Assembly: GCA_011388275.1 (NCBI GenBank)
Contig: DSAB01000138.1
Location: forward strand, 1-35,390
Length of the DNA stretch: 35,390 nt
Direction: 5' to 3'
Source: a bacterium
GTDB taxonomy: Bacteria > Zhuqueibacterota > QNDG01 > DSAB01
A model generated the notes under the pieces. That model had not been told where the DNA came from. It saw only the letters and a program-made list of their open reading frames with translations, and ran no database searches. Position numbers and translations under genes: made by a program. Position 1 is the stretch's first letter. The number at the start of each line of letters is the position of its first letter. Below, piece after piece: positions 1 through 35,390 of this stretch.

Positions 1-33
1 ATAAATATAAACATTTATGATTTGAAAAACAAA

Positions 34-62
34 TTTACATTGCTTCCGGTTTTTTTTATATT
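34..62 (+). promoter_or_regulatory. Putative sigma-70-type promoter for the first gene
   Basis: A TTTACA box (34-39) is followed by a 17-base spacer containing an eight-T run and then a TATATT box (57-62). It lies about 57 bases upstream of the ATG at 119. The boxes and spacing are seen directly; activity is inferred. Confidence 0.45.
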
Positions 63-118
63 GATGAAGGTGTGTTTTTCTGGGAAACAATCGGTCAGAA
101 ACCGGAGCGGGAGGCGTT

Positions 119-1003
119 ATGGCTTCGAATTCATCCAAATGGCTTTTGGGATGCGGAATCGGATGCGCCGCACTCATTGTGATCGTGATTGCATTGGGAG
201 GTGTGGGCTACCTGCTTGTCAGGGACACGGTGCAGAATTTTCGAAACACCATCGACTCTTTCGAAAGGCTGGAGAAGGAATACGGTCGTGTTCAGGATTA
301 TATCCCTTCTTCAACAGGAATAGTAGACGAAAGGCGCCTCGAAACCTTCACGATCGTTCGGGAGGAACTGGCAACGGCCAGGAAAGAGATGGAGACCGCT
401 GTTCAGGCTTTGACCGACCGAGTCGACGAGATCGAAGATGGAAGCGCCGGTTTCTGGCGTATACTGGGTGTCGTGGGAAAGGGCATGGGGGCGCTTCCCC
501 AGATGGCGGAATATTTCAAGACCCGCAACGAGATCCTGATCGACAGGGGAATGGGATTGGGAGAGTATTTTTATCTATATACGGTTGTTTACTACTCCTG
601 GCTGCAAAAATCTCCGGGTGACGGTCCGCCCTTTCGCCTCATGAGCGGTGATGACGGCGGCTATTACCGCTTCGATCGGGAGGATGAAGAGGAATCAGAT
701 TCCCGGTACGGCGATGATTATATTGATCAGCGCAGGAAGGAGGTCTCCCGGCTTGTAAACCGCATGGCCACGGTTATGATTCAAAAGCAGGCGGACTACC
801 TTTCCGATTCAGCCAGGCCGGTCTGGCAGCCGCGGCTTGAGCGGGAACTGGAGAAACTCAAGAACGATCCGGAGCGGATTCCCTGGCAGGACGGGCTGCC
901 GACCCTGACCCGCCGGTCTCTGGAACCCTATCGGGAGCGGCTGGAGGCTGTATACAGTTTTCTGCTCAATCCGCTTGAACTGAGGCCCCTGGACGGCCGG
1001 TAA
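119..1003 (+). CDS. Unknown single-pass membrane protein
   Basis: I do not recognise this 294-residue protein. A hydrophobic stretch at about residues 8-34, rich in Gly, Ala, Ile and Val, looks like one membrane segment or an uncleaved signal anchor. The rest is hydrophilic, with a likely coiled-coil or helical part at residues 40-105 (many Glu, Arg and Lys at heptad-like spacing), an acidic Asp/Glu/Tyr-rich patch at about 176-205, and a basic helical C-terminus. The most likely topology is a short cytoplasmic N-terminus with the body outside the inner membrane, but this is inferred. The start is chosen because GGGAGG sits five bases upstream of the ATG and a promoter-like element lies further upstream. 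The gene stands alone and is convergent with the next one, which ends 23 bases away. No catalytic motif is visible. Confidence 0.8.
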   Translation: MASNSSKWLLGCGIGCAALIVIVIALGGVGYLLVRDTVQNFRNTIDSFERLEKEYGRVQDYIPSSTGIVDERRLETFTIVREELATARKEMETAVQALTDRVDEIEDGSAGFWRILGVVGKGMGALPQMAEYFKTRNEILIDRGMGLGEYFYLYTVVYYSWLQKSPGDGPPFRLMSGDDGGYYRFDREDEEESDSRYGDDYIDQRRKEVSRLVNRMATVMIQKQADYLSDSARPVWQPRLERELEKLKNDPERIPWQDGLPTLTRRSLEPYRERLEAVYSFLLNPLELRPLDGR

Positions 1004-1026
1004 TTGAATTGGATCTTTCGAAGCAT

Positions 1027-1422
1027 TCAATGGTATTGATGATGGGCGCGTGAAAAGTGTTCATGCACGATAAGCCACTCTCCGTCTATTTGATGATAGA
1101 CATGGGTGCCCCGTCCGGTAATGGCTTTTTTCTTTTTATCTTCTCTGTAACGAACCGCCCAGTAGAAAGTCAATATGGCCGTGTCTTCGAACACATGCAC
1201 GCACGGATCGGAGATGGAGTATTCCACTCCGGCGCCGCGGGACAGGTAATACTCAAATGTTTTCTTGAGCTCGTGAAGGCTGGCCAGCCGCATGTGCTGC
1301 GTGGAAGAAAATCCGCTGATCCCCGGGTCAAAAAACGACAGCAGCTTTTCCACGTCGCCCGCGTTGAAAGCCTCGACTTGCCGGTTTTCCAGATCCAGAA
1401 TCGTCTGTTTGGTTTTTTCCAT
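1027..1422 (-). CDS. NTF2-like / SnoaL-like (DUF4440 type) protein
   Basis: This 131-residue protein has the layout of the NTF2-like superfamily: an N-terminal helix ending in a phrase like VEAFNAGDVEKLLSFFDPG, a middle region, then strands such as TAILTFYWAVRYRE and a closing segment G-T-H-V-Y-H..D-G-E-W-L-I-V-H-E-H-F-S. The closing segment is typical of DUF4440/SnoaL-like ketosteroid-isomerase folds. Members bind small ligands or act as isomerases, hydrolases or association domains; the substrate cannot be told from sequence. The length fits a single-domain cytoplasmic member. AGGGGGA lies just upstream of the ATG. It is a single-gene unit with its own probable promoter at 1461-1489 and is convergent with the unknown membrane protein. 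Confidence 0.85.
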   Translation of the reverse strand: MEKTKQTILDLENRQVEAFNAGDVEKLLSFFDPGISGFSSTQHMRLASLHELKKTFEYYLSRGAGVEYSISDPCVHVFEDTAILTFYWAVRYREDKKKKAITGRGTHVYHQIDGEWLIVHEHFSRAHHQYH

Positions 1423-1460
1423 GATGAGTCCCCCTGACTGATTGTTCTGTTTTCAATGGC

Positions 1461-1489
1461 AATAACCTGATTTTTTCCGGAAATGTCAA
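1461..1489 (-). promoter_or_regulatory. Putative promoter of the NTF2-like gene
   Basis: On the minus strand a perfect TTGACA (1484-1489) is followed, after 17 bases, by GTTATT (1461-1466), about 40 bases before the ATG at 1422. The palindrome TTTCCGGAAA (1474-1483) lies inside the spacer and could be an operator, though it is short. Confidence 0.45.
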
Positions 1490-1721
1490 GGGGAAACTGA
1501 ATGGATCGGCAGAATAAAAGTGTGACCGGCCCGCGGCCCGCGAAAAGCACCCGGTTTGTGACATTCAAATGCGGTACTTGCGGTTGACGGCCCAATCGGG
1601 CGTCTGCCTTGAACGGATGCTGATTTTGTCTGTGTTTTTTCACATGCTCAAGCGGTTTGTCTTTGTTATGGCGGGATGAATGCCGTTTCATGACGGCGTT
1701 TTATCGGTAAAATGATTCTTC

Positions 1722-1750
1722 TTGACTTTATAGAGATTTGTTTTTATTTT
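1722..1750 (+). promoter_or_regulatory. Putative promoter of the tRNA-Thr / PorV transcript
   Basis: TTGACT (1722-1727), a 17-base spacer and TATTTT (1745-1750) precede the mature tRNA 5' end by about 53 bases. There is no other obvious promoter between the tRNA and the PorV-like gene, so this element may drive both. Confidence 0.5.
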
Positions 1751-1803
1751 TACTGGTTGTAAAAAGAGGCGGCGCCTGAAAGAATGTGAAAGCTTGTATA
1801 TCA

Positions 1804-1876
1804 GCCACCCTAGCTCAGCTGGTAGAGCAGCTCACTCGTAATGAGCAGGTCGTCGGTTCGAGTCCGACGGGTGGCT
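1804..1876 (+). tRNA. tRNA-Thr (anticodon CGT)
   Basis: A full cloverleaf can be drawn by eye. The acceptor stem pairs GCCACCC (1804-1810) with GGGTGGC (1869-1875), with discriminator T at 1876. The D arm pairs GCTC with GAGC. The anticodon stem pairs GCTCA with TGAGC around the loop CTCGTAA, giving anticodon CGT, which reads ACG (Thr). The T arm pairs GTCGG with CCGAC around TTCGAGT. It is 73 bases long and CCA is not encoded. Confidence 0.96.
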
Positions 1877-1884
1877 CCGGTCTG

Positions 1885-1914
1885 AAAACAGGGCAGAAAT
1901 CCTGTTTTTTATTT
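1885..1914 (+). terminator. Rho-independent terminator or attenuator after tRNA-Thr
   Basis: AAAACAGG (1885-1892) pairs with CCTGTTTT (1901-1908) around an eight-base loop, followed by a T-rich tail. The tail runs almost into the GAGGGGG ribosome binding site of the PorV-like gene, so readthrough here would set the level of that gene. Confidence 0.75.
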
Positions 1915-1924
1915 TGAGGGGGTC

Positions 1925-2866
1925 ATGAGAATACCAGCGATTCTTTTCATAATGGCTTTAACGGTCTTTCCGCCCGGAAGGTCGAAAGCCGGAGAGAGCG
2001 TCACCGGCTTTGATTTTCTTCGACTGGATCTGGGAGCCAGGCCGGCGGCCATGGGCGGATCTTTCGTGAGCGTGGAAGGAGATGTCCATTCTCTTCGCTA
2101 CAATCCAGCGGGTTTGAGCCGGGTTATGGATAAAAGTCTGGCCTTGACCGTGCAAACCCTGACTCAGGACATTCGATACGGATTCGCCGGATTCGTGACC
2201 GCACTGGGGCCCGGCAAGCTGGGCGTCGGGCTTTTCTATCTGAATTATGGATCCATTCAAAGAACCGACATCTTCGGAAACGAGGATGGAACCTTCAGCC
2301 CGGGTGATTTCGTGTTGAATCTGGCTTATTCCGACAGTCTGGGCAAGGGGTGGAGATGGGGCGTAGGTGTCAAAGTCATTCAATCGGTTATTGATGATTA
2401 TTCTGCGCTGGGTGCGGCCGCGGATGCGGGAGTCCTCTATACATTTCCGAACCGGCCTTTGTCCATCGGTTTCAGCATTCTGAACGCGGGCCACGGGATT
2501 CAAGCCTTTGTAAACCAAAAAGAAAAAATGCCTGTCACCTATCAGCTGGGTGTCTCGCAGCGGCTGGAGCATCTGCCTCTTTTGATCAGCCTGAATATCA
2601 TCAAATATCATTATGAGAGCAGCGACTGGCCTTTGGGGCTCTATTGGGCGCTCGGCGGAGAATTTACCCTGTCTTCCCATTTTTTCCTTCGATGGGGGTA
2701 CAACGCTCGGGGCAGAGAGCAGCATATTCAGGCGGCGAACGACTGGATGACGGGATTTTCAACGGGATTCGGCGTTCTTTTCAGCCGGTACCGGATCGAT
2801 TATTCCTACGGTTCGCAAGGAGGATTGGGACAGCAGAATACCATGACGTTCTCTATCGAATTATAG
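1925..2866 (+). CDS. PorV/PorQ-family outer-membrane beta-barrel protein
   Basis: The 313-residue product has a signal peptide at about residues 1-22. The family hallmark follows at about 29-63: F-D-F-L-R-L-D-L-G-A-R-P-A-A-M-G-G, then S-V-E-G-D, then a conserved Y-N-P-A-G-L. The rest is a run of amphipathic beta strands ending in an aromatic-poor S-I-E-L. PorV and PorQ relatives in FCB bacteria are FadL-like barrels; PorV is the shuttle of the type IX secretion system, while many paralogues have no assigned role. No other type IX gene is in the window, so secretion is not implied. GAGGGGG at 1916-1922 supports the start. It is preceded by the tRNA terminator with no room for a separate promoter, and followed by a strong terminator, so it is probably a single gene reached by readthrough. 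Confidence 0.9.
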   Translation: MRIPAILFIMALTVFPPGRSKAGESVTGFDFLRLDLGARPAAMGGSFVSVEGDVHSLRYNPAGLSRVMDKSLALTVQTLTQDIRYGFAGFVTALGPGKLGVGLFYLNYGSIQRTDIFGNEDGTFSPGDFVLNLAYSDSLGKGWRWGVGVKVIQSVIDDYSALGAAADAGVLYTFPNRPLSIGFSILNAGHGIQAFVNQKEKMPVTYQLGVSQRLEHLPLLISLNIIKYHYESSDWPLGLYWALGGEFTLSSHFFLRWGYNARGREQHIQAANDWMTGFSTGFGVLFSRYRIDYSYGSQGGLGQQNTMTFSIEL

Positions 2867-2896
2867 CTCGAAAAGAGTGAATCCAGACATATGTCG

Positions 2897-2920
2897 AAAC
2901 CCCCTTTTTCAGGGGGTTTT
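2897..2920 (+). terminator. Rho-independent terminator after the PorV-like gene
   Basis: AAACCCCCT pairs with AGGGGGTTT around a TTTTC loop, followed by further T residues. The A-rich 5' side would also allow action on the opposite strand. Confidence 0.85.
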
Positions 2921-3010
2921 GGGTTTATAGGGCGGCTCCTGGAAAATTGCCTTGCGAAAATCCCGTATAAATTGTATTTTCTATATACTTATAGGGTTTG
3001 GGAGTCGTGT

Positions 3011-3931
3011 ATGAGGCGATTTGTTGCATTGATCATACTGTGCCTGACCGGGGTGTGTTCTTCAGCCGCCTCATGGCAAAGGTTGTATCATTATCCGGTG
3101 CTTGTGTTCCATCACGCTGAAGATCGGGCCTATGCCCGAAAAGTCGTCTCCCTGGCAGCGGAGGAACTGCCTCGTCTTCGGGAAAGCCTGGGTGATGAGA
3201 CCGGCCGGGAAATCCGGATTGTTATTGCCGGCACGTTACAGGAGTTTTCACGTTTGACACATGGCCAGATCCCCGAATGGGGAGTCGGGGCTTCGGATCC
3301 GCAGAGTGCTGTAATCTATTTGCAATCTCCCAGAATCCATCGGGCGCGGATCAACAGGCAGCGGGTCCTGATTCATGAGCTGAGCCATGTTGTGTTATCC
3401 TGGGCTGTCGGTGGTTTCAGCGTGGACCGGTGGTTTGATGAGGGCGTGGCCCTTCATCTGTCCGGGGAAGGAGATCTGTACGGAACGCTGCGGCTGGCAC
3501 GAGGCGTTTTTTCCGGCCAGGTCTACGCCCTTCACGAAATTGAAGAGGTTCTTTCTTTTCCCTCGGAAAACGCGACGCTGGCCTATCAGCAGTCTGTTTC
3601 CGCGGTTCGATATCTGATTCGCCGGCATGGAGAAGATGTTCTGCCCCGAATCTGCCGCGCGCTGCGTTTTTATCATGACATGGATTCGGCCATGCTGCAA
3701 GCCATCGGGCAGGATGTCACGGATTTCGAAGCGGAATGGATGGCCGCTCTCAGGGTTTCTTCCCGATGGATGGTGTTACTGGACATGCCGTTTCTGATCA
3801 GTTTCGTGCTGGTGATGCTGTTTCTGGCGGCTTTTTTCATGACCGTCAGACGGGTACGAGAAAAGAAACGCACCTGGAAAGAAGAGGATGATGGCTTCGA
3901 AGCGGTGGAAAAAGATTCGCCATACGATTGA
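3011..3931 (+). CDS. Membrane-anchored peptidase MA-family metalloprotease
   Basis: The 306-residue product starts with a signal peptide (about residues 1-19). The zinc motif HELSH is at 122-126 and a downstream W-F-D-E-G at 141-145 supplies the likely third ligand, Glu144. This HExxH plus WFxEG layout is that of gluzincin peptidases of the MA-like family (Peptidase_MA_2). A hydrophobic segment near residues 255-278, followed by R-R-V-R-E-K-K-R, anchors the C-terminus with a short basic then acidic cytoplasmic tail. The catalytic domain should therefore face the periplasm. ATG 3011 is chosen over a longer in-frame start at 2891 because the upstream extension overlaps the terminator, while GGGAG stands seven bases before 3011 and a signal peptide begins there. 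Its 3' end overlaps the acyltransferase gene by 44 bases. The substrate is unknown. Confidence 0.85.
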   Translation: MRRFVALIILCLTGVCSSAASWQRLYHYPVLVFHHAEDRAYARKVVSLAAEELPRLRESLGDETGREIRIVIAGTLQEFSRLTHGQIPEWGVGASDPQSAVIYLQSPRIHRARINRQRVLIHELSHVVLSWAVGGFSVDRWFDEGVALHLSGEGDLYGTLRLARGVFSGQVYALHEIEEVLSFPSENATLAYQQSVSAVRYLIRRHGEDVLPRICRALRFYHDMDSAMLQAIGQDVTDFEAEWMAALRVSSRWMVLLDMPFLISFVLVMLFLAAFFMTVRRVREKKRTWKEEDDGFEAVEKDSPYD

Positions 3932-4850
3932 ATACCGGTCCGTGGTTTTTTTATGCAGGCTTTTCGGCCGCCTTTCGCTGAAGGCGGTTCTGAGAACGGC
4001 CGATCTTGCCGGTTGGCTGATTTTTCATGTATTCCGGGTGCGGAGGGGTGTGGTTCTGTCCAATTTGAGACTGGCCTTTCCGGAAATGAGCGAGGCTGAA
4101 CGCAAGGGCATCGCCCGCCGGTCTTATCAGAATATGGGAAAGATGACCTTTGAATGGCTGCACGCCTCAACGGCAAGTGATGAGCGGATTCGAACTTTGA
4201 TCCTTTTCGACCATGAGGAATATTTCGACTGGACATTTCAAAACGGGCGGGGAGCCATTTTGCTCTCCGGACATTTCGGCAACTGGGAGCTGATGGCCGC
4301 GGCCATTGCCAAAAGAGGGCATCCCCTGTCCGTGGTGGCCGCGAAACAGAGGAACCGGCGGGTTGACGGATTCATCAATGAACTGCGTGCTTCATCGGGT
4401 ATTCGTGTCATTCGTTTGGGAATGGCCATACGCGGCGTGCTTCGCGCGTTGGCAAACAATGAGCTGGTGGCTATTTTAGGCGATCAGGATGCGCATCGGG
4501 AGGGGGTGTTTGTTAATTTTTTCGGCAGGCCCGCTTCCACGCATCAGGGTCCGGCGGCTCTGGCTTTGAAAACCGGAGCCCCCATCATTCTCGGCAGCGC
4601 GGTTCGGCTGCCGGACGGAAGACACAGGGTTCTCACCGACCGGCTGACCGTGGATCATCTGAAAGGAGCCTCGCCTGAAAATATACGGGCGGTTACACAG
4701 GCACATGTCAGCCTTCTGGAAAAGAGAATCCGGCAATTCCCGGATCACTGGTTCTGGATGCACAGGCGCTGGAAGACACGGCCTCCGTCTGAAAGGTCCA
4801 TTCCCGAGGATGAAACAACGGCACGCAGGGAAGTGAGAGAAGCAGAATGA
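3888..4850 (+). CDS. LpxL/HtrB-type lysophospholipid (lipid A-like) acyltransferase
   Basis: This 320-residue protein belongs to the LpxL/LpxM (HtrB/MsbB) acyltransferase family, which adds secondary acyl chains to lipid A or related glycolipids at the inner membrane. The catalytic H-x4-E motif H-F-G-N-W-E is at 129-134, followed by G-D-Q-D at 198-201, F-F-G at 211-213 and a late W-F-W-M-H-R-R-W. A hydrophobic N-terminal region (about 17-50) fits membrane association. The length is normal for the family. Start codons at 3888 and 3891 are both possible; AAGAGG abuts 3888, so 3891 has better spacing. The gene overlaps the peptidase gene upstream and shares ATGA with tagD downstream, so the three are probably translationally coupled. 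No other lipid A gene lies nearby, and the acceptor could be the polymer lipid rather than lipid A. Confidence 0.9.
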   Translation: MMASKRWKKIRHTIEYRSVVFLCRLFGRLSLKAVLRTADLAGWLIFHVFRVRRGVVLSNLRLAFPEMSEAERKGIARRSYQNMGKMTFEWLHASTASDERIRTLILFDHEEYFDWTFQNGRGAILLSGHFGNWELMAAAIAKRGHPLSVVAAKQRNRRVDGFINELRASSGIRVIRLGMAIRGVLRALANNELVAILGDQDAHREGVFVNFFGRPASTHQGPAALALKTGAPIILGSAVRLPDGRHRVLTDRLTVDHLKGASPENIRAVTQAHVSLLEKRIRQFPDHWFWMHRRWKTRPPSERSIPEDETTARREVREAE

Positions 4851-5242
4851 AGAGAGTGATCACATACGGAACTTTTGACCTGTTTCATTACGGCCATCTG
4901 CGCATGCTTAAGCGAGCCAAAGCGCTGGGCGATTATCTCGTCGTGGCGGTTTCTACCGATGAATTCAATGCCGTCAAGGGCAAAAAATGCACTTATCCCT
5001 ACGAGCACCGTGCCAGGATTGTGGAAGCCATCCGGTTTGTGGATGAAGTGATTCCAGAAACCTGCTGGGAGCAGAAGACGGGCGACATTCGAAAACATCA
5101 AATCGATATTTTCGTCATCGGTGATGACTGGAAAGGACAATTTGATTTTCTAAAACCCTTCTGTGAAGTGATTTATCTGTCCCGAACGGCCGATATTTCC
5201 ACGACACAGATCAAAGACACATTGAAGAATGGAAAGGTTTAA
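4847..5242 (+). CDS. tagD: Glycerol-3-phosphate cytidylyltransferase (TagD type)
   Basis: The product is a 131-residue nucleotidyltransferase that should form CDP-glycerol from CTP and sn-glycerol 3-phosphate. Visible family signatures are G-T-F-D-L-F-H-Y-G-H with the HxGH motif at 14-17, G-D-D-W-K-G-Q-F-D at 92-100, and the R-T-x-x-I-S-T-T motif at 113-120. Length and motifs match TagD/GCT of Bacillus closely and fit ethanolamine-phosphate or FAD cytidylyltransferases less well. It overlaps the acyltransferase gene by four bases. A terminator-like hairpin follows, then two CDP-glycerol glycerophosphotransferase-like genes that would use its product. A TagD in an apparently diderm genome is the anchor for reading this region as a teichoic-acid-like locus. 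Confidence 0.93.
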   Translation: MKRVITYGTFDLFHYGHLRMLKRAKALGDYLVVAVSTDEFNAVKGKKCTYPYEHRARIVEAIRFVDEVIPETCWEQKTGDIRKHQIDIFVIGDDWKGQFDFLKPFCEVIYLSRTADISTTQIKDTLKNGKV

Positions 5243-5291
5243 TACGCCGGCTCCGCATCCGCAGGCGACTGCTGAAAAAAGGGTACCGTAT

Positions 5292-5319
5292 TCCCTGAAT
5301 CCGGTTCAGGGAGTTTTTA
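5292..5319 (+). terminator. Terminator- or attenuator-like hairpin inside the polymer cluster
   Basis: TCCCTGAA (5292-5299) pairs with TTCAGGGA (5305-5312) around TCCGG, followed by G and five T residues. It separates tagD from the downstream transferase genes. No promoter is evident between it and 5354, so it may be a partial terminator that sets the ratio of upstream to downstream transcripts. Confidence 0.65.
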
Positions 5320-5353
5320 AGATCCGGATATCCGTTGCGGGATAGATGATTAT

Positions 5354-6397
5354 ATGAAGATTCTTTTCTATGCAGCCAAAAATTATTCCATTCCCGTTAT
5401 CGAACCCCTCGTTCGGTATGGGGAGAAGAAGGGGCGGTCTCTTTCGTTTTTTGTTTCACGTAAAGTAAAAGCGGATCTTCCCGTATCATGGCGCGCATTC
5501 CAGGTCTTTGAAGAGATCGGTGCCGCTGCTTCGTGGAAACCCGATTTTGTGATCTGTCCCGGCAATTTTGTGGATTTTCGGCTGCCGGGGGTTAAAGTAC
5601 AGATATTTCACGGTCTGGGAATCGAGAAACTGTCGCATTACCGGATTCGTCATTTTTTCGACGTGTATATGACTTCGGGCCCTGCGGTCACGGAGAGATT
5701 TCGGAGTCTTCAAAAAAAATACGGCTATTTTTTGGTGAAAGAGACCGGCTGGCCAAAGATCGATTTCATACTGAACTATCCGGCTGCCGGGCTGAGACGT
5801 AAATATGGAATTCGGACGGACCAAAAAGTTATTTTATACGCGCCGACTTTCAGCCGGAAGATGGAATCCGCATCCAGCCTTTTGCCGGAGATACCCAAAA
5901 TGGCCGCAGGCAATGAAGTCTGGATTATCAAGTTTCATGAGCTCATGAGCCGGGACGTTGTCGAGAAATTCAGGGAATTCAACAATGAGCGGATCCGACT
6001 GGCCGGGGAGAGGGATATCACTCCGCTTATGCACTTGGCGGATGTGCTGATATCGGACACTTCCTCGGTTGTCTATGAATTCATGGCTCTGGACAAGCCG
6101 GTGATTACTTTCCGGACTCTGGACCGGCGGGATAAAGGGATCGATATACGGCATGTCCATGAATGCCGGCCGGCTGTAGACCGGTGCCTGGACCATCCGG
6201 GAGAATACCGGGAATCAAGGCGGCGGCACATGATGGAAGTGAATCCTTATCTTGACGGCGATACAGCCCGGAGGGTCGATGAGGCCCTGAGTGAGATTCA
6301 GCGTGAAGGATTGCCTTTGGCGAGAAAACCGGGCAACTGGTTTCGGAAAGCCCAGGTGCTGTATCATGCCCGATACCGGAAAGGATACCTGCGGTAA
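5354..6397 (+). CDS. CDP-glycerol glycerophosphotransferase-like enzyme (A)
   Basis: The 347-residue product looks like the GT-B transferase domain of the TagB/TagF/TarL superfamily, which moves polyol-phosphate units from CDP donors to a growing polymer at the cytoplasmic face. Landmarks in order are F-H-G-L-G-I-E-K (85-92), T-G-W-P-K-I-D (131-137), Y-A-P-T-F-S (162-167), K-F-H-E (193-196) and S-D-T-S-S-V-V-Y-E-F (234-243). The HG and H-P/E histidines and the SDxSS loop are the conserved donor-site features of the family. It lacks the extra N-terminal domain of full TagF polymerases, so it is closer to TagB-size primases. The ribosome binding site is weak. The stop overlaps the next start (TAATG). 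Whether glycerol-phosphate or another polyol-phosphate is moved cannot be read from sequence. Confidence 0.88.
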   Translation: MKILFYAAKNYSIPVIEPLVRYGEKKGRSLSFFVSRKVKADLPVSWRAFQVFEEIGAAASWKPDFVICPGNFVDFRLPGVKVQIFHGLGIEKLSHYRIRHFFDVYMTSGPAVTERFRSLQKKYGYFLVKETGWPKIDFILNYPAAGLRRKYGIRTDQKVILYAPTFSRKMESASSLLPEIPKMAAGNEVWIIKFHELMSRDVVEKFREFNNERIRLAGERDITPLMHLADVLISDTSSVVYEFMALDKPVITFRTLDRRDKGIDIRHVHECRPAVDRCLDHPGEYRESRRRHMMEVNPYLDGDTARRVDEALSEIQREGLPLARKPGNWFRKAQVLYHARYRKGYLR

Positions 6398-7488
6398 TGA
6401 TTCGCGTGCTTTTTGATCTGAAAAAAGAGTATTATTTGAATTCCCTTCTGCCGCTTTACCGTCTGATGGAGGAGGATGATCGGTATGATGTCCGGATACG
6501 TGTGGGCAGCGATCAGCGTGCCTATTTTAAGATATGGACAGTCTCCGAAAGAAGCCGCATTCAATCAAAGCTGGAGGAAAAGGGATATCAGGTAACGAAA
6601 GAAACCCGGGATTTCGACGTGGTGGTGTGCGGTGACGCCCTGAAAAATCCTCAGCGATACGGTGATGTGCTTCGTATTCATCTGGATCATGGGGTCGGCA
6701 TCAAAACCCTGAGAATACGCAATATCGTCAGGCAGCATCCGGTCCATTATCATGTGTTTCTGGAAGGACAATACTGGTATGATTATATAGGCCAATGCGG
6801 CTGGCATGACAGAGCGACGTTTCATATCACCGGTCTTCCGAAGCTCGATCCCCTGTTCCGGAAGGGGTACTACCGTCCCGATGAACTGAAGCGGCGTCTG
6901 AATCTCGGCCGGGAGAAGCCGACGATTCTGTTCGCACCTTCGTACAAACCCAGCTGTATTCCCTATGTCAGGGAGAAGGTTACCGAACTTCTGCCGCGAT
7001 ACAATGTTATTGTGAAGCTGCATCCCTACAGCTGGGGCGGAAAGTACGCGCCCCACAGCCAGCATCGTTTTTATGAACGTCTGGCCAAAAAGGAGAAAAA
7101 TCTGTATCTTATACCCAGAGACGAATTTGACATCTATCCTTATCTGATGCTGGCGGACACGCTGATCAGCGATACATCCAGTGTTGTCAATGAGTTTCTG
7201 GCTTTGGGCAGGCATGGCGTCATCTATGTGCTTCCCTATGAGAGACTGATGCACAGTGACGGCATGCCGGTGCTCTCTATCGATCCGAGGGACTGGCTGA
7301 AAGGTGCCTTTGTGCATATCGATGATCCGCGGGATCTGCCGGGGGCCGTGGAAACGGCGCTGAATCCCACCGGGGAGATGCGAAGGCAACTGAAAAAGTA
7401 CAGAAATTATTTTTTTCACAGACTCGACGGGAAAGCCTCTTTTCGGGTCAAGGCGAAAATCGATGAACTCATGAAAGGAAAGTTTTAA
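6397..7488 (+). CDS. CDP-glycerol glycerophosphotransferase-like enzyme (B)
   Basis: This 363-residue GT-B protein is a second, diverged member of the same superfamily. Landmarks are D-H-G-V-G-I-K (97-103), T-G-L-P-K-L-D (145-151), F-A-P-S-Y-K (179-184), K-L-H-P-Y (207-211) and S-D-T-S-S-V-V-N-E-F (258-267). The KLHP version of the histidine motif is closest to classical TagF-type enzymes. No signal peptide or membrane segment is visible; family members sit on the inner face of the membrane. The start codon overlaps the previous stop and its own stop directly abuts the LicD-family start, so translation is probably coupled. An in-frame antisense ORF of over 400 codons covers this region but lacks any recognisable motif. 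Confidence 0.88.
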   Translation: MIRVLFDLKKEYYLNSLLPLYRLMEEDDRYDVRIRVGSDQRAYFKIWTVSERSRIQSKLEEKGYQVTKETRDFDVVVCGDALKNPQRYGDVLRIHLDHGVGIKTLRIRNIVRQHPVHYHVFLEGQYWYDYIGQCGWHDRATFHITGLPKLDPLFRKGYYRPDELKRRLNLGREKPTILFAPSYKPSCIPYVREKVTELLPRYNVIVKLHPYSWGGKYAPHSQHRFYERLAKKEKNLYLIPRDEFDIYPYLMLADTLISDTSSVVNEFLALGRHGVIYVLPYERLMHSDGMPVLSIDPRDWLKGAFVHIDDPRDLPGAVETALNPTGEMRRQLKKYRNYFFHRLDGKASFRVKAKIDELMKGKF

Positions 7489-8100
7489 ATGCCCGGTCAC
7501 TACAAACTGACGGGTCAATACGCTCGTATCGCCGAGAAGATGCTGGCTGCCACGGCCGATGTGTTGGAAAAGGCCGGCATTCCCTACATTCTGGAGGCCG
7601 GAACGCTTCTGGGTGTGGTGCGGGAGAACCGGCTTCTTCCCTGGGACGATGATGTGGACATTACCATTACCAGGCAGCATGAAAAGCGGCTGATCAAGGC
7701 GCTGCCTGCCCTGTGGCTCAGGGGATACAAGGTACGGATCAAACGGTATACCCGCGATCTGAAGTACTTCCGGAAAGGGGAGGTGCGCATCATTAAGATC
7801 AAGCATTTTACCCTGCCCTTTTTCAGGAGCGATGTGAACCTCGACATCTTTCTAAAGCGTCTGGTCGGAGACGAGTACTTCTGGACGGTGGGTGTGCACC
7901 GCCCGGTGCTAAAGAGCGTGCCGCGCCGGTTTTATGAAGAGCTGGGATCACTGGAGTTCCGCGGCCGCCGATACAGTGTGCCTGCGGATTACCGCGGCTA
8001 CCTGACCGAGCACTACGGTGACTGGCAGGCCGTGGTCAGGGAATGGAATTTTAAATTCGACGACAGAAGCGTCAGGGAAAAACTCTATGACGAAAACTGA
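7489..8100 (+). CDS. LicD-family phosphotransferase
   Basis: The 203-residue product carries the LicD hallmark at residues 38-57: G-T-L-L-G, then R-E-N, then L-L-P-W-D-D-D-V-D. These aspartates coordinate metal in this nucleotidyltransferase-fold family. LicD proteins transfer phosphocholine or other phosphodiester-linked groups from CDP carriers onto teichoic acid, lipooligosaccharide or glycoproteins; some members move ribitol phosphate (the fukutin relatives). The length is slightly short of typical 250-280 residue LicD. It starts at the base after the stop of transferase B, with GGAAAG upstream. The LicC-like cytidylyltransferase at 10001 is the natural supplier of its donor. The substrate is inferred from this pairing. 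Confidence 0.88.
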   Translation: MPGHYKLTGQYARIAEKMLAATADVLEKAGIPYILEAGTLLGVVRENRLLPWDDDVDITITRQHEKRLIKALPALWLRGYKVRIKRYTRDLKYFRKGEVRIIKIKHFTLPFFRSDVNLDIFLKRLVGDEYFWTVGVHRPVLKSVPRRFYEELGSLEFRGRRYSVPADYRGYLTEHYGDWQAVVREWNFKFDDRSVREKLYDEN

Positions 8101-8112
8101 ACAGGGCATGGC

Positions 8113-9183
8113 ATGAAGCCGGTTTATTATTACGCCAACCATATTTACCAGTTTTCCTACGCGCTGCCGCTGTACAACACCATCGGCGGTGTCTTTGTTG
8201 TTCGGGATTTGTGGCGGCTCTGGAGTTTTCTTCGTTTTTTCCGGGGGCTGGCCCGTGATGGAAAGACCCCCTTTCTGAAGACGCCCCGGGTGATTGTCAG
8301 GTCCCGTGAGAAGCTGGCCGGTCTTGATGGGATTCTTGTTTTCTTCTCCAACAGCATTGTGCCGGGTGATGACTACAGCCGAAGCATCACCATTTTTCAT
8401 GAGCACGGCACCAGTGACAAACGCTACGGCGGGAAAGCGCATGAAGAGGCCAGGGCCAAGCTGAGCGCCTATGATACCATTTTTCTCTCCGGACCCAAGA
8501 ACCGCCGGCGGCTTGAGGATATGCAACTTCGGCTTCCCGAGGAAAAACTGGTGAATATCGGCGGTTTCAGGATCGATGAATACCTCAAGGGAAATTACTC
8601 CCGGGAGCGGGAGTATGAACGGCTGAAGATAACCGACCGATCACGCAAGAACATTCTCTACGCTCCCACATGGCGGTTCGGCAAAGGAACGCTCAAGAAA
8701 TACGGGCTGCGGTTCGCGCGGGAGATCACTCGAAAGCACAACCTGATCATCAGGCCCCATTACCATGATCAGAAGTACAGCTGTCTGCTGAAGTTGCAGT
8801 GTGCATTGGCGGGCGTGAAACATGTATACTTCTCCAACGCGTCCAACATCATCAAACAGGACACATTCAACGACTTTGTGATCGCGGATCTCATGATCAG
8901 CGACATGTCATCGGTCATCTATGAGTTCCTGATTATGGGAAAGCCGGTGATTATCGTAAAAAATGATTTCGACAACTGTCATCAAATGCCGAAAGAGATG
9001 GATATCATGCAGAACGCGGATCTCTTCGAGGAAGGGGATGATATTCTTCGGCTTGTTGATGAGAACCTGGCCAATCCCCGCTTCGTCGAAACCTACAGGA
9101 AGATGGCCCGGGCCAGCTTTTACACCGAGGGCAGCGCCGTGCAGCGTGCCGCGGATTTCATCAGGAAACTGGCGGTGGAATAA
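8113..9183 (+). CDS. CDP-glycerol glycerophosphotransferase-like enzyme (C)
   Basis: This 356-residue protein is the most diverged of the three GT-B enzymes. It keeps H-E-H-G-T-S-D-K (96-103), L-Y-A-P-T-W-R (182-188), R-P-H-Y-H-D (214-219) and S-D-M-S-S-V-I-Y-E-F (263-272), but in place of the T-G-x-P-K-x-D motif it has G-G-F-R-I-D-E-Y-L (150-158), and KLHP becomes RPHYH. These changes suggest a different donor or acceptor from enzymes A and B. The N-terminus (Y-Y-Y-A-N-H-I-Y-Q-F-S-Y) has no signal peptide. ATG 8113 is set because the nearby ATG at 8107 runs into a stop after one codon. It lies 12 bases after the LicD-family gene and 4 bases before the sulfotransferase gene. Confidence 0.85.
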   Translation: MKPVYYYANHIYQFSYALPLYNTIGGVFVVRDLWRLWSFLRFFRGLARDGKTPFLKTPRVIVRSREKLAGLDGILVFFSNSIVPGDDYSRSITIFHEHGTSDKRYGGKAHEEARAKLSAYDTIFLSGPKNRRRLEDMQLRLPEEKLVNIGGFRIDEYLKGNYSREREYERLKITDRSRKNILYAPTWRFGKGTLKKYGLRFAREITRKHNLIIRPHYHDQKYSCLLKLQCALAGVKHVYFSNASNIIKQDTFNDFVIADLMISDMSSVIYEFLIMGKPVIIVKNDFDNCHQMPKEMDIMQNADLFEEGDDILRLVDENLANPRFVETYRKMARASFYTEGSAVQRAADFIRKLAVE

Positions 9184-9187
9184 ACAC

Positions 9188-9985
9188 ATGAACCGTTTTG
9201 AAGATGTCATAAAAAGGATGACGATCAATCCGGTTATTCGAAATATCGGCCGGGTGATCGATAAAAAGCATTTCCCCGGGATCCCGATTTTTGTGACGGC
9301 TTCCCCTCGATCCGGAACCACGCTGCTGCTGTCGATACTGGGAGCGCATCCCAATATCTACGCGGTGCCGGAACAGACTTATGCGTTCAGCCGCTGGACA
9401 AGAACGCCTTTCAGACGATACAGAGAGTATCCATACCGAATAGACCGGCTCTACCGGGAATTTATTTTAAAGGGTTTCGACCGATCCGCAAACCGCTGGT
9501 GTGAAAAGACGCCCCGTCATGTGGAATACATTGAAAAAATCGTCGAGTTCTACGGAGGAAGCGTACAGATTATCCACCTGATCAGGGACGGCCGGGATGT
9601 TGTGGTGTCCAGCCATCCGACCCATACAGGCAGGCATTACTGGGTGTCGGCGAACCGATGGCTGAAGAGCGTGCAGGCCGGCTGGAGTCTGCGCGAAAAG
9701 CCCTATCTGCACACGGTCTTTTATGAGGACCTGGTGAGAGATTACCGGTCCGAGATTCGTGAGATCTGTGATTTTTTGAATGAGCCCTACACGAAGTCTC
9801 TGGAAAACTGGATCGATACGACGAATATCAGGGAGAGCATCCATATCGGAGGAAAGCTGCAGCCGGTACATACCGGCGCTGTCGGCAAATGGAAGCGGCC
9901 CGAACATCGGGAGCGGGTCGCGGAATTTATGACCGATCCGGACGCGGTGGCCATGCTCCGGGAACTTGGATACAGTGTGCCATAG
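9188..9985 (+). CDS. PAPS-dependent sulfotransferase
   Basis: The 265-residue product shows both PAPS-binding signatures of the sulfotransferase superfamily: a 5'-phosphosulfate loop S-P-R-S-G-T-T-L at 39-46 and a 3'-phosphate motif L-I-R-D-G-R-D-V-V-V-S at 131-141. The C-terminal phrase G-A-V-G-K-W-K is also typical. It would transfer sulfate from PAPS to a carbohydrate hydroxyl or other acceptor. No transmembrane segment is visible, so it should act in the cytoplasm before export. ATG 9188 lies four bases after the previous stop; a longer frame upstream only overlaps transferase C. Its place inside the polymer cluster suggests that the surface product is sulfated, which is inference. Confidence 0.9.
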   Translation: MNRFEDVIKRMTINPVIRNIGRVIDKKHFPGIPIFVTASPRSGTTLLLSILGAHPNIYAVPEQTYAFSRWTRTPFRRYREYPYRIDRLYREFILKGFDRSANRWCEKTPRHVEYIEKIVEFYGGSVQIIHLIRDGRDVVVSSHPTHTGRHYWVSANRWLKSVQAGWSLREKPYLHTVFYEDLVRDYRSEIREICDFLNEPYTKSLENWIDTTNIRESIHIGGKLQPVHTGAVGKWKRPEHRERVAEFMTDPDAVAMLRELGYSVP

Positions 9986-10000
9986 TGTGATGAGGATTCA

Positions 10001-10741
10001 ATGAAACCATTACCCGCGGTCATTCTGGCTGCCGGCAGAGGAAGACGGCTCGGCAGGCTCAGTGACAATCAGCCCAAACCGATGACGGAAGTGAACGGCG
10101 TTTCGATCTTCGATAATCTGCTGGGTTCGCTGATCGCCCAGGGATTGGAACGGATCATCCTGGTCACCGGCTATCTGGATCAGATTCTGGTGAATGCAGC
10201 CAATCCCTACCGGGACCGCTGCGAGATCATTACGGTCTATAACGAAATCTACGCCACCACCAACAATATCTACTCCCTCTGGCTGGCAAGTCAATATTTG
10301 ACAGAGGGATTCTACCTGTTCGAAGCCGATATCTTTTTCGAAAACGCGGTAATGGAGTCGCTGGTCAATGCGGATCACGACGATGTCATGCTGATCGGCA
10401 AATACAATGCGCATATGGACGGCACAGTCGTTGATCTGGATGCCCGTGACCGGGTGCTTTCCATGTACCTGAAACAGCATCAGGGGGATGGATTCGACTA
10501 TTCCGACAAGTACAAAACCGTCAATTTCTACCGGATCGGCAAGGAATTCGCGGCCGGTTTCTTTTTGGAAAAAATGAAAGAACATATCGTTCAGGGGGAT
10601 CTGAATTCCTATTATGAGCTGATCATCAAGGAAGCGCTGGACAGGGGGCACCCTATTTATGGATTGAAAACCGGTCCGCACAGATGGTGGGAGATCGACA
10701 CCCTGGACGATCTGACATATTGTGAATCCCTTTTTGGATGA
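10001..10741 (+). CDS. LicC-like phosphocholine (or related) cytidylyltransferase
   Basis: This 246-residue protein is a sugar-nucleotidyltransferase-fold enzyme with the P-loop-like A-A-G-R-G-R-R-L-G at 10-18, P-K-P at 25-27 and E-A-D at 108-110. The A-T-T-N-N-I-Y-S-L-W-L-A block at 85-96 is a hallmark of the LicC group, which couples CTP to phosphocholine; close relatives (PntC) use 2-aminoethylphosphonate. It would make the CDP-linked donor for the LicD-family protein. No choline kinase, choline transporter or phosphonate biosynthesis gene is in the window, so the true substrate is open. GAGG six bases upstream supports the start. The stop is next to the exporter gene. Confidence 0.85.
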   Translation: MKPLPAVILAAGRGRRLGRLSDNQPKPMTEVNGVSIFDNLLGSLIAQGLERIILVTGYLDQILVNAANPYRDRCEIITVYNEIYATTNNIYSLWLASQYLTEGFYLFEADIFFENAVMESLVNADHDDVMLIGKYNAHMDGTVVDLDARDRVLSMYLKQHQGDGFDYSDKYKTVNFYRIGKEFAAGFFLEKMKEHIVQGDLNSYYELIIKEALDRGHPIYGLKTGPHRWWEIDTLDDLTYCESLFG

Positions 10742-10747
10742 GTGTCT

Positions 10748-12658
10748 ATGAATATTTATAAACGGATACTTGCGTTTTTCAGGCCCTATATCTCGCATGT
10801 GGTGATTTCACTTTTGCTCACCTTTATTTATGTGATGCTGAACAACGTCTCGCTGTGGGTGTCGGTTGACTTCATCGGAGAGCTGTTTCCAACGGGTCAA
10901 TCCGCGCCGGAGGAATCGGTTTCGCCGATTTCGGAGTTGATGGACAGGGCGCTGCCAGCAGATGCGGCAGAGGGCTTCGAGGTGACAGGACAGCGTAAAA
11001 AAGCCGAACCGCAAGCCAAAATGAATGTGTACCGCACCATCAAACGAGCGGTCAAGAGCGTCCTGATTCGTGAAGATCAGCTGGAAACCCTGAGGCTGGT
11101 GTGTGCGGTCATTTTTATCACTTTTTTTCTCAAGAATATTTTTGACTATCTGCGGCGTGTCATCAACCGCTTTATTCAGACACGGATCGTCGTTGATCTG
11201 CGAAATCAGATTCAGGCGGCCGCCATGCGGCTGCCTCTGGTTTTTTTCGATTCCGCACATACCAGCCGGATCACATCCATCGTTTTCAACGATGTGAAAT
11301 CGGTACGGCAGGTGCTGAGCAACAGCCTGGGAAAGATAATCCTGACACCGCTGCAGATGATCACCAACATCGTGATCCTCGTGATTATCAGCTGGAAGCT
11401 GTCGCTGATCACGTTTATCGTCATCCCCCTGAGCGGATTCATCATCATCAAGATCGGTCACAGCATGCGGCGGAAGAGCCGCCGTGTTCTGAAACAGATT
11501 TCGGAGGTCATGATGCTGTTTCAGGAGGCTGTCTCCTCAATCAGGGTCGTGAAATCCTTTACCTCGGAGGAATGGGAGATTCGAAGGTTTCAGAGAGCAA
11601 ACAGAAACTTTCAGCGGAAACAGATGCGTGCCCACTATCTGGGCCAGTTGACATCGCCGTTGAACGAAGTGACTGCGGTTTCCATTCTCATTATCCTGCT
11701 CTGGATCGGCGGCAATCTGGTCTACAAAGGCGAACTGCAGGGTGAAGATTTCATCCGGTTTCTGATTTTTCTGTTTGCCAGTCTGAGCCCTCTGCGGGAG
11801 CTTTCCGGACTCAATAATATTCTCCAGGACGGAGTGGCCGCTGCTGAGCGGATATTCGGTATCATCGACCTTCCCCACGAGAATTACGAACCGCCCGGTG
11901 CCGTTGAACTGAAGTCATTCAGGGAATCCATCCGGCTGGAGAAGGTGACGTTTGACTATGGCGATGAAACTCTGCCTGTACTGAAAAACATCAATCTGGA
12001 GATAAAAAAAAGCGAAACGGTGGCCTTCGTGGGACACAGCGGTTCGGGAAAGACGACTCTGGTGAATCTGATACCCCGGTTTTATCCGGTCCAAAAGGGA
12101 AGAATCACCATCGATGGTGTGGACATCAAAGAGGTCACCCTGAAGTCTTTGCGCGGAATGATCAGCGTTGTCAGCCAGGAAACGCTGCTGTTCAATGATA
12201 CGATTCGAAACAATATCGCATACGGTCTGGATAATGTCAGCGACGAAGCGGTGATCGAGGCGGCCAAAGCGGCCAATGCCTGGGAATTTATCGAGTCAAT
12301 GGACGGCCGGCTCGATGCCATGGTCGGAGAGCGGGGCGGCAACTTTTCCGGAGGACAGAGGCAGCGTCTTTCCATCGCCCGCGCGATTCTCAAGAATCCC
12401 CCGATTCTGATACTCGATGAGGCGACCAGCGCCCTGGACACCGAGTCGGAGAAGCTGGTGCAGGAGGCCATTAACAGCGTGATGAAGAACCGGACGGTTC
12501 TGGTCATCGCCCATCGTCTCTCGACGATCATCCACGCCGGGAAGATCGTGGTATTGAAACAGGGAGAAATTGTCGGTGTCGGAAACCATCGGGAGCTGCT
12601 TGATGCCTGTCCATTGTACCGCGTGCTTTATGAGATGCAATTTCAGGAAAATTATTAA
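10748..12658 (+). CDS. MsbA-like ABC exporter half-transporter
   Basis: The product is a 636-residue type IV ABC half-transporter with a fused six-helix membrane domain (about 1-330) and nucleotide-binding domain. Visible motifs are Walker A G-H-S-G-S-G-K-T-T near 428, signature F-S-G-G-Q-R-Q-R near 532, Walker B I-L-D-E-A-T-S-A-L-D near 554 and the H-loop A-H-R-L-S near 587. The TM1-TM2 loop is large: about 60-70 mostly hydrophilic residues with acidic and Lys-rich parts. MsbA relatives flip lipid A or other lipid-linked glycans. A GTG at 10742 would add two residues, but GGATGAG gives better spacing to ATG 10748. As the last gene of the cluster it may flip the lipid-linked polymer or its anchor; it could equally be the organism's general MsbA. 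Confidence 0.93.
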   Translation: MNIYKRILAFFRPYISHVVISLLLTFIYVMLNNVSLWVSVDFIGELFPTGQSAPEESVSPISELMDRALPADAAEGFEVTGQRKKAEPQAKMNVYRTIKRAVKSVLIREDQLETLRLVCAVIFITFFLKNIFDYLRRVINRFIQTRIVVDLRNQIQAAAMRLPLVFFDSAHTSRITSIVFNDVKSVRQVLSNSLGKIILTPLQMITNIVILVIISWKLSLITFIVIPLSGFIIIKIGHSMRRKSRRVLKQISEVMMLFQEAVSSIRVVKSFTSEEWEIRRFQRANRNFQRKQMRAHYLGQLTSPLNEVTAVSILIILLWIGGNLVYKGELQGEDFIRFLIFLFASLSPLRELSGLNNILQDGVAAAERIFGIIDLPHENYEPPGAVELKSFRESIRLEKVTFDYGDETLPVLKNINLEIKKSETVAFVGHSGSGKTTLVNLIPRFYPVQKGRITIDGVDIKEVTLKSLRGMISVVSQETLLFNDTIRNNIAYGLDNVSDEAVIEAAKAANAWEFIESMDGRLDAMVGERGGNFSGGQRQRLSIARAILKNPPILILDEATSALDTESEKLVQEAINSVMKNRTVLVIAHRLSTIIHAGKIVVLKQGEIVGVGNHRELLDACPLYRVLYEMQFQENY

Positions 12659-12692
12659 GCCGGTTTCTTACGGCTGAAAGGACCGCCTCGTC

Positions 12693-13364
12693 ATGCAGGA
12701 GCCAGGAGAATCCGTTCCGGGGATTTCGACTGTCAGGGCCTTTTCACAGGGGTGGGAGCAGCGATCCGCGGATGTGTTAAGGCGAGGCGGAATTGTGATT
12801 TATCCGACTGAAACCGTATATGGGTTGGGTTGTGATCCGTTCAATCCGAAGGCGGTCAGGCGTCTGAAACGAATGAAAGGAGACAAAAAACCGGTCCGGC
12901 CTTTCCTCATACTCGTTCCTGATGCCTTATTTGCGGAGAGCATGGCTGCCGAAGTTTCGGATACGGCGCGCCGTCTTATGCAGGAATGCTGGCCCGGTCC
13001 GCTGACCCTGATTTTCAAGGCCTCATCAAAAGCGCCGGAACCGGTCATGGCTTCGAACAGGGCCATTGCCATGCGGGTTTCATCCGATCCGGTCTGCCGG
13101 AGTCTGACGAGTGCCTTCGGGCCGCTGGTCTCCACCAGCGCCAATCTTTCGGGAAAAGAGCCGGCTTTCCGGGCCGTGGACGCGGCTTGCTGCTTTGCCG
13201 AAAAGGCGGATCTGGTGATCGACGATGGCGACAGGGGAAGCGAGCCGCCTTCCACGCTGGTGGATGTGACATCAGCCCGTCCGCGCATTCTGAGACAGGG
13301 AGCCGTCAAATGCGCGTTTCTGCTGGATCTCATTCGTGTCGAAAAGGGCGTTGATCATGCTTAG
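12693..13364 (+). CDS. tsaC: L-threonylcarbamoyladenylate synthase (TsaC/Sua5/YrdC)
   Basis: The 223-residue product makes threonylcarbamoyl-AMP from Thr, bicarbonate and ATP for the t6A37 modification of ANN-reading tRNAs. The YrdC signatures are clear: Y-P-T-E-T-V-Y-G-L-G-C-D (37-48), W-P-G-P-L-T-L-I-F (100-108), A-M-R-V (126-129) and S-T-S-A-N-L-S-G (147-154). The usual K-x-R-P basic loop appears as K-G-D-K-K-P-V-R-P. It has only the YrdC domain and no C-terminal Sua5 domain, so it is TsaC-sized. It overlaps the phosphatase gene by eight bases, the same order as ywlC-ywlE in Bacillus, which supports both calls. Confidence 0.93.
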   Translation: MQEPGESVPGISTVRAFSQGWEQRSADVLRRGGIVIYPTETVYGLGCDPFNPKAVRRLKRMKGDKKPVRPFLILVPDALFAESMAAEVSDTARRLMQECWPGPLTLIFKASSKAPEPVMASNRAIAMRVSSDPVCRSLTSAFGPLVSTSANLSGKEPAFRAVDAACCFAEKADLVIDDGDRGSEPPSTLVDVTSARPRILRQGAVKCAFLLDLIRVEKGVDHA

Positions 13365-13827
13365 AGTTCTGTTTGTATGCACGGGAAATCTCTGCCGCAG
13401 TCCGATGGCCGAAGGATTGTTCAGAAAGGAGTTCACCGGTGATTTCTCCTTGACAGCCGCTTCAGCCGGCACCATGGCCCCGAAAAATCGCCCCCCAACC
13501 GATTATTCCGTTATGACCATGATGGAAAGAGGCGTGGACATACGGCCGCATCGTTCCCGGCCTTTGACTGAAGAGATGGTGAACGAGGCGGATCTGATTC
13601 TTGTTATGGAAGACGTCCATACACGGTTCATCATCAATCAGGTTCCTGAAGCGAAAAACCGAACCCATCTGCTGGGCGGATACGGTTTGAAAAAAGGAAA
13701 GGAGATCGATGATCCAGTCGGACAGGACATGGATGTATACAGGCAAATCGCGGAAATTATCGAACGGGAAATCAGGCGCATCGCTCCCCTTCTCAAACGG
13801 GCCGCAGGAACATTGCGGAACGGTTAG
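13357..13827 (+). CDS. Low-molecular-weight protein tyrosine phosphatase family
   Basis: The 156-residue product carries the LMW-PTP catalytic loop C-T-G-N-L-C-R-S (Cys8 to Ser15) at its N-terminus and the general-acid motif D-D-P at 118-120. These cytoplasmic enzymes dephosphorylate phosphotyrosine or, in the YwlE group, phosphoarginine. In YwlE the residue at the position of Leu12 here is Thr, which is reported to be needed for arginine specificity; Leu points to a tyrosine-type enzyme. ATG 13357 is preferred to the in-frame GTG at 13336, because AAAAGGG lies eight bases before it and the family normally starts two or three residues before the first strand. Many bacteria keep LMW-PTP with surface-polysaccharide genes, but here the neighbour is tsaC. 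Confidence 0.92.
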   Translation: MLRVLFVCTGNLCRSPMAEGLFRKEFTGDFSLTAASAGTMAPKNRPPTDYSVMTMMERGVDIRPHRSRPLTEEMVNEADLILVMEDVHTRFIINQVPEAKNRTHLLGGYGLKKGKEIDDPVGQDMDVYRQIAEIIEREIRRIAPLLKRAAGTLRNG

Positions 13828-13910
13828 GCGTTTCACAGGCGAATACTCAATCGGCGCGCAATGAAACGTTCCGGATCTCTCGGCCGGTTCAGGCTGAAAG
13901 GATATCGAAG

Positions 13911-14750
13911 ATGATGCCACTGTGGATATTTGTTCGCATGCTGGTTCTGCTCTCTGAACAGGATCTTCCTCCCGAATCTTATGAACCATTTGAGAACGTT
14001 TCGGATTCAACGAACATCGCCGCCGTGCATGAAGATGAGGCGCAGCCCCCTGTCGATCCTTCCTGGCGGAAACGCCGGATTCAGCAGGATTCTTTCGGGG
14101 TTGGTGAACGGCTGATCTTTGATGTCGCCTACGGTCCGATTGTGGCCGGCGAGGCGACCATGTCCATTCCGGAAACCGTGATGTACCGCGGTCAGGTATG
14201 TTACCGGGTCGTGACAACAGCCCGGTCGACCCAATTCGTCGATACGTTTTTCAAGGTTCGTGACCGCGTGGAAACACTGATCGACATGGAAGGAATATTC
14301 CCCTGGAGATTTGAAAAGCGGATCAGGGAGGGCCGATACCGCTCGCATCGAAAAGAGATCTATGATCAGCCCTCGGAGAGAGTGTATTATAAAAAGGATA
14401 CGATCGATGTGGCTCCCTATATACAGGGTGTTCTTTCGTCTTTCTATTTTGTTCGAACCATGGACCTGGAAGTGGGAAAGCATTTTGACATCGACAACTT
14501 CGGAGACGGGAAAATTTATCCTCTGAGAGTGCTCGTCCACAAGAAAGAGAAGGTGCGCGTGCCGGCCGGAACCTTCAAGTGCATTCTCGTTGAACCCATA
14601 CTCAAGGAAGAGGGGATATTCAAGCATGAGGGGCGCCTTCGTATCTGGCTGACGGATGACGCCTATCGCATGCCGGTTCTGATGAAGAGCAAGGCGCTGA
14701 TCGGATCCATCGACGCGCGGCTGACCCGTTATACCCGCCATCGCAACTGA
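13911..14750 (+). CDS. DUF3108-domain envelope protein
   Basis: The 279-residue product has a short hydrophobic N-terminus (about residues 2-14), then a low-complexity Pro/Glu-rich linker to about residue 58, then a DUF3108-like beta-rich domain. Recognisable parts are the opening F-G-V-G-E-R-L-I-F-D-V-A-Y-G and G-E-A-T-M, the middle R-V-P-A-G-T-F-K-C-I-L-V-E-P, and the closing L-R-I-W-L-T-D-D and P-V-L-M-K-S-K. Family members are thought to be periplasmic or outer-membrane associated and are often found near lipid or polysaccharide genes; no activity is established. Start codons at 13911 and 13914 are both possible. The N-terminal hydrophobic core is short for a signal peptide, so export is probable but not certain. 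Confidence 0.85.
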   Translation: MMPLWIFVRMLVLLSEQDLPPESYEPFENVSDSTNIAAVHEDEAQPPVDPSWRKRRIQQDSFGVGERLIFDVAYGPIVAGEATMSIPETVMYRGQVCYRVVTTARSTQFVDTFFKVRDRVETLIDMEGIFPWRFEKRIREGRYRSHRKEIYDQPSERVYYKKDTIDVAPYIQGVLSSFYFVRTMDLEVGKHFDIDNFGDGKIYPLRVLVHKKEKVRVPAGTFKCILVEPILKEEGIFKHEGRLRIWLTDDAYRMPVLMKSKALIGSIDARLTRYTRHRN

Positions 14751-14771
14751 ATCATTGGAGGAACCACCGTA

Positions 14772-15713
14772 ATGAGCCGATACCGGGAGATCGACCTGAA
14801 ACGCGTTCAAACCATCGGAATAGCCGAACGCGAAAGCAAAGTGCGGATCTCCATGCTGGCCAAACTTCTGGAAAAGGGGGAGACCGTATCCGGTCTGTTA
14901 AAGAAAATGCCTTCACTTCTGGGTTCAAGGGATTTTCTGGACCTGACCGACGCTCTCGTGCAGGCCAGAGAGGCCGGAAAGCCTGTTCTGTGGATGATGG
15001 GCGCGCATGTGATCAAGGCCGGATTGAGTCCCATTCTGATTCAATTGATGGATCAGGGAATCGTGCAGGGCTTGGCTCTGAACGGAGCCGGTGCGATTCA
15101 TGATGTTGAGATGGCTCTTTTCGGAGAGACTTCGGAGGATGTGTCGAAAACCCTGATTACGGGTCGTTTCGGAATGGCGCGTGAGACAGCCGATTTTCTC
15201 AACGAGTCCGCAATTCAGGGTCGGAACGGGGAATTGGGACTGGGTGAAGCGCTGGGGAAAAGACTGGCGGAAAATGAAGGTTCCCATTTCGAACAGTCTA
15301 TTCTGGCTCAGGCTTATCATCGGGCGATTCCGGTCACCGTCCATGTGGCTCTGGGTACGGATATTGTGCATCAACACGCGTCGGCTGACGGGGCTGCCAT
15401 CGGAGCGTGCAGTTTGCGTGATTTCCGGATTTGGACGGAACTGATTCCCGGAATTCACCAGGGGGGCGTGGTTCTGCTGTTTGGATCGGCGGTCATTCTG
15501 CCTGAAGTCTTTCTGAAATCGCTGGCAGTCGCCCGCAATGTTCATGGACCTGTCGAAGATTTTATTACCGCCAATTTTGACATGATACACCATTATCGTC
15601 CCCGTGTGAATGTTCTGGAACGGCCTGCCGGAAGAAAGGGATACGCGCTGACCGGACATCATGAGATCATGCTTCCGCTTCTTGCCGCTGCGCTGATAGA
15701 TCGTTTGGCATGA
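14772..15713 (+). CDS. Conserved protein resembling deoxyhypusine-synthase/NAD-binding fold
   Basis: I cannot name this 313-residue protein with certainty. It has Rossmann-like blocks: G-K-P-V-L-W-M-M-G-A-H-V-I-K-A-G-L (68-84), then G-L-A-L-N-G-A-G-A-I-H-D-V-E-M-A-L-F-G (about 101-119) with a following E-T-S-E-D-V, later H-V-A-L-G-T-D-I-V-H-Q-H, and V-L-L-F-G-S-A-V-I-L-P-E. The G-A-x-H-D-x-E-x-A-L-x-G block recalls deoxyhypusine-synthase-like and LOR/SDH bifunctional NAD-binding proteins, and many bacterial genomes annotate relatives as DHS-like. The classical DHS active-site lysine region is not obvious. GGAGG ten bases upstream supports the start. It follows the DUF3108 gene by 21 bases. 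Bacteria have no eIF5A substrate, so a different role is likely. Confidence 0.85.
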   Translation: MSRYREIDLKRVQTIGIAERESKVRISMLAKLLEKGETVSGLLKKMPSLLGSRDFLDLTDALVQAREAGKPVLWMMGAHVIKAGLSPILIQLMDQGIVQGLALNGAGAIHDVEMALFGETSEDVSKTLITGRFGMARETADFLNESAIQGRNGELGLGEALGKRLAENEGSHFEQSILAQAYHRAIPVTVHVALGTDIVHQHASADGAAIGACSLRDFRIWTELIPGIHQGGVVLLFGSAVILPEVFLKSLAVARNVHGPVEDFITANFDMIHHYRPRVNVLERPAGRKGYALTGHHEIMLPLLAAALIDRLA

Positions 15714-15760
15714 AGCCTGTTTTCATTCATTGTCAGATCTTTTTATGCTGGTGACCGCCG

Positions 15761-17149
15761 ATGGAACCTGTTCCGAAAGAAAATGTCCGTATTTTGATTG
15801 CGGATGACAACCGGAGTCACTCCGATATTCTTATGAGTATTATCGGCCATGCGGGTTTTGAGTGCGACGCGGCGGAAGATGGAACAACGGCTCTGAAAAA
15901 ACTCGAAACAGAGACCTATGATCTGGTTTTGCTGGATTTGAAATTGCCGGATATAAGCGGAATGACGGTTTTACGGAAAGTTTTGCGGCTCAACTGCCGC
16001 CCTCAGGTGGTTATGATATCCGGCCAGGGCAGTGTTCAGGCCGCTGTTGAGGCAATAAAAATCGGAGCTTTCGACTTTCTGGAAAAGCCTCTGGACTCAA
16101 AACGTGTTCTGCTGACTGTTAAAAATGCCCTGGAAAAAGAACGTCTTGTCAGAGACAAGGCACGCCTGATGAAGGAGCTTGCAGACCGGTACACGATGGT
16201 GGGTCAAAGCACGGGAATGGACTCTATTCGGGAGATGATATCCAGGGCGGCCGATACAACCAGCAAAGTGCTCATTGAGGGTGAAAATGGAACCGGAAAG
16301 GAGCTTATCGCCCGCTTGATTCATCATCAGGGGCCAAGATCCGGCGGGCCTTTTGTGACCATCAACTGTGCCGCGATACCTGAAACGCTGATTGAAAGCG
16401 AACTGTTCGGGTTTAAAAAAGGTTCATTCACAGGAGCCCTGACGGACAGAAAGGGAAAATTTCAGTCCGCCGATGGAGGAACTCTCTTTTTGGATGAAAT
16501 CGGAGATATGAGTCTTCTGACACAGGCAAAAGTGCTTCGAGTGCTTGAAAGCGGAATGGTTGAACAGCTCGGCGGCAGTGAGGCTGTTCGAACCGATGTG
16601 CGTCTGATCGCGGCGACCAACAAGGATTTAAAGAAACAGATCGAACGGGGAGAGTTCCGGGAGGATCTGTATTTCCGCCTGAACGTGCTGAATATCAAAG
16701 TACCTCCGCTCAGACAGCGAAAGGAGGATATTGAGCTTCTTGTCGACTATTTTTCATCCCGGTACTGCCGGGCATTCGGTGCCGAACCCAAGAGATTTTC
16801 ACCCGGTGCTGTCGAATTTCTGAAGAATTACAAATGGCCCGGTAATATTCGTGAGTTGAAAAATGCCGTGGAGAAGATCATGGTGACCATCGAAAACAGC
16901 GAAGTGCATCCACAGGATATCGACGGGATTCTTCATCCGGGATCCTCTACTACCGGATTGCGTCCATTCGTTCCATTGACTTTGAGGGAGGCCAGAAGCC
17001 GTTTCGAAAAAGAGCTGATTCAGGATCGGCTTGAAAGAAACCATTGGAATATCACCCGTACAGCCATTGATCTTGGCATAACGCGGATCTATTTGCATCG
17101 ATTGATGAAAGATATGGGCATTAAAAGCCGAAGAAAACCGCCGGAGTAA
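15761..17149 (+). CDS. NtrC-family sigma-54-dependent response regulator
   Basis: The 462-residue product has a receiver domain (acidic pair Asp15-Asp16, phospho-acceptor Asp59, Ser87, Lys109), an AAA+ domain (Walker A G-E-N-G-T-G-K-E at 174-181, Walker B T-L-F-L-D-E at 241-246, arginine-rich R-E-D-L-Y-F-R-L-N) and a C-terminal Fis-type helix-turn-helix (about 424-452). It should activate sigma-54 promoters when phosphorylated. The sigma-54 contact loop reads G-S-F-T-G-A (221-226) instead of the usual G-A-F-T-G-A, a conservative change. No histidine kinase is adjacent, so the partner is elsewhere. Its ribosome binding site is weak. It is convergent with the ECF sigma gene, 63 bases away. Confidence 0.95.
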   Translation: MEPVPKENVRILIADDNRSHSDILMSIIGHAGFECDAAEDGTTALKKLETETYDLVLLDLKLPDISGMTVLRKVLRLNCRPQVVMISGQGSVQAAVEAIKIGAFDFLEKPLDSKRVLLTVKNALEKERLVRDKARLMKELADRYTMVGQSTGMDSIREMISRAADTTSKVLIEGENGTGKELIARLIHHQGPRSGGPFVTINCAAIPETLIESELFGFKKGSFTGALTDRKGKFQSADGGTLFLDEIGDMSLLTQAKVLRVLESGMVEQLGGSEAVRTDVRLIAATNKDLKKQIERGEFREDLYFRLNVLNIKVPPLRQRKEDIELLVDYFSSRYCRAFGAEPKRFSPGAVEFLKNYKWPGNIRELKNAVEKIMVTIENSEVHPQDIDGILHPGSSTTGLRPFVPLTLREARSRFEKELIQDRLERNHWNITRTAIDLGITRIYLHRLMKDMGIKSRRKPPE

Positions 17150-17212
17150 AAAAGGCAATCCGTTCAGGCTGAACTTGTATTGGTAAAAAAGACAGACGTC
17201 AAACAAGCCGTG

Positions 17213-17833
17213 TTAACCGGCGTTTTCACGAAGCTTTTTTTTAAGCATCTCCCGTGCCCGGAAAATGCGTGCTTTTACGGTTCCAAGAGGAATTTGAAGG
17301 ATTTCGCTGATCTCTTCATAGGAACGCTCTTCCCGATGTCTGAGAACGATGGCTTCCCGGTATCGTTCCGGCAGGGATTCGATGGTTTCCTGGATCAGTT
17401 TTCTCTTCTCCTGATAGATATAGTCGCTTTCCGGGCCGTGTGAATCGTCGCGGATTTGATGAGCGACTTTTCCCTCTTTGAGTTCAATCGGTTTGTCCAG
17501 GGAAAGAGTCTTGAGTTTTTTCTTTCGAATCGAGTCGATGCAGTGATTGAAAGCGATTTTATAGAGCCAGGTTGAAAAAGCGAATTGATCGTTGTAGCTG
17601 TCCAGGGAATGAAATGCCTTGATAAAAGTCTCCTGGACCAGATCCTCGGTTTCTTCCCGGTTTCGAATCATCTGGTAAATCATATTGTATATGCCCTTCT
17701 GATACCGCTTCAGCAAGGCATCATAGGCGTTCTCTTCACCGGAAAGGGCTTTCTTGATCAGCAGATTGATTTTCTTGTCAGCCAATTGGCACCAACTGTG
17801 ATACCTGGAATGAGAAAATGAATCGTCAGGCAA
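17213..17833 (-). CDS. ECF-type RNA polymerase sigma factor
   Basis: The product, up to 206 residues, is a sigma-70 family protein of the extracytoplasmic-function type. Region 2 (about 38-104) includes E-E-T-E-D-L-V-Q-E-T-F-I-K-A-F and F-S-T-W-L-Y-K-I-A-F-N; region 4 (about 152-198) includes L-P-E-R-Y-R-E-A-I-V-L-R-H and Y-E-E-I-S-E-I-L-Q-I-P-L-G-T-V-K-A-R-I-F-R-A. Regions 1 and 3 are absent, as expected. No ATG lies before region 2: the frame opens with TTG at 17833, and an alternative TTG lies about 13 codons further in, just before A-D-K-K-I-N. Neither has a strong ribosome binding site, so the start is uncertain. No anti-sigma factor gene is adjacent. Confidence 0.92.
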   Translation of the reverse strand: MPDDSFSHSRYHSWCQLADKKINLLIKKALSGEENAYDALLKRYQKGIYNMIYQMIRNREETEDLVQETFIKAFHSLDSYNDQFAFSTWLYKIAFNHCIDSIRKKKLKTLSLDKPIELKEGKVAHQIRDDSHGPESDYIYQEKRKLIQETIESLPERYREAIVLRHREERSYEEISEILQIPLGTVKARIFRAREMLKKKLRENAG

Positions 17834-17900
17834 AGTACATTAAAAAAAGGTTGTAATCAAGAAAAAAATCCCAAAACACAGACAACGAACAGGATAAAGA

Positions 17901-18275
17901 ATGCGAAAACAGCGATTGTTATTTCATGCCCCCATGGCTGTATGGGCAATTTTCATTGTGACCCTTTCTTCCATTCCGAACATGAAGGTACCCGAGACGG
18001 GGCTGTCGTGCCAGGATCTTTGGGCGCACGCATTCGTGTATGCGATTTTGGGGTGTTTAATTTGCCGGTCCCTGCAAAAAGAGGGACTAAGCCGAAGAAG
18101 GGCCGTCATCGCCGCCGTGATTATTTCCGTCATTTTTGGCGGTCTCGATGAACTGCACCAGCTTCTCATTCCTGGACGTGAAGCTTCCTGGCTTGATTGG
18201 GCGGCTGACAGCTTGGGTGCCGCTGCAGGGGCTGTTTTGCGCGGTTTCATGATTCGGAAAGTACAAACAGAATGA
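17901..18275 (+). CDS. VanZ-like small membrane protein
   Basis: This 124-residue protein has four hydrophobic helices (about 11-25, 41-56, 68-84, 99-117) and the VanZ-family core D-E-L-H-Q-L-L-I-P-G-R-E-A-S-W-L-D-W-A-A-D-S (about 84-105). VanZ gives low-level teicoplanin resistance in enterococci; the wider family has no assigned chemistry, and resistance should not be read into this one. AGGA seven bases upstream supports the start. It is divergent from the ECF sigma gene across 67 bases. Confidence 0.88.
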   Translation: MRKQRLLFHAPMAVWAIFIVTLSSIPNMKVPETGLSCQDLWAHAFVYAILGCLICRSLQKEGLSRRRAVIAAVIISVIFGGLDELHQLLIPGREASWLDWAADSLGAAAGAVLRGFMIRKVQTE

Positions 18276-18289
18276 ATAAATATTTTTCA

Positions 18290-18318
18290 TTGACTTTTAT
18301 GCTTTAAATGATGATATT
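18290..18318 (+). promoter_or_regulatory. Possible promoter upstream of the zinc-ribbon gene (distal)
   Basis: TTGACT (18290-18295), a 17-base spacer and GATATT (18313-18318) lie just after the VanZ-like gene. It would give a leader of about 205 bases before the 49-residue gene. The -10 match is moderate. Confidence 0.35.
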
Positions 18319-18408
18319 AGACAAACCTGCGGCTTTGAGCCGTTCAATACATCCTGTTCGGTTATTCATTGAATATTTGCTTGCCTCAATTTTTTTGGCA
18401 TAAACCCG

Positions 18409-18422
18409 GAAACCGCGGTTTC
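18409..18422. repeat. Perfect 14-base palindrome, possible operator
   Basis: The sequence GAAACCGCGGTTTC is a perfect inverted repeat with no spacer. It lies about 64 bases upstream of a TATAAT box at 18486-18491, a reasonable position for a dimeric activator or repressor. It has no T-tract, so it is not a terminator. Confidence 0.35.
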
Positions 18423-18485
18423 AAATACGAGCTGCATTCCGGAATTCGAAAAATCTGAAACAAACACTTGCATTCGATAACGGTT

Positions 18486-18491
18486 TATAAT
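18486..18491 (+). promoter_or_regulatory. Consensus TATAAT -10 box before the zinc-ribbon gene
   Basis: A perfect TATAAT lies 40 bases before the ATG at 18532. The nearest TTGCAT (18468-18473) is only 12 bases upstream, too close for a standard -35, so any promoter here would need an activator or an atypical -35. Confidence 0.35.
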
Positions 18492-18531
18492 CAATCATTG
18501 GTTTCATCAATTAAAAAGGAGGTGAAACAAT

Positions 18532-18681
18532 ATGGCGGAAATGGGATATTGTGTAAAATGCCGTGAAAAACGGGAAATAACCGGTGCCCAGCAGGTTACC
18601 ATGAAAAACGGGCGCCCGGCCGTGAAAGGGAAATGCGGTGTTTGCGGCACCGGAATGTACAAAATACTTTCCAAGAAGTGA
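18532..18681 (+). CDS. DUF5679-type zinc-ribbon mini-protein
   Basis: This 49-residue gene has a strong GGAGGTG ribosome binding site. Two CxxC pairs (Cys7/Cys10 and Cys35/Cys38) frame a basic stretch with V-T-M-K-N-G-R-P-A, and the protein ends in Met-Tyr-Lys-Ile-Leu-Ser-Lys-Lys. The C-V-K-C-R-x-K-R-E and T-M-K-N-G-R-P phrases with a closing C-G-V-C-G-T match the DUF5679 zinc-binding domain, which also occurs as a C-terminal part of some topoisomerase-like proteins. The role is unknown; nucleic-acid binding is a fair guess from the basic zinc ribbon. It is followed by a multi-pass membrane protein gene 31 bases on, probably on the same transcript. Confidence 0.9.
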   Translation: MAEMGYCVKCREKREITGAQQVTMKNGRPAVKGKCGVCGTGMYKILSKK

Positions 18682-18712
18682 TTTTTTTGCAAGAATCAAA
18701 GGAGACACACGT

Positions 18713-19915
18713 ATGATCAATCTGAGGTTTGATTTTCGCGATCTGTTTCGATCAGCCAGGGTTGCATTCAGCTTCCAGCGATTGTGGATCCAGGGAGTGG
18801 GAGTGATTGTCGGGCTCATCGGATATGGAGTATTCACTTACTTCAGCCTGCTTGTTTCCGGAAAACCGCTTTCGGAAATCTGGCATGATTTCGGTGTGCT
18901 TCCCTGGGTCGTGGGTCTTCAGCTTCACTGGATCGGCTGGGTGATTTATGCCGCAGGCTGCCTCATTCTGCTTTTTATCTGGCTGGTGACGGCAACCGCG
19001 GTATCCCGGGCTGCCTACATGCATCTGAAGGGGAATACCTTTTATACCTGGAAAGAGGCTTTTCGTTTCGCGCTGAAAAAGAAGGGTGGATCCGTTATCT
19101 CTACTCCGCTGGCCATTCTGGTCATCGCTGTTTTGTTGGGAGCGGGAGGATTGTTCATCGGCCTTCTGGGCAGAATCCCTGTGGTCGGGCCGATAGGGAT
19201 TTCCCTGTTTGCCGTGGCCTGGTTCATGGCTGCCCTGTTTCTGATTTTCACCCTTCTGGCCCTGGCGGTTTCGTTGATTCTGACGCCGGCTGTTCTGGCG
19301 GCTACGGACGATGACGCTTTTGAAGGTATTTTCCAAAGCTATTCGATACTCCACGCTCAGCCGTGGCGGTTAATCTTCTATGAAATTCTAACCGTGGTTG
19401 TTGCGGCAGTGGGTTTCGGATTATTGGCTTTCTTCGCCAAGCGGGGCTGGCTGCTGATGACCACTCTCTTTATCCGCGGTATGGGTGAATCTTTTGCCGA
19501 CATCTCTTATGCCGCGTCGGCTCTGCTTCAGCAATGGATACATCCGGCAGCCGACTGGTTTCAGTCGATTCTGGGTCAATACAGCGGTCTCTTCTCATTT
19601 GCACATGACTTTGAAACCGGGTCTGTGCCACTCATCATCAGCATCGCCTCCTGGATCTTCGCTGTTTTCATGCTGTTGATCACTCTCTTTATTGCCGCAT
19701 ATCCACTTGCCGTGTTCAACAGCGGTCAAACACTGATTTTCCTTGTTTTGAAAAACAAAAAAGACGATGAAAATCTGTTGGAGCGAAAGGATCAGGAAGA
19801 ATCTTTCGAGGAAGAGATCGAAACGCTGGAAGCCGAAGAGCCTGAAAAGGAGGAAAAACCTTCAAAAAAGAAAACCGCAAGCCCAAAAAAGCCGGTTAAG
19901 AAGAAAAAAGAATAA
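18713..19915 (+). CDS. Multi-pass membrane protein of unknown function
   Basis: The 400-residue product has about seven or eight hydrophobic segments (near 26-46, 58-102, 126-155, 157-205, 221-242 and 310-345) and a highly charged C-terminal tail of about 55 residues, first Glu/Asp-rich and then Lys/Pro-rich. A loop reading A-A-T-D-D-D-A-F-E-G-I-F-Q-S-Y-S with a following Q-P-W-R resembles a motif I recall from large families of uncharacterised multi-pass proteins; this is a weak memory-based link. ATG 18713 is chosen because AAAGGAG stands nine bases upstream, whereas a longer frame would overlap the zinc-ribbon gene. A strong terminator follows. The charged tail suggests a cytoplasmic partner. 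No transport signature is seen. Confidence 0.85.
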   Translation: MINLRFDFRDLFRSARVAFSFQRLWIQGVGVIVGLIGYGVFTYFSLLVSGKPLSEIWHDFGVLPWVVGLQLHWIGWVIYAAGCLILLFIWLVTATAVSRAAYMHLKGNTFYTWKEAFRFALKKKGGSVISTPLAILVIAVLLGAGGLFIGLLGRIPVVGPIGISLFAVAWFMAALFLIFTLLALAVSLILTPAVLAATDDDAFEGIFQSYSILHAQPWRLIFYEILTVVVAAVGFGLLAFFAKRGWLLMTTLFIRGMGESFADISYAASALLQQWIHPAADWFQSILGQYSGLFSFAHDFETGSVPLIISIASWIFAVFMLLITLFIAAYPLAVFNSGQTLIFLVLKNKKDDENLLERKDQEESFEEEIETLEAEEPEKEEKPSKKKTASPKKPVKKKKE

Positions 19916-19935
19916 ATCATCAAAGGATGATCCAT

Positions 19936-19970
19936 AAAGCGTCAGGATTCATTTTCTGGCGCTTTTTTTT
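19936..19970 (+). terminator. Strong rho-independent terminator
   Basis: AAAGCGTCAG (19936-19945) pairs over ten positions, with one G-U pair, with CTGGCGCTTT (19956-19965), followed by five more T residues. It ends the zinc-ribbon and membrane-protein unit. Confidence 0.9.
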
Positions 19971-20108
19971 CATGCTGAATGGAGCCGGAAACATCCCTGC
20001 CGTGTGTTTCGTGTTGAAAAAAGCGGTTGATTCATTTCGAGCGTTTTGCTACCTTTTTAATGATTTCATTTTTTATCGAATCGGATCGAAAATAAACGGG
20101 AAATCATC

Positions 20109-21383
20109 ATGACGCATCAATTGTGTGTTTTCGAAGACAACCGGATCCACGGGCTGTTGCCATTGACGTGGACACGGCCCGTCTACTGGCTGCGTACCGG
20201 GTTGGAAACGATCGAAGCGCGATTGAGGCGGTGCTATCCTTCCGCTCTTCCGGTGCGGCTCTGCCGGCCCGAGCTTCAGGATTATGTCAGGGAACAGGAT
20301 GACATACCGGTCAACCGGATACAGGAGATGCCGACACTTTTTCTGAACGGGCGGCTGCTCATCTCGAAGAATCTGGCCAGGCAGCTCACTTTGACGGGTG
20401 ACGAGCGGGTTTTTTTCCATGAAGATCAGCTGGTGGCCGTGCGGACAAAACACCCGGCAAGAGTGGTGGAGAGGCTGGGATATGACGAGAAGGACTTTGC
20501 CGGCTGGAAACGGTCCGATGTAAAAGCCGTCATGATATCCTATGCATGGGATTTGATCAAGGCTGTGGGAGAGCTGCTTTCACACACGGATTTTCCAAAA
20601 AGAGGCTGGAATCCTCTCAAACCAGCCGATTATCCAGGAACCTGGGAGACCGGAAGCCGGTGCTGGATTCATAAGAATACGATCCTGTCACCGGGTGTGG
20701 TTCTGGACAGCCGGCAAGGCCCGGTATGGCTGGATGATAAAGTGGAGATAGAACCCCATTCCTATATTCGAGGCCCTGTCTATATCGGCCGGGGAACACG
20801 GCTTAAAGCGGGAATCCGTCTGAGTCACGCGGTGATCGGTCCCGAATGCAAATTGGGTGGTGAAGTGGAGGATACGATAATACAGGGATTTTCAAATAAA
20901 CAGCACGAGGGTTTCCTGGGGCACGCGTATCTGGGCGAATGGGTCAACCTGGGGGCGGGAACCAACAATTCGGATCTGAAGAATAATTATTCCCCGGTCA
21001 GAGTCGTTATCCAGGGCCGGTCCGTGGATACGGGTCTGCTCTTCATGGGGTTGATCATGGGAGATCATTCCAAATCGGGGATCAACACCATGTTCAATAC
21101 GGGAACCGTTGCGGGAGTGGGATGCAATGTTTTCGGAGCCGGATTTCCTTCAAAATTTATTCCCTCTTTTTCGTGGGGTGGTGCGCAGGGCTGGATGGAA
21201 ACCGATTTCAACAAGTTTGTGGAATCGGCCCGAAAGGCTATGGGGCGCCGCAATGTTCTGCTGAGCAAAGCCGGAGAAGCATTGCTTCGCTATGTCTATG
21301 AACGATCCGCGGCAATCAGGCTTCAGTATGGCGTGCTACCGGCTGTTTCCAGCGAGGGGAAACTGTCCGGGCAGGGATCGTAG
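20109..21383 (+). CDS. Alternative GlmU-like nucleotidyltransferase / acetyltransferase
   Basis: The 424-residue product matches the alternative GlmU type found in FCB bacteria: an N-terminal NTP_transf_4-like domain (about 1-190, opening M-T-H-Q-L-C-V-F-E-D and L-P-L-T-W-T-R-P-V) and a C-terminal left-handed beta helix with hexapeptide repeats (about 195-370). The helix includes I-E-P-H-S-Y-I-R-G-P-V-Y-I-G, L-G-E-W-V-N-L-G-A-G-T-N-N-S-D-L-K-N-N-Y and G-D-H-S-K-S-G-I-N-T. The predicted role is UDP-N-acetylglucosamine or a related sugar nucleotide by acetylation and uridylylation; the exact sugar is not certain. The ribosome binding site is weak. Its stop lies 125 bases before the deacetylase ATG, but the deacetylase frame stays open across that gap. 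Confidence 0.85.
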   Translation: MTHQLCVFEDNRIHGLLPLTWTRPVYWLRTGLETIEARLRRCYPSALPVRLCRPELQDYVREQDDIPVNRIQEMPTLFLNGRLLISKNLARQLTLTGDERVFFHEDQLVAVRTKHPARVVERLGYDEKDFAGWKRSDVKAVMISYAWDLIKAVGELLSHTDFPKRGWNPLKPADYPGTWETGSRCWIHKNTILSPGVVLDSRQGPVWLDDKVEIEPHSYIRGPVYIGRGTRLKAGIRLSHAVIGPECKLGGEVEDTIIQGFSNKQHEGFLGHAYLGEWVNLGAGTNNSDLKNNYSPVRVVIQGRSVDTGLLFMGLIMGDHSKSGINTMFNTGTVAGVGCNVFGAGFPSKFIPSFSWGGAQGWMETDFNKFVESARKAMGRRNVLLSKAGEALLRYVYERSAAIRLQYGVLPAVSSEGKLSGQGS

Positions 21384-21508
21384 ACCGCCTGAACCCGCAT
21401 GACAAGGCCGCCAGGGAGAACAGAAAAATCAACAGTCGTCAAAAAAAACAACCTTTTATCCAAAGTTCCCGGACGCCGATTTTAATCGGCGTTGTTCTGA
21501 TCGGGTTT

Positions 21509-22528
21509 ATGATCCTGCTTCGAATTCATACGCTTCAGCGGGCGGAGGCTCCCACGGCGGTTGTGGAATATCCTCTGCTTGAGGCGCTGAAGGAAAATGT
21601 CGCCGAGACCCTGAGCGAGTACGGAGTGACCTGGAGCACGGGATCCGACCCAACAGTTCCGCTGCATTGGGTCGTTCGCGTTCCCCGAAATCTGCCTGTT
21701 CCCTCCCTGCATCAGGCCATACAGGCTCGTATTGCTCTGATCGATGCCAGGGTTCAATGGGCGCGGGGCGATCCGGTTTCGGGAAATGTAAAAATGGAGA
21801 TCGGCCGGCGGGATTCGGTTCTGTTCGTCATCGATCTTATTGCCGGTGGAGCGGGGGAGAGAAATGAAGGCCTCATCGCTCTTATTATCGATGATTTCGG
21901 GGATCGCTGGAACAGTTTCATCGAACGGTTTTTCGAGCTGGGAGCGGACATTACAGTATCTGTCATACCGGGTCAGAAAATGAGCCGTGAAGTAGCCCGA
22001 AGAGTGATGGAGAGGAGATTCGAACTGATTTTACATCTCCCCATGGAGCCTTTGGATCAGTCGATTCGTTCCGATGACTTCATGATCATGCAGGGCATGT
22101 CCGGACGCCGTATTCGGGATATTCTTCAAAGATCTCTGGATGGTGTGCCCGGTGTGCTCGGCATCAACAATCATATGGGTTCCAGGACGACTTCCGATCA
22201 GGAGACCATGGAGCGGTTTCTTGCTGAAGTGAAGGCGTTGAACCTCTTTTTTGTCGACAGCCGCACCACAGCCTCATCACTGGGTTACACGCTTGCTCAG
22301 ACCATGGGCGTTCCCAGCATACAGAGGGATGTGTTTATCGATGTGAACAATGACGAAGAGAGCATACGGCGCAGTTTGTGGGAGCTGGCTCGTCTTTCCG
22401 GCACACGGGGTTATGCCGTGGGGATCGGTCATTGCCGTAGAAAGACACTGGCTGTTCTCGAAGAAGAGGTGTCAAAGATACAGGCCCGGGGGTATCGGTT
22501 TGTGCCTGTTTCCCGGCTGGTGCATTGA
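21509..22528 (+). CDS. Divergent polysaccharide deacetylase (YibQ/DUF610 type)
   Basis: From the first ATG the product is 339 residues; the catalytic domain starts near residue 120 with L-I-I-D-D-F-G-D-R, followed by L-H-L-P-M-E-P, G-I-N-N-H-M-G-S, F-F-V-D-S-R-T-T and G-H-C-R-R-K-T-L. These are the landmarks of the divergent polysaccharide deacetylase family (PF04748), usually periplasmic. The real start is probably upstream: the same frame is open before 21509 and encodes a hydrophobic segment (P-I-L-I-G-V-V-L-I-G-F-M-I-L-L-R) that ATG 21509 would cut, yet no ATG, GTG or TTG occurs in that frame back to at least 21311. An ATG at 21399 in another frame reaches the right frame if one A is added or re-read at the eight-A run 21441-21448. 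See findings. PdxJ follows 37 bases later. Confidence 0.85.
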   Translation: MILLRIHTLQRAEAPTAVVEYPLLEALKENVAETLSEYGVTWSTGSDPTVPLHWVVRVPRNLPVPSLHQAIQARIALIDARVQWARGDPVSGNVKMEIGRRDSVLFVIDLIAGGAGERNEGLIALIIDDFGDRWNSFIERFFELGADITVSVIPGQKMSREVARRVMERRFELILHLPMEPLDQSIRSDDFMIMQGMSGRRIRDILQRSLDGVPGVLGINNHMGSRTTSDQETMERFLAEVKALNLFFVDSRTTASSLGYTLAQTMGVPSIQRDVFIDVNNDEESIRRSLWELARLSGTRGYAVGIGHCRRKTLAVLEEEVSKIQARGYRFVPVSRLVH

Positions 22529-22565
22529 AGGAGTCAATCCCGAGGTATGGAAACAAGGAGTGAAT

Positions 22566-23279
22566 ATGGCACGATTGGGCATTAATATCGAAGAGGTCGC
22601 CGGTCTGCGTGAAATTCGGGGCGCATTGGATCCGGATCCGGTCACAGCGGCCGTTTATGCGGAAGTCGGGGGCAGTGATGGAATTGTGGTTCCCCTGAGG
22701 CCCGATTTAAAGCCTGTTACCGAACGGGATGCCCGGTTTTTAAGGGAGATGGTGAAAAGCCATCTGACTTTTTTGGTTCCTCCTGTTGAAAAACTGATTT
22801 CCGCCGCTCTTTCGCTGTCGCCGGACATGATTACGCTGGTGCCCGGGAAAAAGGCCGGCACCACGCCCGGCGGAGGCCTGGATGTGATGGGTCATGCCGG
22901 CGATATGGCCCGCCTGGTTCGGGATATTCGTGACCGGGAGATTGTAGTCAGTCTGTTGATTGAACCGCAGATTCATCAGGTCAAGGCTGCGGCCAAGGTG
23001 GGTTTTGATTATGTGGAATTGCATATGGGGCGTTACGCGCTGGCCGATGACCTGAGTGAACGGGCTGACCAGTTGAACAATATCGAATCTCTGGCGATGG
23101 CCGCCTCCAAGATGGGCTTGGGCGTTTCGGCCGGCTGCGGTCTGAACTATCAGAATGTTCAGGATATCGCGGCAATGGCTCATATCGAGGAGATCAATAT
23201 CGGGCATGCCGTGGTGTCACGCGCTTTGTGGATAGGCATGGAAGCGGCGGTCAGAGACATGGCCGCCCTGGTTCATTGA
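22566..23279 (+). CDS. pdxJ: Pyridoxine 5'-phosphate synthase PdxJ
   Basis: The 237-residue product condenses 1-deoxy-xylulose 5-phosphate with 3-amino-2-oxopropyl phosphate in DXP-dependent vitamin B6 synthesis. It has the PdxJ opening M-A-R-L-G-I-N-I-E-E-V-A-G-L-R, the T-L-V-P-G-K segment, the V-E-L-H-M-G-R-Y region, the A-G-C-G-L-N-Y-Q-N-V motif and the ending I-N-I-G-H-A-V-V-S-R-A-L-W. The length is standard for this TIM-barrel enzyme. AAGGAG seven bases upstream fixes the ATG at 22566 rather than longer upstream starts. PdxA and other B6 genes are not in the window. A strong terminator follows. Confidence 0.95.
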   Translation: MARLGINIEEVAGLREIRGALDPDPVTAAVYAEVGGSDGIVVPLRPDLKPVTERDARFLREMVKSHLTFLVPPVEKLISAALSLSPDMITLVPGKKAGTTPGGGLDVMGHAGDMARLVRDIRDREIVVSLLIEPQIHQVKAAAKVGFDYVELHMGRYALADDLSERADQLNNIESLAMAASKMGLGVSAGCGLNYQNVQDIAAMAHIEEINIGHAVVSRALWIGMEAAVRDMAALVH

Positions 23280-23304
23280 TTCAGGGAACGATCGGAAATC
23301 AGTC

Positions 23305-23335
23305 AAAGCCGGTTCGAAACTGACCGGCTTTTTTT
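23305..23335 (+). terminator. Rho-independent terminator after pdxJ
   Basis: AAAGCCGGT (23305-23313) pairs perfectly with ACCGGCTTT (23323-23331) around a nine-base loop, followed by TTTTA. It closes the deacetylase-pdxJ unit. Confidence 0.9.
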
Positions 23336-23381
23336 AGGACAGTGAAAAACAGGAGGCCGCATTTATCGAATGTGGTTATGC

Positions 23382-23410
23382 TTGCATTTTGGGTGAATGT
23401 TTTATAAATT
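23382..23410 (+). promoter_or_regulatory. Putative promoter of the DUF362 gene
   Basis: TTGCAT (23382-23387) with a 17-base spacer gives TAAATT (23405-23410); the overlapping TATAAA (23403-23408) has a 15-base spacer. It lies between the pdxJ terminator and the DUF362 start, where a new promoter is expected. Confidence 0.4.
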
Positions 23411-23502
23411 AAGCGTTATTCTTTTTATGTCTGATCGGTTGACCGCGCATTTACTCGGCTTTGCGTGGCAGGGGATATTCTCCGCGAAGAAGGGTTGTTT
23501 AC

Positions 23503-24573
23503 TTGGAAAAAGTCTATTGGATTAAAATACACGATCAGGAATCCAGTATAATACGTGCGGAAAAGGTCCGGCGTCTGATCGAACGTTCCGGCATGCTGAA
23601 TGGGTTCGAATCCGAAGACATGGTGGGCATTAAGCTGCATTTTGGAGAAAAGGAGAACGACACACACATCGCACCAGCCTGGGTCCGCCCCGTGGTCGAG
23701 GAGCTGAAAAAACGGGGAGCCAAGCCCTTCCTTACCGACACGTGCGTTCTTTACAGGGGGCAGCGCCATAATGCCGTTGATCATCTCATGCTGGCTTACC
23801 GGCACGGATTCACCGTGAAAAATCTGGGAGCTCCGGTGCTTATAGCGGACGGACTATTGGGGAACAATGAAAGGGAGGTCGCTGTTGCCGGAGAGCTGTT
23901 TCAACGCGTAGCTCTGGCCTCGGCTGCCCTGGAGGCTAATGGTCTGGTTGTCATGAGCCATGTGACGGGCCATATATCGACCGGTATGGGGGCCGCGATC
24001 AAAAATTTGGGCATGGGCTTTGCAAGCCGAAAAGGAAAGCTGCGGCAGCATTCGGTTATGAAACCGGCGGTATCACCGAAAAAATGCACGGGCTGCGGGG
24101 TTTGTATCGAGTGGTGTCCGGCCGATGCCATTCGAATGGATGGAGACAAGGCGGTTATCGACGAAAAAAAATGTATCGGATGCGGAGAATGTCTGACGGT
24201 TTGCCGGTTTCATGCCGTTAAACACGACTGGCGCATGAATGAAAGGGAACTTCAGCAAAGGATGGCGGAGCATGCTTTGGGCGTGGTCAAGGGCCGGGAA
24301 AAGAAAATCTCCTATTTGAATTTTCTTACTTCCATCACCAAAGACTGCGATTGTTTTGGAAAAAAACAGGATCCCGTCATTCCGGACATCGGTATTCTGG
24401 CCGGCAGAGATCCGGTGGCCATGGATATGGCCGGTCTGGACCTCATCGAACGCCTGACCGGAAAGCAACTGGAAGCGTATTCCTATCCCGATACCCATCC
24501 GCGGTGGCAGATCGAACATGCTGAAAAAGTGGGACTGGGTTCTTGCCGTTATGAGCTGGTGGAGGTGGATTGA
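23503..24573 (+). CDS. DUF362 protein with two [4Fe-4S] ferredoxin motifs
   Basis: The 356-residue product joins a DUF362 domain (about 1-180, with V-G-I-K-L-H-F-G-E-K, F-L-T-D-T-C-V-L-Y-R-G and V-V-M-S-H-V-T-G-H) to two ferredoxin motifs, C-T-G-C-G-V-C-I-E-W-C-P (about 202-213) and C-I-G-C-G-E-C-L-T-V-C (about 226-236). A C-terminal DUF362 part follows, including D-P-V-A-M-D-M-A-G-L-D. The iron-sulfur clusters imply electron transfer, but the reaction of DUF362 proteins is not established. A TTG start at 23503 is chosen because AAGAAGGG lies eight bases upstream and the following M-E-K-V-Y-W-I-K-I is the usual family opening; a TTG at 23461 would add 14 residues. It overlaps the next small ORF by the bases TTGA. 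Confidence 0.9.
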   Translation: MEKVYWIKIHDQESSIIRAEKVRRLIERSGMLNGFESEDMVGIKLHFGEKENDTHIAPAWVRPVVEELKKRGAKPFLTDTCVLYRGQRHNAVDHLMLAYRHGFTVKNLGAPVLIADGLLGNNEREVAVAGELFQRVALASAALEANGLVVMSHVTGHISTGMGAAIKNLGMGFASRKGKLRQHSVMKPAVSPKKCTGCGVCIEWCPADAIRMDGDKAVIDEKKCIGCGECLTVCRFHAVKHDWRMNERELQQRMAEHALGVVKGREKKISYLNFLTSITKDCDCFGKKQDPVIPDIGILAGRDPVAMDMAGLDLIERLTGKQLEAYSYPDTHPRWQIEHAEKVGLGSCRYELVEVD

Positions 24574-24830
24574 AGGCGAAAACAATCGACAGAAGGCCGC
24601 CGGGCCGCCTGTTTTCCTGGTGCCGGATTTCTTCCATCCGTCTGCTGATATGGTTTGGATCGGAGACGGCCATCCAGGTTTTTCGAAAGAGGCGCCCTGT
24701 ATGCCAGGTACGGATCGTCCATACCTGCCCGTTTCCTTCATCCAGGTGGGGTGTGGTAAAAAAAGGCGTGTACTGCATAACCGGGTCCAAATTCGTTCAA
24801 ATTACCATTCAGCCGCAGCCCTGGAATTAA
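24570..24830 (+). CDS. Small basic Cys-containing protein, unknown
   Basis: This 86-residue ORF begins at a TTG that overlaps the DUF362 stop (TTGA), with GGAGG four bases upstream, a common layout for translational coupling. It ends six bases before gpmI. The protein is basic, has five Cys residues that are not arranged as a standard metal motif, and a weakly hydrophobic part at about 20-35. Codon third positions are G/C-rich like those of its neighbours, which favours a real gene. I recognise no family. Another frame (24518-24844) covers the same bases but overlaps the DUF362 gene and has no ribosome binding site. Confidence 0.55.
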   Translation: MKAKTIDRRPPGRLFSWCRISSIRLLIWFGSETAIQVFRKRRPVCQVRIVHTCPFPSSRWGVVKKGVYCITGSKFVQITIQPQPWN

Positions 24831-24836
24831 ATTTCT

Positions 24837-26486
24837 ATGGATGATCCTGTGAAACCTCTGAAAAAACTGGACAGACCGGTCAAGAGAGAGGGGCCTCTCG
24901 TTTTTGTGGTCATGGACGGCATCGGTATCGGCCCGAAGAGGCCGGGCAACGCCGTGGCCGCCGCGCGGACTCCTGTTCTGAACCGGCTCATGAAAACCTG
25001 TCCCTATCTGAAGGTCAAGGCTCATGGACGGGCGGTAGGCCTGCCGACGGATGAGGATATGGGCAATTCCGAAGTGGGGCATAACGCGATCGGAGCGGGA
25101 AGGGTTTTCTCCCAGGGAGCCCGATTGGTCAATGAAGCCATTGAATCGGGCCGGCTTTTCAAGGGGAAAATCTGGCAAAAACTCATCGGGCATTGCAAAG
25201 AAAACGAGTCGACGCTTCATTTTATCGGACTGTTGTCCGACGGCAACGTACACAGCCATATCGATCATCTGAAAGCCATGCTCAGACAGGCTGACGACGA
25301 AGGCCTGAGACGAGTCCGGATCCACATTCTGCTGGATGGAAGGGATGTGGGCGAACGGTCGGCTCTGGATTATGTGCGTCCTCTGGAAGATTTTCTGGAA
25401 ACTCTTACGGGAGATTACGCCATTGCCAGCGGTGGCGGCCGCATGAAAGTAACCATGGACCGATACGAAGCCGACTGGTCCATGGTGGAGTGTGGATGGA
25501 AAACCCATGTTTTGGGAGAGGGCGAGGGTTTTCCTTCAGCCGTGAAAGCCATCGAGACTTTACGCAGGCGGGATCCGAAGATCACGGATCAGTTTCTGCC
25601 CCCATTTGTGATTCATCGGAACAGCAAGCCTTTGGGACGCATTCGGGACGGTGACGCGGTGATTTTTTTCAATTTTCGGGGTGACCGGGCCATCGAGATC
25701 AGCAGGGCCTTCGAAGAAGATGATTTCAAGGTTTTTGACCGGGGCCGCCGGCCCGAGGTCGAGTACGCAGGCATGATGGAGTATGACGGAGACTGCCATA
25801 TCCCCCGGCAATATCTGGTTGCACCACCGGCCATATCAAGGACCATGGGCGAATATCTGGCCGCCTCGGGCATTTCCCAGTTGGCCTGCAGCGAGACACA
25901 GAAATACGGTCATGTGACCTATTTCTGGAACGGAAACCGCAGCGGAAAATTCAATTCCAGGCTGGAGACCTACATCGAGGTTCCTTCCGATCAGGTGCCC
26001 TTTGAACAGCGTCCCTGGATGAAAAGCGCCGAAATCACGGATACGGTTCTGGAGGCCATAGCCTCCGGGAAGCATCGATTTATACGGCTCAATTATGCCA
26101 ATGGAGACATGGTGGGCCATACCGGGTTCTTTGATGCGGCGGTTCTGGCCGTGGAGAGTGTGGACCTCGCCCTGGGACGGCTTCTGCAGGGCGTTCAAAA
26201 TCAAGGGGGCGTGGCCATTATTACGGCTGATCACGGAAATGCGGACGACATGTTCGAAATCGATAAACAGGGAAAAGTCAAACGGGACGACAAGGGAGCA
26301 CCGGTACCGAAAACCAGTCACTCCCTGAACCCGGTTCCCCTGATTTTCTATGATCCCGGCTTCAGAAATGAATACCGGATTAAATCGATTCCGGCCGGGT
26401 TGAGTAATCTGGCGGCGACCTGCATGATGCTGCTGGGCTTTCAGCCTCCTGAAGATTATGACGAAAGTCTCATTGAGATTGGATGA
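24837..26486 (+). CDS. gpmI: 2,3-bisphosphoglycerate-independent phosphoglycerate mutase
   Basis: The 549-residue product interconverts 3- and 2-phosphoglycerate in glycolysis with two metal ions and a phosphoserine intermediate. Landmarks are V-M-D-G-I-G (25-30, metal Asp27), M-G-N-S-E-V-G-H (75-82, nucleophile Ser78), D-G-R-D-V near 163, F-N-F-R-G-D-R-A near 280, the S-E-T-Q-K-Y-G-H-V-T segment, N-Y-A-N-G-D-M-V-G-H and I-T-A-D-H-G-N-A-D. It is slightly longer than typical iPGM (about 510) because of an N-terminal extension of about 15 residues and small insertions, as in some plant-type or FCB-type enzymes. The ribosome binding site before ATG 24837 is weak, which may mean coupling to the small ORF upstream. 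Confidence 0.95.
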   Translation: MDDPVKPLKKLDRPVKREGPLVFVVMDGIGIGPKRPGNAVAAARTPVLNRLMKTCPYLKVKAHGRAVGLPTDEDMGNSEVGHNAIGAGRVFSQGARLVNEAIESGRLFKGKIWQKLIGHCKENESTLHFIGLLSDGNVHSHIDHLKAMLRQADDEGLRRVRIHILLDGRDVGERSALDYVRPLEDFLETLTGDYAIASGGGRMKVTMDRYEADWSMVECGWKTHVLGEGEGFPSAVKAIETLRRRDPKITDQFLPPFVIHRNSKPLGRIRDGDAVIFFNFRGDRAIEISRAFEEDDFKVFDRGRRPEVEYAGMMEYDGDCHIPRQYLVAPPAISRTMGEYLAASGISQLACSETQKYGHVTYFWNGNRSGKFNSRLETYIEVPSDQVPFEQRPWMKSAEITDTVLEAIASGKHRFIRLNYANGDMVGHTGFFDAAVLAVESVDLALGRLLQGVQNQGGVAIITADHGNADDMFEIDKQGKVKRDDKGAPVPKTSHSLNPVPLIFYDPGFRNEYRIKSIPAGLSNLAATCMMLLGFQPPEDYDESLIEIG

Positions 26487-26532
26487 TAGAACGGTCAGTA
26501 AAACAGGATCTTCGGATTTATGACGGAGCAAA

Positions 26533-27315
26533 ATGAAACGGATGAGAATTCCCGGGAACCTACAGAAAAAATTGGAGCCAATCGCCCGTCAGTTCGGTGA
26601 AGTGACCTATCTGTGGGTGGACAGCCTTCGATACGGGTTCAGACGGCCTTATGAATTCAAAGCTGTTTTGAACCAGATGGATGAGATCGGAGTCCGCTCT
26701 CTGGCCATTGTGGTGATCTCTTCTTTTTTTGTGGGAATGGTTCTGGCGGTTCAGGTGGCCTATTCTCAGGCCAATTTCGCGGGACGTGTGATGGTGGGCA
26801 TCGGTGTGGGTGTGGCGATTACCAAGGAATTCGGCCCTCTGTTAACGGCGCTTCTGGTGGGAGGGAGGGTCAGCGCGGGCATTACATCCGTCATCGGCTC
26901 CATGAAAGTCACCGAGCAGGTGGACGCTATTCGTTTGATGGGAGCCAGCCCGGCCAAAAAACTGGTATTTCCCAGGGTGATAGCCTGTCTGATTATGCTC
27001 CCGCTGCTGACGGCTATCGCGGATTTTGTCGGCATACTCGGCGGTCTGGTAATCAGTGTGGTTGATATCAAGATGACGGCTCTTACCTATTATTATCAGG
27101 TGGTACGGGCCGTTACGCTGAGTGACTTTTTCGGGGGGTTGTTAAAGGCTTTGTTTTTTGCATTTTTTATCTCATTGATCGGATGTTACAACGGCCTGAA
27201 TGTGGAGGGGGGAGCCGAAGGAGTGGGCAAGGCCACCACCCGCTCAGTGGTTGCCAGCTCTATTTGCGTGATGATATCCGATTTCTTTATCACCAAGCTG
27301 TTGCTCATACTGTGA
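26533..27315 (+). CDS. mlaE: MlaE-family ABC lipid transporter permease
   Basis: The 260-residue product is the permease of an MCE-type lipid transporter, which moves phospholipid between the inner membrane and the periplasm or outer membrane. It has an N-terminal amphipathic helix and five membrane helices, with the family signatures F-V-G-M-V-L-A-V-Q, E-F-G-P-L-L-T-A-L-L-V-G-G-R-V-S-A-G and G-S-M-K-V-T-E-Q-V-D-A-I-R-L-M-G. GGAG lies seven bases before the start. It leads a tight group: mlaF starts 7 bases after it, mlaD 9 bases after that, and the site-2 protease overlaps mlaD by 4. MlaB, MlaC and MlaA equivalents are not in the window. Confidence 0.93.
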   Translation: MKRMRIPGNLQKKLEPIARQFGEVTYLWVDSLRYGFRRPYEFKAVLNQMDEIGVRSLAIVVISSFFVGMVLAVQVAYSQANFAGRVMVGIGVGVAITKEFGPLLTALLVGGRVSAGITSVIGSMKVTEQVDAIRLMGASPAKKLVFPRVIACLIMLPLLTAIADFVGILGGLVISVVDIKMTALTYYYQVVRAVTLSDFFGGLLKALFFAFFISLIGCYNGLNVEGGAEGVGKATTRSVVASSICVMISDFFITKLLLIL

Positions 27316-27322
27316 GGAAGAC

Positions 27323-28051
27323 GTGCCTCCGTTTACATTTTTTGACGAAGTGCATAAGGGGTTTGACGGGGTTGAAGTTCTGCGTGGTCTGACCCTGGTG
27401 ATCCGAAAAGGCGAAGCCCTGGTGATTCTGGGAGGAAGCGGAACAGGAAAGACCGTGGCCTTAAAGCATATTGTGGGACTGATCAAGCCCGACTCCGGGC
27501 AAGTCTATGTCGACGGCCAGGACATCACCGGTCTCGATGAGAACGAGCTGCTGGCCATTCGCCGAAAAGTCGGATTTCTCTTTCAGGGGGGAGCCCTTTT
27601 TGATTCCATGTCCGTTTATGAAAACATGGCCTATCCGTTGAGAGAGCACACCAGCCTTAAAGAAGATGAGATAGAAGCCCGTGTGATGGAAAAGCTGAAG
27701 ATGGTCGGGCTGGAAGGAACGCAATCGATGATGCCGGACAAGCTGAGCGGCGGCATGAGAAAGCGGGTCGCGCTGGCCCGGGCCGTTGTTCTGGAGCCGA
27801 AAGCGCTTCTTTACGATGAACCCACGACAGGCCTGGATCCCATCACCACCCGCTGGGTTTCAACTCTGATGCGGAATATCCATGAAAAGCTGAACATTAC
27901 TTCTGTCATTGTCACCCATAACATACAAAGTGCCATGGCAGTGGCGGACAGAATCGCGTTTTTATACAGAGGCCGAATTAAATTTGTCGGAACACCGGAG
28001 GAGATTCAATCCTGCGGGGACCATATTGTTCAAGAATTTTTAAGGAGCTAG
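27323..28051 (+). CDS. mlaF: MlaF-family ABC transporter ATP-binding protein
   Basis: The 242-residue ATPase has Walker A G-G-S-G-T-G-K-T (about 38-45), Q-loop F-L-F-Q-G-G, signature L-S-G-G-M-R-K-R-V-A-L-A-R-A (about 140-153), Walker B L-L-Y-D-E-P-T-T-G-L-D-P and the H-loop V-T-H-N. The L-F-Q-G-G-A-L-F-D-S-M segment and the M-R-K-R variant of the signature region are typical of MlaF. The GTG at 27323 is the start, with GAGGAAG just upstream and overlapping the mlaE stop. It is the cytoplasmic motor of the same lipid transporter. Confidence 0.94.
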   Translation: MPPFTFFDEVHKGFDGVEVLRGLTLVIRKGEALVILGGSGTGKTVALKHIVGLIKPDSGQVYVDGQDITGLDENELLAIRRKVGFLFQGGALFDSMSVYENMAYPLREHTSLKEDEIEARVMEKLKMVGLEGTQSMMPDKLSGGMRKRVALARAVVLEPKALLYDEPTTGLDPITTRWVSTLMRNIHEKLNITSVIVTHNIQSAMAVADRIAFLYRGRIKFVGTPEEIQSCGDHIVQEFLRS

Positions 28052-28060
28052 CTGAAATCC

Positions 28061-29050
28061 ATGAAAATCAAAGCGAGTCGCAATTACAAAGAACTGCGTG
28101 TCGGGGCGGTGGTTCTGCTGGCGCTGATCATTATACTTGCCACGCTTTTTTCCATCGGCGGACAGAGAAAAATGTTCGGGGGGAAAGTTCGGTACAAGAT
28201 TTATTTCAATTCCACAGGAGGCCTTTATATGGGCGATCCGGTTTTGCTCACGGGTGTCGAGATCGGCAATGTGTCACGGATAAGCTTTCCCGAGGAAGTG
28301 GAAACTCAGAAAATTGTCGTGGAAATCTCCGTCATCGAAGAAGCCGCCAAACGGATTCGGCAGGACACCCGTGCCCGCATCGCCGCGGCCAGCCTGGTCT
28401 ACGGCAAGGTCGTCGAATTATCCATGGGCAGCGCAGATGAGCCTCAAATTCGACCCGGAGAACTCATTCGGGCTGTGGACCCGACGGATTATTCCGCGGT
28501 GGTGGACAGTACGAATCTCATGGTCGATGACATTCGTCAGCTCATCTGGAAGCTCAACCAGGGAGAAGGAATGTTCTCGGCCATGCTGAATGAGCCCCTG
28601 GAAATCCGGGAGACCCTTCATAATCTTTCATTGTCTTCCAAAAGGCTCTCTCATTTGCTGGGAGGCCTGGAACGCGGAGAAGGTGCCCTGGGCGTGCTTA
28701 TGAAAGACACCACCCATGTAAGAGAAATAATGGAATCTGTTCGAAAGGCGGCCGGAGATATTGAAGAGGCATCCCTGAATTTAAAGGATCGGAAAAGTCT
28801 GGCCGGACGCATCATCAATGATGAGGAATACGGTGAAGAAGTCATGAATGATTTGCGGGATGCCATCAAGTCGATTTCCAGTATCGCGGCCAAAATCGAT
28901 ACCGGGCAGGGAACCCTGGGGCGTCTGGTGAATGATGAGATCATGTTTCTCGCCCTGCAGGATGTCGTGCTGGGCGTTCAGTCCAGCAAACTCGCCAAGT
29001 GGCTGATACAAAACCGAAGAAAAGCGGGTGAAAGAGAGAGAGGCCGATGA
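28061..29050 (+). CDS. mlaD: MlaD/MCE-domain substrate-binding protein
   Basis: The 329-residue product has a membrane anchor at about 13-35 (V-G-A-V-V-L-L-A-L-I-I-I-L), then an MCE domain at about 44-125 (Y-K-I-Y-F-N-S-T-G-G-L, G-D-P-V-L-L-T-G-V-E-I-G, I-A-A-A-S-L-V-Y-G). A long helical C-terminal part follows, with repeats of the type G-E-G-M-F-S, G-A-L-G-V-L and G-T-L-G-R-L-V-N-D. It is longer than E. coli MlaD (about 180) and closer to the one-MCE-domain proteins with extended helical tails that form hexamers bridging the periplasm. Its last four bases (ATGA) start the site-2 protease gene. Confidence 0.92.
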   Translation: MKIKASRNYKELRVGAVVLLALIIILATLFSIGGQRKMFGGKVRYKIYFNSTGGLYMGDPVLLTGVEIGNVSRISFPEEVETQKIVVEISVIEEAAKRIRQDTRARIAAASLVYGKVVELSMGSADEPQIRPGELIRAVDPTDYSAVVDSTNLMVDDIRQLIWKLNQGEGMFSAMLNEPLEIRETLHNLSLSSKRLSHLLGGLERGEGALGVLMKDTTHVREIMESVRKAAGDIEEASLNLKDRKSLAGRIINDEEYGEEVMNDLRDAIKSISSIAAKIDTGQGTLGRLVNDEIMFLALQDVVLGVQSSKLAKWLIQNRRKAGERERGR

Positions 29051-29682
29051 TTCGATTCTTGCCCCGGTTTGTGATTCTGGTATTTTCCATTGTATTTCAT
29101 GAGGTGGCTCACGGGCGGGTGGCCCTGTGGAGGGGAGATACCACGGCCCGCGACGCCGGCCGTCTGACGCTGAATCCGCTGCCCCACATCGATCTGTTCG
29201 GGACCATTCTGTTTCCGCTGTTCTTGATTCTGACTCGCTCCCCGTTTCTTTTTGGATGGGCCAAACCCGTTCCCGTCAACCCTTCGCTGTTTGGGAAGTT
29301 CAAGAAAGACCTGGCCCTGGTGGGCGCTTCGGGTCCGGCGAGCAACCTGGCTCTTGCCGCAGTCCTGGGGATGTTGTTCCGGTTTACAGCCCCCGCCATG
29401 GGGGCTCAGCACGCGCTGATCCAGGCTCTGTATTTTGGAGTGATGATCAATCTGGTTCTGGCGTTTTTTAATCTGATGCCCATACCGCCTCTGGATGGAT
29501 CGCGGATAGCGGCCGCTTTCATGCCCGATGACCTGGCCGAATCCTACCTGAACATGGGTCGTTACGGTTTTTTTATCATTCTGCTGCTTTTCTTTCTGGG
29601 TGTGTTTCAGAGGATTCTCTTTCCTCTGGTGGCATGGTTCATGAAACTGATAATCGGGCCTGTGAGCGGAGGGCATCTGTAA
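29047..29682 (+). CDS. Site-2 protease family (M50) membrane metalloprotease
   Basis: The 211-residue product is a compact intramembrane zinc protease. The catalytic H-E-V-A-H is at 18-22 in the first membrane segment, and the third ligand comes from N-L-M-P-I-P-P-L-D-G (142-151, Asp150). The D-P-x-G-like part and the F-G-W-A-K-P-V-P-V-N-P segment (69-79) are typical of the short S2P group. Five or six membrane segments are visible, and no PDZ domain. The start overlaps the mlaD stop, so it belongs to the same operon; it may cleave a regulator or process an envelope protein, but the substrate is unknown. Arg24 stands where a Trp or Tyr is more common after H-E-V-A-H-G. Confidence 0.92.
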   Translation: MIRFLPRFVILVFSIVFHEVAHGRVALWRGDTTARDAGRLTLNPLPHIDLFGTILFPLFLILTRSPFLFGWAKPVPVNPSLFGKFKKDLALVGASGPASNLALAAVLGMLFRFTAPAMGAQHALIQALYFGVMINLVLAFFNLMPIPPLDGSRIAAAFMPDDLAESYLNMGRYGFFIILLLFFLGVFQRILFPLVAWFMKLIIGPVSGGHL

Positions 29683-29764
29683 CCCGTTCGATTTTCGCGG
29701 ATTGACTTTCCGGGCATCCTGAAACTTCCCGAAAATATCAACTTTCATAACCGGAGCCATTATC

Positions 29765-30832
29765 ATGAATCTAATCAAGGCCTTTATCGAAAATCACTCC
29801 TGGGTAAAGGACATCTTGTTTGCCGCAGGGATTCTTGTGCTCACCTGGGTGGCCGGGCGGCTGATTCCCTTTCTGGAGAAGTCTGTCAATGGACGCTGGT
29901 TTTCTCGTACGAGCAGCGATGTGGACGACAGAATCTTCCGGCTGATTACATCGACCCTGCGGAAAGTGGTCTGGGTTGTGGGGTTGTGGTTGATGACCGT
30001 GTTTCTGGCGGATTATTTGCCGGAGAAAGTCTTCGCCGGGATTTTTTATGTTGTTCTGGTGTTTTTAATCGCCAATCTGCTGAATCGTATTCTCACGATT
30101 TTTCTCAACTGGTACGGGATTCGCTGGAGCAGTCGGATTCAGAAAGGGGCCCTGCACGATGAATTCGGACCTCTGTTCCGCCGCCTGATTTCATTGGTTG
30201 TCTATACCATTGCTCTGGTCATGGTAATGCATTATTTCAATCAAAGTGTAAGCTCCATTATCGTTTCTCTGGGCGTCGGATCTCTGGCCGTGGCCCTGGC
30301 CGCCAAAGACACTCTCGCCAACATGATCGCGGGTTTCATGATCATGACGGACCGGCCCTTCCGGATCGGTGACCGGATCCTCCTGCAGTCAGGTGAGAAG
30401 GGGGATGTTCATGATATCGGTATGCGCAGTACCCGTATACTGACCTTTGAAAACACACTCATCGTGGTTCCCAATCATCAGATTGTCAACGAGAAAGTGA
30501 CCAATCTCTCCTATCCGGATCCTCAGATTCGGGTAAAGATCGATGTCGGGGTTGCGTACGGAACCGATCTGGAGAAGGCCAAAGCCCTGCTTATCGATAT
30601 CTGCTCCCGGCACCCTGAAGTGCTGGAAGATCCGCCGCCGGCCGCGTTTTTCGTCCATTTCGGTGAATCCTCTCTGGATCTCATGATTGTATGCCGCGTG
30701 CCGGAGTGGGGCATGCAGTGGCGGGTCGGTGAAGAACTGCGGATGGAAATCAAGAAAGTATTCGAAAAGGAAGGCATTCAGATTCCCTTTCCCCAGCGGA
30801 CGGTTCATCTGCCCCCGGCCGGAGAACGCTGA
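29765..30832 (+). CDS. MscS-family mechanosensitive channel
   Basis: The 355-residue protein has about four N-terminal membrane helices (near 15-35, 72-85, 90-115 and 135-158), a pore-lining TM3 segment (S-L-G-V-G-S-L-A-V-A-L-A-A-K-D, about 166-180) and the MscS beta domain that follows (F-R-I-G-D-R-I, V-P-N-H-Q-I-V-N-E-K). A C-terminal alpha/beta domain completes the fold. MscS relatives release solutes at low external osmolarity. CGGAG ten bases upstream supports the start. It is separated from the site-2 protease by 82 bases with no clear promoter or terminator, so co-transcription is possible. It is convergent with the minus-strand unit that ends at 30887. Confidence 0.93.
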   Translation: MNLIKAFIENHSWVKDILFAAGILVLTWVAGRLIPFLEKSVNGRWFSRTSSDVDDRIFRLITSTLRKVVWVVGLWLMTVFLADYLPEKVFAGIFYVVLVFLIANLLNRILTIFLNWYGIRWSSRIQKGALHDEFGPLFRRLISLVVYTIALVMVMHYFNQSVSSIIVSLGVGSLAVALAAKDTLANMIAGFMIMTDRPFRIGDRILLQSGEKGDVHDIGMRSTRILTFENTLIVVPNHQIVNEKVTNLSYPDPQIRVKIDVGVAYGTDLEKAKALLIDICSRHPEVLEDPPPAAFFVHFGESSLDLMIVCRVPEWGMQWRVGEELRMEIKKVFEKEGIQIPFPQRTVHLPPAGER

Positions 30833-30867
30833 TCAGGCCTGGATTTACGGAAGAAATACGAATTTCC

Positions 30868-30888
30868 AAAAAGAACAGCATGGTTCCT
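30868..30888 (-). terminator. Weak minus-strand terminator
   Basis: On the minus strand AGGAAC pairs with GTTCTT around CATGCT, followed by T residues. It overlaps the stop codon of the last minus-strand gene. The stem is short and contains a G-U pair. Confidence 0.4.
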
Positions 30889-31384
30889 AGGACGGGAGGG
30901 CATCGTTTTCGGCGGACGGATCCAGGGTTCGAAGCTTCAGCCAGCGTTCAGGGAAGGTATAACCGAATATCATCAGAAAACCGATAAGCAGATAGGACAG
31001 GGGCAGCATGATTCTCAGGTCGTCCTGCTGCAGGTAAAATCCGGCCAGAATATTGTATAAACGCATCAGCCCATAACCGCACACGGCAACCAGAATACCC
31101 AGAATAATGGTCGAGAAATACCGAAGACCGGGTGAGGACATCCAGTTCTTTCGTTCGGCCGCCAGAATCATCAGGGCCGCCAGTCCTCCAGTTACGGCCA
31201 TTCCCGGCCAGGGAAGCCGCGTGATCCAGAGCAGACGGGAACCCATAAGCAGGGAGACCAGACTTGAAGAGATGAATCCGGCCGCGGTCAGGGCCGCGAT
31301 TTGTGTCCCGGGTTTTTTTCGGGTCGCATGTCTTGTCACGAAAACCGTCAATCCGACGAAAAAATAGAGCAGGATCCATTCCAT
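30887..31384 (-). CDS. Small multi-pass membrane protein, unknown
   Basis: The 165-residue product has about five hydrophobic segments (near 3-17, 28-47, 58-76, 88-108 and 125-142) joined by short basic loops such as R-H-A-T-R-K-K and a charged C-terminus. I recognise no family. The start ATG overlaps the panB stop (TAATG), so it is translationally coupled to panB, and it is the last gene of the minus-strand unit. A role in pantothenate or precursor transport can be imagined from position, but the sequence gives no support. Confidence 0.8.
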   Translation of the reverse strand: MEWILLYFFVGLTVFVTRHATRKKPGTQIAALTAAGFISSSLVSLLMGSRLLWITRLPWPGMAVTGGLAALMILAAERKNWMSSPGLRYFSTIILGILVAVCGYGLMRLYNILAGFYLQQDDLRIMLPLSYLLIGFLMIFGYTFPERWLKLRTLDPSAENDALPS

Positions 31385-32181
31385 TAAAAACTCTCCTCTT
31401 GTGAGGGGAAATTCCCCGATTTGACATCTTTGATATAAGCAGTGACGGCTTTGCGGATGATCTTTCCCAGGTTGGTGTATTGCCGGGCGAATTTCGGTTT
31501 AAAGGACTCGAAAAGTCCGAGCAGATCGTGAGTGACCAGAATCTGTCCGTCACAATGCGGCCCGGCACCGATGCCGATGGTTGGAATGCTCACGGAATCA
31601 GTGACTTCATGTGCCAGGTCGGCAGGTATTTTTTCCAGAACCATTGAAAAAACACCCGCTTCTTCGAGTGTTTTCGCGTCCGCTTTCAACCGGGCGGCTT
31701 CCGCAGGTGAGCCGCAGCGAACTCCATATCCCCCGAAAATGCGGACAGACTGGGGTGTGAGGCCCAGATGCCCCATTACGGGAATGCCGGCTTCTACCAT
31801 TTGACGAACCGTGCCTGCCACGGCCCGCCCGCCTTCGATTTTGACGCCGTCCGCGCCGGCCTCCTTGAGAAAACGGCCGGCGTTGAACAGTGCGTCCGCG
31901 GGGCCGGTTTGATATGAGAGAAAGGGCATGTCTGCGATGACCAGGGCGGATCGGACGCCCCGGCTCACACACTGGGTGTGATAGATCATCTGATCCATGG
32001 TAACGGGCAGCGTATTTTCATGCCCGGCACAGACCATGCCCGCCGAGTCGCCTACCAGAATAAGGTCAACACCCAACCCGTCCAGAATGGAGGCCATATT
32101 CCAGTCATAGGCGGTCAATGAGATAATTTTATCGCCCTTGCCTTTCAGGGCCTGAAAACGGGGGATAGTCATTTTTTCCAT
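31384..32181 (-). CDS. panB: 3-methyl-2-oxobutanoate hydroxymethyltransferase PanB
   Basis: The 265-residue product makes ketopantoate from 2-oxoisovalerate and methylene-tetrahydrofolate, the first step to pantothenate. PanB signatures are L-T-A-Y-D (22-26), L-I-L-V-G-D-S-A-G-M-V (about 40-50), V-I-A-D-M-P-F-L-S-Y-Q, G-A-D-G-V-K-I-E-G-G, V-M-G-H-L-G-L-T-P-Q-S and I-P-T-I-G-I-G-A-G-P-H-C-D-G-Q. Length is standard. PanC and PanD are not in the window. It lies 12 bases after the thioredoxin lipoprotein gene and overlaps the membrane protein gene. Confidence 0.96.
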   Translation of the reverse strand: MEKMTIPRFQALKGKGDKIISLTAYDWNMASILDGLGVDLILVGDSAGMVCAGHENTLPVTMDQMIYHTQCVSRGVRSALVIADMPFLSYQTGPADALFNAGRFLKEAGADGVKIEGGRAVAGTVRQMVEAGIPVMGHLGLTPQSVRIFGGYGVRCGSPAEAARLKADAKTLEEAGVFSMVLEKIPADLAHEVTDSVSIPTIGIGAGPHCDGQILVTHDLLGLFESFKPKFARQYTNLGKIIRKAVTAYIKDVKSGNFPSQEESF

Positions 32182-32193
32182 ATTCTTTACCTT

Positions 32194-32649
32194 CTAGCGG
32201 TTCGTGAATTTCCGCATGAGGAGAACCGAATCCATCACAGCAGTCAGCATTTCGGGCCGATAATATCCGATGATGTGTTTCAAGCGGGTTTCATCATGGG
32301 TAATGAACAGAATATTGGGGATACCCACTCCGCCGTATTTGCCGGCATTTCCTTCGAAATAATCGGCCACGTCTCCCTGTTCATCCACGTCGATTCGCAG
32401 ATTGACGAACCGCCGGCTTTTTTGAATCACATCCGGATGGCTGAAAGTCGAATCTTCCATTTTTTGACAGGGCGGACACCACGTTGCCATAAAGTCGATC
32501 AAAATCGGTTTGTTCTCCGCTTCGGCAAGGGCTTTGGCTGAGTCCACGTCTGTCATCCATGAGATGTTTTCAGGCGCCTGTTCCGAATGCCTGGAACAGG
32601 CGATGATCCAGAGGATCAGCAGACAAGCGGTTATTATTCGGCGAATCAT
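32194..32649 (-). CDS. Thioredoxin-fold lipoprotein
   Basis: The 151-residue product begins with a lipoprotein signal (M-I-R-R..L-L-I-L-W-I-I-A-C, lipobox cysteine near 18) and carries a thioredoxin-like domain with W-C-P-P-C as the CxxC pair and G-V-G-I-P-N as the cis-Pro loop. It resembles DUF255/DsbD-gamma-type thioredoxins (D-F-M-A-T-W-C-P-P-C-Q-K-M-E) and should act at the periplasmic face as a disulfide reductant or carrier. The ATG at 32649 is chosen because AAGGAGG lies four bases upstream and a signal peptide starts there; a longer frame from 32691 would sit inside the upstream gene. The start overlaps the previous stop (TAATG). Confidence 0.92.
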   Translation of the reverse strand: MIRRIITACLLILWIIACSRHSEQAPENISWMTDVDSAKALAEAENKPILIDFMATWCPPCQKMEDSTFSHPDVIQKSRRFVNLRIDVDEQGDVADYFEGNAGKYGGVGIPNILFITHDETRLKHIIGYYRPEMLTAVMDSVLLMRKFTNR

Positions 32650-33713
32650 TATGCCTCCTTGCTGTTCAGTGCGTGATAAAAGGCGGACCAAAAGGGGTCT
32701 ACCTGCGGGTGTTTGAATTCCCGTTCTTTCCCGCCGGAGATCACCCGCATTCCCCGCTGCGGATCCGTCAGTTCTCCGGCGATGGAAGCGGCCACGCCTT
32801 TTTCTTGAATGGTCTTAACCACTTCATCGGCTTTGTGCGGCCGGCATGAGAGAATCAGCGTCCCCTCGCTGATGGCCGCGAAGGGATCCTGAATACCGAA
32901 CAAACGGCAGATCTCCACGGTTTCGGGACGTGTGACAATGTGGTCTTTCTCCAGAACGACTCCCAGACCCGCGGCCTGAGCGAGTTCATACACGCCGCCC
33001 CAGATTCCGCATTCCGTGGCATCATGCATGGCGGTGACGCCTTCATCGCGCACTCCGCATGTCACGGCGGCCAGGGCTTCGGCGACCACGGACATGTCGT
33101 AAAAGATGTCCTGCGATTTTCTTGAAAAATCGTTTCCGAACTCTCGTGCGAGCCGTTCGGGAAACATGGTCCCGAAGATACCCGCGGCTTCGATGGCCGG
33201 TCCTTTGGTGATGATGAGGCGGTCTCCGGCCCGGGCCATTTTGGGAGTGACATACCGGCATAGCCCTCCAACAGCCAGCATGGTTGCTCCGCCCACCATG
33301 GGATAGTGGCAGTTTTCATATCGGGCCGTATGTCCGCAGACAACGGCGATTCCCAGCTTTTCACACTCCTCATGCATGACCTGCCAGACGATTTCGAGCT
33401 GATCGGAGGTGATGTCCATGGGAAGATTCAAATCGATGGAAAGGTAGGCGGGCGGCAGTCCGCTGGTAACGATATCCGATGCCAGAATATGTATAGCGAA
33501 CCAGGCGGCCCGCTTCCAGCCGTATTCAGGAACAATAAAGACCGGGTCTGTGGTGATGGCCACGGCCTGATCACCGATTTCGAGAATCCCCACATCCACG
33601 CCGTTCTGGGGTGGAACGAGAACAGAGTCCCGTTTCCTGCCCAGCCGGGGATAGATCAGTTCCTCAAAAACTTCCGGGGATATTTTGCCGATATCGGGCA
33701 GTTTCGCCTTCAT
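32649..33713 (-). CDS. AIR synthase-related protein (HypE-like)
   Basis: The 354-residue product is an ATP-binding protein of the PurM/HypE/ThiL/SelD superfamily. It has an N-terminal AIRS domain (D-V-G-I-L..A-I-T-T-D-P-V, A-S-D-I-V-T-S-G, V-V-C-G-H-T-A-R) and a C-terminal AIRS_C domain (D-R-L-I-I-T-K-G-P, H-D-A-T-E-C-G-I-W-G-G-V-Y-E-L). HypE proteins end in a conserved C-terminal Cys used for cyanide ligand synthesis; this one ends in N-S-K-E-A with no such Cys, and no hydrogenase or hyp gene is in the window. A different phosphoryl-transfer role is therefore more likely. AAGGAGGAG lies about nine bases before the ATG. Confidence 0.9.
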   Translation of the reverse strand: MKAKLPDIGKISPEVFEELIYPRLGRKRDSVLVPPQNGVDVGILEIGDQAVAITTDPVFIVPEYGWKRAAWFAIHILASDIVTSGLPPAYLSIDLNLPMDITSDQLEIVWQVMHEECEKLGIAVVCGHTARYENCHYPMVGGATMLAVGGLCRYVTPKMARAGDRLIITKGPAIEAAGIFGTMFPERLAREFGNDFSRKSQDIFYDMSVVAEALAAVTCGVRDEGVTAMHDATECGIWGGVYELAQAAGLGVVLEKDHIVTRPETVEICRLFGIQDPFAAISEGTLILSCRPHKADEVVKTIQEKGVAASIAGELTDPQRGMRVISGGKEREFKHPQVDPFWSAFYHALNSKEA

Positions 33714-33801
33714 TTGAATTCTCTCCTCCTTAATGAATAAACGGGTGTATGTTAAAACGGTTCATGATCCATATTGATGTGCCTTTGGTCATGCCTGCGA
33801 A

Positions 33802-34863
33802 TTACCGGCTCATCACCGAGTCGATCCACGCGGATCCCCAGACAACCGGTCCGCGGTAAAACACGGCCAGCTGACCCGGTGTGATGGCACGCTGTTTTCG
33901 GTCGAAGAGGACCTCGACACGACCTTCACCGACGGGCGTTACCCTGGCGGATGAAGGAGCATGCCGGTAACGGATTTTCACCTGGAACCGCCGGGAGCGG
34001 CGGATTTTATCGGAAGCGATCCAGTGAACACCGGTTGCCGTAAACCCGCTGCGGAGAAGCGTTTCGTCTTTGCCGACAACCACGGTCTGTGTATCCGGAT
34101 CGATCCGCTGAACGTATACGGGTTTTCCCAGGGCGACTCCCAGTCCCTTTCGCTGACCGATCGTGAAGTTCGTGATTCCGGTATGTTTCCCCAGAACCCG
34201 GCCCGATTCGTCCCGAATGAATCCGGCCGGAATTGGACGTCTCTTCCGGATAAAACCGTCTACGTTGTCGTCCGGAATAAAACAGATCTCCCGGCTTTCG
34301 GGTCTTTCTGATACAGGAAGTCCCCATTCCCGGGCCAGCCTGCGGATTTTCTTCTTGTGCAGATGGCCTATGGGAAAGCGGATATGAGCCAGGCTTTCCC
34401 CGGGAATTCTCGCCAGAAAATAGGATTGATCCCTGCTCTTTTCTCTGCCCCGGTACAGTCTGAAACAGCCGGTCCGGGCATTCCGGCGGATTATGGCATA
34501 ATGTCCGGTAGCCAGACTGTCTGCGCCCAGATCGCGGGCGGTTTTCAGCAGAGCGCCGAATTTAATGTACCGGTTGCATTCCGCGCAGGGATTGGGCGTT
34601 CTTCCTCGCAAGTATTCCGATACAAAGTACTCCACCACCGCGGATTCAAACTCTTCATTCAAATCAACGATGCGATGGGGGATGCCCAGATGATCCGCGA
34701 CATGCCGGGCGTCGGTGACCGCATGGTGATCCGTGGATTTCTCTCCCCAGGGCTGAAACGTAACCCCTGTGACTTGGAATCCTTTTTTAACCAGAATGGC
34801 GGCGGCTGCGGATGAATCCACACCTCCGCTCATGGCGACCATGACCCGCGGCTTATCCCTCAT
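33802..34863 (-). CDS. mnmA: tRNA-specific 2-thiouridylase MnmA
   Basis: The 353-residue product thiolates U34 of Lys, Glu and Gln tRNAs. The PP-loop A-M-S-G-G-V-D-S-S is at about 9-17, the first catalytic Cys is in N-P-C-A-E-C-N-R-Y-I-K-F, and the second is in S-R-E-I-C-F-I-P-D. The central R-D-Q-S-Y-F-L segment and a C-terminal beta-barrel domain complete the family layout, at normal length. The start overlaps the 3' end of nadA by 11 bases. The sulfur relay partners (IscS, Tus-type proteins) are not in the window. Confidence 0.96.
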   Translation of the reverse strand: MRDKPRVMVAMSGGVDSSAAAAILVKKGFQVTGVTFQPWGEKSTDHHAVTDARHVADHLGIPHRIVDLNEEFESAVVEYFVSEYLRGRTPNPCAECNRYIKFGALLKTARDLGADSLATGHYAIIRRNARTGCFRLYRGREKSRDQSYFLARIPGESLAHIRFPIGHLHKKKIRRLAREWGLPVSERPESREICFIPDDNVDGFIRKRRPIPAGFIRDESGRVLGKHTGITNFTIGQRKGLGVALGKPVYVQRIDPDTQTVVVGKDETLLRSGFTATGVHWIASDKIRRSRRFQVKIRYRHAPSSARVTPVGEGRVEVLFDRKQRAITPGQLAVFYRGPVVWGSAWIDSVMSR

Positions 34864-35390
34864 TCAGCATGTTCTCCAGAGCCCGCCGGGCCCGGGTTTT
34901 CACGGGTTCGGGCACCACGATACGGTGCTGCTCCTTTTCGAGAGCGTCCCGCACGTCTTTCAGATGGATGGTTTTCATGCCCCGGCACAGACGGGCCGGT
35001 CCCACGGAGTAAAATTCCTTGCCGGGATTCTCCCTTTTGAGCCTTGTAATCATGCCTTCCTCCGTGCCTATAAGAAATCGCCTGGCCTTTGATTCTTGAG
35101 CCACCCGGACCATGCCGCCGGTTGACTGCACTTCATCGGCCAGATCGATCACTTCGGGTGGACATTCCGGATGCACCATGAGCACGGCATCGGGCAGAAG
35201 TTTTCGGGATTCTTTCACGTCGTCGGCCGTAATCCGGTTGTGCACGTAACAGTAGCCGTCCCACGGAATGATTCGTTTATCCGTGAAACGCTGAACATAA
35301 TGGGCCAGATTCCGGTCGGGAGCGAATATGATCTCATCTGCGTTCAATCCGTTGACAATACGGACCGCGTTGGCCGATGTGCAGCAAATG
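34853..35390 (-). CDS. nadA: Quinolinate synthase NadA (5' part beyond the window)
   Basis: The frame runs off the window end, so only about 178 C-terminal residues are present. The readable part begins I-C-C-T-S-A-N-A-V and continues with E-I-I-F-A-P-D-R-N-L-A, the W-D-G-Y-C-Y-V-H segment, V-H-P-E-C-P-P-E-V with a cluster Cys, the G-T-E-E-G-M region and a closing L-C-R-G-M-K-T-I. These are NadA features; the enzyme joins iminoaspartate and dihydroxyacetone phosphate into quinolinate for NAD using a [4Fe-4S] cluster. The first of the three cluster cysteines lies outside the window or at its edge. A TTG at 35347 is an internal codon, not the start. Confidence 0.95.
   Translation of the reverse strand, partial: ICCTSANAVRIVNGLNADEIIFAPDRNLAHYVQRFTDKRIIPWDGYCYVHNRITADDVKESRKLLPDAVLMVHPECPPEVIDLADEVQSTGGMVRVAQESKARRFLIGTEEGMITRLKRENPGKEFYSVGPARLCRGMKTIHLKDVRDALEKEQHRIVVPEPVKTRARRALENMLNEG

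Follow-up and report, generated by a model that had tools for sequence, protein, structure and literature searches.

A probable lipopolysaccharide-core cassette containing teichoic-acid-type polyol-phosphate transferases in a diderm bacterium

In a bacterium of the Zhuqueibacterota (assembly GCA_011388275.1, contig DSAB01000138.1), genes for TagD, three PF04464 (TagB/TagF-type) transferases, a LicD-family protein, a sulfotransferase and a LicC-like nucleotidyltransferase form a run on one strand, between those for LpxL and MsbA. Judged by sequence comparison, this run is probably a lipopolysaccharide (lipooligosaccharide) core cassette: CDP-dependent, teichoic-acid-type polyol-phosphate transferases would take the place of sugar glycosyltransferases, placing phosphodiester-linked polyol units on Kdo/heptose-lipid A for export by MsbA. 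Its recurrence in several candidate phyla points to LPS cores there that carry extensions of phosphate-linked polyols, glycerol phosphate being one example. Here, "the window" means the whole 35,390-nucleotide stretch of DNA analyzed.

Organization of the cassette

An earlier note on this DNA had called TagD, three TagB/TagF transferases, LicD, a LicC-like enzyme, a sulfotransferase and an MsbA-like protein. All are present at or near where it placed them, with matching profiles (Table 1). The run is also as tight as it had described, with intergenic distances of -4 to +15 bp and a single exception, the 111-bp gap between TagD and GpT1. At the 5' end the LpxL gene overlaps that of TagD by 4 bp, and at the 3' end MsbA starts directly after the nucleotidyltransferase gene. 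The sulfotransferase ORF was listed with a start at 8963, but alignment places a likelier start 4 bp past GpT3, giving a protein of 265 aa. GpT1, GpT2 and GpT3 are the only three ORFs in the genome above the PF04464 cut-off. According to Pfam, all of the cassette transferases are short single-domain proteins, and the window holds no multidomain polymerase of TagF length.

Table 1. Genes of the cassette and its flanks (positions in the window)
Feature	Coordinates	Strand	Remarks
LpxL-type lipid A acyltransferase	3888..4850	+	operon 5' end; PF03279 198 bits
TagD, glycerol-3-phosphate cytidylyltransferase (CDP-glycerol synthesis)	4847..5242	+	above TIGR01518 cut-off; matches B. subtilis TagD
GpT1, PF04464 GT-B polyol-phosphate transferase, candidate priming enzyme	5354..6397	+	PF04464 80 bits
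GpT2, PF04464 GT-B polyol-phosphate transferase	6397..7488	+	PF04464 57 bits; most widely conserved of the transferases
LicD-family phosphotransferase, candidate elongating/decorating enzyme	7489..8100	+	PF04991 76 bits
GpT3, PF04464 GT-B polyol-phosphate transferase	8113..9183	+	PF04464 61 bits; variable member; tandem copies in some relatives
Sulfotransferase, probable sulfate decoration	9188..9985	+	PF13469 (Sulfotransfer_3) 88 bits; P-loop TASPRSGTT
LicC/PntC-like nucleotidyltransferase, probable CTP-dependent donor synthesis	10001..10741	+	NTP_transf_3
MsbA-type lipid A-core flippase	10742..12658	+	cassette 3' end; best model TIGR02203
Sua5/TsaC, LMW phosphatase, DUF3108	12693..14750	+	conserved downstream neighbours; slot markers in relatives, outside pathway

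The individual enzymes

TagD scores 184.0 bits against TIGR01518 (curated cut-off 165.4). It aligns with B. subtilis TagD (PDB 1coz) at E=3e-55, and retains the HxGH and RTxxISTT motifs. All three PF04464 proteins carry the features of TagF/TarL-type enzymes, namely the catalytic HG, the second His and SDxSS. Almost every member of these three families retains the catalytic His, Lys and SDxSS motifs; for GpT1 the catalytic motifs are seen in 36 sequences. Profile searches match GpT1 to Cps3D, TarL and TagF, and GpT3 to Cps3D (3e-10) and TarL. The AlphaFold models of GpT1 and GpT2 (pLDDT 91 and 92) are TagF-like in Foldseek searches. TagF is the top match for GpT2 (2.3e-13), while the predicted GpT1 model is as close to UDP-GlcNAc 2-epimerases (1.3e-13) as to TagF (4.5e-13). 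The LicD protein has the motif GTLLGxxRxxxxxPWDDDxD and a match to FKRP (6kaj). The best PDB matches of the nucleotidyltransferase are 6pd1, of the PntC-AEPT type (1.4e-17), and LicC 1jyk (8.7e-13). The cassette MsbA reaches 500 bits against TIGR02203, under the curated cut-off of 602, and is the genome's sole MsbA match at E<=1e-110.

Envelope genes elsewhere in the genome

The window's LpxL and Mla genes, together with KdtA elsewhere in the genome, support the outer membrane suspected in the earlier note. With KdtA encoded there and LpxL at the locus, the genome is predicted to make Kdo-lipid A. A GT9 gene adjoins KdtA on that other contig. LptD gives no match to PF04453, a null result that is uninformative because the model also fails in a control Bacteroides. 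The single PF00953 match is MraY, which carries the PF10555 signature and lies beside MurD, and therefore the genome has no TagO/WecA. No TagGH/Wzm-type or capsule-type permease occurs at the two best ABC2_membrane (PF01061) matches (contigs C49 and C36), whose neighbours are MacB/FtsX and ABC_transp_aux; a third match (C103) is below the cut-off.

The same slot in relatives and other phyla

In related genomes the equivalent slot reads LpxL-[variable]-MsbA-Sua5, and it contains either ordinary LPS-core glycosyltransferases or a mixture of both kinds of gene. Three relatives (G029, G047, G055) have other genes in this interval, which in G029 are GT9, GT2 and GT4, and in G034 the order GpT3-TagD-GpT2 stands beside GT9/GT4/GT2 within this same interval. 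The lack of an ordinary sugar glycosyltransferase, noted earlier, thus holds for the cassette itself; it does not extend to the genome, with its GT9 gene, nor to relatives that carry GT9, GT4 and GT2 in the locus. The locus resembles LPS-core (waa/rfa-type) loci in that variable genes adjoin lipid A/Kdo genes and MsbA, and differs from them since the variable set of the window consists of CDP-polyol-type transferases only.

GpT2 orthologues with 59-66% identity are found in Cloacimonadota, Fermentibacterota, Delongbacteria, Calditrichota and Neomarinimicrobiota (phylum names as given in the MAG record titles). Several of the 56 loci lie on short contigs. Among the 38 GpT2 loci with at least 8 kb of context, 34 have LpxL, MsbA, KdtA or GT9 within 8 kb, assigned with score thresholds of our own choosing. 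None of 40 control stretches has such a gene; these total 431 kb of the same genomes and were taken at contig starts, not position-matched. KdtA is present in 30 of 34 GpT2-bearing genomes. The earlier note's reading of teichoic-type enzymes in a diderm is supported, and the block is co-conserved: it is kept between families, and for this reason the cassette is not a chance assembly.

The earlier note had also called for a new anchor and a new export route. Neither appears to be needed: because LpxL and MsbA flank the cassette and LPS-core glycosyltransferases occupy the slot in relatives, Kdo/heptose-lipid A is the simplest anchor and MsbA the simplest exporter.

Proposed pathway

A pathway can be proposed as follows. 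KdtA and the GT9 enzyme, encoded away from the locus, would add Kdo (and heptose) to lipid A. TagD, given its strong homology, very probably makes CDP-glycerol. GpT1 and GpT2 may then take polyol-phosphate from a CDP donor and attach it to the inner core, in the way that CpsA acts on Kdo in capsule synthesis. LicD and GpT3 would extend or decorate the product, using CDP-glycerol or a second CDP-alcohol supplied by the LicC/PntC-like enzyme, and the sulfotransferase would add sulfate. The completed lipid A-oligosaccharide would be flipped by MsbA and carried to the surface by the Lpt pathway. The predicted product is a strongly anionic, teichoic-like oligomer or short polymer anchored in lipid A.

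Donor specificity

The identity of the donor is less certain than the LPS-core reading. TagD points to CDP-glycerol; TagD-less Cloacimonadota, a non-Pro donor residue and an inositol-phosphate synthase locus point elsewhere. There is a real possibility, a little short of an even chance, that the LPS-core cassette stands but that GpT1 and GpT2 use CDP-ribitol, CDP-inositol or another CDP-polyol, or a donor that varies with lineage, with TagD serving a single step such as that of LicD or GpT3. TagD is missing from each of the 15 tested Cloacimonadota genomes with GpT1-GpT2. The Pro at TagF position 447 (catalytic His +3) is reported to be conserved in glycerol-phosphate transferases (PMC10299916). 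At this, the ribitol-type position, GpT1 and GpT2 both have Gly; GpT3 has Ser in the window and Ser or Gly across its family. At one locus (L088), GpT3 adjoins a myo-inositol-1-phosphate synthase and an IPCT-like nucleotidyltransferase. On the other side, of the 22 loci with TagD, 17 have it directly upstream of GpT1 and 3 more directly upstream of GpT2. TagD also occurs with GpT2/GpT3 where LicD is undetected at the score thresholds that we chose (Fermentibacterota, L056, L099), and in the window's own phylum it exceeds the cut-off only in seven genomes, each with a strong GpT2 match.

A strict dependence of GpT1/GpT2 on CDP-glycerol, as read from TagD co-occurrence, was rejected: it is true for the high-identity GpT2 clade of the phylum, but it fails in Cloacimonadota and in a divergent GpT2 clade (G029, G044, G055, G060, G065, G068) with no TagD above the cut-off. 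Tandem TagD-like genes at two loci (L052, L079) were set aside, as they score higher as HldE-type adenylyltransferase domains. The CDP-glycerol-based polymer of the earlier note is plausible in view of TagD, and weakened by the relatives that run the same transferases without it; the product may be a polymer or a short oligomer.

Nature of the product and its anchor

Rather than a chain, the core might bear single phosphodiester groups (phosphoglycerol or phosphocholine-like) together with sulfate, a reading that we hold to be possible though somewhat improbable. It would suit the short single-domain transferases, the missing TagF-length polymerase, and the LicD and LicC-like pair. This pair, in an LPS context, recalls the LicC/LicD phosphocholine decoration of H. 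influenzae LOS; unlike that system, the cassette has neither the LicA choline kinase nor the LicB transporter (Pfam), and its nucleotidyltransferase is nearest to the PntC-AEPT structure. Moreover, three PF04464 enzymes (four in G009) and LicD in series exceed what a few single substituents need, and G020 has three GpT3 copies in tandem. The opposite extreme, a lipid A-anchored teichoic acid, is also rather unlikely: a poly(polyol phosphate) chain directly on Kdo/heptose-lipid A would replace the sugar outer core or O-antigen, and this would be an envelope type of ancient origin, passed on mostly by vertical descent and common to several FCB-group candidate phyla.

A wall- or lipo-teichoic-like polymer independent of LPS, anchored on undecaprenyl or diacylglycerol and exported by the MsbA-like protein, is improbable. 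The cassette does share CDP-glycerol synthesis, GT-B polyol-phosphate transferases and catalytic motifs with the wall teichoic acid pathway (TagD, TagB, TagF/TarF, TarL), its MsbA is under the curated cut-off, and in G006 MsbA lies on a different contig from the cassette. It differs from that pathway in its diderm host, in the missing glycerol-position Pro, and in that TagO and, at the two best ABC2_membrane matches, TagGH were not found, a lack for which the undecaprenyl-anchored form was rejected. The cassette MsbA is furthermore the only strong one in the genome, and in relatives LpxL and MsbA flank LPS-core glycosyltransferase genes.

A group 2-like capsule on a Kdo glycolipid with a CpsA/CpsC-type linker is very improbable. 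In A. pleuropneumoniae group 2 capsules, the PF04464 enzyme CpsA primes the Kdo glycolipid with Gro3P and CpsC, of the LicD family, makes poly(Gro3P), so that with the TagD-type Cps7B the same three kinds of enzyme are found there as in the cassette (PMC11666461). Yet those capsules have a Kdo-phosphatidylglycerol anchor and ABC capsule export, whereas the genes here sit in an LpxL-MsbA operon with no capsule-type permease among the ABC2_membrane matches examined, and the window lacks a multidomain polymerase like TagF. A group 2 capsule was rejected for the absence of KpsC/KpsS (PF05159) from all 30 GpT2-bearing genomes searched (E. coli control positive).

Some observations count against the LPS-core reading: the TagD-less Cloacimonadota, the non-Pro donor residue, the epimerase likeness of GpT1, the sub-cut-off MsbA, the undetected LptD, and the separate contig of MsbA in G006.

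Concluding remarks

Glycerol phosphate in diderm LPS has a precedent in Hafnia alvei PCM1220, whose O-antigen contains it and whose LPS gene cluster includes tagD and a glycerol phosphate transferase (PMC4869667). The present cassette is unlike such O-antigen clusters, as it has no TagO/WecA-type initiator and lies between LpxL and MsbA. No paper describing this arrangement was found in the open-access literature searched, most subscription journals being outside its scope. If the LPS-core reading is true, teichoic-acid-type chemistry would extend beyond Gram-positive walls and a few capsules and O-antigens to the LPS cores of several uncultured diderm phyla, and a shared enzyme set would connect two classes of anionic surface polymer. 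GpT1-GpT2 together with LpxL, MsbA and KdtA would then serve as a gene signature for envelope chemistry in uncultured lineages, and as a source of new CDP-polyol transferases for lipid A-Kdo acceptors.

Gene content of the window

Pfam and NCBIfam scans of the window bear out the gene list of the earlier note, which had described a teichoic-acid-like surface polymer cluster in an apparent diderm. On the + strand, an LpxL-type acyltransferase is followed by TagD, GpT1, GpT2, LicD, GpT3, a sulfotransferase, an NTP_transf_3 nucleotidyltransferase, an MsbA-type ABC exporter, and Sua5, with GpT1, GpT2, and GpT3 being TagB/TagF-type transferases (PF04464). TagD scores above its curated cut-off in the NCBIfam scan, and its start overlaps the end of LpxL by 4 bp. 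Spacing within the run is mostly 0-15 bp, the exceptions being 111 bp 5' of GpT1 and 34 bp 3' of MsbA. The assembly of this genome (2.8 Mb, 155 contigs, 96.5% complete) holds no PF04464 genes other than these three. The positions of the features, including a run kept in several families of the phylum and two long ORFs, are collected in the table below.

Positions of features in the window and in other loci
Sequence	Position	Feature
Window	5354	GpT1
Window	6397	GpT2
Window	8113	GpT3
Window	12693-17149	Sua5-LMW phosphatase-DUF3108-ArgZ-like-NtrC run, 3' of MsbA
Window	18638-19915	ORF of 425 aa, zero Pfam matches
Window	119-1003	ORF of 294 aa, zero Pfam matches
L088	12181-14310	myo-inositol-1-phosphate synthase (PF07994) and IPCT-like nucleotidyltransferase, 3' of GpT1-GpT2-GpT3
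L059	12213-14318	L088-like gene order with a 457-aa ORF
L052 (Cloacimonadota)	3820-5617	tandem HldE-type nucleotidyltransferase-domain genes, 3' of GpT1-GpT2
L079 (Cloacimonadota)	8642-10158	as in L052
L061 (Delongbacteria MAG)	8378-9985	PF00884 gene (sulfatase/LtaS/EptA superfamily) between nucleotidyltransferase and GpT2
G029, contig C4	40509	more divergent GpT2 clade
G055, contig C55	1712	more divergent GpT2 clade
G065, contig C174	17928	more divergent GpT2 clade

A variable locus between LpxL and MsbA

The same cassette is found in a different family of the same order. In two of its genomes, G004 and G009, the genes run LpxL-TagD-GpT1-GpT2-LicD-GpT3-X-nucleotidyltransferase-MsbA-Sua5-DUF3108-ArgZ, where X is a sulfotransferase, but a fourth PF04464-like gene in G009. 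A third genome, G006, has the cassette 3' of LpxL, with MsbA on a separate contig. This recurrence of the block marks it as a real, co-conserved system. Its distribution is patchy, since the family of the window's genome has one further member genome, G001, which lacks GpT1 and GpT2.

In other relatives (G029, G047, and G055), the interval from LpxL to MsbA-Sua5 is occupied by genes unlike those of the window, which in G029 are two GT9, three GT2, one GT4, and one weakly pyruvyl-transferase-like gene. The two kinds of content also occur together: within the same LpxL-MsbA interval, GT9/GT4/GT2-type genes accompany GpT3-TagD-GpT2 in G034, and three GpT3 copies plus TagD-GpT2 in G020. In G044 and G060, a more divergent GpT2 comes immediately after a GT9. 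Thus the interval is a variable LPS-core locus, whose version in the window is filled with CDP-polyol-type transferases. A role in the LPS core, as predicted from the genes, replaces the new anchor and new exporter that had been proposed. In G029, G055, and G065, which belong to the same phylum, members of a more divergent GpT2 clade score about 400 bits against the A4 profile. They do not adjoin any of the LPS genes that were tested, and their genomes have no TagD over the cut-off.

GpT2 loci in other phyla

Scanning the GpT2 alignment against 84,980 species genomes yields 56 loci, with identities mostly of 59-66%. Their record titles name Cloacimonadota, Delongbacteria, Fermentibacteria/Sabulitectum, Calditrichota, Neomarinimicrobiota, UBP11, and Armatimonadota.

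Gene neighbourhoods of GpT2 by lineage
Lineage	Neighbourhood
Cloacimonadota	MsbA-GpT1-GpT2
Fermentibacterota	TagD-GpT1-nucleotidyltransferase-GpT3-GpT2, facing LpxL
Delongbacteria	GT9-TagD-GpT1-LicD-nucleotidyltransferase-GpT2
Calditrichota MAG L097	LpxL-TagD-GpT1-LicD-sulfotransferase-nucleotidyltransferase-PF04464-like gene-GpT2-MsbA
Neomarinimicrobiota MAG L060	GpT2-GT9-KdtA

Context of 8 kb or more is available for 38 loci, and 34 of them have an LPS gene at most 8 kb away; the 40 control stretches (431 kb in total), taken from the same genomes, have none. KdtA is present in 30 of 34 GpT2-bearing genomes, and in the window's own genome it adjoins a GT9. The GpT2 tree tracks the phylum labels, with six changes for a minimum of five, though many of its inner branches are weak. 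Two records titled Armatimonadota (L095 and L098) carry GpT1-GpT2-GT9, which could reflect transfer or a mis-binned contig.

Genes of rival routes are absent in the families searched, and PF05159 (KpsC/S) was found in none of the 30 GpT2-bearing genomes searched. In the window's own genome, the single PF00953 protein is MraY, and both PF01061 matches over the cut-off adjoin MacB/FtsX or ABC_transp_aux genes.

Transferases and their donors

The predicted models of GpT1 and GpT2 (pLDDT 91-92) match TagF by Foldseek with E about 1e-13 and TM-scores of 0.6-0.7, UDP-GlcNAc 2-epimerase matching the GpT1 model as well as TagF does. In each GpT family, nearly all members retain the HG motif, the Lys after it, the second His, and the SDxSS motif. 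At the site equivalent to TagF Pro447, glycerol-phosphate transferases are reported to carry Pro, and ribitol-phosphate transferases Gly (PMC10299916). This residue is Gly in GpT1 and GpT2, and Ser in the window's GpT3; this rule was derived from capsule polymerases and may not hold for the three enzymes.

Three nucleotidyltransferase classes occur among the loci. Each of the four other loci with a sulfotransferase carries the window's class, whose top PDB matches are 6pd1 and LicC, and no further locus has it. The second adjoins GpT3 and is nearest to inositol-1-phosphate cytidylyltransferase, while the third accompanies LicD and is nearest to LicC. These classes and their nearest relatives suggest that different versions of the locus use CDP-glycerol, CDP-inositol, or a choline-like CDP-alcohol. 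The synthase and IPCT-like gene of L088 suggest that its core may carry phosphoinositol; L059 is a candidate counterpart by gene order. True TagD occurs in none of the 15 Cloacimonadota genomes tested, so their GpT1 and GpT2 may use a donor other than CDP-glycerol. Two loci of this phylum without TagD have two or three HldE-type genes in tandem.

A proposed pathway

In a known system, CpsA (PF04464) primes a Kdo glycolipid with Gro3P, and CpsC (LicD family) makes poly(Gro3P) (PMC11666461). These are the same two families as in the window. For the window's own pathway, the analysis establishes which genes are present, their synteny, the conservation of their motifs, and, in the families searched, the lack of genes for rival routes. 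From these we infer which acceptor and donor are used, in what order the steps run, how long the chain is, and how it is exported: lipid A-Kdo would be the obvious candidate acceptor, and MsbA the probable exporter.
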